64,000 nt of DNA. It comes from Verrucomicrobiota bacterium JB022. GTDB taxonomy: Bacteria; Verrucomicrobiota; Verrucomicrobiia; Opitutales; Oceanipulchritudinaceae. How positions within the stretch are numbered: the first letter of the stretch is position 1; every line of letters starts with the position of its first letter. The translations under genes were made by a program, and so were the position numbers. The stretch lies in the NCBI GenBank assembly GCA_030673845.1, contig JAUTCQ010000021.1:186001-250000 (forward strand). Reading direction: 5' to 3'. Shown here piece by piece: positions 1 to 64,000 of this stretch. The notes under the pieces were generated by a model. That model made no database searches. It saw only the letters and a list, made by a program, of their open reading frames with translations, and had not been told where the DNA came from.

Positions 1-1
1 G

Positions 2-1390
2 GGTGGCGGGGTGCATTACGACAATGAGACCTCATCCGGAATCGAGATCACCGGAAACGTCTTTGACGGATTGGCCGCAAGCGAACTGGCCAGCGGGCTC
101 ATGCAACCGGCACTGGCTTCCGACAATACTTTTCTCGACCGCACTGAACCAGTTGTCTTGGAAAGCGCTGGTTTCGAAGCCGCCCTGGCAGGCTGGACAA
201 CCGAGGGAAACGGCGCGCTCACCACGACAGAAGCGGCACGGGTCGGCACGTACGGCCTTCGGCTGACTGACTCTAATACCGATACCGCGGCGAGCGTATC
301 TTCAGCGGTCTACCCAGTTGAACCGGGGCAGACCTGGCAAGCCCGCGCCTGGGTGCGCTCCGTCGAGGCTTCCTCGCAGGCAGGCGTGCTCGAACTGCAA
401 TTTGTGAACGCCTCGGGCATGGTCTTGACCGGCTACAACAAGGTAATCAAGGACTACTGGACAGCATGGCGGCGCATCGCGGTGAATGGAGACGCACCAC
501 CAAATGCGGCTGGCGTCCGGGTGGTATTGAGGACTTACGAGAACCGCATTTCGACCGTCGACTACGATGGTATCGGATTGGCGCGAGTTCCCGTTGCGCT
601 CGCTAATCCCGGCTTTGAATGCGGTCTGGTATTTTGGTCAATCGAAGCTGGTGAACCTCAGGCTTCCGCCGATGCCGCCTACACGGGAGGGCGCGGCCTG
701 GAGCTCGTCAACATTGGCGAGGCCGTAAAAGTAGTGAGCCGTGCCATGCCTGTCGTTGTGGGAGAGACGGCGCAGATTCGCATCCGCGCGAGTGTGGTTG
801 ACGGGCAGGGCTTTGCCGTTGGATTGCGCTTTGTGGATCGCGATGGCGCCCTCATTATGGAGACGCTGCACCTGCTGCCCCCAGGCCCCGCTCCTTGGCG
901 CCAATACGTGCACCGCGCGATGGTTCCCGCAGGCTCGGCCACGCTGCAGGTTATCCTCATGGCCGAAGCCGAAGGCAGCGGCAGCGGCAGCGCCTACTTC
1001 GACGATGCTTTTGTACTGACCGCGCCCGCCTTGCCTGAGGCTCCGGTTCCTTCGATCTTTGCGTGGCAAAAGGAACCCAACCCCGCCCTGGCGCGCGGAT
1101 TGGATGGAACGCCGATAGGGCTGAAATTCGCTCTTGGCCTCGGACCAGATTCGGATCTGGGCGATCGAGGATTGCAGATCGAAGCCGAAGGCCCCGTATG
1201 GACCCTTTCATGGCGGCAACCCAAGGCGCGCGACGGGTTCGGGCTTGAGTTGCAACGTTCGACCGACCTTCGCACTTGGGACGCTGTATACAGCACCGAA
1301 CAGGAGGCCGACGCCGATGCGCTCGTCGAACACGCGGCTGAAGTTCCTGCCTGGGGCCAGCCGACCTTTTTCCGCCTGGCGGTGCCCTGA
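2..1390 (+). CDS. secreted beta-helix/carbohydrate-binding protein, C-terminal part (5' truncated by window)
   Basis: The frame is open from the first bases of the window, so the true start lies upstream. The first ~45 residues look like the last rungs of a right-handed beta-helix and align with the same part of the pectate-lyase-like protein at 3293-6142. Two carbohydrate-binding (CBM4/9-like) sandwich modules follow; the second opens with an NPGFE-type motif, and both carry aromatic-rich cores. After the shared PSIFAWQ motif this copy continues ~105 residues into a domain rich in 'STDL..W' and ending FFRLAVP, a C-terminal pattern I associate with secreted Verrucomicrobiota proteins. It probably acts outside the cell or on its surface on an acidic polysaccharide. 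The catalytic half is not in the window, so the activity is inferred from the paralogue only. Confidence 0.75.
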   Translation, partial: GGGVHYDNETSSGIEITGNVFDGLAASELASGLMQPALASDNTFLDRTEPVVLESAGFEAALAGWTTEGNGALTTTEAARVGTYGLRLTDSNTDTAASVSSAVYPVEPGQTWQARAWVRSVEASSQAGVLELQFVNASGMVLTGYNKVIKDYWTAWRRIAVNGDAPPNAAGVRVVLRTYENRISTVDYDGIGLARVPVALANPGFECGLVFWSIEAGEPQASADAAYTGGRGLELVNIGEAVKVVSRAMPVVVGETAQIRIRASVVDGQGFAVGLRFVDRDGALIMETLHLLPPGPAPWRQYVHRAMVPAGSATLQVILMAEAEGSGSGSAYFDDAFVLTAPALPEAPVPSIFAWQKEPNPALARGLDGTPIGLKFALGLGPDSDLGDRGLQIEAEGPVWTLSWRQPKARDGFGLELQRSTDLRTWDAVYSTEQEADADALVEHAAEVPAWGQPTFFRLAVP

Positions 1391-1527
1391 ACCCACAGAG
1401 AGATAACGATCCTGGCTTTTCAATAAAAGCAGTGCTCCGCTCGTGCCATAACCCGGGGCATCCTAGCATCTGGCCATTCGAAGCAGCGCTGCCCAGGCAG
1501 CTCATCCCCAACCCCAAAGACTCCCCT

Positions 1528-2124
1528 ATGAATCCCTTCAGCCCTACATATCGTCGCAGTCGTACCTTGCATCGGCTGCTGACAGTCGCCGCGACCTTCG
1601 GTGCCGCATTTTCGTTGCCGGCGCGCACCCTCATCGAGTTGAGCGACGCCCACGCCTCCGAGTGGCGGCTATTTGTGCCGTCGAAATATGCCGATTGCGG
1701 CGCTTCTTTTCAGATCGACTCGGGCATTGCCTTGATGAAGTCCGACGAACTGGCCCGTTTTGCCCTGCAGTCATCGCTGGCGGCGGTCGAACCGGGGCAG
1801 CCCTGCCATTACAAGGCGCGGATTCTGATTACACCGCAGTCGGAGCTTGAACGCAAATCCCCCGGCGTGGTGCTGCGCCTGACTTACTACAATGCGGACA
1901 AGAAGCCGCTGGACAGTGAGCACCTGCACATCGGGATCGGCGGCGAGACGGCTACCGTTGCCGCCATCGGCAACCTGAACCGCAAAAGCTGGCCCGGCGG
2001 CTGGACCGATCTGGAGGGAGACTTCGAAGCCCCTGCCAACGCGCATTACGTGCAGGTCGCGCTCTTCATCTGGACGGGCAAAGGCCCTGTGGCATGGCAC
2101 GCGGTAGAAGTCACCGCCCAATGA
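1528..2124 (+). CDS. free-standing secreted carbohydrate-binding-like domain
   Basis: This is a 198-residue protein with an N-terminal signal peptide (basic R-R-S-R, hydrophobic stretch to ~residue 30, cleavage near LPA). The ATG at 1528 is chosen because the frame upstream gives no signal-peptide-like sequence. The mature part matches residues ~30-200 of the polysaccharide lyase at 19240-22143 nearly end to end: W.LFVP, ARFALQS, EPGQ, PGV.LRLT, LNR.SWP and VQVALF.W.G.GPV.W all recur. It is therefore the lyase's accessory beta-sandwich domain encoded alone, without a catalytic domain. A role in binding the same polymer, at the surface or in the periplasm, is an inference. It lies 137 bases after the preceding gene and 39 before the next, all on the plus strand. 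Confidence 0.8.
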   Translation: MNPFSPTYRRSRTLHRLLTVAATFGAAFSLPARTLIELSDAHASEWRLFVPSKYADCGASFQIDSGIALMKSDELARFALQSSLAAVEPGQPCHYKARILITPQSELERKSPGVVLRLTYYNADKKPLDSEHLHIGIGGETATVAAIGNLNRKSWPGGWTDLEGDFEAPANAHYVQVALFIWTGKGPVAWHAVEVTAQ

Positions 2125-2163
2125 TGTCTCTTATTTTTTTTTAACACCCACACTCCTCTGCAC

Positions 2164-3180
2164 ATGAAACAGCCCCTCAAGACCTTCCTAAAGGCATGCT
2201 CCCTCGCCGCAGTCCTTGCTGCCGGCACGCTGCACAGCCAGACCGTGCTGCTCGACGACTCGTTTGCCGATGGCAATCGCTTCGAGGCCAACTTCCCGGA
2301 TGAGGCTGCCGTCTGGACCGGCTCCCCCGAAGGCCTCGTTGTCAATACCGGCAGCCTGGACTTCACCTTTGGCGGTAGCACCACCCGTATCTGGACCTAC
2401 TTTACCGGGACGCCCTACACGCTCAACGTGGGAGAAAAGTTGACCGTATCGGTAACACTGGTCCCCACCGGGCTCAGTTCCGGGGCCAGCCGCGGCTTTC
2501 GCATGGGCCTGTTCCATCATGAAGAGGGACGCGTCGAAGAAGATATCAACACCGACTCCGGAGGCGCGGTCAGCCCTTGGGCCGACTCCGAAGGCTACGC
2601 CGCATTTCTACGCTTCACCTCGAACCCCACGGGCTCCGTAACGGAACTCGGTAAGCGCATGCCGCCCAACAACAGCCTGCTGGGCAGCACCTCCGCCTTT
2701 ACCCGTCTCTCGGATTCCGGCACCTACAGCTTTCAGGATGGCGTGGAGTATACGCTGAGCTACGAACTGTATCTGGAGAGCCAAAGCAATCTGGTACAGA
2801 CGATGAACATCTACGAAGGCTCGACCCTCGTCTCCAGCTACGCCGTCAACGACAACGGAACGGATCTGGGCGAAGGCGCGCCGTTCAAAACCTTTGATAT
2901 GCTCTTCCTGCGGGTGAGCGACGCGGCCAGCACCGCAAGCCAGGTTTCGATCAAGAACATCTCGGCCCAAGTCGAAAGCGGCAGCACCGGGGGCGGAGAG
3001 TCTTGGGGCGGCTATCCTTACACCCAGGAAAACTGGGTTCATGCCGCCAACTGGTTTGGCTCACTCTATCTGGCGGAGTTTCCCTGGGTATATAGCCCTC
3101 GGATGGGGCGCTGGATCTATTTCACGCACGAGCCTGCACCGGCCAGCAGCGGCGAATGGGTTTGGGTTCCAAAAGACTGA
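2164..3180 (+). CDS. secreted beta-sandwich protein with C-terminal W/Y-rich tail
   Basis: This is a 338-residue protein with a clear signal peptide ending near LHSQ. Residues ~25-270 form a LamG/concanavalin-like sandwich domain: SF...R opening, YFTGTPYTLNVGEKL, GFRMGLF, FDMLFLRVS. The same domain occurs twice in the 1228-residue protein at 55392-59078. After a Ser/Gly linker the last ~50 residues are a W/Y-rich tail (PWVYSPRMGRWIYFT, ending GEWVWVPKD). Equivalent tails end the protein at 46849-47817 and sit inside the 55392-59078 protein. The tail's function is unknown to me; it may be a surface-retention or export module. A strong hairpin terminator follows 30 bases after the stop. Confidence 0.75.
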   Translation: MKQPLKTFLKACSLAAVLAAGTLHSQTVLLDDSFADGNRFEANFPDEAAVWTGSPEGLVVNTGSLDFTFGGSTTRIWTYFTGTPYTLNVGEKLTVSVTLVPTGLSSGASRGFRMGLFHHEEGRVEEDINTDSGGAVSPWADSEGYAAFLRFTSNPTGSVTELGKRMPPNNSLLGSTSAFTRLSDSGTYSFQDGVEYTLSYELYLESQSNLVQTMNIYEGSTLVSSYAVNDNGTDLGEGAPFKTFDMLFLRVSDAASTASQVSIKNISAQVESGSTGGGESWGGYPYTQENWVHAANWFGSLYLAEFPWVYSPRMGRWIYFTHEPAPASSGEWVWVPKD

Positions 3181-3210
3181 TTCTTTTGGATAGTGACACA
3201 GGGCCAAGAC

Positions 3211-3239
3211 GAGCCTCCGGGAAACCGGAGGCTCTTTTT
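3211..3239 (+). terminator. rho-independent terminator after the W-tail protein
   Basis: A perfect 10-bp stem GAGCCTCCGG/CCGGAGGCTC closes a GAAA tetraloop and is followed by TTTTT. It lies between convergent genes. The U-tract favours plus-strand termination of the 2164-3180 transcript. Confidence 0.9.
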
Positions 3240-3292
3240 GTGGCCCGTCCTGAGCAAAAAGCGCTCCGCTGAAGGACGGAGCGCGGTGGCGC

Positions 3293-6142
3293 CTAGAGGC
3301 GTTGCCATGCAAAGATCGAAGGCGTGCTTGGCGTCGGCCGGTCTGGAGCTTCCATCAGCACGAAATCATCGAAGTCAGCTTCCAGGCCGGAGGTGGCGAA
3401 GGAGCGAATCCGCACCCGCACGAAGGCGGTGCTGGCGGGGGCGATGGCCTGCAAGACATATTGCCGCCAATCCGCCGCGTCCGCCGCCGAAGGGAGCGTA
3501 TAGGACTGCTCGTCGATGATGCTGCCGGATGCGTTGGAGAAGCGCAGCCAGACGCGCACCCCCTCCCCTGAATTGACGCGGGCGCGGAAGCGGACCTGAT
3601 AGGTCTTGCCCGCGGTGGCGGGGACTTCCTCGCTTTTGAGGGAAGAATTGAGCGAAGCGGAGTTATCGGTCACGCGCACGCCATAGCTGCCATTAAATGC
3701 TGCATTGGTGTCGGCGACGCTGAGGCCGTTATCGCCGGTGTCGTCCCAGAAGTCGAGTTGCCCTTCGAAGCCGGGATTGGCGATCCCGACCGGGAGCACG
3801 CCCAGGCGAAAGCCGTCGAAATCGACCGTCGCCTCTTTGTCGTCATATGAGCGGACTGCAATGCGGCAGCTTGCGGTGCCAGCTGGCGCGTCGCCTGTGA
3901 TTGAGACCAGTCGCCACTCAGTCCAGTAATCTTTGATCTGGGTGGAAACGTTGCGAAGAACGTTGTTCGAGCTGTTCAGGAACTGCAATTGGACAACAGC
4001 TCCCGTATCGTCGCCCGCCACGAATTTGGTCCAGAATTGTAATTGGCACGTCTCGCCCGGGTTGACGCTGTAGCTGCCACTTTCCAGACGTGAGCTGTAG
4101 GCTGAGCCGCTGCCGACACTGGTATCGGTCAGGCGAAGACGATAAGTGCCGTCTTTGGCACTGCCTGAGACCACGGCGGAAAAGGAGGCCTCCGCCTGCA
4201 CCCAACCGGTGATGCCCGACTCGAAACTGCCGTTGCTTAGCGATAGGGAATCGAGCATGTCGGTAAACGAGTTGCCACTGGTAGCGTCGGGAGCCATGGC
4301 GCCGCCCGAAAACTGCGCAGCGGTGATGCCGATGAAGTCGTTGTCGACCACAGAGATGTCATCCGAGCCGGTATTGTCGATCTGGATTCCACTGGAGGGC
4401 GACCGCAGCACCCACACGTTGTCGCCGAACAGGTGATCGGTGCTTGCTTCCTTGAGGTAGATCGCGCCTTCATTCTCTAGCAGGAAACGGTTGTGTAAAA
4501 TCTTCCAGTCGTTGTTGCCGCCTCCGAGCCATACACCACCGTTGTAGTAGCCGTCGTTGGGCGCACTGAAGTCGCAGTTGTAGACGACATTGCGGGGGCC
4601 ATTGATGCCGTGGCTGGTGTCGTTGGCAGAATAGACGGCGCCGCCATAACTTCCGTCGCCCACATTGGAAAGCACGACACAGTTTTCGAAGAGATTTTCG
4701 TTGGCGTAGCCGGCATGGAACTGCGCATCGCTGCCGTAGAAGGTGCTGTTGCGGATCACATTGCCGGATGCGCCCCACTGGACGATCGGCGCGTGGCGCA
4801 GGAAGGCAGTCGACACGTCTTCCATCAGGCAGTCGTAGGATTGATCCCAACCGACGTAGGCGCTCCCGCCGTGGCCCTTCCAGACGCCATCGATCATCGT
4901 GCAGTCGCGGATCTCGCCATACTTCGAGCTGACCATGTAGAGCGGATGGCGGCCAGCCTTCCTGACCGTCACGTTTTGCGCCCAGCATTCCCAAGCGTTG
5001 CTGAAGAGAAAGCCGCAGATCCAGAGATCGGTAGTCTGCTCCAGCGTCAGGTCTTCAACTCCGCAGCGCTCGATGGGCGCGAGTTTGCGGACATAGGGCA
5101 CGTCTGCCAGTGTGAATTCAACCCGAAAATTGCCATCAACGGTGAGCGTGTTGCCGCTGACGCCGGTGACCTCGTATTGGTTGGCACGGTGCACGCCGAA
5201 GGTAATTGGGTTGCCTGTCTCAGCGTTCCAGCGGCTCGTCGGCGGGGCTTGGATCTCCAACTTGTCGCCAACGCTGAAGCCGTGCCCCGAGGAAAGCACG
5301 ATCTCGTCGTCTCCGCGGGCGGCAGTAGCGGTCAGGTTCTTCTGCGAATAGATTGTGTTGTTAAAGGTGGGCTGGCCTCCAAGGAAGGAAATGGCACCGA
5401 TCAACCCTACCCCGCCCACTTCATTGGGGATACGCCAGGGATCCGAGACGGTAGAGCTATCGAGCGTGACGGTCATTGAACTGGTCTGTGTCGCGCTGGA
5501 AAAGTATTGCGCCTCTACCGAAAGCGTTACGCTGCCAGCACCGGCTTTGCTGATGACCTTCTGGCCACTGGTGGAGATGGAGCAGATGGGAACCTCGCTG
5601 TTGCTCGAGCGAGAGACGGATTGCACAGTGGTGCCGTCAACCTTGATCGTGAGCTTCTTCAGGTCATCGGGATTCGCAAATGCCTGAATGTAGGTGTTGC
5701 GGTAGACCGTCGAGCCGGAGGCGGGGCGGGTGAACTCGGGTGCGCTGGTGGGACCGGCCCAGCGGAAAACGATCTTGGTGGAGCCTTCCCCTGCCCCACG
5801 CAGCACGACGCCGCTGTTTTCGATGACGACCGGGCGGTCCAGATAATAAGTGCCGGCACCGAGGTACACGACCCCACCACTGGTGAGGCTCGCCGCAGCC
5901 GCCTCGATGGCTGCGGAGTCGTCTGCCGAGTCACTGCCGTAGGCGCTCAGGTCGACCAGTGGCGATGTGACAGCGGGAATGCCGCCCGCAATGCCCGCCT
6001 TGGTCCAGTCGGGGTAAGTCAATCCGTCTGGGCCGACGATGTCGGCAAAGGCCGTTACCGCCGAGAGGCCCGCGATCAGGGACGCCAGCGGTTTCAGATT
6101 TCGGAATTGGGGTCTATGAAGGAGTGGGGTTGTATTTTTCAT
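3293..6142 (-). CDS. secreted pectate-lyase-superfamily beta-helix protein with two CBM-like modules
   Basis: This protein has 949 residues if translation starts at the ATG at 6142; an in-frame TTG nine bases upstream is less likely. An N-terminal hydrophobic segment (ASLIAGLSAVTAFA) reads as a signal peptide. The next part has the Pectate_lyase_3 hallmark: a D-Y/S-A-A-I-E-A-A segment with GGVVYLGAGTYYL, followed by N-rich beta-helix rungs to ~residue 630. Two CBM4/9-like sandwich modules opening NGSFESG and NPGFEGQ occupy the last ~300 residues. It is a paralogue of the truncated gene at the window's left edge, but it stops right after PSIFAWQ and lacks that gene's C-terminal domain. The likely role is extracellular lyase or hydrolase action on an acidic polysaccharide; the substrate is not readable. 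Its left-hand neighbour on the plus strand is convergent. Confidence 0.8.
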   Translation of the reverse strand: MKNTTPLLHRPQFRNLKPLASLIAGLSAVTAFADIVGPDGLTYPDWTKAGIAGGIPAVTSPLVDLSAYGSDSADDSAAIEAAAASLTSGGVVYLGAGTYYLDRPVVIENSGVVLRGAGEGSTKIVFRWAGPTSAPEFTRPASGSTVYRNTYIQAFANPDDLKKLTIKVDGTTVQSVSRSSNSEVPICSISTSGQKVISKAGAGSVTLSVEAQYFSSATQTSSMTVTLDSSTVSDPWRIPNEVGGVGLIGAISFLGGQPTFNNTIYSQKNLTATAARGDDEIVLSSGHGFSVGDKLEIQAPPTSRWNAETGNPITFGVHRANQYEVTGVSGNTLTVDGNFRVEFTLADVPYVRKLAPIERCGVEDLTLEQTTDLWICGFLFSNAWECWAQNVTVRKAGRHPLYMVSSKYGEIRDCTMIDGVWKGHGGSAYVGWDQSYDCLMEDVSTAFLRHAPIVQWGASGNVIRNSTFYGSDAQFHAGYANENLFENCVVLSNVGDGSYGGAVYSANDTSHGINGPRNVVYNCDFSAPNDGYYNGGVWLGGGNNDWKILHNRFLLENEGAIYLKEASTDHLFGDNVWVLRSPSSGIQIDNTGSDDISVVDNDFIGITAAQFSGGAMAPDATSGNSFTDMLDSLSLSNGSFESGITGWVQAEASFSAVVSGSAKDGTYRLRLTDTSVGSGSAYSSRLESGSYSVNPGETCQLQFWTKFVAGDDTGAVVQLQFLNSSNNVLRNVSTQIKDYWTEWRLVSITGDAPAGTASCRIAVRSYDDKEATVDFDGFRLGVLPVGIANPGFEGQLDFWDDTGDNGLSVADTNAAFNGSYGVRVTDNSASLNSSLKSEEVPATAGKTYQVRFRARVNSGEGVRVWLRFSNASGSIIDEQSYTLPSAADAADWRQYVLQAIAPASTAFVRVRIRSFATSGLEADFDDFVLMEAPDRPTPSTPSIFAWQRL

Positions 6143-6222
6143 GGGACCCAAGCCTATCTAGCTCGTTCCCGCCCGACGAAAGTCCTGCTACTTCTATTGA
6201 TAAGCGAGCGAGCGGATCGAAT

Positions 6223-6250
6223 AAAGAGGATCTCCGTCGAGATCCTCTTT
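6223..6250 (-). terminator. hairpin terminator downstream of the first symporter
   Basis: A perfect 12-bp inverted repeat (AAAGAGGATCTC, loop CGTC, GAGATCCTCTTT) lies 30 bases beyond the symporter stop. On the minus strand the stem ends in CTCTTT and the following T-rich tract is short, so termination is likely but the tail is weak. Confidence 0.6.
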
Positions 6251-6280
6251 TCAACTCTACTACCAAAACGCTACTCAGGA

Positions 6281-8008
6281 TCACCGCTTGCTGGCGCGCC
6301 ACATCATAAAGCCCCCGACTGCTGCAACAAAGGCGGCGATGCCGACAATCATGAAGCGCGCACTCAACGGATTGGGCAGAAAGACCAGCAGCGTGACGAA
6401 CCCTCCCACTGCAAGAGCGAAGCGGCCCAGGATGCGCAGCTGAAAGTCGTCATTGGCTTCACCGACTTCGCGGGCGAAATCGATCGGGCGGTGCATACGG
6501 GTATAGAATTCATCAACCTGCTCCCGATACGCGGGCGTCATCCGGCGGGCAAAGGGACGGGTCGCCAGGAAACCGAGCGCACCCAGGCCGTAAACCAGGA
6601 AGGTGATGGTGGGCCAGCTGAAGGCAGGCAACCCGAGGGCCGTTGTTCGATAGAGCTCGACCAGGCTCGGCAGCGTAGCACACCCGACAGCGACAAAGAC
6701 CGACCAGCGGGGCACGCGACGCACGAAGATCCCCAGCACCAGCGGCACGGTCAGCGGCCCCCCAATGACGGCGCCGATACGAAAGGCGACCTCAAAAATG
6801 CCATGGCCACTCGCGCCCGCAAAATAGCAGGAGATGCCGATAATGAGGCAGCCAAAGAAGATGGATGTGGCCCGTCCTATCTTCACTTCGGCCTCTGGAG
6901 GGATCGGTTTCAGCCCCGTAAGGCGCCGCAGGGCGGGCAAGACATCACGAACAACCATGGCGGCATTGCGATTGATGCCCGTATCCATCGAACTCATGGT
7001 GGCGGCAAACATCGCAACGACAATCATTCCGGCCAGGCCATTGGGCAGCAGGCGCGTGCTGACAAAGGCATAGGCTCCCTCCGCGGGATTGTTCAGCGGC
7101 AGAGTCGCGATCTGGTCGGCGAACAACATGCGCCCGGTGATCGGAGGAATGATCCAGCAAAGGGTACCCATCGCCATCAGCCCAGCGGCAAGCCAGGCCG
7201 ACCATCGCGCTTCCTTCCCGTCCTTGACGGAGAAGTAGCGCTGCGCGGAATTGAGCGAACACTGCGTCATGATCTGAAACAGCAGCATTGCGCCGATCCA
7301 TGGCAGCCCGAACTTGCCCGCCAACTCGTGCCCCTGGGGCTTGAGCAGCTGATAGTCCCCATGCAAGGCAGGGTCTCCAAGCCGCTCGATAAACAAACCG
7401 AGCCCGCCAACCTCCTGAATGCACAGTACCGCAATGAGGGCCGTCATCGGCAACATCATCAGCCCTTGCACAAAGTCGGTCCCCATCACCGCCCAACTGC
7501 CTCCCGTGGTGGAATAGATCATGACGACCGCGCCAATTCCGATGATGACCCACAGGATGGGCAGCCCAAAGATGGTGCTGCTGAACAGCGCCAATGCCCA
7601 CAGCTGGATGCCGGCCCCGAGCAGGAAGACCACGAGCCCGACGTAGGCGTAAATCTGCTGGGCGGATGCGCCGTAACGCATCCTTACGACCTCGGGGAAA
7701 GTGATCGCACGCAGCTGACGAAACCAGGGGGCGAGCCAGAGCGCGTTGATGACGAATGCAATGACATTGCCCAGGTAAATAACCAGATAACTGAGCCCGG
7801 CCGCATAGGCGACGCCGCCATTGCTGGTGAAGGTGATCGCGCTGATCCCGGACATGAAGACGCTGGTGCCGACCAGCCACCATGTGCCTCGGCAGCCGCT
7901 GCGGAAGTAGTCGCTGGCGTCGCGGTCGAGCTTGCGAAATGAAAAACCGATCCCGAGGAGAAACAGCAGGTAAACTAGAATGACGGCGACTTCGATCGTC
8001 TTGTCCAT
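6281..8008 (-). CDS. sodium:solute symporter (SSS family)
   Basis: This is a 575-residue multi-pass membrane protein with ~13-14 hydrophobic segments. The start at 8008 (MDKTIEV) is chosen because it leads straight into the first helix; the frame upstream is arginine/proline-rich and not protein-like. SSS hallmarks are visible: an early GCRGTWW segment, FMSGISAITFTSNGG, and a central ATMSSMDTGINRNA. It is a paralogue of the symporter at 41791-43563. It would bring in a monosaccharide or uronate by Na+ symport across the inner membrane. The substrate is inferred from context: it lies between a pectate-lyase-like gene and a TonB receptor, close to the uronide catabolic genes. Confidence 0.88.
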   Translation of the reverse strand: MDKTIEVAVILVYLLFLLGIGFSFRKLDRDASDYFRSGCRGTWWLVGTSVFMSGISAITFTSNGGVAYAAGLSYLVIYLGNVIAFVINALWLAPWFRQLRAITFPEVVRMRYGASAQQIYAYVGLVVFLLGAGIQLWALALFSSTIFGLPILWVIIGIGAVVMIYSTTGGSWAVMGTDFVQGLMMLPMTALIAVLCIQEVGGLGLFIERLGDPALHGDYQLLKPQGHELAGKFGLPWIGAMLLFQIMTQCSLNSAQRYFSVKDGKEARWSAWLAAGLMAMGTLCWIIPPITGRMLFADQIATLPLNNPAEGAYAFVSTRLLPNGLAGMIVVAMFAATMSSMDTGINRNAAMVVRDVLPALRRLTGLKPIPPEAEVKIGRATSIFFGCLIIGISCYFAGASGHGIFEVAFRIGAVIGGPLTVPLVLGIFVRRVPRWSVFVAVGCATLPSLVELYRTTALGLPAFSWPTITFLVYGLGALGFLATRPFARRMTPAYREQVDEFYTRMHRPIDFAREVGEANDDFQLRILGRFALAVGGFVTLLVFLPNPLSARFMIVGIAAFVAAVGGFMMWRASKR

Positions 8009-8092
8009 AAAGGGTCTGGGGCAAAATAAGGGAAAGCGCGGCCGGAGCCGAACCAGAAATGGGGGAGCAAGCTCCGCCCAGAGGATTTGTGA

Positions 8093-8143
8093 TAAAAGAG
8101 GCAGCCGGCACGCTGCCACCCCCATTGGCTACACGTGCCGGCT
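8093..8143 (-). terminator. terminator downstream of the first TonB receptor
   Basis: On the minus strand a 10-bp stem (AGCCGGCACG/CGTGCCGGCT) with a ~21-base loop lies just after the receptor stop at 8158. It is followed by a short tract containing TCTTTTAT. The long loop lowers confidence slightly. Confidence 0.65.
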
Positions 8144-8157
8144 CTTGTCTCGATTGC

Positions 8158-11100
8158 CTAGAAGTAGAACGAGTTACGCAGGGTGAACACCATCGGCTCG
8201 CGGATTCTCCAGGCGGAAATGCTGCCATCGGGCTGGGCATTGACCGGGATCAGCTCGTCTCCCACCCCAATGTTGCGGACGTTGAGCTGAACGTTCCACC
8301 AAACCGGCCCCACGCGCCGGCTGTAGCCGATCCACGCATCGTAGTTGGTGATACTGGGGCCATAATAAGGCTGGGTCACGTCATACTGGGCGTCTTCGGG
8401 CGAGGTGCCAGTTACGCCATAGCCGATCTCGGCTTTGTCCTGAAAACGGATACCGCCCCCGATGTTGAAGCCCTTGAGCGGCCCCTCCGTAAACTTGTAG
8501 TTGGTGATCAGGTTGAAGCGCCACTTGCGGATTTCCGGATTGGACTGGCCGTCGAGCATCAACTCGCGCTGGAATTTGGCGTATTCGCTCTGGGCATGTT
8601 CGCGGAGCGTTTCGTTGCTCGTTGCGCTGCGGCGCAGATCACCAGCTGGCCCTGCCCAGACGGGCATAATACTTTCCTCGAGCACATAGGCGAAGGTGCT
8701 GGCCGTGTTGTCGCGCTCGGCTTCATTGCGAGCCGCATTCATCGAAATCCGCCAGTTGGGTGTGGGGTTGATCGTGGCTTCAAATTCCCAGCCTTTGGAC
8801 ACGGTATCGGAAGTGGAGACGACCGTGTTGATACGGTCTTCGTGCGTGTAACTGGTGTTACCGTCAACGTCGGTCTCGTAGCGATATTCGAAGGTGTCGA
8901 GGAACTGCTGCCCCAGCGGCGACGCCATCCAGGCATCCCAGGCCGCAAGGGCTTCCGGCAGATCGTTGTTCAGGCCTGTAGCATTGTTCTCCACCACAAA
9001 GCCGGGCTCGCGGGCGAAGGCGTTTTGGATCTCACGCAAGTTGCTGTTGGTCGAGTTCTTCGAAGATGACTCATAATGAGTGACACGGAGGGTAAGGCGG
9101 CTATCAAATACGTCCAATAGCACGCCGTATTCTTCCGTTTCACCAGATTCCGGATCGAGCTCATGGCCGAGCTGGTCGTAACGCTGCGCTGTGGGGCGGA
9201 AGTTGTCGGACTGGTTATAAATCAGGCTCAGGCCAATGTCTTTGTCGAGGTAGCGCTGGATGAAGGGCCGCAGATGAAACACACAACCGTAGCCAAACGT
9301 CTGCTGGCGGTCGGACAGGCTGGGCTGGGCACGGTAGCTGTCGTCGATGATACGCAAACCCGTCTCCGGGTCATAAGGTGCGCCGCCGGCTTCGAAGGTG
9401 TCGTAATCGTCCTGGCGCCAGCCGGCGGTCGTCACGAAAACGCCGTCCCACCAGAAGCTTTGAGCGATAAAGGCGAGGGAATCGTATTCGCCGCGGGTGC
9501 GGTTGGTGACACTCGAGGTCGTGCGGAAGTCGTGTTCGTCGTTCTGGACGAGATCAAAGTTGCGCACCTCCCAGTCCGCCAACGTGGTTGAGCCATTGAG
9601 CGGCGACTGGTAGTAGAGCACATCGACCGAGTCGAGGTCGCGCACGCCGGTCTGCACGTTAATGCCCGTCAAGTCGGCGGCTCCGGCGTCGCCCAGCCCG
9701 ATCACGCTGTCGCCGATGTAGGCGGTCTGGATCATCGCGCGGCGCGACTCATAGGAGTAGCGGCTGAGGCCGCCAGCCGGGTGGTAAGTCTCGGCCTCGG
9801 AAGTGATATAATCGAGGCCCATCAGAGTCGGGCGGCCCTGGAAGACCTCGCCGTCGACCGTCTGCCGGTTGAAGTTGCCGGTGAAGGTGTGGCGGCCCAG
9901 CAACTTCCCGATCCAGCCATCGTTGTATTTGTTGAAATCGAGCTCGTAGTAGCCCGTCAATCGGGTCGCATCGCGCACGGTGCTGCTCGAAGAGCCCCAG
10001 CCGTAGTCAGCGATGAAGGGCCGGCCAAGATTTGGGTTCGGTTCGCCGTTGGGCAGCTTGGTATTGATGTCGAGGTAGATGGTGTAGCCCGTGCTATTGA
10101 ACGGGTTATAATAGCCAAAATCCATCTCCTCGTGATCGTAGGCCACCTCAAAACCAAGCGTGTTTTCGAAGAAATGCTGCTCGAGCACGGCGGTAACGGT
10201 GTTCCACTCGGCCCACTCGCGCTTGTTGTCCCCTTCGATCATGTCGTCGTAGAAATTGAAGACGTCTGGGTCGGACAACTGCTGGTGCCGCCAGAAGTTG
10301 TACATCGGGCTGCTGCTGCCACCATTGAGCTGCTGCAGATATTGCCGGCTGCCTTGCAGTGAGACCATGCTGGCCGTCTGCAATGAGGAACCAGCGACAC
10401 GTGCCCGCTCATTCCGCGCTTCAATGGCTTGAGCGCCTGTCCCGCTGATTCCGAAGCCCTTCTGGTTGGGATCTTCGAGGATGACTCCAACGTTGGACGA
10501 CCAGGCACTGTTCATCTGGCCGTTGATGATATTCGAATTGCGGCTGCCGCTGGCGGAGCGCGGGTTCACCAGCGGATTCTCCGGAGCCTCGCCCAGAAGC
10601 GTCACCTGATTGGTGGTGGGGTCGTAAACCGGCTGCCCTACATCCCACCACCAAGTAAACGAGTCCATCGGGGGGCGGTTCTGCGGCTTGTTCGATTCCT
10701 GGTCCGCCCATTCGGCGCTGACGCGGAGGCGGGTGTTGGGGAGGATCTGCCAGGTAGCGGTGCCGTAGACGCGCCAATCCTCAATAAAGGCGGGATCCTG
10801 CTGGAATTTCTGGTCGTCATGCAACACGGCGACGCGCAAGGCCAGCTTGTCCTTGATCAGCACCTGATTATGGTCGAGCGACTGGCGGAAGGAGCCGTAT
10901 TGGTCGTTCTCCAGCTTTAGGTTGCTCTTCGTTTCCTTGAGCTGGGCAGAGATCAGGGTCGAGTTGATGATGCCAGCGGGACTGCCGAGGCCGAAGAGCA
11001 TCGAGTTTGCCCCACGGTTCAGGTCGACGCGCTCGACATTGTAGCTGTCCATCGGCACGTCGGTCGCAAAGAAGTCGCGCGTAGTGTCGGCCACGGAAAG

Positions 11101-11565
11101 GCCGCGGAAGCGGGTTGACGTCGAGGGGCTGCGGTTGACCGAATCGAAATCGACATAGTTGGACGACGCGGAAGAGCCAGAGTAATTGCCGCTGACGCCC
11201 GCCACTTCAGTGCCCACGGTGTAGTTGAGCAACACGCCAAGGTCATTGGCGTTGACGTCTTCCATGAAATCCTTGGTCACAACCGAGACGGAAGCAGCGA
11301 CGTCGCTAAGGTTGCTGCGTAAGCGGGTGCCCGAAAGGGTTGAGCTTGCGCGGTAGCCAGTGTCTTCCGAGGCGTTGACGGTAAACGGCGATAGTTCGAA
11401 AATCTCGTCCTCATCCGCCGGCTGGGAGGACTTGGACTGCGCAGTCGTGCCAGCATCGTTGGCTTGGGCCGCCAGAGGCAGTGGCGTGAGCAGTGCAAGG
11501 GCGATCGTGAGCGTTGTTTCGAAGCGGAGGGGTTGACGCTTTGCTTTTGGGGAGAGGGGAAACAT
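8158..11565 (-). CDS. TonB-dependent outer-membrane receptor
   Basis: This is a 1135-residue protein. It has a signal peptide (hydrophobic to LAAQA), an acidic/serine linker with EIFELSPFTVNASED, then a plug domain (TLSGTRLRSNLSDVAASVSVVTKDFMED, quoted here in part only: VAASVSVVTKDF) and a beta-barrel ending in an aromatic residue (RNSFYF), as outer-membrane proteins do. The EDTGY.A..T..GTR pattern before the plug is typical of the very large receptor families of Opitutia-like bacteria. It should import an oligosaccharide across the outer membrane using TonB/ExbBD energy. No SusD-like lipoprotein is nearby. The symporter downstream on the same strand would complete uptake. The gene stands alone, with 219 bases to the next gene upstream. 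Confidence 0.93.
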   Translation of the reverse strand: MFPLSPKAKRQPLRFETTLTIALALLTPLPLAAQANDAGTTAQSKSSQPADEDEIFELSPFTVNASEDTGYRASSTLSGTRLRSNLSDVAASVSVVTKDFMEDVNANDLGVLLNYTVGTEVAGVSGNYSGSSASSNYVDFDSVNRSPSTSTRFRGLSVADTTRDFFATDVPMDSYNVERVDLNRGANSMLFGLGSPAGIINSTLISAQLKETKSNLKLENDQYGSFRQSLDHNQVLIKDKLALRVAVLHDDQKFQQDPAFIEDWRVYGTATWQILPNTRLRVSAEWADQESNKPQNRPPMDSFTWWWDVGQPVYDPTTNQVTLLGEAPENPLVNPRSASGSRNSNIINGQMNSAWSSNVGVILEDPNQKGFGISGTGAQAIEARNERARVAGSSLQTASMVSLQGSRQYLQQLNGGSSSPMYNFWRHQQLSDPDVFNFYDDMIEGDNKREWAEWNTVTAVLEQHFFENTLGFEVAYDHEEMDFGYYNPFNSTGYTIYLDINTKLPNGEPNPNLGRPFIADYGWGSSSSTVRDATRLTGYYELDFNKYNDGWIGKLLGRHTFTGNFNRQTVDGEVFQGRPTLMGLDYITSEAETYHPAGGLSRYSYESRRAMIQTAYIGDSVIGLGDAGAADLTGINVQTGVRDLDSVDVLYYQSPLNGSTTLADWEVRNFDLVQNDEHDFRTTSSVTNRTRGEYDSLAFIAQSFWWDGVFVTTAGWRQDDYDTFEAGGAPYDPETGLRIIDDSYRAQPSLSDRQQTFGYGCVFHLRPFIQRYLDKDIGLSLIYNQSDNFRPTAQRYDQLGHELDPESGETEEYGVLLDVFDSRLTLRVTHYESSSKNSTNSNLREIQNAFAREPGFVVENNATGLNNDLPEALAAWDAWMASPLGQQFLDTFEYRYETDVDGNTSYTHEDRINTVVSTSDTVSKGWEFEATINPTPNWRISMNAARNEAERDNTASTFAYVLEESIMPVWAGPAGDLRRSATSNETLREHAQSEYAKFQRELMLDGQSNPEIRKWRFNLITNYKFTEGPLKGFNIGGGIRFQDKAEIGYGVTGTSPEDAQYDVTQPYYGPSITNYDAWIGYSRRVGPVWWNVQLNVRNIGVGDELIPVNAQPDGSISAWRIREPMVFTLRNSFYF

Positions 11566-11784
11566 ACAGCAAGATTGTAGGTGGTGGGGATATTGATGCT
11601 ACGCACAATTGTGCGGCATCAGGCAGGTCCGCGCTGGCAGACAGCCGGGCGAACAAAACGTTTTATGCGAAATAAAAGGGATCCGAACAATCGGAGAAAC
11701 GCCTAGTGATCAAAACAGTCAATTCCGATCATTCGCTCACTCTGATGAAAAAAGAACGATCAGGATACGTGGACGCGCCAAAGG

Positions 11785-13587
11785 TTACGAATCCTGCTCG
11801 ATCTGGGACTGCCAACGCTTGCGAATGTAGTGCGCGGCTGCCTTGGGCTCGCGTTGGCGAGTAAACACGCCCTTCTTGTTTCCTCCGAAGCGTACCAGCC
11901 CCTGCTTAGTCTGGAAGTCGGCAAAATTCCATACGTGTTCTCCAATGACGAATGGACATTGGTCGATCACTCGATTGCAGGCATCCAGATAATCGATCTG
12001 AAACTCCTCCGAAAACATGCGCGAGGGCAATACGTGATAGCCTGAAATTGTATCCGCTCCATATTCGGTAAACAAGACTGGTTTTTTCCATTTACGATGC
12101 CACTCCTGCAGTTCGTTCATCAACTTCAGTTCGATTGTATCCAAGCGTGCGGTGTCAAAATACCAGCCATAATAGCGATTTACGCCCAGCACATCGACGG
12201 TGTCGCCCACCTTTGAAAACCAGGCAAAGTTGTATTCAACGATCGTCAACGGACGGGTCGAGTCCAGTTCGCGCACCAGGGCTGCGACCTCGCGGTAATG
12301 CTGCGCACCCTCGTCTTCGTGGGTAGCTGTCTCGTTGCCAAGGCTCCACATGACCACGCAGGGGTGATTCTTGTCGCGGGCGATCATCTCGCGGATGCAG
12401 TCCTTGTGGTGCTCCCGTAGCTCCTTGCCCGCTCGCTTTTCGGTAAAGACGTCTTTGGTCGGCAGGTCTTCGTCGTTGAAAAAATAGAGGCCCACCGCCG
12501 GCACTTCGTCAATTATCACGATACCCTCGCGGTCAGCCATGCGCATGATCTCTTCCGAATATGGGTAGTGCGTGGTCCGGAACGAGTTGGCGTTGATCCA
12601 CTTGAGCAGGTTGAAGTCGCGCTGGTTGAGCGCTTCGTCGAGGCCCTTGCCCCGCACGTCGGAGTCTTCATGCTTGCCGAATCCACGGAAATAAAAGGGC
12701 TTTTCGTTCAGCAAAAAGCGATCGCCGTCGATGCGTATGGTGCGGATGCCGACCGGCAGGCGGTAAACGTCGAAGGGCTCACCGTTTTCGTCCAATGCCT
12801 CGACTTTCAACTCGTAGAGATAAGGATGGCCCGGCTCCCAAAGTTCAGGGCGGCTGACCTGTAGCTCGACTGTAGTGCCCGTATCGGTCGCAACAGCAGC
12901 ACCATCGGCCGCATGTAGTGTGAGGCGGTGTTGGGGGGCGCCGGATCCGACGGTGACCTTCACAACTCCGCATCTGCGTTCATCGAGCGTCGTAACCACC
13001 GTGATATCTTCAATGCCGTGGGGCGGCGTTACTACGAGTCGCACCGGGCGATGGATGCCGCTGTAGTTGAAGAAATCGTGGTAGGACACCTGGTGCTGGT
13101 AGCCGGGAGGGTATGGCGGCTTGCCGGTCTCGGTCACAATCTCGCCTGGTGGCAACGTGGTCCAGTCTAGGATGTTGTCGACGCGGACGACGATGGTGTT
13201 TTCCGCTCCATAATGAATGGCCTCGGCTGCGGGCCCTTCAAAGGGCAGGTAGCCGCCTTTATGGCGCACGATCTCCACTCCATTGCACCAGACGATGGCA
13301 CGGTGTGAGGCCGATCCGATGCGAATCGCCACTCGTTGGCCTTGCCAGCTGCGAGGCACAAAAAAGGTACGACGATACCAGACGGGGCCAATATGATCCC
13401 GCACGCGCGCCTCGGTCGTGATGTCGTTGTAACTGGCAGGCACGGGCATGCGCAGCGTGTTTCCAGGCAAAGTGGTTTGTTCAAACCAGCGTTCGCTCAG
13501 GCCGCGATTGTCCGCGTCGAGCTGGAAATCCCAGAGGCCGTTCAGCTCCTTGACTTCGCGGGTTTCTGAATCGATGGGGTATAGCAT
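11785..13587 (-). CDS. uidA: beta-glucuronidase, GH2
   Basis: This is a 600-residue protein, the length of E. coli UidA, and similar to it along its whole length (LNGLWDF, VWYRR.FFVP, GGY.PFE, DFFNY.GIHRPV, FRGFGKHED, NRYYGWY). The acid/base is E419 in WSLGNE and the nucleophile E508 in FTEYGAD. The N-x-K motif that reads the substrate carboxylate in true beta-glucuronidases is present as N570-K-K572. It removes terminal beta-D-glucuronic acid from glucuronides or oligosaccharides. No signal peptide is seen, so it is cytoplasmic. It is the last gene of a tight minus-strand run with kinase, isomerase, oxidoreductases and aldolase, which implies the released glucuronate is catabolised by that run. 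Confidence 0.95.
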   Translation of the reverse strand: MLYPIDSETREVKELNGLWDFQLDADNRGLSERWFEQTTLPGNTLRMPVPASYNDITTEARVRDHIGPVWYRRTFFVPRSWQGQRVAIRIGSASHRAIVWCNGVEIVRHKGGYLPFEGPAAEAIHYGAENTIVVRVDNILDWTTLPPGEIVTETGKPPYPPGYQHQVSYHDFFNYSGIHRPVRLVVTPPHGIEDITVVTTLDERRCGVVKVTVGSGAPQHRLTLHAADGAAVATDTGTTVELQVSRPELWEPGHPYLYELKVEALDENGEPFDVYRLPVGIRTIRIDGDRFLLNEKPFYFRGFGKHEDSDVRGKGLDEALNQRDFNLLKWINANSFRTTHYPYSEEIMRMADREGIVIIDEVPAVGLYFFNDEDLPTKDVFTEKRAGKELREHHKDCIREMIARDKNHPCVVMWSLGNETATHEDEGAQHYREVAALVRELDSTRPLTIVEYNFAWFSKVGDTVDVLGVNRYYGWYFDTARLDTIELKLMNELQEWHRKWKKPVLFTEYGADTISGYHVLPSRMFSEEFQIDYLDACNRVIDQCPFVIGEHVWNFADFQTKQGLVRFGGNKKGVFTRQREPKAAAHYIRKRWQSQIEQDS

Positions 13588-13610
13588 ATTGAAAAAAGTG
13601 ATGTGGGTTT

Positions 13611-14645
13611 TCAGGCTCGGGATGGCGCGAAGGCCATGAGGGACCGGCAGCCGTAATCAGCCGCCAAGGCGATGCAGTCTTCTGCCTTCTGGACCCCGGC
13701 GGAGCACGTGACGTCACGCAACGAAGCGGCCGCAGCGGCGACGCCCAACTCTAGGGCGGCGGCCATCGGGCGCTCGTCGTGCAGGCAATAGAGCACGCCG
13801 GCGGCAAAGGCATCCCCTGCCCCAGCAGCTCCGGCAATGAATTCCTGCGGCAGGCATACGCTGCCTTGCCAGCAGACTTCCCCTTGTGCGGAACAGGCAC
13901 AGGCGCCTTCCGGGAAGTGGACCACCACCCACTCGCGCACGCCTTGAGCAACAAGCTGACGAGCAGCCTTCTCCACCGAAGATGTGCAAAGCGCCTCGCC
14001 TTGGCGGAGGGAGATGCCGGTCAGGCCCTCGCATTCGAAATCGTTGATGAACAGCAGATCGACCAGCGGCAGCACCGGGCTCACGACTTGCCGCAGCCGG
14101 GGGCCGGCTTCGCTGACGCAGTCGAGTGACACTTTGAGGCCCGCCGAACGAGCGCGTTCAAGCACTGCGGCCGCCACCGGTCGTCCGTCGGGGCCGATTG
14201 CATCCAAGCGGTCGAGTAACAGCAGATAGCCCAAATGGAACCAACGGGCGGCCTGCCCCTCGAGATTGAAGTGCTCCGGCCCGAGCAGTGCATTTGCACC
14301 CCGGTGGTGGAAAAAGGTACGGCGCCCCGTCGAGGCCACCGTCATCACGTCGGTGTAGGAGGTGGGGGCGGCAGGAGTCGTCGCCAGTTGGGCGGTATCG
14401 ATCCCGTGGTTGCGGCAGTCCGCAATGATGTCCCTCCCATACGCGTCATCGCCCACCAGGCCCACCGCACGTAGCGGGAAGCGCGCCCCCAATAGTGCGA
14501 GATCCTTGAGCAGGTTGTAGGGGGAGCCACCGTTGCCTGCCGTCTGGCTGCGGATCGTAGCGAGAGCGTCCTGCTCAGGCCATACGTCGAGCAACTTCAC
14601 CTGATCGAGGATCCAGTTCCCCGCAGCAATAATTCCTTCAGGCAT
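13611..14645 (-). CDS. PfkB-family sugar kinase
   Basis: This is a 344-residue ribokinase-fold kinase. The N-terminal AAGNWILDQV and TAGNGGSPYNLL segments match PfkB motif 1 (glycine pair plus substrate contacts). The C-terminal GAAGAGDAFAAG carries the anion hole and catalytic base D278. PfkB members phosphorylate furanose-form ketoses or related sugars with ATP; which sugar this one uses is not readable. It lies three bases from the cupin isomerase gene upstream and 23 bases from uidA downstream. It would phosphorylate the ketose made by the isomerase, ahead of the class I aldolase in the same run. KDG kinase or fructokinase activity is an alternative. Confidence 0.88.
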   Translation of the reverse strand: MPEGIIAAGNWILDQVKLLDVWPEQDALATIRSQTAGNGGSPYNLLKDLALLGARFPLRAVGLVGDDAYGRDIIADCRNHGIDTAQLATTPAAPTSYTDVMTVASTGRRTFFHHRGANALLGPEHFNLEGQAARWFHLGYLLLLDRLDAIGPDGRPVAAAVLERARSAGLKVSLDCVSEAGPRLRQVVSPVLPLVDLLFINDFECEGLTGISLRQGEALCTSSVEKAARQLVAQGVREWVVVHFPEGACACSAQGEVCWQGSVCLPQEFIAGAAGAGDAFAAGVLYCLHDERPMAAALELGVAAAAASLRDVTCSAGVQKAEDCIALAADYGCRSLMAFAPSRA

Positions 14646-14648
14646 AGC

Positions 14649-15218
14649 TCAGCGCTCCGAGAGTAAACGCACCGCCGGGGCCTCATCCTCCTCAATGGGA
14701 GGGAAGCGCCCGACGGATGCGTCGAGGAAGAAGTTGTCGTGGAGGTCGTCGTTGGCGGTGGAGACTTCGCCAATGACGCATTCCGCGCTGAGTGGAGCGA
14801 ACTCGTGCCACACCCCGGGCACCAGCGTGACGCGCGACCCAGCCTCCAGCACCAGATCGTGTCCGGAACGGACTTCGAGCGACTGGCCATTGACCTGCAC
14901 GCAGAACGGCTCGTCGTCGAACCGCCCGGGCCGGTCGTGCCACAGGCGCAAGCGCAGGCGGCCCGCGCGGCAGATGATGTCTTCTTTCTTATGCCGGTGA
15001 GTGTGACAAGGAGTCAGCTGCCCCCGGCGCGCATACATCAGCTTTTCGCAGTATTCGGGCTCGGTTGCGAGATTGACGAGGACGAGACCATATTGCTCAA
15101 ACCGGCCGCGCCCAAAGTCCGTAACGTCCCATGCGGGCTTGGGCGGGAGGTGCCAGCCGTTGGCGTGGAAGCAAGCGGCTGCGGCCTGACAGACGGCGTT
15201 GATTTCGGAGCGCTTCAT
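14649..15218 (-). CDS. D-lyxose isomerase-type cupin sugar isomerase
   Basis: This is a 189-residue single-domain cupin. The opening KRSEINAVCQAA and the DVTDFGRGRF..GL.L segment match the D-lyxose ketol-isomerase family. Expected metal ligands are visible as H72 and/or H74, E79 (in TPCHTHRHKKED) and H138 (VWHEF). Characterised members interconvert D-lyxose/D-xylulose and D-mannose/D-fructose with Mn2+. Here, among uronide genes, it may act on a uronate or another aldose; that is inference. It is coding-coupled to the oxidoreductase upstream (gap of four bases) and to the kinase downstream (gap of three), so it sits in the middle of one transcript. Confidence 0.82.
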   Translation of the reverse strand: MKRSEINAVCQAAAACFHANGWHLPPKPAWDVTDFGRGRFEQYGLVLVNLATEPEYCEKLMYARRGQLTPCHTHRHKKEDIICRAGRLRLRLWHDRPGRFDDEPFCVQVNGQSLEVRSGHDLVLEAGSRVTLVPGVWHEFAPLSAECVIGEVSTANDDLHDNFFLDASVGRFPPIEEDEAPAVRLLSER

Positions 15219-15222
15219 CGCT

Positions 15223-16371
15223 TCAGGAGGGCTGGACGGTTGAAACCTGGACCACGCGACCTTCCCGGTGGCTTACCAGCGCGGCGGCCCAGATTGCATG
15301 CTGGGCGACCGCCTCGTCGGGCGTGGCGCAGCCAAAACGCCGGCCAAGAGCCCCAGCACGCTCGGCGAGAAAGGCGGCCCACATCTGCATCAGCACATCC
15401 GGGAAACCCGGCTCGAAAATGCCGCCGGTAACGGTTTTGAAAGGCGTGGCAAAGCCGAGGTCGGTCTTTTGCCACCACTGCTCGCGATCACGCCGGTAGA
15501 TCCAGAGCGTCTTGGGCTCCTTGGTTGAAAATCGGGCGCCCGCGTCGGTGCCGAGGACTTCGAGCGACCAAGTGTTGGTTTCAGTCGGTGCCATGCGCTT
15601 CATCTCAAAAGTCACCGGGACTTCCTGGCCTTCGAGCGTGGCAGTTCCGTGGACGGTGGCATTGTCCCAAGTGTCGCAGACTGCCACGCCTCCCTGGCCG
15701 TCGGGGCGCTCGCGGTAAATCTTCTGGAGCTGCCCGTAGACCCGGTGCGGCGTCCAGCCAAGGCGAACCGGGACGTGAGTAACGTGCAGGCCGAGGTCGT
15801 TCATGACACCGGCATCGCCGCAAAAGCGGTTCTGGCGCTTCCAGTTGATCGGCTTGCGCGGATCGAGGTCGCTGGAGTGCAGGAATGACGAGCGAATGTG
15901 GAGCAGCTTGCCCAGATCCAGCTCGCGAACCGCCTGGATTACACGCTGCACACCGGGCAGGAAGGGAAATTCTGAGGAAACCCGCACAAATCGCCCAAGA
16001 GCCTTGGCTTCGTCGCGGATGCGTTCCGCCGCCGCCAGATCGATCCCAAAGGGTTTCTCTGCCAGCAGATCTTTCCCTGCCCGCAAGACGTCGAGGTAGA
16101 TCGCCTCGTGCAGGTGGTGCGGCACTGCGACATAGACCACGTCTACCTCGTCCAGCGCCAGCAGTTGATGGTGATCGGTGCAGAAATTCGCTACGGTTGG
16201 CACTTGCCGGAACCAGTCGAGAGCGGACGGGTTGACATCGCAGACCGCAGTCAGGACGGGGGTCACCGGGCAATCGAGCAAGGTGAACCAGCGACCGAAA
16301 GCACTGGCAACTTCTCGGCCCATGAGGCCTGCGCCGATGACGCCGACGCGAACTGTGGGAGAAGGGCTCAT
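15223..16371 (-). CDS. Gfo/Idh/MocA-family oxidoreductase
   Basis: This 382-residue protein has an N-terminal Rossmann fold (VRVGVIGAGLMG, dinucleotide glycine pattern), the family EKPF motif (LLAEKPFGI, containing the conserved Lys), and a C-terminal alpha/beta substrate domain with NDLGLHVTHV, whose His is the usual active-site position. It should oxidise or reduce a sugar or sugar acid with NAD(P). Its stop is five bases from the lyxose-isomerase-type gene, and its ATG overlaps the stop of the aldolase gene by four bases (ATGA), so the two are translationally coupled. The substrate may be a uronate or its ketose; this is not readable from sequence. Confidence 0.88.
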   Translation of the reverse strand: MSPSPTVRVGVIGAGLMGREVASAFGRWFTLLDCPVTPVLTAVCDVNPSALDWFRQVPTVANFCTDHHQLLALDEVDVVYVAVPHHLHEAIYLDVLRAGKDLLAEKPFGIDLAAAERIRDEAKALGRFVRVSSEFPFLPGVQRVIQAVRELDLGKLLHIRSSFLHSSDLDPRKPINWKRQNRFCGDAGVMNDLGLHVTHVPVRLGWTPHRVYGQLQKIYRERPDGQGGVAVCDTWDNATVHGTATLEGQEVPVTFEMKRMAPTETNTWSLEVLGTDAGARFSTKEPKTLWIYRRDREQWWQKTDLGFATPFKTVTGGIFEPGFPDVLMQMWAAFLAERAGALGRRFGCATPDEAVAQHAIWAAALVSHREGRVVQVSTVQPS

Positions 16372-17198
16372 GCGACGATTTGCAGGGCTTGTTCGACGGT
16401 GGCGCCTTCGTGCACGATCGCCATCAGTGCGCGGGTAATCGCAGCAGGGTTGGCGTGCTGGATGATATTGCGGCCGTAGACGATCCCGGCGGCCCCCTGC
16501 TCCATCAGCGTATGGGTGCGCTCAAAGATCTCGCGCTCACTGGCCTTGCTGCCGCCCCGCACCAGCACCGGGATGCCACCGGCTGTCTCGATCACGCGGT
16601 GGTAGTCGCGTGCATCCTGTGTCGGGTCGGCTTTGACGATGTCGGCTCCCAATTCGACAGCCTGGCGCACCAACGGGATGATCTTGGCCGGGTCGCCGTC
16701 GACCATGTAGCCTCCTGCCTTTTCGTTAGGCTGGAAAACGAGCGGCTCGATCATCAGCGGCATGCTATAGCGGTCGCAGGCCGGCTTGATGCGCAGGATA
16801 TTCTCGATGCACTGGTCGGCGACTTCGGGTTCGCCCGGGATGCTGAAGAGGTTGACCACAACCGATGTGGCGTCGAGGCGCAGAGCCTGCTCCACCGGGT
16901 CGGCAATCATGCGGGAAAAGAGCGTGCGGGGCAGCTTGCGACCGTAGACGTTGGCCACATCCGTGCGCAGGACGAGGGCCGGCTTGTGCCGCACCTTGAT
17001 CCCCTGCAGATGACTTGCCTGGCCGACGGTCAGCTGGATGGCATCCGGCGCGGCCGCGACGAGCTGGGCCACGGCATGGGGCAGGTGTTCGATCCCCTGC
17101 AGGAAATCGCTTTCGTTAAAAAAGCCGTGGTCGATCGCCACGTCGAAGCAGCGTCCGGTCTCGGGGTTGAACAAGCGGTTGATACGCGCAGTCTTCAT
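16368..17198 (-). CDS. class I aldolase of the DeoC/LsrF/FbaB-like group
   Basis: This is a 276-residue TIM-barrel protein starting at the ATG at 17198 (MKTARINRL); the frame further upstream does not look like protein. It has DVAIDHGFF near the N-terminus, the Schiff-base lysine in GADIVKADPT, VLVRGGSK, and a C-terminal phosphate-binding YGRNIIQHANP. This is the pattern of archaeal-type class I fructose-bisphosphate aldolases, LsrF and related enzymes. It would cleave a phosphorylated ketose, presumably the product of the PfkB kinase encoded downstream, giving DHAP plus an aldehyde or aldehyde-acid. Its stop overlaps the start of the oxidoreductase gene. The DeoR regulator gene lies 10 bases upstream. 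Confidence 0.85.
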   Translation of the reverse strand: MKTARINRLFNPETGRCFDVAIDHGFFNESDFLQGIEHLPHAVAQLVAAAPDAIQLTVGQASHLQGIKVRHKPALVLRTDVANVYGRKLPRTLFSRMIADPVEQALRLDATSVVVNLFSIPGEPEVADQCIENILRIKPACDRYSMPLMIEPLVFQPNEKAGGYMVDGDPAKIIPLVRQAVELGADIVKADPTQDARDYHRVIETAGGIPVLVRGGSKASEREIFERTHTLMEQGAAGIVYGRNIIQHANPAAITRALMAIVHEGATVEQALQIVA

Positions 17199-17208
17199 GG
17201 GAAATGGA

Positions 17209-17972
17209 TCAGACGAGGTGAATACGGACCCCTTCGGAGGCGATGCTCCGACGAACCTCGGGAGGGACAGCCTTGCCACTGATGAAATGGCTGAAGCTGC
17301 ACCAAGGGGCGAAATGGACGGCGGTGGGCTGATTGAGCTTTTCGGCTTCTGCGACCAACATGCGGCCAGTGGCGCGGCGCAGGACCTCGGACTTCACGGC
17401 CGCCTCGTGAATTTCCGTCGTATAGGCGCCATGGTCGGCGGAAAAGCCGGAGGCACCCACCACTACAAAATCGAAGCGCAAATGAGAAAGCCACGCCTGC
17501 GCCAGAGCTCCGGTCATGGCCATCGACACGCGGCGCACCTCACCCCCAATGGCTGTCAAAGCGGCTCGGGATTCGTCCGCCAGGGAAAGTAAGGGTATGG
17601 AATTGGTGAAGATCCGCAGATCCGTGCGGTCGAGCAGCAGCTTGCCGACTTCGAGGCAGGTCGTCCCGCCATCGACAAAGATGTTACCCTCGTGCGGGAT
17701 GATCGCGGCCGCCTTTTGCGCCAACCGCTCCTTCTGGTCTGCCCATCGTTGCGCCTTGGCACGGTAGTGCGGCTCCTGGCGCAGGTAGCGAGCCGGCAAA
17801 AGGCCTCCATGGCTGCGCAGCGCCTTACCGCTCGCGGCCAAGGCGGAAGCATCGCGGCGGGCCGTCGCCGGAGAGATATCGAGGCGCTCGACCAGATCTG
17901 TAATCGTCACCTTTCCATCCTCAGCAAGGATCCGGAGGATGGCGCGGTGGCGCTCTGGCGTCAGCATGGGCA
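17209..17972 (-). CDS. DeoR-family transcriptional regulator
   Basis: This protein has ~254 residues. It has an N-terminal winged helix with the DeoR signature (ERHRAILRIL, ISPATARRD, LRSHGG) and a C-terminal DeoRC sensor domain (IFVDGGTTCLEVGKLL, TNSIPL, VVGASGF). The ATG at 17972 is preferred because DeoR proteins start just before LTPERHRAIL; an upstream in-frame TTG at 17985 is less likely. Such regulators repress sugar catabolic operons and are released by a phosphorylated sugar. It is embedded in the uronide run, 10 bases from the aldolase gene, so it probably controls this operon. The inducer may be the PfkB product. Confidence 0.9.
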
Positions 17973-18069
17973 TGGGGTTATTCAAGGGTTGGAGTTAACG
18001 CGAAAAGGAGGGGTCTGGCCAAATGAGAACGAGCGATCTGCTCACCGCGCGCACAAGCGCTCAAGGGCG

Positions 18070-19227
18070 TCATGAAGGAGCGGGCGCCGCCCAACTGGCG
18101 CCCGCTTCGGAGAACAGGACACCACGCGACCACGCCCGATCAAAAACGCTCTCGAGCCCCATGATCGTGATCGCTTCCGCGCGCTCCCGGAGGACATCCG
18201 CCGCTACCGTCTGGACAGGGACCGAGCGCTGGACCATCTCAACCGCATAGGTATGAGTGCAGGCAATCTCGGGCGTGGCCATGGGAGCATCGTGCCCTTG
18301 CAGACGGTCGAGGAATGCCCGCCACATCGGCACCATGTATCGACCGGGGCGTGGCAGGGGCTCGACCTTTTGACTCCCGTCAGGCCAGGTGATGGTCACG
18401 TCTTGGCCATTGTGCCACAGCACGTTACCGGCGGCGCAGGAGACGAGAATGCGCGCCTCTCGCTCTTCCGTGCAGGCGTGAGAAGCGAGGAAGCGAATCG
18501 GCTGGCTTCGGTCCGTCATGAAACGCGCGGCAATGGTGTCGAAGTTTTCGATTGGATTTGCGCGGTAGAGCTCTGCTTCCACTCCCGTCAGCTGACAACT
18601 GACCTGCGGTGTAGCCCCCGCCCAGTAGAAGGCGAGGTTGGCGAAGTGCGCGAGCGCGTTGGAGAGCGGAGAATCATAGACGGCCTGATCCCCAACTGCT
18701 ATCCGGCCGGCCCACCCGCTTCGGGCAAAGTAGGCGAGCCCACGCGGCCAAAGCGCACCGATCTGGATCTCTCGTAGGTCCCCGAGCGCACCTTCCAGCA
18801 ACAGGCGCTTCACCTCCTGAGCCTGTGGCAGCGAAATATCCTGGAAGCCGACACCGACGAATAGCCCGCTGCGCTCGCGCGCCGCAATGATGGCCTCGAC
18901 CTCCGCAACGGTGGCCGAAAGCGGCTTTTCCACAAAGACATGGAAGCCTGCCTCCAGCGCTGCAATCGTCATACTGGCGTGGAGGTGAATCGGCGTGGGT
19001 AGGCAGACGACGTCCAGACGCCCCTGCCAAGCGCTCAACATCGCCGTATAGTTCCCGTAGATCTCGACTCCGCGACTCTCAAGGTCAGCCACGGTTTCAG
19101 GGATTTCGGCGGCATTGATCGCGACCGCGGCAACAAGCCGCACCAACCCCTGTTGTTCCAGCTCTCGCAGGGCGCGCAGGTGGTTCTGCGCGTAACCGGA
19201 TACGCCAGCAATTCCGATTGTGACCAT
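18070..19227 (-). CDS. Gfo/Idh/MocA-family oxidoreductase
   Basis: This is a 385-residue protein with an N-terminal NAD(P)-binding segment (VTIGIAGVSGYAQNHL), a LPTPIHLHASM segment and the conserved lysine in FVEKPLSA. The C-terminal domain contains NALAHFANLAFY, where the His is in the position of the family's active-site residue. It is not a close copy of the oxidoreductase at 15223-16371, so the two probably act on different intermediates. It lies 12 bases after the polysaccharide lyase gene and 97 bases before the DeoR regulator on the same strand. The substrate is presumably a lyase or glucuronidase product. Confidence 0.85.
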   Translation of the reverse strand: MVTIGIAGVSGYAQNHLRALRELEQQGLVRLVAAVAINAAEIPETVADLESRGVEIYGNYTAMLSAWQGRLDVVCLPTPIHLHASMTIAALEAGFHVFVEKPLSATVAEVEAIIAARERSGLFVGVGFQDISLPQAQEVKRLLLEGALGDLREIQIGALWPRGLAYFARSGWAGRIAVGDQAVYDSPLSNALAHFANLAFYWAGATPQVSCQLTGVEAELYRANPIENFDTIAARFMTDRSQPIRFLASHACTEEREARILVSCAAGNVLWHNGQDVTITWPDGSQKVEPLPRPGRYMVPMWRAFLDRLQGHDAPMATPEIACTHTYAVEMVQRSVPVQTVAADVLRERAEAITIMGLESVFDRAWSRGVLFSEAGASWAAPAPS

Positions 19228-19239
19228 TTGGGAAGCAGC

Positions 19240-22143
19240 TTAACGGTTTGCCTGAGGACGTTGCGGCAGCGCAAGCGGCGGCAAGGTAGGATCGGCACGC
19301 TCGATCGAGACCTTCCCGAGCTGCAGCACCCTCGGGTCTGCCTGTTCGGCCGGAACGTGCAAGCGACCATCAGCCAGAACGAAGTCTCCCGCCGGGTCCG
19401 CAAGGATCATGTTTCGCCCTTCACGGGCGAGACGACGACAGCCTATCACGGCCAGCGCCTGCAGCTCCCCAGCGGCATTGAGGCGCACCCAGAAGGCATC
19501 TGCATCCACACTCCAGCCACTCGGTCCGGCCTTCTGGCCCGCACCGACCCAATCCTGTTGACCATCGGGCCAGGTAATGACGCTGCTCCCGTTGGACGCG
19601 CTCTGGAACTGCGGACGTTCACGCGCCGGCAGGTCGGGAGGAATGGGCAACAGGCAATGGATGAACTGCGGGCGCACAGCCTCGGCTTCAACCGCCAAGC
19701 GGGGATGCTTCCCATTGCGCGTGGTCTCGAAAGGTTGGAGGTCCAACGCGAACTGCTGCGGATTCAGCACGTAGAGCTCCATATGGGCAACCTTGTCCCC
19801 GCCTTTGGGCTGAAAAACGATGGCGGGATCAGCGTCCGTCACCCGCGTGTCGGCCGCAGTGTGGAGCAACCAGCTGTAGGTATAGGGCTCCTCGTCGCGC
19901 TGGATGTCGTCGTAAATGAGCACATATGGCAATGGCTCACGCACAAAGAGTGTCGTCCGCATTGCGCGCGCGAAGTCTGTCTGGCGGTGCTTCCGGTAGG
20001 TGGCGTCCTGGAAGTTCGAAGCGTAGAAAAACTCGTAGGCGTCTTCCTGATCGACCTTGGTCAGGTCCACCACCGGAGACGGCAGGAAGCTGCGGATCCA
20101 ACCGTCGGTGCGGGCGTGAGCTCCGCCCTGCAGTTGGGGCTGCCCATCGACCAGCACGAGGTTGTGCGCAAAAGCGCTCGAGCTGCGGTCTGGCTTGGAG
20201 TCGTTGCCATACCCGGAATCGACCGCAAAATCCTGCCCGTAGGCGTAGAGCGTGAACTGGCCCTTGTCCGCCTGGTCGTGCTTGAATTCGGTGTATTGCT
20301 GGGCGTGCACTGTGAACATGACTGCGGCTTCGCCCCACCCCGTCCGCGAGACGGCGAGACCGCGCCCGGGAGCAAACGCCGCTGGGGCCTCTACGGCCGG
20401 CGCGGTGGCTTGAGCCAGCTCTTCGGCAGTAGGCGACCACAGCACGAGCGCGGGCAATGACTCCACCCCGCCCCGCAAGTCCTGTTCATCGTAAAAGAGG
20501 TGCCGCCAAATCCAGTTCGCAGTTGGATCGGCTTCCCGAAAGCGCGCATAGGTAAGCGGATCCGCGACGCGCACCACATGGTCCGAATCCATCAGATTGT
20601 TCACTCGCCCCGGCGACGGCAGGATTTCCCACCGCATCCAGTCCATGACCTGCGCGTAATGCGTTTTCGTGTATAGGTCTTCGCCTGTTGTGGCTCGCAG
20701 TGCTTCGATGAAAAACGGCGTCGCACCAGCGCCGTAGCTGAAGTAAACGGGCCCTTCGATCACGCCACCAGCGGAGTCGATCCCGAAGTCGAGATAGTCC
20801 TCAAGGTTGCGCGCCGCCTGGAAGATCCACTGGCGCACTGGGAAGTCCGTTTCTCCTTCGAGCACAAGCGCAGCGAGGCCCCACGCAGCCGACGAACCCG
20901 CGTTCCAGTTCCAGATGCGGCCTAGCGAAGACTGCCCCCAGACGCCATTGAGCGTGCCCTGATAAAGGGCATCTACTTGACGGCCGAGTGAAAGGCGCAG
21001 CTCTTGGCGTTCCTCCGGCGAAAAGCGGTCGTAGCACCAGTCGAGCCCAAACGCAGAGGCGCGGGCAAGAAAGCTGCGGGTGAGAAAGAATCCCTGCTCC
21101 ATCTGCTCGAGCTTTACGCGGCGCACGCCAGCAAGTGTTAACGCGGCAGCCGCGTCACCATATTCATCGCGCCCAGAGACGGCGTAGGCGAAGGCCAACA
21201 GCTCAATAGGCGTCGTCCACCGCCGCAGCGCCACCTCCATCTGGCTGCGCCCCTGATGCGTGGTGGCATCCAGTGCAGCATAATCGGCGAATGCCTTGGC
21301 CGGGACCTTGTAGCGAGAATCGCCCGGCGTGACATAGCGGTCGCACTCGGCCAACAGGCGCTGCCAGGCATCCCGTGCCGGACCGGCGACTGCGATACGC
21401 TGGCGAATCTCGGCCAGCTTGTCGTCATTCAAGACGACCCGTGGATGTCCAGCGGCCCAAGTGGCCTGCTCTGGCAACGTAGCGTTCCACCCTTCAAGCG
21501 ACGTGGTCGGCTTAGCCGGAGCACTGACGTGCGCATCGGCGGTAGAGCGTTCCTGAGTCGTGTCGGTGATCTCGACTCCACGCCATTGGACGGGGCCCTG
21601 CCCGCTCCACATAAAGAGCGCCACTTGAACGAATCGCGCTCGCTCGGGGGCGGTAAACGTTTGGTCGATCCGGTGCCAGCCTTCGGGCCAGCTCGTGCGG
21701 TTGAGCGCACCAATGGCATCGGCCGTCACCATCCGCCCGTCCAGACCGAAATGTAGGTGATCGGTGTCGAGCGGTTTGCGGTCGGCATCGAAAAACGTGA
21801 GGCGCAACAATACACCCGGCGTCTTCGGCTCGAAAGCGTAGCTGCCTTGGAGCCCGATTTCGGCCCCTACGCGATAAGTCTGGCCGGGCTCTATAGAAGC
21901 CAAGAAAGACTGGAGGGCAAAGCGAGCCGGTGCATCGGCACTCAGGCGGGCCACTCCATCTTTGAGAGTGTAGTCGGGATGTGCGTCGGCCGCCTTGGCG
22001 GGCACAAAGAGATTCCAGCTGCTGGAGGGATCGGCAAGGCTGATCAGGTCACGCGCCGAGACAATTACGACGCTTGCCAGTGTCACGGCACAAAACGCAC
22101 ACAGCCGACGGCTAAACCGCGGGAAGGGTAAAAGGATGCTCAT
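19240..22143 (-). CDS. secreted heparinase II/III-type polysaccharide lyase with N-terminal binding domain
   Basis: This is a 967-residue protein with a signal peptide (CAVTLASVVIVSARD). Residues ~30-200 are a beta-sandwich domain, the same one that stands alone at 1528-2124. Residues ~230-560 form an alpha/alpha toroid (HPRVVLNDDKL, GRIWNWNAGSSAAW, SAGGVIEGPVYFSY). Then comes a heparinase II/III beta-sandwich with EFKHDQADKGQF (H622) and DSGYGNDS, in place of the usual HxHxDxxSF box. Such enzymes (PL12/15/17/21-like) cleave uronic-acid polysaccharides by beta-elimination. Given the beta-glucuronidase in the same run, the substrate probably contains glucuronic acid. It is the first gene of the run and so is likely the most directly regulated. 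The exact PL family cannot be assigned here. Confidence 0.82.
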   Translation of the reverse strand: MSILLPFPRFSRRLCAFCAVTLASVVIVSARDLISLADPSSSWNLFVPAKAADAHPDYTLKDGVARLSADAPARFALQSFLASIEPGQTYRVGAEIGLQGSYAFEPKTPGVLLRLTFFDADRKPLDTDHLHFGLDGRMVTADAIGALNRTSWPEGWHRIDQTFTAPERARFVQVALFMWSGQGPVQWRGVEITDTTQERSTADAHVSAPAKPTTSLEGWNATLPEQATWAAGHPRVVLNDDKLAEIRQRIAVAGPARDAWQRLLAECDRYVTPGDSRYKVPAKAFADYAALDATTHQGRSQMEVALRRWTTPIELLAFAYAVSGRDEYGDAAAALTLAGVRRVKLEQMEQGFFLTRSFLARASAFGLDWCYDRFSPEERQELRLSLGRQVDALYQGTLNGVWGQSSLGRIWNWNAGSSAAWGLAALVLEGETDFPVRQWIFQAARNLEDYLDFGIDSAGGVIEGPVYFSYGAGATPFFIEALRATTGEDLYTKTHYAQVMDWMRWEILPSPGRVNNLMDSDHVVRVADPLTYARFREADPTANWIWRHLFYDEQDLRGGVESLPALVLWSPTAEELAQATAPAVEAPAAFAPGRGLAVSRTGWGEAAVMFTVHAQQYTEFKHDQADKGQFTLYAYGQDFAVDSGYGNDSKPDRSSSAFAHNLVLVDGQPQLQGGAHARTDGWIRSFLPSPVVDLTKVDQEDAYEFFYASNFQDATYRKHRQTDFARAMRTTLFVREPLPYVLIYDDIQRDEEPYTYSWLLHTAADTRVTDADPAIVFQPKGGDKVAHMELYVLNPQQFALDLQPFETTRNGKHPRLAVEAEAVRPQFIHCLLPIPPDLPARERPQFQSASNGSSVITWPDGQQDWVGAGQKAGPSGWSVDADAFWVRLNAAGELQALAVIGCRRLAREGRNMILADPAGDFVLADGRLHVPAEQADPRVLQLGKVSIERADPTLPPLALPQRPQANR

Positions 22144-22163
22144 GGGGTAGATGCGCGGGGATA

Positions 22164-22180
22164 GGTGCTATAGGAGCACC
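22164..22180. promoter_or_regulatory. inverted repeat upstream of the lyase operon
   Basis: GGTGCT/AGCACC arms are spaced by five bases, 21-37 bases upstream of the lyase ATG. The position suits an operator or a leader hairpin for the uronide run. No T-tract follows, so a terminator for the LacI gene is less likely. Which regulator would bind is unknown. Confidence 0.25.
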
Positions 22181-22261
22181 GGTTGAACAGCCGTATCTTG
22201 CCGGGCCGCCAGAGTCCCAGCCAGACCGCTTCAGCTTTTACTGAAAAGGTAACGCACCTCG

Positions 22262-23323
22262 TCACCCACGCGTCGTATAGCCCGGCGCCCACTGCCCCTC
22301 GACCAGCACCCGCATGGGATGCGCGGGCACGCCCACCTCGTTTTGCCGTAAAAGGCCTGACAAGATGTCGACAGCGGTACGGCCGATTCGCCGGGAATCT
22401 TCGTCGATGCCGCTGAACTCGCCGAGCTGATGCACAACAGTCGGAAAGGCTACGCCGACGTCCTCCGGCACCCGCCTCCCCAGCTTTTGCAGGGCCGGAA
22501 TTATCTCGCGGTGGAGCGTCACAACCGCATCCGGCTCGTGTTCAAGAAACCACTGATCGAACTGCGCTGGATCCAACGGCAAACCATCCTGCAAGTGTAG
22601 CGGCACACGACATTCCGGCGGCATTCTGGAAGATTCGGCCAAAAAGCCGCCTGTCCAACCCCGAGCCACGCGGTCGTCCATCTGCTGCACGATTGCAAGC
22701 CCAGGGCGCCGGTATCCTCGAGCTACAAGTTGCTGCATCAGGAGGCGCATGGACAGAAAATGGTTGCTGGCGACACAGTGGAAGATAGGGCTGCTGAGCG
22801 TGAATCCAAGCGTCACCACCACAAACCTGCCCCAGTCGAGCGAGAGGTCCGCAAACGCCTTGGGCTGAGGCGGCATGAGCAGGCCTACGATGTTGCGGGC
22901 GCGAAGGATGGAGCTCATCCGCGCCGGAGACATGCCGGGGCCGCGGAGCCAGAACGTCTCGAGCTTGAGGCCTAATTCCGTAGCTCGTTCCACCGCCGCA
23001 TCGTGGTAGAGCGTCGTCGCCGCAGTTTTCCAGCCCTGCTCGGTATCGTGGGTATTGATCCAGCCGATGGTAGAGTGATACGCCGCCGGCCGCTTGGCAT
23101 TACGATAGGAAACCAGCGCCTCCAGAGCCGGATCGGGTACGTAGCCCATCTCCTTGGCCAGCGTCCGCAGGCGTTCCCGCGTCTCCTCAGGCAACGAAGG
23201 ATGCCCACGCAGCGCCAGCGACACCGTGACCTGGCTGACGCCGGCTGCGGCCGCAATATCACGTTGGCTGACGCGCCGCCCGGGGCGCTTCGTCTTGGGG
23301 TTGGGAGCAGGAAGGGGGTCCAC
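22262..23323 (-). CDS. LacI-family transcriptional regulator
   Basis: This is a 353-residue protein with a GTG start at 23323. The N-terminal helix-turn-helix reads VSQRDIAAAAGVSQVTVSLAL, with the hinge helix region around EMGYVPDPAL. The C-terminal periplasmic-binding-protein-like sensor domain follows, including the EDVGVAFPTV segment typical of the family. The central helix-turn-helix is as in LacI/PurR, so it should bind a palindromic operator and respond to a sugar. It is divergent from the alpha-galactosidase at 23447 and lies upstream of the lyase run on the same strand, so either or both may be targets. It resembles the LacI protein at 51551-52609 in its sensor domain (SPARM..IL.AR.I.G). 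Confidence 0.92.
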   Translation of the reverse strand: MDPLPAPNPKTKRPGRRVSQRDIAAAAGVSQVTVSLALRGHPSLPEETRERLRTLAKEMGYVPDPALEALVSYRNAKRPAAYHSTIGWINTHDTEQGWKTAATTLYHDAAVERATELGLKLETFWLRGPGMSPARMSSILRARNIVGLLMPPQPKAFADLSLDWGRFVVVTLGFTLSSPIFHCVASNHFLSMRLLMQQLVARGYRRPGLAIVQQMDDRVARGWTGGFLAESSRMPPECRVPLHLQDGLPLDPAQFDQWFLEHEPDAVVTLHREIIPALQKLGRRVPEDVGVAFPTVVHQLGEFSGIDEDSRRIGRTAVDILSGLLRQNEVGVPAHPMRVLVEGQWAPGYTTRG

Positions 23324-23334
23324 TTATCAATAGA

Positions 23335-23349
23335 AACGACGTGATCGTT
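23335..23349. promoter_or_regulatory. candidate LacI operator between lacI and the alpha-galactosidase gene
   Basis: AACGA and TCGTT arms are spaced by five bases, 12-26 bases upstream of the LacI GTG in the divergent intergenic region. Dyad symmetry and position suit autoregulation or control of the galactosidase. Short arms keep this tentative. Confidence 0.3.
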
Positions 23350-23446
23350 GTTTTAGCCGGGGAGAGCCGCAAGTTCAACCGCAATAGAACGTCAACCCAT
23401 TACCTGACACGCTTCCAACCAGCGTCAGCTCCACGTTTCACCCGAA

Positions 23447-25603
23447 ATGGCTTCCCTTTACTCCACATTCTCCTGCGGTCCAATCGCCATCCGTTACTTG
23501 CTTGATGAAAGCACCGGTCAGATCGGACTGGAGCTGATTCCAGCCGGCCTGGAAGCTCAGCTAGCCACGCCTCGTACCGCTCAGCCTTGGGACGTTTATG
23601 ACGCCAGCTGCGCGGATGCGGTGCTTGAACCCGCGCGAACCGTCGATCCACTCGTGCAGATCAAATTCGCTCACGACGCCTACAGCGGCGGCTTCGCCCA
23701 AGGACATACGATGCAGCGCAGCCCCAGTACCGCCCAGTTTCGATTTGCCGGCCAAACCCACGAATCGCACCGGAGCCACCATTCCGTCGTTTCTCGCCTG
23801 CAGCATCCGCTGGACCTTGAATTGGAGCACCGGCTGGAATGGCAGGATGGCGATGAAACACTCCAGGTTCAGACGACTATCCGCAACCGAGGCCTGACGG
23901 CCGTCAGCCTCGAGATGCTGAGCAGCTTCTCTCTTGGAAACCTCTCCCCATTCTGTCCTGATGACGCTCCTGGCCGGATGGTCCTGCACCGGTTCCGCTC
24001 GGGCTGGAGCGCGGAAGGCAGGCTTGAAAGCCGTTCGTTGGAGGAGCTGCATCTGGAGCGGTCCTGGAGCGGCTCGGCGGTGCGGACAGAGCGCTTTGGC
24101 CAAGTCGGCTCGCTGCCCGTGCGCCAATGGTTTCCGTTGGCTGCGGTCGAAGATCAGGTGGTCGGCGTCACCTGGGCAGCGCAACTGGAGTGGCCGGGGT
24201 CATGGCAGATGGAGGTGCATCGTCGCTACGACAACGTGGCCCTAACCGGTGGACTGGCCGACCGCGAATTCGGGCACTGGCAAAAGGCACTGGTGCCGGG
24301 GGAAACACTGAGGGCACCCCTCGCGATCCTGACTTGCGTAGAGGGCGACGTGGATGCAGCCTGCGCACGGCTGGTCCAGCGGTTGGAGCGACTCGCGGAC
24401 GAGCAACCGGCAGTCGAGCAGGACCTGCCGATTACCTTCAACGAATTCTGTACCACTTGGGGCGATCCGCAGCACGACAAAGTGGTGCGCATCGCGCGTC
24501 ACCTCAAGGGCACACCGGTCCGATATTTCGTGATCGACGCGGGTTGGTACAAGCGCCCCGACGCCACCTGGGCCAATGGGCACGGAGACTGGCAACCCAG
24601 TGCCGCCCTCTTCCCCAAGGGCATTGAGGCAACCGCCGAGGCCATTCGCCGACAGGGGCTTATTCCCGGCCTTTGGTTCGAGGCCGAGACCTGTGGCGAG
24701 CACTCAACTGCCTTCAGCCTCATCGATCACTTGCTCAAACGCGACGGCATCCCTATCACGGCCAAAGGGCGCCGCTTCTGGGATCTGAACGACCCGTGGG
24801 TGCGCGATTACCTGAGCGAAAAAATCATTGGTCTGCTCGAACGGGGCAGCTTTGGCTACGTGAAGATCGATTACAACGAGACGATCGGGATTGGCTGCGA
24901 TGGTGCGGAGTCTCAAGGCGAAGGCTTGCGCCAACACCTGCTGGGCACGTGGCAACTGTTCGACCAGCTACGTGAGCGTCTACCAGAGTTGGTGATCGAG
25001 AACTGCGCCTCGGGCGGCCACCGGCTAGAGCCCTCGATCGTGCGGCGCACGGCCATGTCGTCCTTTTCGGACGCGCACGAAAGCCTGGAGATCCCCATCA
25101 TCGGAGCGGCGCTGCACCGACTCATTCCACCCCGCCAGTCTCTGATCTGGGCGGTACTGCGGGCAAACGATTCACGCCGGCGCATCTGCTACAGCCTGGC
25201 GGCCGGGTTCCTCGGACGGCTGTGCCTTTCTGGCGACATCGACCAGCTTTCCGACGAGCAGGGGCAGCTGCTACGGCATGGACTTGATCTCTACACTCAG
25301 GTGACTCCCGTCATCAAGAGTGGCCGCTCGCAACTGGTGTCACAGCATGGGCTCTCGTGGCGCTATCCCAAGGGCTGGCAGGCGGTGCTGCGCGAAAGCG
25401 ACGGTCAGCTCTTGGTTGTCGTGCATACATTCGCTGCCGCGCCGGACGAAATCCGCCTCCCGCTGCCTGGCGACCGTCCCTGGCGCGTCGTGGGCGAGTT
25501 GACGGATGCCGGCGCCGCCAGCGTGGAACAGGCTGGAAGAGTGCTCCATTGCCCCGCTGCGGCCGATTTCTCCGGCCGCGTGGTGTGGTTGAAAGCGGGG
25601 TGA
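23447..25603 (+). CDS. alpha-galactosidase, GH36
   Basis: This 718-residue protein has the GH36 layout: an N-terminal beta-supersandwich, a central TIM barrel (~330-640) and a C-terminal sheet. Barrel motifs visible are FVIDAGWY, GLWFEAE, YVKIDYNE with the nucleophile D475, IENCASGGHR, and SFSDAHE with D542 as the likely acid/base. No signal peptide is visible, so action is cytoplasmic on imported alpha-galactosides. D is retained at both catalytic positions, so it should be active. It is divergent from the LacI gene and probably monocistronic. The region downstream is an insertion-sequence remnant, so this gene marks the left border of the accessory region. Confidence 0.93.
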   Translation: MASLYSTFSCGPIAIRYLLDESTGQIGLELIPAGLEAQLATPRTAQPWDVYDASCADAVLEPARTVDPLVQIKFAHDAYSGGFAQGHTMQRSPSTAQFRFAGQTHESHRSHHSVVSRLQHPLDLELEHRLEWQDGDETLQVQTTIRNRGLTAVSLEMLSSFSLGNLSPFCPDDAPGRMVLHRFRSGWSAEGRLESRSLEELHLERSWSGSAVRTERFGQVGSLPVRQWFPLAAVEDQVVGVTWAAQLEWPGSWQMEVHRRYDNVALTGGLADREFGHWQKALVPGETLRAPLAILTCVEGDVDAACARLVQRLERLADEQPAVEQDLPITFNEFCTTWGDPQHDKVVRIARHLKGTPVRYFVIDAGWYKRPDATWANGHGDWQPSAALFPKGIEATAEAIRRQGLIPGLWFEAETCGEHSTAFSLIDHLLKRDGIPITAKGRRFWDLNDPWVRDYLSEKIIGLLERGSFGYVKIDYNETIGIGCDGAESQGEGLRQHLLGTWQLFDQLRERLPELVIENCASGGHRLEPSIVRRTAMSSFSDAHESLEIPIIGAALHRLIPPRQSLIWAVLRANDSRRRICYSLAAGFLGRLCLSGDIDQLSDEQGQLLRHGLDLYTQVTPVIKSGRSQLVSQHGLSWRYPKGWQAVLRESDGQLLVVVHTFAAAPDEIRLPLPGDRPWRVVGELTDAGAASVEQAGRVLHCPAAADFSGRVVWLKAG

Positions 25604-25699
25604 GCGGTCTCAAGCCCACCGGTTGGTGAGCTCGTGAGCGCTCGCTGATCTTCGGCTTTTGAGCAGCAACCGTGGTATTTCGGGGGAGTCCCATCTTTG

Positions 25700-26213
25700 G
25701 TCTAAAGGAAGAAGCATTCAGAGCCTCGGTAGACGTATGCCATACGTTTGATAACCTTGCTCTTGTTGTTGATATCTTCGGGGACCCTGGTATCGGCGGA
25801 TTTTGAGATGGCCGACGGCGTCTTTGAGCAGCGTGGTCTCGGCCCCACTGGCGCTCGCGAGCCGACATGAAAGAGGAAGACGTTGGCGGTCTGCCACCAC
25901 CATATACTTCGTTGCCCCGTTTGGCCTTGCCGATTCCGTCGCCCCCTGTTTTCGCCGCAAAGAAGCTTGCATCCACGAACGCCTGTTCACAGTCCACCAG
26001 CCCATTGCGTATCCCGCAGAAAGGCTTCCCGGACCGTCTCCCAACCTCCAGTTCCTCCCAATCACGCAATCGACGCTAGCCTGTCGAGGCGATGAGATAC
26101 TCTCGGGGTAGATCGCGCCAACGCGCTCCAGCGTTCAAGCCACATAAGATGCCTTCCAGTACCTCTCGGTCGACGAAGCGCGGCCTCCCCGTCTTCGCCC
26201 GGGCAACACCTAC
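25700..26213 (-). pseudogene. degenerate IS5-family transposase
   Basis: Read on the minus strand, residues from ~26213 give the DUF4096/IS5 N-terminal pattern: GRPRFVDREVLEGIL, then LNAGARWRDLPREY. After damage around 26085, RDWEELE, then AFVDASFFAAKTGGDGIGKAKRGN with the first catalytic Asp of the DDE site. After another frameshift near 25890 comes YMVVADRQRLPL....LASASGAETTLL. The C-terminal part beyond ~25750 is not recognisable. At least two frameshifts and stops make it non-functional. I could not define terminal inverted repeats. It lies immediately downstream of the alpha-galactosidase. Confidence 0.8.
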
Positions 26214-26381
26214 CCCGTATCTTATCCCATTGATCTTCAGTGATAAACCGATTACAGTGGCTTTCGCCTCACTTAGTTTGAAGATTTACCGAAGAGAACA
26301 AGCTCATTCTACGAGTTCCGAAACCCCTTCAAGAATCTATTTTGTTCGTTCCCATCTAACCTTGTTGCTATTCTTCATTTC

Positions 26382-27281
26382 ATGATACCTACTTGGGCAT
26401 TCAGTTCGCCGGACATCGCCTTGGGTCAGATTCAGTTCTCTGCTGCTTCCGACTCAATATCTGCTTGCTTCCAGCGCGGCTCAAACACTCAGGCGGTGCG
26501 GCAGTGGGACAGGCAGACAGGACGGCTCATCAGGGAAATCAGCTGGTCACTCGGCTCAAACAGATCAACCGTCAATGTGCTACGCCCTGCTGTTATTTCT
26601 GGTAGCCACTTATGGCGGTTCGAAGACGGGTTCCTGATTTGCCAGTCAATGAGATCAGTAGATATCACGGTCAGCTTACCCTACCCAGATCTACACGACG
26701 TTGCTGCCGCAACTGATGGGACTTTGGTTATTCTTTGTGAGAAAAGTATCCAGTGGCTGAATTCTGACGGGGCAGTGGCCGCTCGATTCAACGTCGAGTG
26801 CAGATACGGTGCTTCGGTTGCTCATGCCACGGCCGATTCAGTATTCGTATTGGAACCCCGTAGGATATTACGGATTGAAAGAGATGGTTACACTTGCTGG
26901 GAGGTCTATGGTATTGTAGATCATGTTGCCATTTCACCTGAAAAGGTTTTCGTGATATCCGAAGAACCGGGGCTTATATCGAGCTACTGTGCCCGATCTG
27001 GGCAACTGCTAAGGCAAGCTCGAAGGAAGCCTTTCAGCGTTACCTCCGTTGCCACATTTGGAGATCATCCGATTTTTGCAATAACAGTGTCCTGCGAGGG
27101 AGGGTCTTCACTCGAGATCCTTCACGCTGAGACACTGACCAAGGTATGGAGCTTACAGCTTGAACCTGTAATTCATTCGATGACTTACCTAGAATCGACG
27201 CGCCAGCTGGCAATTCTGGCGCGTCGACGGGTTCAGCTCTATGACCTTGACGAGCGGATAATGCTCACCTTACGCTGCTGA
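26382..27281 (+). CDS. hypothetical protein, possible beta-propeller
   Basis: This is a 299-residue protein I do not recognise. It is beta-rich with repeating ~40-residue units of the WD40/PQQ-propeller kind (AVRQWDRQTGRLIREI, SIQWLNSDGAVAARF, ILRIERDGYTCWEVY, ETLTKVWSLQ). A propeller of 6-7 blades is therefore plausible. There is no signal peptide or membrane segment. Its base composition is more AT-rich than the flanking catabolic genes. Its 3' end overlaps the convergent small helix-turn-helix gene by 12 bases. The 168 bases between the transposase remnant and this gene show no other gene. Confidence 0.6.
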   Translation: MIPTWAFSSPDIALGQIQFSAASDSISACFQRGSNTQAVRQWDRQTGRLIREISWSLGSNRSTVNVLRPAVISGSHLWRFEDGFLICQSMRSVDITVSLPYPDLHDVAAATDGTLVILCEKSIQWLNSDGAVAARFNVECRYGASVAHATADSVFVLEPRRILRIERDGYTCWEVYGIVDHVAISPEKVFVISEEPGLISSYCARSGQLLRQARRKPFSVTSVATFGDHPIFAITVSCEGGSSLEILHAETLTKVWSLQLEPVIHSMTYLESTRQLAILARRRVQLYDLDERIMLTLRC

Positions 27282-27515
27282 TTGGCGCTCTGGCCACTGG
27301 GCCGGCCATCCCTCACGCGCCACCCGCTCCATCACCCACCGGGGAACGCGGACGCTACGCCCTAGCATCACTCGTAGGCCCTCGTGACAGGTTACGTGAC
27401 GGTCAATCGACTTTTTGCTCGTGACTACATATTCAGCAGCCTCCTTGCGTGTCATAAGGGCCTCGTTAGAGGCAGGTTGATGTAGTGATTCTTTTGCGTG
27501 TATGCTCTTTTTCAC
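27270..27515 (-). CDS. small helix-turn-helix (excisionase-like) DNA-binding protein
   Basis: This is an ~81-residue protein from a GTG at 27515; an ATG at 27455 would give 61 residues and still keep the whole motif. The core TRKEAAEYVVTSKKSIDRHV is the HTH_17 pattern of excisionases and small MerR-like DNA binders, followed by a basic wing (MLGRSVRVPRWVMERV). A TATATT box (27526-27531 on the complement) lies 10 bases before the GTG, consistent with the short leaders seen elsewhere here. It may be a relic of a mobile element's directionality factor. Its 3' end overlaps the convergent hypothetical gene. Confidence 0.55.
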   Translation of the reverse strand: MKKSIHAKESLHQPASNEALMTRKEAAEYVVTSKKSIDRHVTCHEGLRVMLGRSVRVPRWVMERVAREGWPAQWPERQSAA

Positions 27516-27677
27516 ACTACAGCTTAATATAAACAGGGTCCGCGCCGAAAGAGTTGGAGCAGGAAATCTTGGTAAATATTTCGTAAAATACTGCCACACC
27601 TTTACCCTGCGAAAACAGCTGGAAGAGCAGAACTGGCTCCGCCCTTCCGGCGTCCATGCTAAAACAGCCCACCTAAA

Positions 27678-28109
27678 TTAATCGCATTGCATCATCTGCG
27701 GGTCCAGGCCGAGAGAATGACAGGATGCCTCCCATGCTCGGCGCACTACAGGGTGGAGCCAACTTGGTTTCCAGTGGTATCCGGCTAGCAGAGGCCGCTC
27801 GAGCGCCTTGGATATTTCCAGCGGTGTCCTGCCTCTGCACACACTTCGTAACTCTTCATCACTCCTTTCGGAGTCGTTGTTGACGAAATAAATGCCGCAG
27901 ACGGGGAACTCCGTCATTGGCTCCGATAGGCGCTTGACCATCAGGTCATCGCCAAGATGCCGGCTTTGCGTTAGCAGCTCCATCGCTTCTTCTTGGGACA
28001 GCAGGCCTGCTGCTAGCAGGTGCCATTGGGTGTAACCTGGGCCAGGATTCGGCAAAGACATCTCGAATGACGTAGTCCATGTTTTCTTAAGGTTCATATC
28101 TGTTTCCAT
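27678..28109 (-). CDS. hypothetical protein
   Basis: This is a 143-residue protein I do not recognise. It has no signal peptide and no clear membrane segment, and contains two tryptophan-rich patches (YTQWHLLAAGLL, GYHWKPSWLHPVVRRAW). A second ATG at 28097 gives MNLKKTW and is equally possible. It lies 36 bases after the gene at 28146-29234 on the same strand, so the two probably form an operon. The 154 bases between this stop and the helix-turn-helix gene upstream of 27599 contain nothing I can name. Confidence 0.5.
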   Translation of the reverse strand: METDMNLKKTWTTSFEMSLPNPGPGYTQWHLLAAGLLSQEEAMELLTQSRHLGDDLMVKRLSEPMTEFPVCGIYFVNNDSERSDEELRSVCRGRTPLEISKALERPLLAGYHWKPSWLHPVVRRAWEASCHSLGLDPQMMQCD

Positions 28110-28145
28110 CCTTCGGTGGCGTGGGCGAGTTGCATGAACAAAGTA

Positions 28146-29234
28146 TCAGCATGGCTCTTGCTCCTTGAAATAGCGCATCAGGTCGTCGATTACTGCAGAG
28201 TACGGAGCGGGATGATGACCAAGAATTCCAGTGGGCAGATACTTCCCGTTGATTCGCTCGGCGACAAAACCCAAGGGCACGTCATCTCGCCAATAGATCA
28301 CACAAGCCCCGGTGCCACACAGATTCCGGTAGCCGAAGACGCCGCCGTCCTCGAGCAAGAGGGCCAGCTTGCGCAGCTGTTCATCAGTCTCTACACGCCG
28401 ATACTGAGGTGGAGGCGGCGGCCCAAAGCACCAGCCCTTATTCTTGTAGATTAGAGCTGACTCCAGCCGCTGTATCCCCACACGCAACTCAATTGCAGAC
28501 GGCCACTCAAGCAGGCGCCTACCCAACATCAAGGTGAGCTCACCATAGCGGCGCGCCAGTTCGTGCACCGGCAGGGCGGAGGCTGCCGCGACTCTGAGCA
28601 CTGCGGGGGATAGGATCTCAGGGCGCAGTTCAAGACAGCGAATGACTCCTGGGCTGATGGGACCTTTATGCTGAGCCAACGTTCGGCATACGTGCATGTG
28701 GCTTAAGGACCGATAGAAGATATTGAGGTCTTCATAGGTGACGCCTTCTATCTCGACCCGCTTCAGCATGCGGACGAGAAATGGCGCGCCATAGTCCTCA
28801 CAATCCGATCGCACCAGGCGCAGCCAGCGCGCCAGCGATGGAAAGTCATCATTCAGGTGCGAGATCAGCGTCAGAAGGTCCATCGGGTGCTCCCTCCAAT
28901 AAATACCCAAATGAACCGCCAGTAACGGGCAGGTCCTCAAGATCTTCATCATAGCGGCGCGGTTGGCCCGCGCGAGCTGCAGGGCCTCGTAAGTGCACCC
29001 CGGCAGCGTTCGGACCAGCGACAGCAGTTCGGCCGGAATTGTCTGCACGATGGGAGTCAGCGGGTGGTCAGCAGGCAGCCGGTCATGCAGCATCGCCTGC
29101 CAATGATACGGGTCGATGCCATGAGCTCTGATTTCAGCCCCCTGGACTTCGAAAAACGGCCACGGGTAGTAGCGCTCGGTTAAGCCCTCAGTCGTGAGGG
29201 TGATGGGTTCTGGAAGATTTTTGATGTTGGTCAT
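28146..29234 (-). CDS. hypothetical protein, weakly PcfJ-like
   Basis: This protein has 362 residues from the ATG at 29234; a longer form starting at 29321 has an unlikely N-terminus. It is helical and basic, with a middle part of leucine/arginine-rich helices. The C-terminal segment (LALLLEDGGVFGYRN, GACVIYWRDDVPLGFVAERING) resembles in outline the C-terminal part of PcfJ-like proteins, but the resemblance is by eye and weak. It forms a likely two-gene unit with 27678-28109. A degenerate fragment of a second copy lies upstream at 29426-29515, so this locus has been duplicated once. Confidence 0.5.
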   Translation of the reverse strand: MTNIKNLPEPITLTTEGLTERYYPWPFFEVQGAEIRAHGIDPYHWQAMLHDRLPADHPLTPIVQTIPAELLSLVRTLPGCTYEALQLARANRAAMMKILRTCPLLAVHLGIYWREHPMDLLTLISHLNDDFPSLARWLRLVRSDCEDYGAPFLVRMLKRVEIEGVTYEDLNIFYRSLSHMHVCRTLAQHKGPISPGVIRCLELRPEILSPAVLRVAAASALPVHELARRYGELTLMLGRRLLEWPSAIELRVGIQRLESALIYKNKGWCFGPPPPPQYRRVETDEQLRKLALLLEDGGVFGYRNLCGTGACVIYWRDDVPLGFVAERINGKYLPTGILGHHPAPYSAVIDDLMRYFKEQEPC

Positions 29235-29425
29235 CAAAAACAAGTTTTGGCAGGGCGGCCCCTGACTCGCCCCCACCCTGCCTTCAACCTCGGCCTCTCG
29301 TGGGCTTAAGTCATGGTACATGAGTCCAAAGGTGGACAGTAGTCCTCAGGATTTCGTGCTGCCTACCTTTTTAAGACTCTGGCCCTCGCGTCACGTCAAA
29401 CCCAGTCCGGCGGTTTTTGCCCCGC

Positions 29426-29515
29426 GCTAGTTCGTGCGCCGGCAAAGCAGAGCTAGCCGCAGACTGGGGCAGTAAGGACGAAAGCATCCCGGGGCACAGT
29501 TCGAGACATCAATGT
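29426..29515 (-). pseudogene. degenerate fragment of a paralogue of the 28146-29234 gene
   Basis: On the minus strand this stretch translates to CLELCPGMLSSLL, then QSAASSALPAHELARG. The intact gene reads CLELRPEILSPAVL, then RVAAASALPVHELARR at the same spacing. A stop codon precedes the fragment and no extension is recognisable on either side. It abuts the putative SIR2 promoter. Confidence 0.75.
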
Positions 29516-29516
29516 A

Positions 29517-29546
29517 TAGACAATCAGCGAGTTTTCGGCCTATAAT
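29517..29546 (+). promoter_or_regulatory. sigma70-like promoter of the SIR2-HerA operon
   Basis: TAGACA at 29517-29522 and a consensus TATAAT at 29541-29546 are separated by 18 bases. The expected transcription start lies within a base or two of the ATG at 29554, so the mRNA may be leaderless. Confidence 0.6.
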
Positions 29547-29553
29547 TCCAACG

Positions 29554-30765
29554 ATGTCCGAGGCTAATCCCCTGAACAGTCAACAACCCTTTCTGCGCTT
29601 TCGTACGGGCCGCAATGGAGAATGGGTGGAATTGCAGAGTCCCCCAAGAGACGATAATGAAACCGAACGCCTTACCCAGATTCTCAGCGGGGCACTCACA
29701 ACGAGGAATCTCTTGGTTCTGACTGGTTCTGGAGCGTCCAGAGCGGTGGGAGGGCCAGGAATGAGTGACCTATGGAAATCTTGCTCCAGCATCGCAAACC
29801 ACGCCGAAGTAGTAAAATTGGTAAATCACCCGAGGTCAGAGGGCAGAGAAGAAGACATTGAGCACCTGCTGAGCCTTTGCCTTTTTCACTCTAGGCTTCA
29901 TGCTGGGGATGACGCCGATGGCAAGAAAGTGCGTGACTTTCAGGCGCAGGCGGAGAAGAAAATTTCGAGACTGTGTCGGGAGTTTGCAAGCACTCCTGAC
30001 ACGCTGGCCCCCTACGTTCAGCTTCTCCGAAAGTTGGTTCCCCGCAGAGGTGACTTTCCTAGAACGAAAATCTTCACAACCAACTATGATCTTTGCTTGG
30101 AAAACGCTGCAGAGCAGCTTGGTATGCCTTACTTGGACGGCTTCTCGTTCGCCTACCCGCGCCGATTTCATGGCCGCTGGCTGGACTATGATTTAGTAAA
30201 GCGAGGTAAGGACAAGGCAGGATCCGAGTTTCTCGACGGCGTGTTTCAACTTCTGAAGCTGCATGGTTCGGTTGACTGGGAGCTTCATGAAGACACCGGT
30301 TCCGTGTTGCGAAATCCAGCAACCAAGAGGCCCCACCTCGTATATCCTCGAGACGAAAAGTTTGCATTATCCTACGAACAGCCGTTCCTAGAGATGATTT
30401 CTCGCTACCAGTCATCGCTTCGCGAACCGGATACATGCCTCGTCGTAGTCGGCTTTGGTTTCAATGACCATCATTTGGTTCAACCAATTAGAACTGCTCT
30501 CCTGACGAATCCAAATTCATTCAAGATGGTGATCGCAGACCACGCGATTGAGGAGAAGATAGGGGCCAAGGGCTGGGAACCCTGGACAGAGCTTTCAGAC
30601 TGTCAGCTCGCCGGTGCAGACATCACTTTCGTAGAGGGTTCGTTCGCAAACTTCACGCAGATTCTGCCGAGCTTCTCAGAGGCAAGGCGTCAGGACGATC
30701 TCGTAAACCGCTTGGTTCAGGCGCTTGAATCTGGCCGCCGAATTCCAGGAGAAAGATCAAACTGA
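29554..30765 (+). CDS. SIR2-domain NADase of a SIR2-HerA anti-phage system
   Basis: This protein has 403 residues from the ATG at 29554, chosen because the longer frame (29512) starts inside the promoter. The SIR2 fold is visible: VLTGSGAS with GGPGMSDLW, the catalytic-type N177 in FTTNYD, H237 in LKLHGSVDW, and VVVGFGFNDHH at the C-terminal end of the Rossmann part. In known SIR2-HerA (Nezha) systems this subunit binds a HerA hexamer and depletes NAD+ on infection. The HerA gene starts three bases after this stop. Length and partner match that family. Both key residues are present, so it should be active. Confidence 0.88.
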   Translation: MSEANPLNSQQPFLRFRTGRNGEWVELQSPPRDDNETERLTQILSGALTTRNLLVLTGSGASRAVGGPGMSDLWKSCSSIANHAEVVKLVNHPRSEGREEDIEHLLSLCLFHSRLHAGDDADGKKVRDFQAQAEKKISRLCREFASTPDTLAPYVQLLRKLVPRRGDFPRTKIFTTNYDLCLENAAEQLGMPYLDGFSFAYPRRFHGRWLDYDLVKRGKDKAGSEFLDGVFQLLKLHGSVDWELHEDTGSVLRNPATKRPHLVYPRDEKFALSYEQPFLEMISRYQSSLREPDTCLVVVGFGFNDHHLVQPIRTALLTNPNSFKMVIADHAIEEKIGAKGWEPWTELSDCQLAGADITFVEGSFANFTQILPSFSEARRQDDLVNRLVQALESGRRIPGERSN

Positions 30766-30768
30766 GCA

Positions 30769-32523
30769 ATGGACGCGTCGGAACTTCCCAGGACCTTTGA
30801 TCCAGTTCGACGGGTGGGCTCTGTGACCACCGTTTTTCCGGATGCCGTTTTAATCAACCTTGATGGTGAAAGCCAGATCGCTGGGAGGATTCTCGATGGA
30901 AATTCTTTCGGGGGCGGTGGCGTCGGTGACTTCGTAGTCATTGACTGCGATTCCTTAGCCGTTTTTGCCCGGGTCATGGAAGTGCGCCTTCCCACAGTCG
31001 AACGATTAGACCTTGAGCCGAATCTTGGACGAACTGCAACGCCCCACCCCATTGCAAAACTCCATTTACTGGGCGTCCTGGATTTAAACAAAGACAAGAT
31101 TATCGGCGGAGTGACCCGGCATCCCACGCTTGGAGCGCAGGTTTACGGTGCCTCTCCCTCCATCGTCGGACGCTTTGCGGGGGCTATCTCGCAGTCTTTG
31201 GGCCAAGATTACGTCGCATGTGTTCACTTGGGCCATGTGAAAGATTCTGCAGCTACTCAGGTAAGCCTCTCGGCTAAAGGACTATTCTCAAGACACTGCG
31301 CCATCCTCGGGACCACGGGAGGGGGCAAAAGCACAACCATTGCCACTCTGCTGCACTCTTGCTGCAAGCAGCTCCCGAAGTGCAAGATCATCCTGATTGA
31401 TCCCACGGGCGAATACGCACGTGCGGCCACAGGTCATAAATCCTGTTTCCTGGGTACTGGAGAGGCGCCCAACGGGGAGGACAAGGTTCGAATCCCACCC
31501 GACAACCTCCGAGAATCCGATTATTTCTCAATTCTGGCACCTTCCACAACTCAGCGAATCAAGCTTACTGAGGCGATCCATAGCCTCCGGCTGGTCAAGA
31601 TACTAAATGGCTCTGAGTATACTGCATATAAGAATAAGCTGACATCTTTCTTCACACAAGGCGGGTTGGTGAAAAAGAAGAACAAGCCATGCCGTGAGTA
31701 TTTTAGCGTGGTTTCGCAGGCTGAAATTCGTAAACGTATCGAGGATCCGGAATACTCCTTTGAGTTCACCAACCTTGCGGATCAGATCCTTCTTGAATGT
31801 GTTAAGGAAAACCCGAGAGACGAAGGCACTACGTGGATAGAAGACCAACAGTCCCAAGGGTGGTGCCAGCCGTTGGTCGCAAAAATCCGGGCAGTCAAAG
31901 CGTCAAACGCCTGGGCTCCGATATTTGGCAGCGCCGAAGGTAATTCTCTATTTACCGAGTTGGAGAACTTCTTAGCCAGAGAGGACAAGCAGATTCTCAG
32001 GATCAACCTCAGCCAGCTGAGCTTCGATTTTGGGCTCCGCGAAATAACGGTGAATTTGATCGGGCGCTGGCTGAACGAGCACATCAGAGATTTTAGGCTC
32101 AAGGAGAGAGCACCCGTGGTGGTCGTTCTTGATGAGGCCCATAACTTTCTCAATCAGCACCTTGGGGAGGATGAAGCTCGCTATCGACTCGATGCTTTTG
32201 AAAAGCTAGCCAAAGAGGGGCGGAAATACTGGTTGAGTCTTGTTCTTGCAACCCAGCAGCCTCGCGACATCCCAGCAGGAATTCTCAGCCAAATGGGAAC
32301 CTTGATCGTTCATCGACTGATCAATGAAGCGGACCGTCGAATGGTAGAGATGGCATGTGGGCAGATCGACGCCGCTGCTGCCAAGTTCGTACCGAATCTA
32401 GCTCCCGGAGAAGCAGCCATTATCGGGGTGGATTTTCCGATCCCGCTGACTATTCAGGTTGATCTTCCCCCACCGGAAAGAGCCCCCTCTTCGACAAGCC
32501 CAGATTTCAACCGGTGGAAATAG
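30769..32523 (+). CDS. HerA-type ATPase of the SIR2-HerA system
   Basis: This is a 584-residue protein. The N-terminal ~120 residues form a HAS-barrel-like region (VTTVFPDAVLINLDG, GDFVVIDCDSLAVFARV). The FtsK/HerA ATPase follows with Walker A GTTGGGKST (K187), Walker B VVVVLDEAHNF (D455, E456), a sensor-type ATQQPRDIPAGILSQ and a C-terminal arginine-containing segment. HerA proteins form hexameric rings that translocate DNA; in this two-gene system the ring assembles with SIR2 and activates it. The gene is three bases downstream of the SIR2 gene and must be co-transcribed with it. No third gene of the kind seen in HerA-NurA repair pairs is present. Confidence 0.88.
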   Translation: MDASELPRTFDPVRRVGSVTTVFPDAVLINLDGESQIAGRILDGNSFGGGGVGDFVVIDCDSLAVFARVMEVRLPTVERLDLEPNLGRTATPHPIAKLHLLGVLDLNKDKIIGGVTRHPTLGAQVYGASPSIVGRFAGAISQSLGQDYVACVHLGHVKDSAATQVSLSAKGLFSRHCAILGTTGGGKSTTIATLLHSCCKQLPKCKIILIDPTGEYARAATGHKSCFLGTGEAPNGEDKVRIPPDNLRESDYFSILAPSTTQRIKLTEAIHSLRLVKILNGSEYTAYKNKLTSFFTQGGLVKKKNKPCREYFSVVSQAEIRKRIEDPEYSFEFTNLADQILLECVKENPRDEGTTWIEDQQSQGWCQPLVAKIRAVKASNAWAPIFGSAEGNSLFTELENFLAREDKQILRINLSQLSFDFGLREITVNLIGRWLNEHIRDFRLKERAPVVVVLDEAHNFLNQHLGEDEARYRLDAFEKLAKEGRKYWLSLVLATQQPRDIPAGILSQMGTLIVHRLINEADRRMVEMACGQIDAAAAKFVPNLAPGEAAIIGVDFPIPLTIQVDLPPPERAPSSTSPDFNRWK

Positions 32524-32616
32524 CTACGGGAGCTTCACCCGATCGGATATGACGCTCCCGAAGATCGCCGGCTAGCTCCCACCAAGGTCAAAGAGCTGGA
32601 GGCCGAAGAGGTGTGA
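32524..32616 (+). other. coding-like tail after the HerA stop
   Basis: Directly after the HerA stop the same frame stays open for 30 codons to TGA at 32614. It reads like real protein C-terminus (LRELHPIGYDAPEDRR, ending KVKELEAEEV). It has no start of its own. It may be a leftover of another gene's 3' end or of a longer HerA. Confidence 0.35.
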
Positions 32617-32617
32617 T

Positions 32618-32836
32618 CTACAGTTCGACCCGGTCCACGAGATACAAGTCATGCTCCGGCTCGGAACAACGGCTGTTCTTGTGCCTCAGGGTTACCCAGA
32701 TCTTTTGCCGAGACGCGAGCCAATCGAGCGCGTTAGTTATATCGGCCCAAGATTCGAGGTCTTCGCCCTCACGAAACGCGAACGATGTCTTCCCGTCCTC
32801 GATCTCTGAAAGCAGCCGCCTTTGCGATGGACTCAT
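32618..32836 (-). CDS. small hypothetical protein
   Basis: This is a 72-residue acidic protein (SPSQRRLLSEIEDG, DITNALDWLASRQKIWVTLRH, ending HDLYLVDRVEL) that I do not recognise. Composition and absence of low-complexity sequence make it protein-like. There is no membrane segment. It is convergent with the HerA gene with two bases between its stop and the tail described above, and it has no partner gene. Coding status is uncertain. Confidence 0.4.
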   Translation of the reverse strand: MSPSQRRLLSEIEDGKTSFAFREGEDLESWADITNALDWLASRQKIWVTLRHKNSRCSEPEHDLYLVDRVEL

Positions 32837-32841
32837 CTATT

Positions 32842-32864
32842 CCCGCTAGCCAGCGGTTAGCGGG
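32842..32864. repeat. inverted repeat in the gap before the terminase remnant
   Basis: CCCGCTA/TAGCGGG arms with a nine-base loop lie in the 228-base gap between the small hypothetical gene and the terminase small subunit remnant. A second, looser inverted repeat (GGGCGTA ... TACGCCC) lies at about 32907-32938. An extended -10-like TGGTAGAAT at 33016-33024 may have driven the terminase gene. The repeats could be a terminator or an attachment-site relic. Confidence 0.3.
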
Positions 32865-33064
32865 TTGTCCAGCCCGAACCAAAGATCCCCACCTAAGGGA
32901 GGGGGGCGTAAGGAATCTTTTAGGCCACTTATACGCCCTGCGGGGTCCATCAGCAGCGCGGCCTTTCCGTGTGACTTCCAAATTTTCCCACTTTACACGA
33001 ATTTGCGTTGGGCACTGGTAGAATACTGCGCAGCCCTCTCGAGGCGGTGGAAGGAGCGTCAAGC

Positions 33065-33712
33065 TTGACAGCGAAGAAGGGTATGCCGCTCAGACGTAGC
33101 AAAGACAACGAAGCCCTGGTCTTTTCCAACTCGCTGACTCCCGAGGATGCCGAGAAGCTGGTGAAGGCCGACGTCCACAATATCCTGAAGAAGGTGAAGG
33201 CCGGCAAGACGCTGACGCCCTCCGAACTCCAGCGGATTCGGTCGGTTGCGGGCGAGACCGACGCCTCGGTGACGAAGGCGAAGAACCTGACGCAACTGGC
33301 GTCCCTGCTGGGCGTGACGCGCCAGACGCTCTACGCATGGAAGAAGATGGAGGGCGCGCCGGTGCCCGCGGCGAATGGCGAGCACGACGTGATCGCGTGG
33401 CGGGAGTTTGCCAAGGCGAGAGACCTGAAGAACTCGGACGACGCCCCGGCCTCAAGCGAAGCACTGAAGGCGCGGAAGCTTCTGGCCGAGGTCGAGCAGC
33501 GCGAGTTGAAGACGGCGATAATGAAGGGCGATTACATTCCTCTGGCTCAGGTCCGCGAGGAGTAGACCACCCGAGTCGGCAAAGCCATCGCCTTGCTGCG
33601 GTCGAAGTTCGAGAGCGAACTGCCGCCCGTGCTCTCAGGCTTTGATGCCGTCGGCATCCAGAAGGAATGCGCGGCGGCGATCGATGAGGTGTGTGAGGCG
33701 CTGCATGGATGA
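33065..33712 (+). pseudogene. phage terminase small subunit with in-frame amber codon
   Basis: Translation probably starts at the TTG at 33065, which follows a GGAAGGAG sequence at good distance; an ATG at 33083 is the alternative. The product is helical, with a Nu1-type helix-turn-helix in the middle (LASLLGVTRQTLYAWKK) that would bind phage packaging DNA. The frame is broken by TAG at 33563-33565. The next 48 codons in the same frame remain clearly protein-like (VGKAIALLRSKFESELPP ... AIDEVCEALHG) up to TGA at 33710-33712. A single nonsense mutation therefore truncates an otherwise intact gene. The TGA forms part of an ATGA at the junction with the AT-rich cassette. Confidence 0.8.
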
Positions 33713-33743
33713 GCGCACAGAATCATGACAGACCATTTGTGTC

Positions 33744-33771
33744 TTGCCAACTATGCGTTTGTAACTATTCT
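33744..33771 (+). promoter_or_regulatory. candidate promoter of the AT-rich two-gene cassette
   Basis: TTGCCA at 33744-33749 and TATTCT at 33766-33771 are spaced by 16 bases, 37 bases before the ATG at 33808. The cassette therefore has its own promoter rather than relying on phage transcription. Confidence 0.4.
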
Positions 33772-33807
33772 AATCTATGAAATGTTCATCTAGAAATTAG
33801 CAATACA

Positions 33808-34689
33808 ATGTCTCGTAACATCTGCCTTTCCGCCCTAAACCTAGTTACTCACCCTCATTCTTCCCAATCTTATAAGAGTATTTTTAGTGCTGCATTAAAA
33901 CTCAGGCAGCCAATCCGGATACGTGGAATTCGCTACGGAATTCTAAAATCTGCATTTCAGAATGGGAAAGAAGAAAATTCTCTGATTTACGGTGAAATCT
34001 ACACTTTCACCCGAATTGGGCCATCCGACTGGTTTCACTTCGAAGAAGGGGAACCGCTGACGGAGGAGGAGGCAGAACAAATTCAAATTCCCGAAGGAGT
34101 AGTCCCTCATTTAAAGCGAATCGGGTACGTTTTTATTCCGGAAAAGCACCTCTTTGTTTTCGTCACTACAGATAATGTATTAGGGAGCATCTCCGAGAGC
34201 ATGATGCGAGACTACATAAGCGAACTATTCAATGACAATAGGATCGTGCAGTCCGCGGATTATGCCTCTGTAGATGTGAACCTAGTTCAGAGCACCGCAT
34301 CTCTAGACAGAATCTTCAGCCTAAAAATTGAGAAGCTAAAAATTGAGCTAAATCGACCAAACGACACAGGAGATGACATCGAAAAGACAATCGAAGAAGA
34401 GATGGAAGAGCAGAACATTGGCAGAAGCAAACTTGAACTAACAGCAAAAAAGGGTAATTCGATTACACCAAACACAAGGACTAAAAAGCTGATGAGAGCC
34501 GCACTCACCAATGGAAGGGTTCAAGCCAGGGGACTTGATGAAGAAGACGACAAGAGAAGCGAGGACACCGCAGAGTCCCCAGTGAGGGAAAACTACCAAT
34601 ACGACGCTCATTCAGAACAGACTTATTTCGACTTTCTCATCGAGAGTGCGAGGAAGCTTTGTAGAGTTATCTATCCGAATCACCGATGA
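33808..34689 (+). CDS. DUF4747-like protein of a two-gene cassette
   Basis: This is a 293-residue cytoplasmic protein. The start (NICLSALNLVTHPHSSQSYKSI is the family-type opening; key part ALNLVTHPH), the middle IPEKHLFVFVT with a following 'LSxxxVxxFL'-type helix, the RPND...IEEEMEEQN segment and NSITPNTRTKKL look like DUF4747, from memory of that family and its ~265-295-residue length. I know no assigned activity for it. It is AT-rich, in sharp contrast to the terminase genes on both sides. Its stop overlaps the ATG of the membrane-protein gene by four bases (ATGA), so the pair is translationally coupled. A soluble sensor with a membrane partner is inference. Confidence 0.65.
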   Translation: MSRNICLSALNLVTHPHSSQSYKSIFSAALKLRQPIRIRGIRYGILKSAFQNGKEENSLIYGEIYTFTRIGPSDWFHFEEGEPLTEEEAEQIQIPEGVVPHLKRIGYVFIPEKHLFVFVTTDNVLGSISESMMRDYISELFNDNRIVQSADYASVDVNLVQSTASLDRIFSLKIEKLKIELNRPNDTGDDIEKTIEEEMEEQNIGRSKLELTAKKGNSITPNTRTKKLMRAALTNGRVQARGLDEEDDKRSEDTAESPVRENYQYDAHSEQTYFDFLIESARKLCRVIYPNHR

Positions 34690-35309
34690 AAGGGTTCTTC
34701 TCAGGATGGAAACAACTTATAAAATTCCTCTGTAGGTATCAAATCGCCTACGGCGGCCCTTCTAGGCTTCTTAAAAGCCCATACTTCCACATAGCCCTAT
34801 TACTTACTTGGCTATCTCAGTCGATTTGGGCAAAGCCGGGATGGTGGGCTATCATCTTGGAGACACATCCTGCGATATTGGGGTTCTCGGTTGCTGGTCT
34901 GGGATTCGTCCTGAGCTTTGGGACAAACGGGCACAAGTTTGTAAACATCCTATGTGCAACCAGCGAAGCGAATCATAAGAAAGAATCCTTGCGCTCTCCA
35001 TTAGGCATAGCCGGTGGAGTTTTCATCCATTTTATTTTTATGCAGTTTTTAGCGCTTTTGCTAGCTATCGCAGCTAAGACAGCATATCAGCTTCCAGCTC
35101 CAGATTCGGCTAGATTTCTCGGCGATGAGCGGTTTATAAAAGCATTCTGGTTATTCTGCGGGCTTTTGGGTACATACTCCCTGACGCTAGTGATTGCCGT
35201 TTCGGAGATATTATTCACACTACTCAGGCTGAGCATAATATTCCACAAGAAGGAAGCGCAACGAGAGCGACTGCAGCAACGCTCATCCAATCGAAATTTG
35301 GATAGCTAA
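34686..35309 (+). CDS. four-helix membrane protein coupled to the DUF4747-like gene
   Basis: This is a 207-residue protein with four predicted membrane helices: ~28-45, ~52-75 (ILGFSVAGLGFVLSFG), ~108-130 (VFIHFIFMQFLALLLAI) and ~150-175 (FCGLLGTYSLTLVIAVSEI). A basic C-terminal tail (HKKEAQRERLQQRSS) should face the cytoplasm. There is no signal peptide or catalytic motif. It overlaps the upstream gene by four bases and shares its low GC. Small multi-helix membrane proteins coupled to a soluble partner are often effectors in abortive-infection systems; that is the basis for considering this a candidate defence pair. Transporter or channel functions cannot be excluded. Confidence 0.7.
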   Translation: MKGFFSGWKQLIKFLCRYQIAYGGPSRLLKSPYFHIALLLTWLSQSIWAKPGWWAIILETHPAILGFSVAGLGFVLSFGTNGHKFVNILCATSEANHKKESLRSPLGIAGGVFIHFIFMQFLALLLAIAAKTAYQLPAPDSARFLGDERFIKAFWLFCGLLGTYSLTLVIAVSEILFTLLRLSIIFHKKEAQRERLQQRSSNRNLDS

Positions 35310-35394
35310 CGACGATTTGCTCAAAGGAGATACGCGCGTGAACGTAAAGTAGGCAAGCAACAGAGAAAGTAGTTTTGACGCTTCCGCCAGAGCA

Positions 35395-37170
35395 ATGACC
35401 ACCCTCGAACAAATCTGGCGCGATGCTTGGCGGCCACCGGACCGTAGGCAGCCGTGGGAATGGTGCGAGGAGCATGTGACCGCCATACCCTACTCGCCGA
35501 TGCCGGGGCGGTTCCGCAGCGAGAACTCGCCGTGGCTGCGCGAGGTGATGGACGCAATGGTCGACCCGCGAGTGAGGGTGGTCTCGATCATGGCGAGCAT
35601 TCAGAGTTCGAAGACGCTGGGGATCGAGCTGGCGATCTGTTACATCATCGCCAACCTGCCGGGCCCCGCCTTGTGGCTCGACCAGACCGACGATGACGCC
35701 AAGGATCAGGTCGAAGCGCGCCTACATGTGCTCTTCGAGGAGTGCGAGCCGGTGAAGGCGCTCTTCCCGCTCAACCGCCACAAGAAGCGCAAGGACACGA
35801 TCCACTTTTCGAACGGCATGACCTTGTGGGCCTTCGGAGCTCACACTAAAACGAACATGCAACGGCGCTCGATCCGTTGGCTGATCGGCGACGAGACGTG
35901 GCGCTGGCCTCCCGGCCACATGGCGGAAGCCGAGGCCCGCGTGATGGCTTTTGGCTGGCTGGGCAAGTGCATCTTCATGAGCCAGGGCGGCCTCGCGCAC
36001 GACGATACGCACCGCAAGTTTGAGAGCACGGACATGCGCGAGTGGACCTTTGCGTGCCCGGCCTGCGGCGAGCGCCAGCCGTTCAAGTGGGAGCAGGTCG
36101 AATGGCCGAAGGACTGCAAGGACGCCGACGACCAGTACGACTTTCCGCGCATCCGGCAGGCGACCGTGATGCATTGCGCGCACTGCAACCACGCGATCGA
36201 CGACACGCCGGAGAACCGGCGTCGGCTCAACGCGACCGGCCGATTCGTGCCCCAGAACTCGCATGCGGCGGCGGAGAACGTCGGCTTTCACTGGAACAGC
36301 CTGGCCACGATGTCGTGGGGCGAGCTGGCCGAGCTCTACCTGCGGGCCAAGCTGGCGGCGCGCAAGGGCGACATCAACCAGTTGCAGGTGTTCTACCAGA
36401 AGCGGCTCGCCCTGCCCTGGCACGACTACGCGGAGGACTTCAAGGTCGAGATTACGCCCAGCGCTACCGCCTCGGCGAGGACTGGCCGGAGGAAGCGGGC
36501 CTCGACGCGCGTGGGCAGATCCTGCCGGCGCCCTTCCCCGTCGCCTCGCGTAAGGTGCGACTGCGCTTCCTGACCGTCGACGTGCAGATGGATCACTTCT
36601 GGCTCGTCGTGCGGAGCTGGTCGGCCGAGGGCCAGTCGCGGCTGCTCTGGTGCCAGCGCGCGCTCACGTGGGAGGAGATCGAGCAGGTCCAAGAGCGCTT
36701 CGAGATCCACCCGGGCCTCGTGTTCATCGACGCCGGCTACAACAGCTACGAGGTCTACCGGCGTTGCGCCGCCCGCGGCTGGACTGCTCTGATGGGCGAC
36801 GGCAACCACGCCTCGTTCTGGCACAACGACGGGAAGCGGCGCATGCAGCGCTTCTACTCCCCCGCCCGCCGGACCGACGTCAGCGGCCGCACCTGCCTCA
36901 TGCACTACTGGTCGAACCTCTCGATCAAAGACATTCTCGCCCGCCTACGCCGCGAGTCCGGCCCCGACGGCGAAACCCATATGGCAAGTCTCCGAAGACG
37001 CGCCCGACGGCTACCTGAAGCAGCTTGAAAGCGAGCACCGCACCCAGGTCAAGGGCAAGTGGCAGTGGGTCCAGATCGGCAAGCGCCCGAACCACTACTT
37101 CGATTGTGAGGCCATGCAGGTTGTCGCCGCTACGATGCCGAAGCTGGTGGGGGCAGAGGAGTTACTATAA
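35395..37170 (+). pseudogene. phage terminase large subunit (gpA-type), two compensating indels
   Basis: The gpA/GpA-like terminase is recognisable throughout: WCEEHVTAIPYSPMPGRF, a Walker-A-like SIQSSKT, LWLDQTDDDAKDQ, DETWRWPP, and a zinc-finger-like pair of CPAC and CAHC. Around 36455-36475 the original frame is lost and ends at a stop at 36571. The correct protein continues in another frame (LGEDWPEEAGLDARG, FLTVDVQMDHFWLVV, VFIDAGYNSYEVYR, nuclease-domain Asp residues). Around 36950-36985 it returns to the original frame (PIWQVSEDAPDGYLKQLE) and ends at TAA 37168-37170. The gene is thus an inactive phage packaging ATPase/nuclease relic. The last codons lie in AT-rich sequence, so its natural 3' end may have been replaced. 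Confidence 0.88.
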
Positions 37171-37197
37171 CGTAACATTAAATATTGATCAACGCTC

Positions 37198-37226
37198 TCG
37201 ACACTCCCGAGTATGCCTCTTATGAT
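37198..37226 (+). promoter_or_regulatory. promoter of the PEP-CTERM propeller gene
   Basis: TCGACA at 37198-37203 and TATGAT at 37221-37226 are separated by 17 bases. The ATG follows 10 bases after the -10 box, so the leader would be only a few nucleotides long. Confidence 0.55.
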
Positions 37227-37236
37227 TTAGATTCTA

Positions 37237-38199
37237 ATGAAATCCTCTTGGATCACCCTCTTTCTTGCCCTTTCGCTCGCGATCCGATCTGGCTATGCCG
37301 CCGTAGAAACGGCTCTGGTATACGTCGGAACTGAAAGCGGAAGTGTCGGTTTTTATACCTTCAGGTTTATTCAAGGCCAAGATCCCGTCCTAATTGACTC
37401 GCGCCAAACTGGCTATGAAACGCCAAGCGTTCCGACGGGATTCTCCATCGCAGGCAACGGAGACCTGCTGGTCACAGATCGACCTACTTCGAGTTTTGTT
37501 AGGTATGATAGTGATCGCTACCATCCAAATTTCATCGAAAGAGTAACGGACAGAATCAGTAGCGGCAGAGCGGATGACATCATTGCTTTTGGAAATAGAG
37601 CCTACGTTCTGAACGGAGGTCTCCTTAGCATGTTTGAGTATCAAGCAGGCAGCATGGCTTTTGTCGAAAACTTCACGATTCAAACTGGATTATCTTCTTT
37701 GACTATCTCACCTTCTGGCCAGCTATATGCCACACATACCAGACGAGACGAGCTTTACATTTATGACTTTATGCCAGATGGCTCACCTAAACTAGATAGA
37801 TCAATTTTATATCATAATATCGACGGACCCTCAAGCGTAGACTTCAATCCGATCACGGGTACTATCTACATTGCTGCTACTGGAAGTAATGCAATTTTCG
37901 CACTACCCAAAGGACAAGATACAGTCCGATTTAGCGGAATCCAGAGCCCTACAGAAATAAGCTTCCTACCTTGGGGTGATCTACTCGTAAACCACAAGCA
38001 TGCATCAGTTGCTGATCAACTTACAATCCTAGATCCGCTTACAGGAAAACGTAAAACCATAACCGTCCCGGGTGGAAGACAAATAACCTCCATATTTGTT
38101 GTTTATGATAATGCGCAAATTCCAGAGCCTTCAAGTATTTTGCTTCCCTTCTTCGCGGCATTATTCATCATAATATCCCGCCATATCAAACAGCACTAG
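37237..38199 (+). CDS. PEP-CTERM-anchored beta-propeller protein
   Basis: This 320-residue protein has a signal peptide (SWITLFLALSLAIRSGYAA) and a central domain of repeated GxLLVTD/SGQLYATH-type strands that suggests a 6-7-bladed propeller. The C-terminus is a textbook PEP-CTERM sorting signal: IPEPSS, a hydrophobic helix, then the basic end SRHIKQH. It would be exported and processed by an exosortase, then retained on the surface or in the extracellular matrix. The gene is AT-rich and has its own promoter, yet lies between a broken terminase and a broken methylase. An exosortase gene is not in the window. The binding partner is unknown. Confidence 0.78.
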   Translation: MKSSWITLFLALSLAIRSGYAAVETALVYVGTESGSVGFYTFRFIQGQDPVLIDSRQTGYETPSVPTGFSIAGNGDLLVTDRPTSSFVRYDSDRYHPNFIERVTDRISSGRADDIIAFGNRAYVLNGGLLSMFEYQAGSMAFVENFTIQTGLSSLTISPSGQLYATHTRRDELYIYDFMPDGSPKLDRSILYHNIDGPSSVDFNPITGTIYIAATGSNAIFALPKGQDTVRFSGIQSPTEISFLPWGDLLVNHKHASVADQLTILDPLTGKRKTITVPGGRQITSIFVVYDNAQIPEPSSILLPFFAALFIIISRHIKQH

Positions 38200-39474
38200 T
38201 TGCCCCCGTCGTTCGCAACAAGCGAGATTCAAATCCTTACGCGCACACCGAACTAGTGGACATCGAGCGGCTGGTGCCGAACCGACACCCGGAAAGCCAA
38301 GTGAAGCAGCTGGCCAAGATCATCCGGGCGCAGGGCTTCCGCAACGCGATCGTGGTATTAAGCGAAGCGGTTTCGTGGTGAAGGGGCACGGGCGGCTGGA
38401 CGCGGCCCGCCTGCTCGAGATGGAAGCGGTGCCGGTCGACTATCAGGACTACGAACACGAGGCGGCCGAGTGGGCCGATATGGTGGCCGATAACCGCATC
38501 GCGGAGTTGGCCGATACCGACCAGGACGCTCTCAAGGAGTTGCTGGCCGAACTCGAAGGCGAGATCGACATGGACCTGACCGGCTTCGACGGCGACGCGA
38601 TCGCCGACTTGCTGCGCGGCATCGAGACCGAGGAGGCCGCCGGAGAAGTCCCGGAGCCTCCGGCGAATCCTATCACCCTGCCAGGCAATCTCTACGAGCT
38701 GGGCGAGCACCGACTGCTCTGCGGTGACGCTACCAACCCCGAAGACCTGATCCGCCTGATGCAGGGCGAGCGCGCGATCCTCTTCGCGACCGACCCGCCC
38801 TACCTGGTCGGCTACGACGGGTGCAACCATCCGAATCCCGACCCAAAGGCGAACAAGGACTGGTCGGATACCTACGGGAAGACCTGGGACGAGCAGGAAG
38901 AGAACAGCGACCTCTACGACCGCTTTATCGCGCCGGCGAAGGCACACGCGATCGCGCCAAACGCGGCGTGGTATTGCTGGCACGCGAGCCGACGGCAAAA
39001 GCTACTGGAAGAGGCCTGGGAAAAGCACGGGGCGCTCGTCCACCAGCAGATCATCTGGCTCAAGAACACGCCGATCCTCACCCGCTCGTGGTATTTCTGG
39101 AACCACGAACCGTGCTTCTTCGGCTGGCTCAAACGTCAGAAGCCGGAGAAAACCGCTGAGGGGCACTTAAACTCAGTGTGGGAGATCTCGAACATCGTCC
39201 ACACCGAGCGGCCCGACCACCCACCCCGAAGCCGCTTGAGTGCTTCGCCATCCCGATGCGCCAGCACACCCGCCGCGGCAACCTCTGCTACGAGCCCTTC
39301 AGCGGCTCCGGCTCCCAGCTCATCGCAGCCGAACAACTTGGCCGCCGCGTCTACGGCATGGAAATCTCGCCCGCCTACTGCGACGTCATCGTGAAGCGGT
39401 GGTTGGCGCTGGGTGAGGGGCGGCGGGCGGCCAGAAACGGAAAGGTTGCTGATTTTGCCCCAAAGCGGCTCTAA
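38200..39474 (+). pseudogene. ParB-domain DNA methyltransferase, frameshifted
   Basis: Three frames are needed. The first (to ~38360) gives a ParB-N domain start (VDIERLVPNRHPESQVKQLA, AQGFRNAIVV). The second (~38365 to ~39225) continues KGHGRLDAARLLEMEAVPV, then a methylase core with the catalytic ATDPPY and later WYFWNHEPCFFG. The third gives [16 protein letters not shown] and the SAM-binding [14 protein letters not shown], to the stop at 39474. This order (DPPY before FxGxG) is that of beta-class amino-methyltransferases fused to ParB in phages. The frameshifts make it non-functional. The 5' end is missing because the PEP-CTERM cassette abuts it. The 148 bases up to the next gene contain nothing I recognise. 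Confidence 0.85.
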
Positions 39475-39622
39475 GCATCTTGAATATTTGGCTCTCCGAT
39501 GCCTTTGCGTAGCATGTGCACGCCTTGGAAGCTGCTTCTCGTAAAGCCGACAGCTGATGTCCAGTATGGGGCACGATCCAGACTAACGATTTGAAAGCTA
39601 AAACGAGCCTCAATCTGTGCTT

Positions 39623-40441
39623 TCAGCGAGCCGCATGCTGTACCCAATGATTGAGCGTAGCGGCCTCGCGCGGATAGTGCGCCGGGTCATCACCGGCGAC
39701 GAACTCGATGAGGGCCCAGCGGTGCTGGCCGTCGGCCGCTACGGCGTCGAGATAGGCTTTCCAATCCTCCTCGCCTTCGGCCAAGGGGCGTCGATCCGTC
39801 CACCCGCCAGCGCCCCAGTGGAAGACATGGATGTGGGCCAGCCGGTCTTGCACATCATCCATGGTGGCAAGGCAGGTGGCAAAGTCCGTTCTTGCGTGAG
39901 GCTGCCAGAGCGATTTTGCATTGGGCAAGTCGATGCCTCGAAAGAACTGGACTGTGGATGGGCGATTTTCGGTAAGCGTTTTGCCGTGGAACTCGGTCGC
40001 GACGTCGATCTGGTGAGTCAAAGCCAGCTCGCAGATTCTTACGTAATCGTCCTTTACCGCCTGCGCTTCCTCTTGAGTGTAATCCTGGGGGCTGCGCCGC
40101 CCCGCCCACACGCGGATGCTAGGGGCGCCCAAGGCAAGTGCGGTCTCCAGCACGGTCTCGAATTCAGGCTCGCCCGGCTTCTGCTCGCCGCAGCGGTAGT
40201 AGGAGCCGTAGCAGACCACTTCCAGACCCGCGTCTCGCGTCATCTGACCGACGGCATGCGCCTGCGCCAGATCACCTGCCGGCACATGCACGTCCCCTCC
40301 CCACTCGATGCCCCGCTGGGACGCTGCGGCCACCAGAGCAACAATCTCCTGAGGCGAAAGCTGCCGGAAGGTGACCGAGACAAGCCCGGTAGAGTATTTT
40401 CCAATGCGCGGGGCGGTCGAAAATTCCATGGGTGAAGCCAT
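39623..40441 (-). CDS. sugar phosphate isomerase/epimerase (TIM barrel)
   Basis: This is a 272-residue AP-endonuclease-2-type TIM barrel. The ATG at 40441 gives MASPMEFS; a longer reading from 40459 would overlap the gene upstream. Barrel motifs include GIEWGGDVHVP, GLEVVCYGSYYR, GAPSIRVWAG, ATEFHGKTL and HIHVFHWG, with the metal-binding acids and histidines expected of xylose-isomerase-like epimerases. It probably epimerises or isomerises a sugar, uronate or keto-inositol in the cytoplasm. It starts one base from the stop of the pyruvyl-transferase-like gene on the same strand and is the last gene of the second catabolic run. Confidence 0.8.
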   Translation of the reverse strand: MASPMEFSTAPRIGKYSTGLVSVTFRQLSPQEIVALVAAASQRGIEWGGDVHVPAGDLAQAHAVGQMTRDAGLEVVCYGSYYRCGEQKPGEPEFETVLETALALGAPSIRVWAGRRSPQDYTQEEAQAVKDDYVRICELALTHQIDVATEFHGKTLTENRPSTVQFFRGIDLPNAKSLWQPHARTDFATCLATMDDVQDRLAHIHVFHWGAGGWTDRRPLAEGEEDWKAYLDAVAADGQHRWALIEFVAGDDPAHYPREAATLNHWVQHAAR

Positions 40442-40442
40442 C

Positions 40443-41777
40443 TTATTGCTCGGTTCCAAAGGCCGCTTCGTGAACGATGGCCATGGATTTCCGCTGGCGC
40501 TCTTCGACGATCTTCATGGCCTCCGCCAGTTTTTGTTGGGCCTGCGTGGGATCACGGTGCATCTCGAATAGCGTTTGGACGATGTCGTCGCTGCTCGCCT
40601 CGTCGATGTCGAACATCCAGTCGCTCAGCCCGATGTCGTTCCACATCTGCTTCTTGTAGGTCTCCGTGGAAGAGGTCAGGTAAATGGCGGGGGTGCCGAC
40701 TGCGGAAGCCAGGATAGGAGAATGGCATTCCATACTGACGAGGGCGACCGCATTCTCGTAGAGGGCGGCGGCTTCGTCGGGCAGCCAATAATCCTCCCGC
40801 CACGCCACGTAAGGCTTCACATCTTCCGGCAGTCGGTCGAACACCCACTCGCGGTGCAGATCCATCTCGAAAACCATTTCCGGCACGAGGGCGACTTTTA
40901 GGCCGGTTTCGCGCACCCAGCGCACGATGATCTCGCGGATGCTCCGCATGTCGGCTTCGAGGTATCGAGCGTTGAAAGCATCCTTCCTGCGGTCGATCTC
41001 ATTCGGCTCCCGGTTGCGGATGCGGTAGTAGGGGGCAAAGCGGGTGCGTGCGATGATGCAGATATAGGCGTCGGGCTCGAGCTCGTGCGCTTCCATCCAG
41101 GCATGCGCCTTCTCTTCGTCTTGCTGGGTTGCAGCGAAGGTCGCATCGGGCGCAAATTCCATTATTTCTGCCTTGATGCCAGCCTTTTGCGCCGCTTCCA
41201 GTGAATCCGCCTCACGGAAAAACACAAAGGCGGCATCGCTGAGAAATTCCACCGTTTCCGGCTCAATGGGGCCACGTTCCGAGATCTGCGCGAACAAGGT
41301 GTCATGATCCAGGGTGACGCCGTAGTAGCCGAAGGGCTTGCCTGATTCCTTCCACCAGAGCTGGAAGCCTGGGTTCAGGTGGATAGCAGGGGCGGATCCG
41401 TGCAGCAGCAGATCGGCTTCGTCAAATGCCTGCGAAAGCGCATCGGTCGTAAAGGTCCCGTCGGGGTTCACGTCTCCATCGACAAAGCTCACGCGGGGAA
41501 ACTGCCGCTGCAGCGTTTCCTTGACCCCGATACCCAGATCCTTGCCCCAAAGGACTATCTCGGCATCCGGCGCGTGCGTCTCCAAAAGCGCCAGGAGGCC
41601 GGGCGTGTGTGCGATGTCGCCGATATTGGAGGTCTGCCAGCCGGATCGGACCAGGATGACAGGGGAATCTTCAGTATCAGGGCTCTTGTCTTTGGTTTGG
41701 GCGCACGCGCTGGTGCCAAGGCCAAGGAGGAGCGCAGCCATCGCGCTAAAACGCCAGTGATTTGTTTTCAACATCAT
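40443..41777 (-). CDS. exported polysaccharide pyruvyl transferase-family protein
   Basis: This protein has 444 residues from the ATG at 41777. A signal peptide is clear (MAALLLGLGTSACAQ); the Cys makes a lipoprotein possible though the lipobox is atypical. The mature part follows the PF04230 pattern: SNIGDIAHTPGLLALL, ADLLLHGSAP, VSMECHSPILASAVGTPAIYL, and a C-terminal SDWMFDIDEA. Family members transfer pyruvate from PEP to cell-wall sugars in the cytoplasm, so an exported member is odd and may have another role. It lies between a symporter (13 bases upstream) and an isomerase, so a link to sugar handling in this run is likely. Confidence 0.72.
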   Translation of the reverse strand: MMLKTNHWRFSAMAALLLGLGTSACAQTKDKSPDTEDSPVILVRSGWQTSNIGDIAHTPGLLALLETHAPDAEIVLWGKDLGIGVKETLQRQFPRVSFVDGDVNPDGTFTTDALSQAFDEADLLLHGSAPAIHLNPGFQLWWKESGKPFGYYGVTLDHDTLFAQISERGPIEPETVEFLSDAAFVFFREADSLEAAQKAGIKAEIMEFAPDATFAATQQDEEKAHAWMEAHELEPDAYICIIARTRFAPYYRIRNREPNEIDRRKDAFNARYLEADMRSIREIIVRWVRETGLKVALVPEMVFEMDLHREWVFDRLPEDVKPYVAWREDYWLPDEAAALYENAVALVSMECHSPILASAVGTPAIYLTSSTETYKKQMWNDIGLSDWMFDIDEASSDDIVQTLFEMHRDPTQAQQKLAEAMKIVEERQRKSMAIVHEAAFGTEQ

Positions 41778-41790
41778 GAAATAAAGGGGA

Positions 41791-43563
41791 TTAGGGGTTG
41801 AAAGGAGAGGCCGAAGCGGCTTGAAGGAGGCGTTCGGCACGCCGTTTCTCGGCGGCCGCTCCTTTGCGCAAGAGTAAGCCGATGGCCGCGACAAAGCCGG
41901 TGACGAAGAAGACACACAAGGCTTCCCATAGCTCGCTGATGCCGAGCAACAGCAGGCAGAGCAGGCCGCCCGCCACGAGACAGGTGTTACCCATGATAAA
42001 GAGCTGGTCGTAGTCTTTGGAAACCCCCACCTCTTTCATATAGTCGACCGGAGTCGCCATCGTGCGGAAAAACGACTCGACCTGCGCCTTGTATTTCTCG
42101 CTGGAGTAACGATAGAAGGGGCGACAGGCCAGCACCGCCAGTCCACAGGAGATGAGGATCCACATCGCCCGCTCCTGGATCGTCCAGCTTTCGCCGAAGA
42201 AGTGCGCATCGACCATCGACCAGATGGAGGGAATCAGGCAGACGAAAAAGATGAAGAAGAACGACCAACGGGGGAGCTTTTTCAGGTAAAGCGCGACCAG
42301 CAAGGGCAACGCGAGCGGCAGACCGATGACCGACTGCACCATGAGGTAGGCATCGAAGAGCCGGAACTCCTCCTGTTGGGAAAGCAACAGCGCATAGCTG
42401 ACCAGCAGCAGCCCCAGGAGCACGGTAACCGTCTTGCAGAGGATGAGGTTGGCCTTGTCCGACAACGGTGGCAGGCGCATGGCTTCGCGCACCCTAGGGA
42501 CGAGGTTGTTGGCGATAATCCCGGTCTGGCTGTTCAGGCCGGTGTCCATGCTGCTCATGGTGGCAGAAAACATGGCTGCGATCATCAAGCCCGTCATGCC
42601 AGAAGGCAGGAGCTTGGTGGCGAGGTAGGCGTAGGCGGCGTTGGAGGGGTTCTCCATGTCCAGCGCCATGATTTCGCCTTCATACAGGAAGCGGGCGACC
42701 ATCGGGGGGATGAACCATGCCGCGGTGCCGATCATCATAAGGATGAGGGCCAGCAGCGAGCCCCTCCCCGCCTCCTTACCGTCCTTTGCCGCCAGGAACC
42801 GCTGCGCGCTCCCGTGCCCGACAAAGCCGATGAACTGCATCAGGAAAATCACGATGATCCATTCCCAAGTAAACTTGTTGTCGGGAAAAGCTCCGGGCTC
42901 CTTCGCCCAGGTGAAGTCTGCCGCAAAACGCGGGTCGTTGAAGTAACCCAGAAACGCGCCGACTCCACCGATTTCCTTCAGGGCCAGGAAGGCGATCAGG
43001 AGGGTGATCGGGACCAGCACGAGGCCTTGCACGAAATCCGTCGCCATGACGGCCCAACGTCCACCGCTGGTCGAATAGAAGACCACCACGGCCCCGATCG
43101 CCACGATGGTGGGCTCGAGCGGGAGCTGGAAGATCGAGCTGGTGAATACAGCGAGAGCCCACAGCTGGATCGCCGCCGACAGGGGCAATGTAAGCAGCCC
43201 CGCATACACGGTGAACTGCTCCACGACGGTGCCATAGCGAGAGCGTACGATATCGACAATCGTGTAGGCACGGGTATTGCGAAAGCGGGCACCTACCCAC
43301 AGCCAGCATACGAAAAAGCCGCAGCAGTTTGCGAAGTAGATTGCCAGCATCGTCGGGCCGGCTTCAAACGCGGCCGATGAATTACCCGTGAAGGTAAACG
43401 CGCTGATGCCCGACATCAGCATACTGGTGCCGATGAGCCACCAGACGCCCTGGGCGCCACCGCGGACGTAATCACTGAGGTTCTTGTTCTGCCGAGACAA
43501 GACTGCGCCCAGGATAATGAGCACTACGAAGTAAATGGCTAGAGTAGCATATTCCGCAATCAT
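41791..43563 (-). CDS. sodium:solute symporter (SSS family)
   Basis: This is a 590-residue multi-pass protein with ~13-14 membrane helices starting almost at the N-terminus (ATLAIYFVVLIILGAVL). SSS signature segments are present: GTSMLMSGISAFTFTGNSS and MFSATMSSMDTGLNSQTG. It is a paralogue of the symporter at 6281-8008; the same two segments are nearly identical in the two proteins. It would import a sugar or uronate with Na+. It is the fifth gene of the second run counting from the TonB receptor. The 177 bases between its start and the propeller gene upstream contain no gene. Confidence 0.9.
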   Translation of the reverse strand: MIAEYATLAIYFVVLIILGAVLSRQNKNLSDYVRGGAQGVWWLIGTSMLMSGISAFTFTGNSSAAFEAGPTMLAIYFANCCGFFVCWLWVGARFRNTRAYTIVDIVRSRYGTVVEQFTVYAGLLTLPLSAAIQLWALAVFTSSIFQLPLEPTIVAIGAVVVFYSTSGGRWAVMATDFVQGLVLVPITLLIAFLALKEIGGVGAFLGYFNDPRFAADFTWAKEPGAFPDNKFTWEWIIVIFLMQFIGFVGHGSAQRFLAAKDGKEAGRGSLLALILMMIGTAAWFIPPMVARFLYEGEIMALDMENPSNAAYAYLATKLLPSGMTGLMIAAMFSATMSSMDTGLNSQTGIIANNLVPRVREAMRLPPLSDKANLILCKTVTVLLGLLLVSYALLLSQQEEFRLFDAYLMVQSVIGLPLALPLLVALYLKKLPRWSFFFIFFVCLIPSIWSMVDAHFFGESWTIQERAMWILISCGLAVLACRPFYRYSSEKYKAQVESFFRTMATPVDYMKEVGVSKDYDQLFIMGNTCLVAGGLLCLLLLGISELWEALCVFFVTGFVAAIGLLLRKGAAAEKRRAERLLQAASASPFNP

Positions 43564-43740
43564 GGGAGGGGGGAGTTGACCTTCTTAAAGCTGTCTGGAG
43601 CGCGGGCTGATCAGAGTGATATCACAATGCGACCAACGAATGAAGCCGCGCTCCATGGGGTTCTGAAAGTAGTATCTGAGTGCCGCCGCAAACGACGACT
43701 GATCAACAAGTCTCCCTGTAGATCAAGTGCGTCGAGCGCT

Positions 43741-44943
43741 TCAGGAACCGAGGGGCAACTGGCTGATGTCGACCGCGTAGATTTGCCGACCGTCGCCTTC
43801 GTGAGTGGAGTCGATCAGGATGGTCCTGCCATCAGGAGTGGCCTTGGGATGAAGGTCGCAACGCCATTCGCCTGTGTATTCCGGGGCCGCCGGAAAGGCA
43901 CCGAGCTCGATGCGACGGTCCTGACCCGGATGATACAGATAGAGCTCCTGCTTACGACCGCTCTGGTGGGCGTAGGTGTCGTTGAGGATCCAGTCGGCGT
44001 GCGGCGCGGGGAGGTAGGTATTGTGACCGTTCCGCGGCATCAGCCGATGGCCCACGGGCTCCAGCTCTGCCGTGCGATCCCGGAACAGATAGAACCTCTC
44101 CGCCCCACCCTCGGGCTGGGTCCAGGCGCAGATGTGTTCGGGGTCGCGCCAGATGAAATGGGAAGTGTTGCCCGAAGGGTCGAGAATGTAGATATTCGAG
44201 CCGTCCCCATCCATCGTCACCATGCGGGTTTCGAAGCCCCCTGAGGCACGGGAGGCCCGTTCCCCCATCGTGCGACGCCAGCGATGGAGGAAGACCAACC
44301 GCTGACCATCCGGACTGATGAGGAGGTGATTGAAGTAGTTCCAGAAGCCTGCCAGCGACTCGCCCCGGTGTGGGATGAGGGCCAGATCACGGATCGAGAC
44401 GAGCGTCGTTTTTTGGCCCGTATCAAGATCCAGACGATAGATGCCCGTATCGTCCGGCGTGCGGTTGGACTCATTGGGGTCTGGCAGACCAGCATAGCCG
44501 TAGCCCGGGCGCATGTTCTGGATGCGCCGGAAATCCGTGCCGACGCCAAAGCGCCCGTCGGGGCTCAGGCAATAGATGGCGTCGTCGAGCACGCGTTCGG
44601 CTCCCGTCTGGAGGTTGAGGATCCGAGTGGCGTGGTGGTCGCCTACGCGGTCGTTCCAGACGATCTCGTGCGGATGCCCCGGCCTGAATTGGAGCATGCA
44701 GCCCTGCTGCCAACCCCAGGACCGGCTCTCGCCCAGCGATACCCACTGGTTTCCAATTTGGCGGTCGATCAGGCCAACCTCAATCACATCGTCGGCCGTA
44801 GGAGAACGATGTTCGAAACCGACCTTCATCCCCAGGACGAAACGGCCCGCAGGGTCGGTCTGAAGTTTGTCGTAATAGCCAAACCAGTGATAGCCAGGGC
44901 CCGTCGTGAGCTTCTGGACCGGCGGAAAAGCGGCGTCTCTCAT
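43741..44943 (-). CDS. cytoplasmic beta-propeller protein (oligogalacturonate-lyase/TolB-like)
   Basis: This is a 400-residue protein without signal peptide. A highly characteristic N-terminus, GPGYHWFGYYDK, is followed by seven or so beta-strand repeats with ...SPDGQ, LDLDTGQ and NHLLISPDGQRLVFLHRW. The layout recalls PL22 oligogalacturonate lyases and TolB-type propellers, but the metal-binding histidines of PL22 are not obvious to me. The ATG overlaps the stop of the GH2 gene by four bases (ATGA), so it is translationally coupled to it. Likely it acts on the same oligosaccharide. Without a defined activity, a sugar-binding role is equally possible. Confidence 0.6.
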   Translation of the reverse strand: MRDAAFPPVQKLTTGPGYHWFGYYDKLQTDPAGRFVLGMKVGFEHRSPTADDVIEVGLIDRQIGNQWVSLGESRSWGWQQGCMLQFRPGHPHEIVWNDRVGDHHATRILNLQTGAERVLDDAIYCLSPDGRFGVGTDFRRIQNMRPGYGYAGLPDPNESNRTPDDTGIYRLDLDTGQKTTLVSIRDLALIPHRGESLAGFWNYFNHLLISPDGQRLVFLHRWRRTMGERASRASGGFETRMVTMDGDGSNIYILDPSGNTSHFIWRDPEHICAWTQPEGGAERFYLFRDRTAELEPVGHRLMPRNGHNTYLPAPHADWILNDTYAHQSGRKQELYLYHPGQDRRIELGAFPAAPEYTGEWRCDLHPKATPDGRTILIDSTHEGDGRQIYAVDISQLPLGS

Positions 44944-46673
44944 CGGGCAGCGCGGAAGAGTTGCTGGACGACTTCAAATGCCAGCTTGGGCCGGCGGTAT
45001 TCGTCGACCACCCCCTTGTTGTTCATCGTGCGCGGGCGCTTCATGGCCCAGGCCTCATCGACGCGCACATCGCAGAATTGCCAGATGAAGGCGCCGCATA
45101 GCCGGGGATGGTTCAGGTACGTTTCGAGGCAATCGCGCAAGGCATCCGCCTGCCGTTCTTCGCTCCATTTCGGGCGGCCCAAGGGAGCGCGATAGCCCGG
45201 CAGGGCACCGGCGCCGAACTCGCTCACGATGTAAGGCTTGCCCGCCATCTTCGGCTCCCACTTTTCCAACTCGCGTCGCAGCCCCTCGGCCGCACCACAG
45301 GTGTCGTACCATGTGTGGTAATGGTTCCAGGAGCAGACATCGGGCAAGTCCTGGCAAATATCGACGGCGGTCTGCCGCGCGTCGCCTTGATGGCAGGAGG
45401 CGTAAGTCGTCGGTCGCGAAGGGTCGAGCGCCTTGATCTGCTCGAATTGCTCCTGATAGCAGGAGCGCCCGTAATCGCTGTAGCTGTCGCACTCATTCAG
45501 GATCCCCCAGAGCACGATTGAGGGGTGGTTGTGGTGCTCCAGCACCATCTCTTCGTTGCAAGTGCGGCATTGCTCCCGGAATTTCGGGTGTGCCATCGGA
45601 TGGGAATCCATCAAGGGCAGGACGCCCTGCGGGTAAAGGCCGCGCGCATGGTTTTCTTCCCACACCATCAGGCCCAACTCGTCGCAGAGGTCGAGGAAAC
45701 GCTCGTCGTTGGGGTAGTGACTGGTGCGGATGGCGTTGGCACCCATCACGCGGCACAGCTCGAGGTCTTTGCGCATGATCTCCACCGGAAGCGCGCAACC
45801 ATAGTCGGGATGGTCTTCGTGGCGGTTGAATCCCATCAGGAACACGGGCTTTCCGTTTACCAACAGGCGCGCGCCGTCGATGGTCACGGTGCGAAAGCCT
45901 ACGCGGTCGATCCAGTCGTCCGCCCCTTCGGAACTTTCGAATCGTGCGCGCAAAAGATGCAGCGTCGGCGACTCGGAGGACCATTCCTCAACTCCGGAAA
46001 AGCGGAGCGTGCCGGTAAGCAGCGCCTCGCAAGCGGCAACTTCCGCCTGCGGCACGGTCCAGGTCTCGCCCGCCACCTCAACGGAAAGCCGGCCGGTGCA
46101 GAGCTGGCCGCTCAGATTGACGAGGCAGGCTTCCAGATCCGCGACCCACTGGCCCTGCTCCTGGCGCGGAGTAAAGCGAACCCGACGAATGTAGACGGCA
46201 GTCTCGAGCAACTGCAGCTCCACCGGGCGGCTGATCCCACCGTAGGTATAGTAATCGTTCGGGATGTGCAGGGCGGAGGCTTCACCAAATTCGTTCGTGA
46301 TCCAAACGGTCAACTCGTGGCGGCCTGCGGACAGCGAGGGCAGATCGATCGCGAAGGGGGTATAAGCGTTGTGGTGCGCGCCTACTTCCTTGCCATCGAG
46401 GTAGACCACGCAGGTGTGGCTTACGCCCTTAAAGACAAACCGCGCAGGGCCGCTGCGGTCGGTCTCAAAAACAGTTTTTGCGACGGCCTGACCACGGTAG
46501 TTGATCCATTCGGGCAGGGACTCCCAGACGCCGGGAACGGCGATCCCCACCTCGCGGACTTCTCCAGGAGCGAGGGCGTCCAGAGTGGTCCCGGCGACGG
46601 GGAATTGATAAGTCCACCTGCCGTCCAGCGACTGGACCTTACGCATGCGGTGTTGAGAAAATAGTCGAGTCAT
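44940..46673 (-). CDS. GH2 glycosidase with beta-glucuronidase-type N-x-K motif
   Basis: This protein has 577 residues from the ATG at 46673; a start at 46646 is also possible, and both precede the SLDGRW.Y.FP opening. The GH2 layout is complete: jelly-roll, immunoglobulin-like domain and TIM barrel, with FLMGFNRHEDHPDYG, the acid/base E394 in WGILNE and the nucleophile E485 in SEFGAGA. N551-x-K553 (NNKG) matches the N-x-K carboxylate-recognition motif of beta-glucuronidases. Beta-galactosidase-type activity remains the alternative. There is no signal peptide, so it is cytoplasmic. It is coupled to the downstream propeller gene. It is clearly divergent from the uidA protein. Confidence 0.87.
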   Translation of the reverse strand: MTRLFSQHRMRKVQSLDGRWTYQFPVAGTTLDALAPGEVREVGIAVPGVWESLPEWINYRGQAVAKTVFETDRSGPARFVFKGVSHTCVVYLDGKEVGAHHNAYTPFAIDLPSLSAGRHELTVWITNEFGEASALHIPNDYYTYGGISRPVELQLLETAVYIRRVRFTPRQEQGQWVADLEACLVNLSGQLCTGRLSVEVAGETWTVPQAEVAACEALLTGTLRFSGVEEWSSESPTLHLLRARFESSEGADDWIDRVGFRTVTIDGARLLVNGKPVFLMGFNRHEDHPDYGCALPVEIMRKDLELCRVMGANAIRTSHYPNDERFLDLCDELGLMVWEENHARGLYPQGVLPLMDSHPMAHPKFREQCRTCNEEMVLEHHNHPSIVLWGILNECDSYSDYGRSCYQEQFEQIKALDPSRPTTYASCHQGDARQTAVDICQDLPDVCSWNHYHTWYDTCGAAEGLRRELEKWEPKMAGKPYIVSEFGAGALPGYRAPLGRPKWSEERQADALRDCLETYLNHPRLCGAFIWQFCDVRVDEAWAMKRPRTMNNKGVVDEYRRPKLAFEVVQQLFRAAR

Positions 46674-46848
46674 AAACAAAGAAACCAACGTTCTCTTGAC
46701 GAGAATGGGTGGCACAAATCTCTCCAGAAATACTAGAAGTAGCCGTCTCAAGAAGGGGGCCGAGGCGCTTGTGATGCACGCCAACGGCCCCCAATATAAG
46801 GGCGGAGCGTTCAGGGGCTCCGGTCTGGTCTGTGGTCGAAAGTGACGC

Positions 46849-47817
46849 TTAGCGAGTCACCCACGTCCAGGCACCCGTCTCCTGGACAAAGTTCTCGGGC
46901 AGGTAAACCCACTTGTTCAGGCGGTAAGACCACACCCAGTCGCCGTCGATATAGAGCCACTGCATGAAGTCGCCGGTGTCGACATTGCCATCGCCGTCGA
47001 TCGTCCATCCCGCCCAGGTATTTGCGCTCGCACAGTCTTCACCCGGAGCACAGAGAACTTCTCCAGAAGCCAGGTAGAGATCATCGAGGAAGAGAAAATC
47101 GGTGCCGTAATAGCCTTGGGCGGTATCGCCGGAGCCGATTACGACCGTTGCCGTCGTCATGGGCGCGTCGGTGGCCCCGCCGCGGAACAAAAAGTCGGTG
47201 GCACTGGTCGTGCCATCGGTTTTATCGAACACGATCTCCGTTACCTCAGTGTGCTGGCCTCCGCGGATGTAGCACCGGGAGAGGTCGTTTGCATTGTCTA
47301 CCACCAGCCAGACTTCGTACCAGACGCCGGTCTGGCTCACATGGTTGGTCGTGTAGTAGTTGCCAGAATCGCGGACTTCGAAGCTACCGTCCCGAATCGC
47401 GCCTGGGAGGCGCAGCATGGACTTGTAGGCACCCCAGCCGGTCACTTCCGCACCCGGTGTCGAGTGAACGCCAATCGAGCAACTGACATCGAGGCCGGAC
47501 ATGTAGTAACGGAAATACAGAGTGCCGGTCTCGCCGTCGGCGATGGGCTCGGGGAGCGACCAGGATACGTTGATGTTGTTATTGATCGTCGCTCCGGCCC
47601 ACGGATAGAGGACATCGTTGGAGGCGCTGGACGGGTCGTCGACCACGTAGACGTCTCCGTCGGGGTCACCCGGTTTTTGGGTGACGACCATCGAGGCGCT
47701 GGTCTCGCCGTCATCGAAGGTGTCGATTTTAACCCATTGGCCGTGAAGACTGGAAGCGGCCAGAACAAGGGCTGCCAGGCAAGATGCTTTGGAGGGAGTT
47801 CGGTAGCTCATACGCAT
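46849..47817 (-). CDS. secreted beta-sandwich protein with C-terminal W-rich tail
   Basis: This is a 322-residue protein with a signal peptide ending near SLHGQW. Residues ~25-255 form a sandwich domain (TLYFRYYMSGLD, VWYEVWLVVDNANDLSRCYIRGG, FLFLDDLYLASGE). Cys-containing CAPGEDC introduces the tail. The final ~55 residues carry the W-rich module: WAGWTIDGDGNVDTG, then DWVWSYRLNKWVYLP and GAWTWVTR. The tail contains a D-G-D-G-N pattern that could bind calcium. It lies 24 bases downstream of the TonB receptor and upstream of the GH2 gene. The likely role is extracellular polysaccharide binding; I cannot assign an enzyme activity. Confidence 0.75.
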   Translation of the reverse strand: MRMSYRTPSKASCLAALVLAASSLHGQWVKIDTFDDGETSASMVVTQKPGDPDGDVYVVDDPSSASNDVLYPWAGATINNNINVSWSLPEPIADGETGTLYFRYYMSGLDVSCSIGVHSTPGAEVTGWGAYKSMLRLPGAIRDGSFEVRDSGNYYTTNHVSQTGVWYEVWLVVDNANDLSRCYIRGGQHTEVTEIVFDKTDGTTSATDFLFRGGATDAPMTTATVVIGSGDTAQGYYGTDFLFLDDLYLASGEVLCAPGEDCASANTWAGWTIDGDGNVDTGDFMQWLYIDGDWVWSYRLNKWVYLPENFVQETGAWTWVTR

Positions 47818-47841
47818 AAGGGAGGAGTTGTTTGGAGTGAG

Positions 47842-50800
47842 TTAGAAATTGATCCCGGCGCGGATGCGGAACGTGCGGGGGGAGTGGTAGACTTCTGTCC
47901 GGCGCTGGGCGACGGCAGCGCCGTTGCCGTCGTAGTAGGTAATCGTGTTGAGGGAATGGTCGTCATCCAGCAGGTTGTAGACGTTAAACTGGATGAAATA
48001 ACCGACACGCTGCGTTTTCCAGCGGTAGCCGATCCGGAAGTCCATCGTGTAGCGCTCTTTGGTCTCGGGCGTCATGTAGAGGTTCTCCGCCAGGTCGGTC
48101 CCCCCAATGGCGACCGCCGTTTGCGCCGGGCCGGTGTAGCGAACGCCCAGGCCTGCCGAAAGGCCGTCGAGCGGGCCCTCGTCAAACGCGTAGTTCGTCC
48201 AGATGTTCGCGACCTCGGTGGGGCCAAAGTAGAGGCTTACGCCGTCGATCCCGCCACCCGAGAGCATCTGGTTGGGCAACGGCCGTCCGTTTTCATCGGT
48301 CTCGAAGTTCTCGCGGCCGATAATGCGGACCCAGGCGTCGTATTCGGTGGTGTAGTTCGTGCCGTCCGCGGTCAGGGTGGGTGCGAGCACCAGGGGGCCG
48401 TCCACCTCGCGCTTCACGTGACTGAAGGTAAACAGGATCTGCCAATTCTCCGTGGGGCTGAAGATGATTTGCCCATCGATGCCAGTGCCCTTTTCGGCGA
48501 AGAGGACGTTGGCACCTTGGCTGTTACTCGGGTTGTTGTTGACGGTATCTTCCGTGCCGCCCGAGTAATAGATGGGCACAAATTCCGTCTGCCCCCGATC
48601 GTTGAAAGCCGCCTCCATCGCACTCACGAGAATCTGCTGGAAGTCGGGGTTGGGGTGATTGGGATCCTTCAGCGCATCATACGAGATATTGACGAAATTG
48701 CGGCTGACGGCGACTTCGCGAGCGTTTGTCACCACGCGCTGATGCTCGGCAAAAGCGATACCATATTCGGAGTTTTCGACATAAGTACCGTCGCGGGAAA
48801 CAGCCCCCACCCTGCCGTCAAAGAGTTCAGGATGCGACGCGGCAAAGCCAGCGGCTTCGATCGCGGCGTCCAGATAGCTGGCGTCGATCTCGTAGGAGAT
48901 GGGGAGCGAGGGGTCGAAGCGGCCGGAAGCGGATTGCGGCTCGTTGGCCCCACCCACCCACCGTGAGGGGTTGGGTGCATCGCTCCAATACCACACCGCG
49001 TTCTCGCGCTCGATCTGGAAGGCGGAGAGGGTGCCGGAGATCTTGCCATCCCACAGGTCGAACTTGAGCCCGATCTCGTAGCTCTGCGTCGTCTCGGCAC
49101 CGATCGGCTGATCCAACCCGTCGCGCAGGCCCGAGTTGGGGAACACGCCCTCTGCGGTCAATAGATAGAGCGACAGGTCTTCCGTGAGGCGGTAGCTGAG
49201 GGCGGCCGTTGCCGTGTCGATGGAAACACTCTCGGGGCGGCCATTTTCGTCGACAAAATTGTATTCTTGCGTGCCGTTGGGGTTGTCGCGTCGATACTGC
49301 GCGTATTCCTCGGCGATGAGCTGGTTCAGCGTCTTGCCGCCCGAGTTGTTGATCACGATATCATCGAGAGCAGGGATGGGCGTAAATTCTTCGGTGCCGT
49401 AGCCCAAGGTGTAGGGCAGGATCTGGTTGTCCCCTTGGCCCCTCCCTTGCACTCCGCCCCGCAGTTCCAGCAGAAAGGGGTCTTGCCGCGGGTTGACGTC
49501 ACGGATGCGCAGCTGCTCCCGTTCCTTGACTTGATAGCGATCGTTGCGAGCACCGAGGATCAGGTTGAGCTTCCCGTCGAGCAATTCTCCCTGGTAGATG
49601 GCATTGTGGCCCAGATACCACAGATCCGCCTCCATGTAGCCGGATCGCACAAAGCTGCGGGGTGCCACGCGCTTCCCGGTCGCCTCATCGGTGTAGCCGA
49701 GCTGCGTCGGGTTGTAGCGATTGTCGCCGAGGATGGCGACATTCTCCCCTTGGTAGCGCAAGGGCGAGAAGTCGAAGATGCCGCGAATCTGGTAAGGGTC
49801 GTTTTCCTCGTCGTATTTGGAGTAGGCAGCTGAACCGGCGAGGCTCGAACCGGCGCCACCCGGCGTGTCGATAAAGCTCACGGTATCGGAGATTTCCTGC
49901 CGTCCGATGGTAAAGGTGTGGCGCTCTCCGCCCAGCCATTCCGTCTCCAGGAGATAGGAGGCCTTGAGCGCGTATTGCCAGGTTTCAGCTTCCGAAGGGT
50001 TCTCGTACCAGAAGTAGCGCACGAATTTCCAGTCATCCTGAAGCTGCCCGGTCGTCCCCACTTCACGCGGATTCGGCACTCGGAAGAGTTCTGCCACTCC
50101 ACCGTCGGCCGAGGTGGCGCCGGTGGCCGGGATCGCTTCCAGCTCGGGGTTCATGGCCCAGTTCTTTGACTGCGGCGTCAGCTCCGGTTCGCCCCGGGTG
50201 ATGGACTTGAGGGCCACTTCAAAGCGCTCCACATCCTGATGGGAATAGTTGAAGCTGGCGCGGATCGTGAGGTTTTCGACCGGCTCAATGTCGAAGATCG
50301 AAACGAAGCTCCATTCATCCCGCTCGTAATAAGTGTCGGGGCCAGACAAGCGGAACGAGCGGTCGAGGTGGCCGTATTCCGGGGTCGCACCCGGCTTCGG
50401 GATATGGGTGCCCTGCTCATCCTGATTGTCGAAGGTCCAGGCCCAGTTGTAGCGCTCGTTGTATTCGTTGCGGAACTCCGACCAGGAGCCCGCGAGGGGG
50501 AAGCTGTCGTAGAGCGACTGTGCGCCGATGCCTTCGCGGCGGAAGTTGCCATACTGGACCTCCGTGAAGAGCTTTGAGCGCTTGAAGGGATACCATTCAA
50601 GCTGAGCCACCGCATAGCGTTTTTCATCGCTGCGGAAGTCCGTCCAGTCGTCGCGCGTTTCATAGGAGCCAGCCAGGCGGAAGTTGAGCCCGCGTTCACC
50701 GCGGATGAGCGGGCCGGTGACATCAAGCGTGCTGCGGCTAAGGTCGTAGCTGCCAGTGGTGTAGGTCACTTCCCCGCGGTATTCGCTCATGGGCCGCTTC

Positions 50801-51426
50801 GGCAGCTGATTGACGATGCCCGAGAGGACGTTGATCCCGTAGAGCAAGGAGGCTGGGCCTCGCACAATTTCCAGGCGCTGGATGTTTACCGAGTCACTCA
50901 GACTGCCGAGCACTACGCCATAGGCCGGCACGATCGAGCCGACGCGGAAGCCCAGCCGCTGCTGGTTGGGCACGTCGTAGCCACGAATGTTGACGGTGTT
51001 GGCAAAAGGATCGTTGGTGCTCGCCGAAGAAGACGGGGACCGGTCGGAGATGGTCGAATTGTTCGCACCGGGCGAGTTTCCTTCCGAGCCGGCACCGCTC
51101 TGGAACGTCTCCTGTTGGATCCCGGCCGAATAGCGCAAGGCTTCTTCGATATTGGTCGCACCAATGTCGGTGATCAGATCCTCGTTGACGACTTCGACCG
51201 GCACCGGCAGATCGCGGATGGCCATGTTCAAGCTGGTCGCAGAAACCGAGTTGGCCGAGTAGTAGCCGCGGTCTTCAGAGGCGGTGACTTCGAAAGCCGG
51301 CAGGTAGACCACCTCGTCATCTGCGTTGGCGGGCGGGGCTTCCTGGGCGGCGAGGCTGACGGAAGAAAATGCGAGCAGCGGAACCAGATACGTCCGCCCC
51401 CTGCGGGGTAGTTTATGAGTGCACAT
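47842..51426 (-). CDS. TonB-dependent outer-membrane receptor
   Basis: This is a 1194-residue protein. Signal peptide (LLAFSSVSLAAQE), then a short linker with PAFEVTASEDRGYYSANSVSA, a plug domain (NMAIRDLPVPVEVVNEDLI, EEALRYSAGIQ, VNIRGYDVPNQQR) and a beta-barrel ending in RAGINF, with terminal Phe as usual. The plug-preceding TASEDRGYYS.. segment matches that of the other receptor in type. It should import the oligosaccharides handled by the genes that follow on the same strand. No SusD-like lipoprotein is near. It is the first gene of the second run and is divergent from the LacI regulator at 51551. Confidence 0.93.
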   Translation of the reverse strand: MCTHKLPRRGRTYLVPLLAFSSVSLAAQEAPPANADDEVVYLPAFEVTASEDRGYYSANSVSATSLNMAIRDLPVPVEVVNEDLITDIGATNIEEALRYSAGIQQETFQSGAGSEGNSPGANNSTISDRSPSSSASTNDPFANTVNIRGYDVPNQQRLGFRVGSIVPAYGVVLGSLSDSVNIQRLEIVRGPASLLYGINVLSGIVNQLPKRPMSEYRGEVTYTTGSYDLSRSTLDVTGPLIRGERGLNFRLAGSYETRDDWTDFRSDEKRYAVAQLEWYPFKRSKLFTEVQYGNFRREGIGAQSLYDSFPLAGSWSEFRNEYNERYNWAWTFDNQDEQGTHIPKPGATPEYGHLDRSFRLSGPDTYYERDEWSFVSIFDIEPVENLTIRASFNYSHQDVERFEVALKSITRGEPELTPQSKNWAMNPELEAIPATGATSADGGVAELFRVPNPREVGTTGQLQDDWKFVRYFWYENPSEAETWQYALKASYLLETEWLGGERHTFTIGRQEISDTVSFIDTPGGAGSSLAGSAAYSKYDEENDPYQIRGIFDFSPLRYQGENVAILGDNRYNPTQLGYTDEATGKRVAPRSFVRSGYMEADLWYLGHNAIYQGELLDGKLNLILGARNDRYQVKEREQLRIRDVNPRQDPFLLELRGGVQGRGQGDNQILPYTLGYGTEEFTPIPALDDIVINNSGGKTLNQLIAEEYAQYRRDNPNGTQEYNFVDENGRPESVSIDTATAALSYRLTEDLSLYLLTAEGVFPNSGLRDGLDQPIGAETTQSYEIGLKFDLWDGKISGTLSAFQIERENAVWYWSDAPNPSRWVGGANEPQSASGRFDPSLPISYEIDASYLDAAIEAAGFAASHPELFDGRVGAVSRDGTYVENSEYGIAFAEHQRVVTNAREVAVSRNFVNISYDALKDPNHPNPDFQQILVSAMEAAFNDRGQTEFVPIYYSGGTEDTVNNNPSNSQGANVLFAEKGTGIDGQIIFSPTENWQILFTFSHVKREVDGPLVLAPTLTADGTNYTTEYDAWVRIIGRENFETDENGRPLPNQMLSGGGIDGVSLYFGPTEVANIWTNYAFDEGPLDGLSAGLGVRYTGPAQTAVAIGGTDLAENLYMTPETKERYTMDFRIGYRWKTQRVGYFIQFNVYNLLDDDHSLNTITYYDGNGAAVAQRRTEVYHSPRTFRIRAGINF

Positions 51427-51550
51427 TACGTTGGGGAACTTTGGGGCTAAACCGAGGCGTGATTCAGAGTAGTAATCGAGACGCTAAAGACGACCCCCGC
51501 ATCGCTCAAAATGTTCTGGAGTCTCTCCGTAGACTTGGTACGCTTTTTAT

Positions 51551-52609
51551 ATGAACGAGCGCGTAACCATGCGGCAGATAGCGGAGAAAGCGGGAGTCCA
51601 TTACACCACCGTATCACTTGCTATCCGAAAGCATCCCCGAATTCCCGCTGCCACCAGAGACCGCATCCTCAAGATTGCCGATGAGATGGGTTATGTGGAA
51701 GACGCGCACCTCTCTGCGCTCAATCAATACCGCATCAACAAGCGAGTCGGCAAAGGGCAGGTAAAGGCCGCGCTGGCGTGGATCAACGTGGCGGAATCCG
51801 CAGCTTACATCAAAGAGCACAAGTACATCCGCAGCTATTTCCGCGGGGCCGAAGAGCGTGCCAAAGCACTAGGTTATAATCTCGAGGTCATCTCTTTGTC
51901 GGCAGGCGGTATTTCCCCGGCGAGAATGGTACAGATCCTGAATGCGCGTTCCATCCGGGGTGTATTGCTGGGGCCGGTAGAACGCGGGCACCGCGAGATC
52001 GTCGCCGCGCTCCAGCAGATCGACTGGGCCCCCTATGCCGTTACGGCCTTCGGCTACTCATCTCGAGAGATCGCCTGCAACCGCGTAACCGTCGACCACT
52101 ATACAGCCGCGCGGATGACCGTGTGGGAGTTCGCCAAGCGGGGATACATGCGGCCCGGCATCCTGCTGGACGAAAACTCCAACCTGCGGCTCAACCGCCT
52201 CTGGCAGGCAGGCTTCCTCGCGGGTTGTGAAGACATGTATGGCAAGCAAACGGTGCCGCCTTGCCTGGTTTCGTCCGGCGAAAACCTGCTGTCGCGCTTC
52301 GAAAACTGGTACGAGAGCTTCGAACCCGACGCCATCGCTACGCAGATGAGCCTCCGGGTAGAAGCTTACTTCCATAAATTCGGGCTCCAGATCCCGGAAG
52401 ACGTCGGCATCGTCCACCTAGAGGATTCCGACCGCAATTTTGCGATGATCAACCAGAACGATCAGGAGATTGGCAGGACCGCGATCAACCTCGTGGTGGG
52501 GGCGTTGCACCGCAACGAGTTCGGGCTGCCGCCCCATCCCCAGACCACCCTCGTGCCGCCGATCTGGGAGAACGGATATTCCGTGAGGGCCCCCAGCCGC
52601 CAGGCCTGA
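51551..52609 (+). CDS. LacI-family transcriptional regulator
   Basis: This is a 352-residue protein. The N-terminal helix-turn-helix is clear (TMRQIAEKAGVHYTTVSLAI, then HPRIPAATRDRIL), and the sensor domain contains GISPARMVQILNARSIRGVLLG and EDVGIVHLEDSD. The ATG at 51551 is the only good start. It is divergent from the TonB receptor of the second run with 124 bases between them, so it should repress or activate that run. A close relative is the LacI at 22262-23323; both have the SPARM..IL.AR.I.G motif. No clear operator palindrome was found in the gap. Confidence 0.92.
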   Translation: MNERVTMRQIAEKAGVHYTTVSLAIRKHPRIPAATRDRILKIADEMGYVEDAHLSALNQYRINKRVGKGQVKAALAWINVAESAAYIKEHKYIRSYFRGAEERAKALGYNLEVISLSAGGISPARMVQILNARSIRGVLLGPVERGHREIVAALQQIDWAPYAVTAFGYSSREIACNRVTVDHYTAARMTVWEFAKRGYMRPGILLDENSNLRLNRLWQAGFLAGCEDMYGKQTVPPCLVSSGENLLSRFENWYESFEPDAIATQMSLRVEAYFHKFGLQIPEDVGIVHLEDSDRNFAMINQNDQEIGRTAINLVVGALHRNEFGLPPHPQTTLVPPIWENGYSVRAPSRQA

Positions 52610-52703
52610 ACGGGGTCGGCCGCGGGCCGATCTACGGAGAGACTAGGAAAAGCATGGTTTGCGTCGAAAAGCCACATCAAGCTGAGGCATTTAACGCAAG
52701 ACT

Positions 52704-53741
52704 ATGACAGACTCCATGTACGAAACCCCGCCACGAGCCCTTCTCAATTGCTCCGCTAGAGAATGGCGCCGCGTCTTCAGCCCAGCAGTCGTGGAGCGCC
52801 TCCAGACCTTGCTCGACTTCGACCCATCGTGTCTCCCCGAATGCTACCCCATTCCCGAGGAAACGCTACTGGACCAGCCAGCGGGAGCGACCGTCGCCCT
52901 CAGCACCTGGGGTTGCGCGCCTTTGACCGAGAATGTGCTGGAACGTCACCCCGACCTCAAGCTCATCATCCATGGCGCCGGCTCGATCCACAAGTTCCAC
53001 ACGCCTGAAGTTACCCAGCGCGGCATCGTCGTATGCTCCGCCGTGCATCTGAATGCGCAGCCGGTAGCCGAGTTTTGCCTGGGTGTAATCCTCGCCTCAC
53101 TCAAGGACCTCTACGGATGGAAGGAAAAACTCAAGCAGGAGGGCACCCCAGATGGTTGGCGCAAGCTGGTGCTCGGCTTTTCGGGCGGCTATTACAAGAC
53201 CAAGATTGGTTTGATTGGCTTTGGAGAGATCACCAAGTATCTGCTCACGCTGCTGCAGAAGTTCGATTTCGACGTCTATGTCGCATCGCAATATTTCAGC
53301 AAGACCGACGAAAGGCGCTTTCGCGCCAGAAGCGCATCACTGGAGTGGATAATGAGTAATTGTAAAGTCGTATCTCTCCATAGTGCGAGCACGCCTAAAA
53401 CCCGCCACATGATTAACGCGGACAACCTGAAGCTGCTCCAGCCCGGTGCAATTCTTATCAATACGGCCCGAGGTGCTATCATTTGTGAAGAAGACCTGGC
53501 CGCTCGCCTTAACCAAGGAGACATTACAGCTTATCTCGACGTGACGGATCCTGAGCCCCCGGCCTTGGATCATCCGTTTTACCAGCTTCCCAATTGCTAC
53601 CTGACGCCGCATGTATCGGGGTCGATTTCAAACGAAGTCACGCGACTCGGGGATTACGTGCTGAGGGAAGTCGAGAATTTTCTTTCGAACCACCCTCAGG
53701 AGAATTCGCTCGATTTGGCGAGCATCGCCTTGCGCGCATAG
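52704..53741 (+). CDS. D-isomer-specific 2-hydroxyacid dehydrogenase
   Basis: This is a 345-residue protein with the family's catalytic triad: R256 in NTARGAI, E284 in TDPEPP and H303 in TPHVSGS. The Rossmann fold is visible at KIGLIGFGEITKYLL, with a G-x-G-x-x pattern for NAD. The catalytic domain before it contains HGAGSIHKF and HLNAQPVAEF. It interconverts a 2-hydroxyacid and a 2-keto acid. Such genes beside sugar-acid catabolic runs often reduce keto-sugar acids; that is inference. It follows the LacI gene by 94 bases and may be co-transcribed with it. A hairpin terminator lies ~50 bases beyond its stop. Confidence 0.88.
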   Translation: MTDSMYETPPRALLNCSAREWRRVFSPAVVERLQTLLDFDPSCLPECYPIPEETLLDQPAGATVALSTWGCAPLTENVLERHPDLKLIIHGAGSIHKFHTPEVTQRGIVVCSAVHLNAQPVAEFCLGVILASLKDLYGWKEKLKQEGTPDGWRKLVLGFSGGYYKTKIGLIGFGEITKYLLTLLQKFDFDVYVASQYFSKTDERRFRARSASLEWIMSNCKVVSLHSASTPKTRHMINADNLKLLQPGAILINTARGAIICEEDLAARLNQGDITAYLDVTDPEPPALDHPFYQLPNCYLTPHVSGSISNEVTRLGDYVLREVENFLSNHPQENSLDLASIALRA

Positions 53742-53788
53742 AAGGGAATTCACTTCCTGTCGCAAAACCTGCGGTAGGCGTTCAACAG

Positions 53789-53815
53789 GAAAGGGGGCCT
53801 ATCCGGCCCCCTTTC
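53789..53815 (+). terminator. hairpin terminator between convergent genes
   Basis: An 11-bp perfect stem GAAAGGGGGCC/GGCCCCCTTTC with a five-base loop lies 48 bases after the dehydrogenase stop. A short T-run follows (ACATTTTG). It may also serve the minus-strand BNR_4 gene. Nothing else is apparent in the 255-base gap. Confidence 0.7.
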
Positions 53816-53996
53816 ACATTTTGCAGCAGTAATTGGCGGCGGGCTGATCCCCCAGATCGCGTTTCACCGCCACCGTTGCCAGCGGTCTTGTGTTTCCCTC
53901 GTTTCGGTCGTTCATCTACCAAAAGGCGGTGGTTTAGCCCTTTGCAGCGCATACCACCGCCCCACCCTTCACGTTGGGCAGAAGCTCTGTGCCTTC

Positions 53997-55313
53997 TCAA
54001 GGCGCGGCGCTCAAATCCACCGCAAATACCGGCCACTTCCCGGAATAGTCCGAGCGGTCTTCTTCTCGGTTCTTCTGCTGGATCAGCATTTCGAACTCAG
54101 GCCGCCCCTGGTCAATAAAAGCGGTCTGCCAGGCCCGATCGGAGCCGTTACCGAATGGGATTTCCGACTCCAGCACGAGGCGCCACTCGCGGGCAGCCTC
54201 ATCCAGCTCCCAAACCTGAAGCTGGCTGGTCGTCACATCCACATGTGAAGCCATTCGCAGCGTGCCGTCTTCCTTGCGCCGCAGGTCGGTGGGAAAGCCG
54301 GGCGCGATTTCCCGATGCTGCCACTCCCCGTCGCGATGAACCGCCCAGTGGACCGTCCGATCGCGACTGTAGGCGACAACAGGCTCACCCGTGTCGAGGT
54401 GAGTCGAGACCAGCCCGCGGATCAGCAGGTCGTCGGGAGCCGGGCCCGACTCGACCACGATGCAATGCGCCAGCATTTCGTCCAGGTCGATCAGGTCTCC
54501 GAGCTCGGTGCCGTCGGCTGCCATCCAGGTCTCGGTCTCGGGCATAAAGTAGGCAAAATACGCGTTGCGGGAGCCCCGGTTGTGCCCGGTGGGCCCTCCG
54601 TGCATCGTCCAGGCAAACTGGATACGCAGGGGGTGTTCTGGCGTCGCCGCTTCCACTTCGAAGTTGTTGGCGTAGACCTCGTCGTATTTGCCTGGGTCCT
54701 TTTTCTGGGAATCGAAAGCTGGGCGGTGCTCTGACCAAGTGGCACCGTGGTCGACCGATTTGATGTAACCAAAGGGCCGGTAGGGCCAACGGATATCCAT
54801 ATTGACGGAGTAGAAGACATACACCGCGTCTTCGGTTGAAATCAGCATCGGGTATGCGTTCTTGCCGACCGCAATCTCTCGCGTTTCCCATTCGCCCATC
54901 AAGTCGTGGGGCTGGTTTGCCCGTGCGAGGAAAAGGCTGTCTCCGTGGTCGGCCCAGGCGATCATGAGGCGGCCGTCGGGCGCCTGCGCCATGTTGGGGT
55001 AGTTGTGGTAGTCGGGCCGCGAAAAGTATTCAAGGTGTCGGATCTCCTTGACCGGAGACCACTCGCCCGCGGCATGATCAAAAGCGCGGCCAAACACGCT
55101 CATCCCGCCACCATTCCAGCAGACAAAGGTCTTGCCGGCAGCAGCGTCGTAGAGGCCATATCCATGCGGCCGCCGGCAGCCATAAGTGGCATTGGTGGCG
55201 ATTTCCTGAAACTGGGCGGTCTCGTTGCCGTCGGAGCCCTGCAAAGGGGCGCAACCGGACAGCATCAAGGGAAGCAGTAGACTGCAAAGGTAGCTAGGCT
55301 GAATGTGCATCAT
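53997..55313 (-). CDS. BNR_4-type propeller lipoprotein, candidate uronate (ulvan) lyase
   Basis: This is a 438-residue protein. The lipobox LSGC (Cys21) after LPLM predicts a lipoprotein. The mature domain is a BNR_4/PL24-25-like seven-bladed propeller (GCRRPHGYGLYDA, HNYPNMAQAPDGRLMIAWADHGD, FVCWNGGGMS, WTMHGGPTGHN). Candidate active-site residues are H103 (YHNYP), H123 (WADHGD), Y178/R179 (WPYR) and Y183 (FGYIKS); as I recall, ulvan lyases of PL24/25 use two His, a Tyr and an Arg with this spacing. It would cut a uronic-acid polysaccharide at the cell surface. The other BNR_4 domain (55392-59078) is a paralogue. Activity is not proven; a binding protein or sialidase-like role is possible. 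Confidence 0.72.
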   Translation of the reverse strand: MMHIQPSYLCSLLLPLMLSGCAPLQGSDGNETAQFQEIATNATYGCRRPHGYGLYDAAAGKTFVCWNGGGMSVFGRAFDHAAGEWSPVKEIRHLEYFSRPDYHNYPNMAQAPDGRLMIAWADHGDSLFLARANQPHDLMGEWETREIAVGKNAYPMLISTEDAVYVFYSVNMDIRWPYRPFGYIKSVDHGATWSEHRPAFDSQKKDPGKYDEVYANNFEVEAATPEHPLRIQFAWTMHGGPTGHNRGSRNAYFAYFMPETETWMAADGTELGDLIDLDEMLAHCIVVESGPAPDDLLIRGLVSTHLDTGEPVVAYSRDRTVHWAVHRDGEWQHREIAPGFPTDLRRKEDGTLRMASHVDVTTSQLQVWELDEAAREWRLVLESEIPFGNGSDRAWQTAFIDQGRPEFEMLIQQKNREEDRSDYSGKWPVFAVDLSAAP

Positions 55314-55336
55314 GATAGGTCATTCACGTCTGATTG

Positions 55337-55376
55337 AAAAAACAAAAGGAACGGGAGTGATAGGCTCCCGTTCCTT
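55337..55376 (-). terminator. strong rho-independent terminator of the 1228-residue protein gene
   Basis: On the minus strand a perfect 12-bp stem (AAGGAACGGGAG/CTCCCGTTCCTT) with a seven-base loop is followed by TTTTGTTTTTT. It lies 16 bases beyond the stop at 55392 and just upstream of the BNR_4 lipoprotein gene, so the two genes are separately transcribed. Confidence 0.9.
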
Positions 55377-55391
55377 GCCTCAGAGATGTAG

Positions 55392-58300
55392 TTAGGGTGC
55401 AGTCGTGCCCCCGATGGCCCAGACGGGCCAGGTACCGGAGTAGTTGCTCGTCTCCTCGCTGCTGTTGATCTGCTGGATCATGATCTCCAGCTCAGGCTGC
55501 CCATCGTCGATGAAGCCAGCCTGCCAAACGGTGTTTGCGCCGTTTTCAAACGGGATCGGCTGTTCGAAGGTCTTGAGCCATGCCCCGCCCGGCGCAACGC
55601 TCGTGAAGAGCTGCAGGCTGTAGCTGCTGCCCGTGCGGACCAATGCACGCACGTCGCCCGTCGCCGTCCGCTGGATGTCGCGCGCCATGCCGACGCCCAC
55701 GTAGTCGTGTTCCCATGCCCCGTTCTGGTAGGTCGCGACATAACAGGTGCCCATCAGGGAGTAAACAACGGCGGGCACGCCCCCGTCGAAATGCGTCGCA
55801 GCCAGACCGCCCACGAGGATGCCACTCGGCTCCGGTCCCGACTGGACCACCACGCAGTGCGCCTGCATCTCGGCATAGTCGATGGTTACGCCGAGATCGG
55901 TGCCGTCGACGGCTTGCCAGGTGCCAGTCGCAGGGATGAAGTAGGCGAAATAGCCGTTGTGAGACCCGATGTTGTGACCATTGGGCCCACCGTGCATCGA
56001 CCAGACAAAGTGGATGCGGTCGGGCTGGCCACCAATGCCGGGCTCGAGGTGGAAGTCGTTGACATACGGCTCATCGTAGTGGCCGGGGTCCATTTTGGCC
56101 GAGTCGATCGCGTTCTGGTGGGTGGACCAGGTGGCGCCGTTGTCCTCTGAACGAATGAAGCCGAAGGACCGGTAAGGCCAGCTGATGTCTTCCTGCACGT
56201 TGTAGAAGATAAAGACCGAACTTCCCCAGGCCAAGATCATCGGGTAAGCGTTGCCGTTGTCACTAATCTTCTCGTGCGTCCAAGCCGTATCCAGGGTATG
56301 AGGATCCGAAGCACGCAGGAGGTATAATTCGTCGGCGTGATCTGCATACGTAATCAACAAGTCGCCGTTCGGGGCCTGGGCCATGTTCGGGTAGTTGTGA
56401 TAAACGTAGGTCTCGTAATAATTGAGGGTCTGGATTTTGGAAGCCGCGCCCCAGGTGCCGGTCGCATGGTCGAACGCACGCCCGTAGATGCTCATGCCGT
56501 CACCGTTCCAGCAAACGAAGGTCTTATCCGCCACGGCGTCGTAGAGGCCGTAGCCGTGGGGGCGACGCGAGCCGTAGGAGGCATTGGAGGCCAGCTTGGT
56601 GAAGGCACCCACCTGCCTCAGGTCGTCGAGCGGGCCCGCAAAGAAATTGCGCCACTCCCACTCCCCGGAAGCATCGGTGTAAACCCACGGGCTGGCGTCT
56701 TCACTGGCGAAGAACCAATAGACCTCGTTCGCCGGCTTCATCCAGTAACCATCCGGTGCTTCGTAAACGTAGATCCAGTCCTGCATCGTGTCGCTGTAAA
56801 CCCAGGGATACATGTCCCAGATCCAGCCGATGAGAGTGTGTTTCCAGGTAATCTGGTCGGAAGGTTCGAACGGGCTGTTGAGCGACGCAAGGACCTCGAT
56901 TTGCATGGTTGCCTCTGCGCTGCCAGCCTGGCCATCGGTAGCGGTAAACACCACCGTATAACTGCCTTCGTCGCCCGCGAGCGGCAGACCCGTCAGCGTC
57001 TGAGTATTGCCGTCAAAAGTCATCCACGCCGGAAGAGGTCCACCTTCCAGAGAAGCTGCAATTGTGATCGGGTCTCCCTCGTCGTCCGCGAAAAGGTCTT
57101 CGGGCAGCGTCACCGTCAACGCGTCGTTGGTCTGGACGGAAGCGCCAGACAGCAGGCGAAGGGCGAAAGGCGGCTGATTGGTCTCGTCGTAGGTTTCCTT
57201 GTAGAGAGACAAGGACGTCACGGCATACCCATCGGCCGTGTTGGGAGCCAGGAAAAAGGCGACCGTATCAAAGGCGGTGGTGGCCGTTTCCACGTCAACA
57301 GCGGTAGCTTCGTAGCCGGTGATCGAGCCACCGGTAATGCTGACCGCGATGGTCGCTTCGTCGCCTCCGGAGCGCTCGATCGTCAATTGGGCTGAATAAG
57401 TCACCCCCGCTTCAAACATACCTCCGCGCACAGTGGTGGTGTCGAGACGCGTGACATAAGCATCGTAGCCGTGGATCAGCTTGGGCGACTCGCCATCGCG
57501 CTGCGAAACACGCAGTGCCGGCCCCGGCTCTTCCGTCGTCCCGGTATTGAGGTGGGTGCCGACCATGTAGCCTCGGTAGTTCCCAAACACGCTCACGTCG
57601 GGTGAGAGTCCATACCCGTCTTCGGCCACGCGCGTGCCCAGGCTGGAATCATAAAGGCCGAACCTGAACCCGTCGAAGAGCCCCGCCGCGGCAATGTCGC
57701 TCGTAAATTCAAAGTCGAATTCCAGCGTCAGCTTCTCGCCCGGCTCCAGCGAAACCTGTCCGTTTTCGGTGAAGTAGCCGACGGAGACCACATTGCGCAT
57801 CGCGCCAAACAGCGTCTCTGGTTCATAGTAGACGTTGACGGCGCTGACCAAAGAAGAATACCAGGCAGCGGTAGCCGGCAACTGCTGGAGGTGACGACCT
57901 GCGGCGGGAAAGGACTCCACCAGCAGCGTCAGGCGGTTCGTCGGCGGCGCAGGCGGGATCACGACTGAGCCTGCAATCTCGAGCGTGAAGGTAGTTTGGA
58001 CGGTGCCGCCTTGGCCGTCGTCGGCCGTCACCACGATCACGTAGGTGCCAATGTCGTTGGCGGTAGGCGCGGCGTTGAAACGGCCTTCTGCGGCATCGAA
58101 GGTCAGCCAGGCGGGCAGTTCCGCCCCACCCTCCAAGCTGGCCGAGAGCGTCAGGCTGTCACCATCCGCATCCACGAAAGCGCCTGGCGGCAAGCTCCAT
58201 TCGCTTTGCGCCCCGGCATCCACGGAGGTGTCGGCGGGCTCGACCTCGACGGTCGGCGTCTGATTGGGCGGAGGAGCCACCTGCTCGGAAACTACGCAAC

Positions 58301-59078
58301 GGGTAATCTGGTACCCGCCACTGACGTTGTTTGGCAGGAAAAATGCGACCATGTCGAAAGCAAAAACGGGATCGGTGGTGTCCACCACCATCGTCGAGTA
58401 GCCCGACAAATCGCCGCCCGTCACATCGGTGGAGACGGTAACTTCCGCCGCATCGGTTCGTGCGATCGTCACTTTGGCCGAGTAAGTCACTCCGGCTTCA
58501 AAAGTGCCTTGGCGAGTCGTAGCCGCCTCATCAAGGCGGGTGTAGCCGTCATTGCTGTGGATTAACTTGGGAGAACTCTTGTCGCGCCGGTCCATCCGGA
58601 TCGCGCTGCTCCCCACGTTCACGTTCCAGCTGACCATGTAGCCGCGATAGGCAGAGAAGTCCGTATTGGTGAGGCCCGTGCCGTCAGCTTCAACGCGATT
58701 ACCTGCCGACGAATCGTAGACGCCGAAACGGAATCCGTTGTAAAGACCGGCCGTGGTGACGGTGCCGGTCAGCACGACATCGAACTCGACGACCAGAGCT
58801 TCACCTGCGTCCAAGGTGAAGGCACCTGCGTCCGTGAAATAAGCGAACAAATGGGAATTCGCGGGCAAACCGACGAAAGAGCCCGTTTCATAGGCGATGT
58901 CGGCGGTGCCCCGCGAGCTGTGCCATGCGGCCGTGTCCGGCAGATCCCGCAGGGTGCGCCCGTCGACCGGAAAGCTCTCTTCCAGCAGCACATCTGCGCT
59001 CAAGGAGCCGCAGAGGCAGGCGGAAAGAAGCATCCATCCACCAGACGGTGAGAAAATACCTTTCAGAAACTGTATCAT
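55392..59078 (-). CDS. large multidomain exoprotein with C-terminal BNR_4 propeller
   Basis: This is a 1228-residue protein. Signal peptide (LSACLCGSLSA). Two copies of the LamG/concanavalin-like sandwich domain follow, at ~25-270 and ~385-640, the same family as in the 2164-3180 protein. Each is followed by a cadherin/dystroglycan-type Ig domain (NQTPTVEVEPADTSV; LPEDLFADDEGDPITIA ... LPAWMTFDG). Residues ~770-845 are the W-rich module (PWVYSDTMQDWIYVY, YWFFASEDASPWVYTD). The C-terminal ~400 residues are a BNR_4 propeller, paralogous to the lipoprotein at 53997-55313, with HNYPNM, TYADHADE and WPYRSFGFIRS. The last has Phe where the paralogue has Tyr183. It is probably a surface lyase or binder for the same polysaccharide. 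Confidence 0.82.
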   Translation of the reverse strand: MIQFLKGIFSPSGGWMLLSACLCGSLSADVLLEESFPVDGRTLRDLPDTAAWHSSRGTADIAYETGSFVGLPANSHLFAYFTDAGAFTLDAGEALVVEFDVVLTGTVTTAGLYNGFRFGVYDSSAGNRVEADGTGLTNTDFSAYRGYMVSWNVNVGSSAIRMDRRDKSSPKLIHSNDGYTRLDEAATTRQGTFEAGVTYSAKVTIARTDAAEVTVSTDVTGGDLSGYSTMVVDTTDPVFAFDMVAFFLPNNVSGGYQITRCVVSEQVAPPPNQTPTVEVEPADTSVDAGAQSEWSLPPGAFVDADGDSLTLSASLEGGAELPAWLTFDAAEGRFNAAPTANDIGTYVIVVTADDGQGGTVQTTFTLEIAGSVVIPPAPPTNRLTLLVESFPAAGRHLQQLPATAAWYSSLVSAVNVYYEPETLFGAMRNVVSVGYFTENGQVSLEPGEKLTLEFDFEFTSDIAAAGLFDGFRFGLYDSSLGTRVAEDGYGLSPDVSVFGNYRGYMVGTHLNTGTTEEPGPALRVSQRDGESPKLIHGYDAYVTRLDTTTVRGGMFEAGVTYSAQLTIERSGGDEATIAVSITGGSITGYEATAVDVETATTAFDTVAFFLAPNTADGYAVTSLSLYKETYDETNQPPFALRLLSGASVQTNDALTVTLPEDLFADDEGDPITIAASLEGGPLPAWMTFDGNTQTLTGLPLAGDEGSYTVVFTATDGQAGSAEATMQIEVLASLNSPFEPSDQITWKHTLIGWIWDMYPWVYSDTMQDWIYVYEAPDGYWMKPANEVYWFFASEDASPWVYTDASGEWEWRNFFAGPLDDLRQVGAFTKLASNASYGSRRPHGYGLYDAVADKTFVCWNGDGMSIYGRAFDHATGTWGAASKIQTLNYYETYVYHNYPNMAQAPNGDLLITYADHADELYLLRASDPHTLDTAWTHEKISDNGNAYPMILAWGSSVFIFYNVQEDISWPYRSFGFIRSEDNGATWSTHQNAIDSAKMDPGHYDEPYVNDFHLEPGIGGQPDRIHFVWSMHGGPNGHNIGSHNGYFAYFIPATGTWQAVDGTDLGVTIDYAEMQAHCVVVQSGPEPSGILVGGLAATHFDGGVPAVVYSLMGTCYVATYQNGAWEHDYVGVGMARDIQRTATGDVRALVRTGSSYSLQLFTSVAPGGAWLKTFEQPIPFENGANTVWQAGFIDDGQPELEIMIQQINSSEETSNYSGTWPVWAIGGTTAP

Positions 59079-59153
59079 TGGGGGGGAGGAGTAGGAGTTA
59101 TCAGTGGGGTAAGGAGGTCGGGAGTTAATCCCGAGGACAAAATCGGAGACAAT

Positions 59154-59168
59154 GAGACTTCCAGTCTC
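59154..59168. terminator. weak hairpin between the CstA gene and the exoprotein gene
   Basis: GAGACT/AGTCTC arms with a three-base loop lie in the 134-base gap downstream of the CstA stop on the minus strand. ATTTT follows at distance. It could end the CstA transcript; short stem and late T-tract make this tentative. Confidence 0.3.
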
Positions 59169-59212
59169 TCTGGTGATCCAGGGCGGCGGGCCTGTGTTTC
59201 AACTGCGGTCAT

Positions 59213-60844
59213 TCAAACCTCCGGCGACAAGTCGGCGCCCAGCGGTTTCAGATGCTTGCGCGACTTGAAAACGCTTCGAGCCGCCATGGTCACCACCACG
59301 CACCCCAGGATGATCATCCCCAGCGCCAGCAACCCCAGGAGGCTCAACCCTCCCTGTGCTCGCACAATGAGGAAAAGCGCCGTCAACGGCATCACGACCA
59401 TCAGCACTGCAGGCACCAGAAGAAATCCATACTTGATGCGACGCCGCTTGAGATAGACCAGCACCGTCACGAGCGAAAGGGCTGCCATCAGCTGGTTCGT
59501 CGCGCCAAAAAGCAGCCACACCGCACGCCACACTGGTTGGCCGTCGATCGTGGTAAAGGAAAGGGCCGCCGGGAGGACGAGGACAGCCGCCGTCCCTGCC
59601 CAGCGTGTAAGGGTGTTTTGGCAACCGCACAGCTCTTCCAGGATGAAGCGTCCCAACCGGGTACAGGTGTCGAGCGTCGTCAGCAGAAAAGCGGCGACGG
59701 CCAGGCTGGCGAAGGTGAGCCCCCAGACGGGCGGTATCCCGAGCCGCGCCATGAAAACGGAGCTGCCGGTCGCGAAGATCTGCACCGCATTGCTGCCCGT
59801 CTGCTGGAGCTGGTCCGGCCGGAGGATCGCGAGGGTGGCCAAAGCAAAAACCGCGAGGAGCCCCTCGACCAACATTCCCCCATAGCCGATCCGGCGGACG
59901 TCGGTCTCGGTGTTCAACTGGCGGGCGGTCGTCCCGCTCGCCACCACGCTGTGAAAGCCACTGCAGGCCCCACACGCGACGGTCGTAAAAAGGATCGGTA
60001 CCAGTGGGCCGGCAGCTTCGGTTTCCCAACCGCTGAAAAAGGCGAGCTCCACCGGCTGATCGATCGCCAGCAACGCGCCTCCGAGGCCGAAAACGATCAA
60101 CCCATAAAGGAACGTCGCGCTCAGAAAATCGCGAGGCTGCAGCAACACGTTTACCGGCAACACTGCGGCGAGGAAGCAGTAGGCCAGAAGCAGCCCCACC
60201 CAAAGATCGCGCGAGCCCCAATCCGCCGGGAACCAGTGGCCAAGCGCCAACCCGAACCACGTGAGCGGCACAAAGACCAGCAGCTGCGCCCAGAAGGGCA
60301 TCGATGTCTTCCGCAGAGTCAGCCCGAATATCAGCGCGACAACCACGAACCAGCCCGAGGAGGTGGCCACCGCCGGAGTTGCCTCAAAGGTGGCGGCGGT
60401 CAAGTCGAGGAAGACCACGATCAGGTAGATCAGCGTCAACAGGACGAACAGCAGGATGAGGTTGCCCGTGGTAGGCCCAATCAGGCTCCGGGCGCTCTCG
60501 GCGAGCGTCTTGCCACGGTTGCGCACGCTGATAAACGCCGACCCGTAATCATGCACACCCCCTACGAAAATCGCCCCGAGCAGAATCCACATCCAGGTGG
60601 GCCCCCAGCCAAAATACAGCCCGGCCAGAATCGGCCCCACAATGGGCCCAGCACCGGCAATTGAAGAGAAATGGTGCCCGAAAACCACACTGGCGCGGGA
60701 AGGCACAAAATCGACCCCGTCTTGCTGCACGTGGGCGGGAGTCTTGCGCGCCGGCAGAATCTGGAAGCGGCGGTCGAGAAAGCGGCCATACCAACGGAAG
60801 GCGAGCGCGAAAACCAGGGCGCTGATGAGAAGGATCCAGGTCAT
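59213..60844 (-). CDS. CstA-family carbon-starvation transporter
   Basis: This protein has 543 residues from the ATG at 60844 (MTWILLISALVF); upstream sequence is not membrane-like. It has ~14-16 membrane segments and CstA/BtsT landmarks: an N-terminal GPIVGPILAGLYFGWGP, GGVHDYGSAF, CSGFHSVVASGTTARQL and TTLDTCTRLGRFIL. CstA-family members import peptides or pyruvate-type acids under carbon limitation. It is shorter than E. coli CstA (~700) but in the range of the short CstA-like homologues. It lies 303 bases downstream of the AraC gene on the same strand, with no obvious partner gene. Substrate unknown; pyruvate from uronate catabolism is a plausible idea only. Confidence 0.88.
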   Translation of the reverse strand: MTWILLISALVFALAFRWYGRFLDRRFQILPARKTPAHVQQDGVDFVPSRASVVFGHHFSSIAGAGPIVGPILAGLYFGWGPTWMWILLGAIFVGGVHDYGSAFISVRNRGKTLAESARSLIGPTTGNLILLFVLLTLIYLIVVFLDLTAATFEATPAVATSSGWFVVVALIFGLTLRKTSMPFWAQLLVFVPLTWFGLALGHWFPADWGSRDLWVGLLLAYCFLAAVLPVNVLLQPRDFLSATFLYGLIVFGLGGALLAIDQPVELAFFSGWETEAAGPLVPILFTTVACGACSGFHSVVASGTTARQLNTETDVRRIGYGGMLVEGLLAVFALATLAILRPDQLQQTGSNAVQIFATGSSVFMARLGIPPVWGLTFASLAVAAFLLTTLDTCTRLGRFILEELCGCQNTLTRWAGTAAVLVLPAALSFTTIDGQPVWRAVWLLFGATNQLMAALSLVTVLVYLKRRRIKYGFLLVPAVLMVVMPLTALFLIVRAQGGLSLLGLLALGMIILGCVVVTMAARSVFKSRKHLKPLGADLSPEV

Positions 60845-61147
60845 GATAGGGGTAGTGGGGAGTGCAATGGGAGGCTCACGAAGAGCATCAGCGGGAGACA
60901 CAGTGACGCGGAGAAGCAAGAATCCCGGACAGCGGAACCAGCGCCGGGTGCAAAGGCAGCCAACGGCCTTGCACCCCTCGAACAACAGGGGTGAAACCTG
61001 GAAACGCCGGCTTCGCCTCGGGTAACGGCGATAACTGGAGGCAATTTCGAGCCCCAATCTGGATGACACCGGCCCAAGAACAATCTCCCCGCCGGTCACA
61101 CTGGAGACTAGCGAGAGCCAGAAGATGAGGCGAACTCCCGCCCTCCC
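60845..61147. other. intergenic region between AraC and CstA genes
   Basis: These 303 bases hold no gene. The main structure is an imperfect hairpin at 60946-60976 (GGGTGCAA-A-GGC / GCC-TTGCACCC, one-base bulge), too poor in following Ts for a simple terminator. It might be an AraC-gene terminator or a leader structure of the CstA mRNA. No riboswitch was recognised. Confidence 0.4.
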
Positions 61148-61951
61148 CTATCTTTCGCCGCTCCGCCGTCTCCAGTCGCTCGGCGCCGAACCACGGAAGC
61201 GTCGAAACTGGCGGCTGAAGAAGTAGACGTCACGGTATCCAAGGCGCTCGGCAATGGCTTCAATCGTGAGGTCGGTTTCGAGCAGGTAAGCTTCGGCCCG
61301 GGAAATCCGCTCTTCGATTGCGAAACGGCCGGGCGCGTAACCGGTAAAAGTCTTGAAGCGACGGGAAAATTGAGAAATGGAAAGCTCGGCCTCAGCCGCA
61401 AGCTCATCCAGGGAATAATCCGCCGCCGGATTCCGGCGGATACGCTCCACGATGCGCAGAAGTCGGCGCTCGACGGGCTCCAACGCGCGCTGGTGGCGGC
61501 CACGCTCCATTCCCACCAGCAGCAGGCGGAGACCTTGCAGCAAAATCGCGCGGTTGGCCTCGCGATCGAGATAGAACGTTTCCGACAGGTGGCGACACAA
61601 GTGTGCCACCCAGGCGACCGGCTGAAGGCGGGCCGGCGGCCGAGGAGCGAAGTATGCTTCCGGCCAGGCGGGATGCCCCTCGCCCAATACCACATGCGCC
61701 GTGAAGTTCACCACTCGCCCTGGCCCGGTAGACCATCCGGCGACGGCTTCATTTGGGTGCAAGAGGAAGACGGAGCCCGCCCGAAAGGGAATTTCCTCAC
61801 CGGCCCGCGAAAACACACCCTCGCCCTCCAGAGCGATCCAGAGGTTCAAATGCGGCCGCCCGGGAGAACGCCAACTCCATCCGGGTGGGTTTTCAAAGAC
61901 ACATATGTTGCGGATCTCTACCTCGTCACTGACGAGCAAATCAAAGCCCAT
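61148..61951 (-). CDS. AraC-family transcriptional regulator
   Basis: This protein has 267 residues from the ATG at 61951; the open frame extending to 62812 lies antisense to the Gfo/Idh/MocA gene and is rejected as an N-terminus. Residues ~15-140 form an AraC_binding cupin-like sensor (GEGVFSRAGEEIPFRAGSVF, HPNEAVAGW). The C-terminal pair of helix-turn-helices is clear (YSLDELAAEAELSISQFSRRF, LTIEAIAERLGYRDVYFFSRQF). It is divergent from the Gfo/Idh/MocA gene at 62024 with 72 bases between and probably activates it. The sugar bound is unknown. The CstA gene downstream could also be a target. Confidence 0.92.
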   Translation of the reverse strand: MGFDLLVSDEVEIRNICVFENPPGWSWRSPGRPHLNLWIALEGEGVFSRAGEEIPFRAGSVFLLHPNEAVAGWSTGPGRVVNFTAHVVLGEGHPAWPEAYFAPRPPARLQPVAWVAHLCRHLSETFYLDREANRAILLQGLRLLLVGMERGRHQRALEPVERRLLRIVERIRRNPAADYSLDELAAEAELSISQFSRRFKTFTGYAPGRFAIEERISRAEAYLLETDLTIEAIAERLGYRDVYFFSRQFRRFRGSAPSDWRRRSGER

Positions 61952-61985
61952 GCGCAAATAGTGCAAATCCTGGCGCGATCGTCCA

Positions 61986-62014
61986 TTGTGAATGCACGAC
62001 GCCTGCAATATACT
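61986..62014 (+). promoter_or_regulatory. promoter of the 62024 oxidoreductase gene
   Basis: TTGTGA at 61986-61991 and TATACT at 62009-62014 are spaced by 17 bases, and the ATG follows nine bases after the -10. The leader would be only about three nucleotides. An AraC-type site would fit just upstream, in the 35 bases towards the AraC start. Confidence 0.55.
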
Positions 62015-62023
62015 GCTAACCAT

Positions 62024-63238
62024 ATGAACAAGCCATCTTCGGTGCGTCTGGGAATCGTCGGGGCCGGCGGGATGGGCAGTGTGCATGCCCGGAGCGTCCG
62101 GGACGGCAAGATCCCCCAGCTTGAACTCACGGCGATTGCCGACACCCATCCACAGCGGCTCGAAGCCTTCAAAGGGCTGGCCACCTTTACCTCCGCCGAT
62201 GCGCTCATCGCCAGTGGCAAAGTCGACGCGGTGCTGATTGCGACCCCGCACTACAGCCACACCACCATTGGCATCGCTGCCCTCAACGCCGGTCTGCACG
62301 TGCTCGTGGAAAAGCCCATTTCGGTGCATAAGGAGGACTGCGAAAAGCTGATCGCCGCTCATCGCCCCGACTCCGGGCAGATCTTCGCTGCGATGTTCAA
62401 CCAGCGCACCGATCCACGCTACCGCAAGGTGAAGCAGATGCTGACCGACGGCACGCTCGGAAAGCTGCAGCGACTGAACTGGATCATCACGGACTGGTTC
62501 CGCTGCGAGAGCTACTACCGCTCCGGCGGCTGGCGGGCGACCTGGGCAGGTGAAGGCGGCGGCGTGCTGCTCAACCAATGCCCCCACCAGCTCGACCTCT
62601 GGCAATGGCTCTTCGGCATGCCCCAACGCGTCACCGCACATTGTCAGCTTGGACGCTTTCACGAGATTGAAGTTGAGGATTCCGTCACGGCATTGCTCGA
62701 TTACGAAAACGGCGTGCAGGGGGTATTCGTCACGACCACAGGCGAAGCGCCCGGCACCAACCGCCTCGAGATCGTGGGTGAAAACGGCAAGATCATAGTC
62801 GAGGAGGAGCACTGCATCCGCTTCATCCGCAACGAAGTAAGCTCAGCCACCTTTTCACGCGCCAGCGCCGAGGGCTTTGCCAAACCGCCAGTGTGGAACA
62901 TCGAAATTCCGGTCGAGGGCAGAGGCCCGCAGCACGACGGCATCCTCGCCAACTTCACGCAGGCCATCCTTGGGCAGGAAGAGCTCATCGCCCCGGCAAG
63001 CGAGGGTATACGCTCCGTCGAGCTCGGCAACGCCATGCTCTTATCGTCCATCCGTGACCAGCCGGTGACGGTGCCTCTCGACGCACAAGCATATGCCGCC
63101 GAACTAAAAAAAAGATCGAGTCGTCCACCTTTCGAAAGAAGCCCTCGGGATCGGACGGTAAAGTTCTGGACCTTACGGGAAGCTTCTAACGCCTCTCTCG
63201 TGTATCCTCCACTCTGCAACTCCCCAAACTCCCCATGA
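62024..63238 (+). CDS. Gfo/Idh/MocA-family oxidoreductase, C-terminus altered by a frameshift
   Basis: The in-frame product has 404 residues. The N-terminal NAD(P) site reads VRLGIVGAGGMGSVH, followed by the conserved Lys in VLVEKPISV and the substrate-domain His in LNQCPHQLDLW, an active-site type position. Up to ~residue 360 it is ordinary. At an A8 run (63105-63113) the protein-like frame switches: the neighbouring frame gives IESSTFRKKPSGSDGK, VLDLTGSF and a stop at 63187-63189, the usual family ending. The annotated frame instead runs basic and unstructured to 63238. A one-base loss from an A9 run explains this. The stop in the current frame then overlaps the next ATG (ATGA). The enzyme core is intact, so function may survive. 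Confidence 0.85.
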   Translation: MNKPSSVRLGIVGAGGMGSVHARSVRDGKIPQLELTAIADTHPQRLEAFKGLATFTSADALIASGKVDAVLIATPHYSHTTIGIAALNAGLHVLVEKPISVHKEDCEKLIAAHRPDSGQIFAAMFNQRTDPRYRKVKQMLTDGTLGKLQRLNWIITDWFRCESYYRSGGWRATWAGEGGGVLLNQCPHQLDLWQWLFGMPQRVTAHCQLGRFHEIEVEDSVTALLDYENGVQGVFVTTTGEAPGTNRLEIVGENGKIIVEEEHCIRFIRNEVSSATFSRASAEGFAKPPVWNIEIPVEGRGPQHDGILANFTQAILGQEELIAPASEGIRSVELGNAMLLSSIRDQPVTVPLDAQAYAAELKKRSSRPPFERSPRDRTVKFWTLREASNASLVYPPLCNSPNSP

Positions 63239-64000
63239 GCAAAGACGGAATGAATTATCTGCCCGCAATGCGGGCTCGGAAAGTGGTGCAGCCCGGTGAA
63301 TTCGTTTTCGCCGCCTCACATTTCGACCACGGGCATATCTATGGCCAAGTGCATGGCCTGGCCAACGCGGGCGGCATCTGCAAATACATCTACGAACCTC
63401 GGGGGGAGAAACGTGAGCCGCTCAAGGAGTTCATCGCCAATGGCACGAAGGTTGTGGACCACTTTGAAGAGATTCTCGAAGATCCGGAAGTCCAGCTCGT
63501 CACCGCTGCTGCGATCCCCAACGAACGGTGCGAGATCGGCCTGCGAGTAATGGAGGCAGGCAAGGACTATCTTACGGACAAATCGCCCTTCACCACACTC
63601 GATCAACTCGCTGCCGCCCGCCAGAAGGTAGCAACGACCGGCCGGAAGTACATGGTCTGCTATTCCGAGCGTTTGCTCAATGAAGCAGCCTGGCATGCGG
63701 GTGATCTCATCCGCGACGGCGCTATCGGCCGCGTGCTGCAGGTGCTCAACCTCGCGCCCCACAATCTCTCCCCAGCCAGCCGCCCGGAGTGGTTCTTCCA
63801 GAAGGCCCGCTATGGCGGGATCCTTACCGATATCGGATCGCACCAGTTTGAACAGTTCCTCGCCTACGCCGGCGCCACCGAAGCCGTGATCCACCACGCG
63901 AGGACGGACAATCTGGGCAACCCCGACTACCCCGAGCTCGAAGATTTCGGCGAAGCAACCCTCACCCTCGATACAGGCGCCTCAGCCTATTGCCGGATGG
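63235..64000 (+). CDS. Gfo/Idh/MocA-family oxidoreductase (3' truncated by window)
   Basis: This gene has 255 codons in the window and the frame is open to the last base. The ATG at 63235 gives MSKDGMNYL; 63250 is an alternative start. The N-terminus has FVFAASHFDHGHIYGQ in place of the usual glycine-rich loop; compared with standard members it begins in a variant of the Rossmann strand. Later features are typical: TAAAIPNERCEIGLRVMEAG, DYLTDKSPFTT with the conserved Lys of the E-K-P motif replaced by DKSP, and YGGILTDIGSHQFEQFL with the active-site His. It belongs with the upstream oxidoreductase, with which it overlaps by four bases in the present frame. It probably handles a related sugar intermediate. 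Confidence 0.85.
   Translation, partial: MSKDGMNYLPAMRARKVVQPGEFVFAASHFDHGHIYGQVHGLANAGGICKYIYEPRGEKREPLKEFIANGTKVVDHFEEILEDPEVQLVTAAAIPNERCEIGLRVMEAGKDYLTDKSPFTTLDQLAAARQKVATTGRKYMVCYSERLLNEAAWHAGDLIRDGAIGRVLQVLNLAPHNLSPASRPEWFFQKARYGGILTDIGSHQFEQFLAYAGATEAVIHHARTDNLGNPDYPELEDFGEATLTLDTGASAYCRM

Follow-up and report, generated by a model that had tools for sequence, protein, structure and literature searches.

The window (the whole 64,000-nucleotide stretch of Verrucomicrobiota bacterium JB022 DNA analysed here) contains eight minus-strand genes that the initial annotation had named in their order and single direction; all are open frames, and Pfam and NCBIfam agree with the names. The series begins with a heparinase II/III-like polysaccharide lyase of 967 amino acids (19240..22143; Pfam Hepar_II_III_C). 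It continues with GfoA, a Gfo/Idh/MocA oxidoreductase of 385 amino acids (18070..19227; GFO_IDH_MocA in Pfam and NCBIfam) that lies outside the conserved module described below, and a DeoR-family regulator (17209..17985; Pfam), relatives of which occur near the cupin in 20 of 82 loci compared. A DhnA-type class I aldolase of 276 amino acids follows (16368..17198; DeoC/LacD profile); its listed frame extends to 17279, and most relatives begin at MK, which here lies at 17198. The remaining genes encode GfoB, another Gfo/Idh/MocA oxidoreductase (15223..16371; GFO_IDH_MocA), a short cupin of 189 amino acids that is probably an aldose-ketose isomerase (14649..15218; PF07385, Lyx_isomer), a PfkB-family kinase that may be a ketose 1-kinase (13611..14645; Pfam PfkB), and a GH2 beta-glucuronidase (11785..13587). 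Intergenic gaps from lyase to glucuronidase are 12, 84, 10, −4, 4, 3 and 23 nt. The early description of overlaps or tiny gaps thus holds for six of the seven, which are ≤23 nt and include one overlap, but not for the 84 nt before deoR. Scanning for consensus motifs gave three promoter-like sites (2.2 expected), each of them on the plus strand, and no promoter signal for the minus-strand operon. The same kind of scan gave 12 terminator-like sites (9.1 expected), and a weak one lies on the minus strand just past the glucuronidase (11695-11682). It is plausible that the eight genes form a single transcript.

Flanking genes are also relevant to glycan use. A LacI-family regulator (22262..23323, minus; Pfam) lies upstream of the lyase, and a GH36-type (Melibiase) protein is encoded upstream of the operon and divergently. 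Downstream on the minus strand, 219 nt beyond the glucuronidase, is a TonB-dependent receptor with a plug domain (8158..11565), followed by a sodium:solute symporter (6281..8125); these are the likely outer- and inner-membrane importers of the same locus. A beta-helix protein with carbohydrate-binding domains follows on the same strand, and the locus as a whole looks like a cluster for glycan use. The only Pfam domain in the lyase is the heparinase II/III C-terminal domain; weak matches are 8khv, oligoalginate lyase 3a0o and heparinase II, and assignment to the HepB heparinase equivalog was rejected at 32.9 bits against a cut-off of 600. No lyase relative at E ≤ 1e-60 was found in the other 386 of 387 phylum-sample genomes, with at most two candidates scored per genome, so there are no lyase neighbourhoods to compare; blastp likewise found none in the other 81 cupin loci. 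The glucuronidase matches the beta-glucuronidase equivalog PRK10150 at 768.3 bits (cut-off 544) and, like GUS, has GNKKG near its C-terminus. Its blastp relatives in the other 81 loci are GH2 proteins with 20–27% identity, in five loci only. Linkage to a glucuronidase and a lyase is particular to the window, and loosely also to one Persicobacter plasmid, where the stretch around the cassette includes heparinase II/III, alginate-lyase-family and GH88 genes.

The cupin matches PF07385 at 169 bits (cut-off 20.8) and scores 119.7 bits, below the cut-off of 350, against the NCBIfam D-lyxose/D-mannose isomerase equivalog NF051472. Its HxHxxxxE...H pattern (H72, H74, E79, H138) is invariant in 13 of 13 aligned proteins; the H-x-H-x4-E motif and distant H presumably form the metal site. 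Matches at E ≤ 1e-10 occur in 94 of 387 phylum genomes, including its own. In 21 genomes besides its own the match has 53–70% identity across residues 1–188, and nearly all remaining matches align from residue 27–29 with ≤50% identity. By sequence, therefore, the window cupin represents a short clade within PF07385. The sole congener in the 387-genome sample (G134) has no cupin match, which makes the distribution of the module patchy. Contigs of named genomes were scanned with a 13-row alignment, and the best 80 of 236 relatives were kept; hosts include Verrucomicrobiota, Mucilaginibacter, Pedobacter, Parapedobacter, Maribacter, Flexithrix, Fimbriimonadales, Acidimicrobiales and others. These 80 contig loci, a further locus on the Persicobacter plasmid and the window make up the 82 loci, which were chosen by cupin similarity, are in some cases shortened at contig ends, and include near-copies (e.g., L109/L115, L090/L117, L091/L101). 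In the cupin tree the window falls with moderate support (85/94) in a group of 23 rows with many Opitutaceae, which also holds further DhnA loci, including mannosidase-linked ones. In Jannaschia and Paracoccus seriniphilus, more distant members of PF07385 lie between a ‘trehalase family’ glycosidase and a glycerate kinase, after sugar ABC transporter genes. If the glycosidase is of the GH63 mannosylglycerate-hydrolase kind, the arrangement would fit mannosylglycerate use.

A single-sequence search (phmmer) with the kinase gave ketohexokinase as best solved match over residues 5–138. With the family profile, YdjH ranked best at 94 bits, and adenosine kinases also scored above ketohexokinase (59.6 bits); YdjH reportedly prefers carboxylated sugars. 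Against IolC the kinase reaches 69.3 bits (cut-off 300). At least 94% of 53 rows retain D14, G39, G40 and N44, residues considered for the ketohexokinase sugar site, as well as the GAGD motif. The aldolase matches the DeoC/LacD profile at 130.5 bits (cut-off 23.8), and K189, invariant in 13 of 13 proteins, aligns with the lysine of MJ0400 and LsrF. On this profile and Schiff-base lysine, it is a class I aldolase of the DhnA/LsrF type. Its predicted structure (pLDDT 86.9) has fold matches to ADH synthase, LsrF and archaeal FBA. Archaeal FBA uses a tyrosine in retro-aldol cleavage; at that position, where the alignment is gapped, the module aldolase has no Tyr by sequence and has E151 and LVF(Q/R)xN instead. 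Structures of ADH synthase, a DhnA-family relative, have been solved with fructose 1,6-bisphosphate and with DHAP bound covalently, according to their titles. A second aldolase family that occurs in other loci had no Pfam match (one member tested) and only weak LsrF/ADH-synthase matches. Its predicted structure (pLDDT 79.8, pTM 0.82) matches ADH synthase with Z 21.3 over 248 residues (rmsd 3.8), LsrF with Z 20.7, sulfohexulose-1-phosphate aldolase with 19.4 and YihT with 19.0. In an hhalign comparison with DhnA the GG and GR segments coincide and the lysines lie near each other, at E 7.6e-4 and a probability of only 25%. The second family is thus predicted to fold as a class I aldolase.

Gene linkage around the cupin is conserved well beyond the window. 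In 58 of 82 loci a sugar kinase is encoded on the cupin’s strand no more than 5 kb away; 50 are PfkB and eight are of the PF25270 ‘prokaryotic ketohexokinase’ type, a name assigned by Pfam on one member and by cluster-built models for the others, and both kinds never occur together. Class I aldolases occur within the same distance and on the same strand in 50 loci (DhnA in 35, the second family in 16, both in one). Kinase and class I aldolase are found together in 44 loci and neither is found in 18, while Persicobacter has a class II ketose-bisphosphate aldolase in the aldolase position. GfoB is present in all 35 DhnA loci and in no other of the 82, and 15 of 16 second-aldolase loci are without it. 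The string DhnA-GfoB-cupin-kinase is kept across phyla, from Opitutaceae to Mucilaginibacter, Pedobacter, Parapedobacter and Flexithrix. When loosely assigned labels are mapped on the cupin tree (the window still bears a mannosidase label from its own glucuronidase), DhnA changes nine times and the second aldolase family six times, with at least four changes each forced by well-supported branches. Such a pattern suggests that aldolase types have been swapped repeatedly, as for equivalent enzymes. The scheme that the initial annotation proposed, an isomerase, a 1-kinase and a DHAP-forming aldolase, is supported by this conserved string and by the replacement of kinase and aldolase with other kinds. 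Genes that could act on a C3 product also occur: 14 of 82 loci have a GlcD/GlcF-type D-2-hydroxyacid dehydrogenase near the cupin, a hint that D-glycerate is an intermediate; an aldehyde dehydrogenase adjoins the cupin in L104; and a tartronate-semialdehyde-reductase-like gene follows it in one phylum locus (L035).

Mannosidases are the recurrent glycosidases that bear on the sugar. Neighbour-family models were built from clusters of the same 82 loci; the first 132 of 153 selected large neighbour proteins were scanned against Pfam. Among those scanned were 11 GH92, six GH2_N2, at least six GH116, at least five GxGYxYP and at least two GH38 proteins. Mannosidase-family genes (GH92, GH38, or GH2 with Ig_mannosidase) lie within 7 kb of the cupin in 18 of 82 loci at ≥300 bits, with family assignment by Pfam on one member each and by locus-cluster models for the rest; weak model matches, to the window’s own glucuronidase and in L063, L094 and L102, were not counted. 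The 18 comprise 11 of 36 DhnA loci (either strand), five of 15 second-aldolase-only loci and two of 31 others. In 10 of the 18 the mannosidase is inside the same co-directional string (the strings of L070 and L133 were not readable). Pedobacter cryophilus (L122) has GH2-GH92-DhnA-GfoB-cupin-kinase-GlcDF, the last a GlcD/GlcF fusion, on one strand with gaps ≤170 nt. GH92 immediately precedes DhnA in L090 and L117, GH38 follows the kinase in L096 and L097, GH2 follows it in L073 and L113, GH92 immediately precedes the cupin in L093, where no kinase lies beside that cupin, and L087 and L095 also have a mannosidase within the string. GH92 occurs near the cupin in eight of 79 genomes (L131 left out), compared with 0.95 (15-kb window) to 1.07 (17 kb) expected from 330 copies. 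This excess is about eightfold with P ~1e-6 to 1e-5 (eight or more in 1 to 9 per million simulations), odds that are overstated because the genomes are not independent and GH92 generally lies in glycan clusters. Window enzymes are close to those of the mannosidase-linked loci L087, L105, L122 and L131, with identities of 70–74% for the aldolase, 58–60% for GfoB, 57–61% for the cupin and 48–50% for the kinase. No mannosidase is found within 7 kb in 64 of 82 loci, and GH116, which is not mannose-specific, recurs in eight. The window itself has no mannosidase, and its sugar-releasing enzymes are the glucuronidase and lyase. Its genome carries no GH38 and a single GH92 gene, which is on a different contig. 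Its type I mannose-6-phosphate isomerase catalytic domain (PF20511) scores 37.7 bits, over the cut-off of 22, with PF01238 absent; for this reason absence of mannose-6-phosphate isomerase is not used as evidence, and the standard mannose route may also be encoded.

Within the 4.35 Mb genome (25 contigs), UxaC is encoded on contig C20, in a run of same-strand genes that also includes those for a LacI regulator, a short-chain dehydrogenase and two hydroxyacid dehydrogenases, and a UxuA-like gene and KdgA are on C11. The genes listed as missing at first (UxaC, UxuAB, KdgA) are indeed absent among the operon’s proteins, but UxaC, UxuA and KdgA are present elsewhere in the genome, so the operon need not carry its own glucuronate route. 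A blastp search (E ≤ 1e-6, one query each from the window’s genome) found no relatives of UxaC, UxuA or KdgA in the 82 loci, over a span of up to ~10 kb on each side (~15 kb in L052) in loci that are often shorter. A GH88 query across loci found its own source only.

We consider, at a probability of roughly 0.53, that the core of cupin, PfkB kinase, DhnA aldolase and GfoB is a D-mannose catabolic module, which in the window is combined with enzymes that open a glucuronate-containing glycan. From the genes, their conserved linkage, the mannosidase enrichment near relatives and the placement of uronate genes elsewhere, we infer the following substrates and reactions. The lyase and beta-glucuronidase would probably open a glycan that holds both glucuronate and mannose. 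Released glucuronate would enter the UxaC/UxuA/KdgA route encoded elsewhere in the genome. The cupin would isomerize free D-mannose to D-fructose, the PfkB kinase (elsewhere the ketohexokinase type) would produce fructose 1-phosphate, and the aldolase would split the latter into DHAP and D-glyceraldehyde, a C3 aldehyde. GfoB, as the partner of the DhnA aldolase, may act on the C3 product or on a sugar intermediate; the C3 piece could be oxidized or reduced by GfoB, by an aldehyde dehydrogenase (cf. L104) or by another enzyme. Cupin family membership (D-lyxose/D-mannose isomerase), replacement of the kinase by the PF25270 ketohexokinase type in eight loci, and ADH synthase complexes with fructose 1,6-bisphosphate and DHAP all count for mannose. 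Counted against it are the lack of a mannosidase in the window and within 7 kb in most loci, recurrent GH116, the kinase profile that favours YdjH, the archaeal-FBA tyrosine not seen in the sequence alignment, the reductase-like gene in L035, and the 18 cupins without kinase or class I aldolase nearby. Two observations sit uncomfortably with the mannose reading: the archaeal-FBA tyrosine was not seen, and GfoB accompanies one aldolase type exclusively.

Other readings share much of this evidence. The initial annotation favoured a uronate, in which case the cupin would make D-fructuronate from D-glucuronate or D-mannuronate, the kinase would phosphorylate its C1 hydroxyl, and the aldolase would yield DHAP and tartronate semialdehyde. 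The glucuronidase and lyase within the operon, the Persicobacter cassette amid polysaccharide-lyase and GH88 genes, the reductase-like gene beside the cupin in L035, and YdjH as best solved match of the kinase profile all speak for this route. We nevertheless regard it as unlikely and rejected it as the main reading: blastp found no UxaC, UxuA or KdgA relatives in the 82 loci, the GH88 query recovered its own source only, the standard genes lie elsewhere in the genome, no GarR-type reductase is found among the operon’s proteins, and the window enzymes closely resemble those of mannosidase-linked loci. Comparison of neighbourhoods with cupin, PfkB kinase, DhnA aldolase and Gfo/Idh enzyme, proposed as a check, recovered the conserved string, but its informative conserved neighbours are mannosidase families (18 of 82) rather than uronate genes; a uronate variant confined to the window is still conceivable. 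A doubtful option is that the true substrate is another sugar of mannose/lyxose configuration, such as D-lyxose, a 6-deoxy-D-mannose (e.g., D-rhamnose) or a methylated mannose, with a different C3 (or C2) product. PF07385 enzymes are named for D-lyxose first, and the GlcD/GlcF-type dehydrogenase would also suit D-lactate from a 6-deoxy sugar; against this, three separate mannosidase families recur beside the module.

Two further explanations concern how the parts work together. The mannose module, glucuronidase and lyase could be a chance mixture of adjacent, separately regulated genes, as the 84 nt gap before deoR, the lack of lyase relatives in the other 81 loci and the scarcity there of glucuronidase-like GH2 proteins would allow. 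Yet the eight genes are co-directional, their other gaps are ≤23 nt with one overlap, and the glucuronidase begins 23 nt after the kinase, which makes mere adjacency improbable. Alternatively, GfoB and the DhnA protein could perform one oxidative cleavage, in which C4 of fructose 1-phosphate is oxidized and the resulting beta-diketone is cut to DHAP and D-glycerate (or a thioester), followed by GlcD/GlcF-type oxidation. This proposal, a long shot in our view, builds on the DhnA protein as an LsrF relative in which the aldolase tyrosine was not seen and on its strict pairing with GfoB. It would explain why the two are inseparable (35 of 35 loci) and why 15 of 16 second-aldolase loci have no GfoB, as well as the occurrence of a D-2-hydroxyacid dehydrogenase (14 of 82) without a separate aldehyde dehydrogenase.

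Should the mannose reading hold, mannose use in many Verrucomicrobiota and Bacteroidota would bypass mannose 6-phosphate and run through fructose 1-phosphate, as in liver but with enzymes of other families. Functions would follow for a short cupin clade, for one clade of Gfo/Idh proteins and for the class I aldolase family that has no Pfam match, and such operons would no longer be taken for uronate pathways, a tempting but probably mistaken reading. We found no description of an operon with soluble 1-kinase, aldolase and Gfo/Idh partner in the open-licence literature, outside which most subscription journals lie, so this is weak evidence that the operon plan is new; mannose isomerization to fructose is already known.

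Several known systems share parts of this plan. Sulfo-EMP, with YihS isomerase, YihV kinase, YihT aldolase and YihU reductase, has the same arrangement of isomerase, 1-kinase, class I DHAP aldolase and oxidoreductase, and YihT and sulfohexulose-1-phosphate aldolase are among the predicted fold matches of the second aldolase. It was rejected as an identity for the module: the isomerase here belongs to PF07385 and is not an AGE-type YihS, the aldolase is nearest to ADH synthase/LsrF, and the oxidoreductases are Gfo/Idh enzymes. L-fucose and L-rhamnose pathways follow the same isomerase, 1-kinase and aldolase logic with enzymes of families other than those of this module. The canonical glucuronate pathway (UxaC, UxuB, UxuA, KdgK, KdgA) would take glucuronate freed by the operon’s GH2 enzyme, and none of its genes is among the ten proteins scanned, those of the operon included. 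Myo-inositol modules (IolG, IolB, IolC, IolJ) share the set of Gfo/Idh enzyme, cupin, PfkB kinase and aldolase; this identity was also rejected, with the cupin in PF07385 and no Iol family above cut-off in the ten proteins scanned. Hepatic fructolysis, in which ketohexokinase and aldolase B convert fructose via fructose 1-phosphate to DHAP and glyceraldehyde, would have the same chemistry, whereas the route proposed here is bacterial, fed by a cupin, and uses either a DhnA-type aldolase or one from an unnamed class I family. In Pseudomonas, mannose is first isomerized to fructose; in fructose use the PTS makes fructose 1-phosphate as an intermediate, which is then phosphorylated to fructose 1,6-bisphosphate, and the genome has no annotated mannose isomerase gene (PMC6293094). 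The Pseudomonas route resembles the one proposed here in the initial conversion of free mannose to fructose and in the fructose 1-phosphate intermediate, which by analogy could proceed to fructose 1,6-bisphosphate here too; it differs in that the window has a soluble kinase and an aldolase strung together with the isomerase, an arrangement that would allow direct cleavage.

Downstream of the sodium:solute symporter gene that follows the lyase-glucuronidase operon and TonB-dependent receptor in the window lies a gene (3293-6151) for a beta-helix protein of 952 aa. It contains two CBM_4_9 stretches and is possibly another lyase or glycosidase belonging to this locus. On the other side, divergent from the LacI regulator gene, a protein with a Pfam Melibiase domain is encoded (23447-25603); its closest NCBIfam model is beta-L-arabinopyranosidase, at 174.5 bits, far under the cut-off of 1100. 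A second glycan-use cluster occupies 41791-51426, with genes for a sodium:solute symporter, a GH2 protein, a TonB-dependent receptor, and 400-aa and 322-aa proteins that both lack Pfam matches.

Relatives of the PF07385 cupin on other genome contigs occur in several gene settings. Near the short cupin (the 189-aa clade of the window operon's putative aldose-ketose isomerase), neither kinase nor aldolase was found on two Maribacter contigs (L074 and L110), where the conserved block around it encodes an amidohydrolase, a CBM9 protein and a DUF7133/cytochrome c protein. At locus L035, it is followed directly by a 3-hydroxyisobutyrate-dehydrogenase-family gene (10444-11328), whose product is closest to tartronate semialdehyde reductase, at 128 bits versus a cut-off of 341. 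Long-form PF07385 isomerases are flanked at L054 and L144 by a trehalase-family glycosidase and a glycerate kinase, preceded by sugar ABC transporter genes, and the set looks like a mannosylglycerate-use operon.

Tandem genes for proteins of ~600 aa each lie upstream of the DhnA-type aldolase of the conserved cupin/kinase module at L046 (3851-5644 and 5780-7615) and L086 (4160-6037 and 6101-7930). The L086 pair has weak similarity to a PMI-like protein from the window's own genome; the one protein scanned of the four (L046:3851-5644) has no Pfam match. A second class I aldolase family (~350 aa), clustered as 21 frames in which some genes are counted twice, neighbours the short cupin; its members include L038:10277-11323 (- strand) and L070:8950-9996 (+ strand). 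One member scanned against Pfam gave no match, and the family's predicted fold matches those of ADH synthase, LsrF and YihT.
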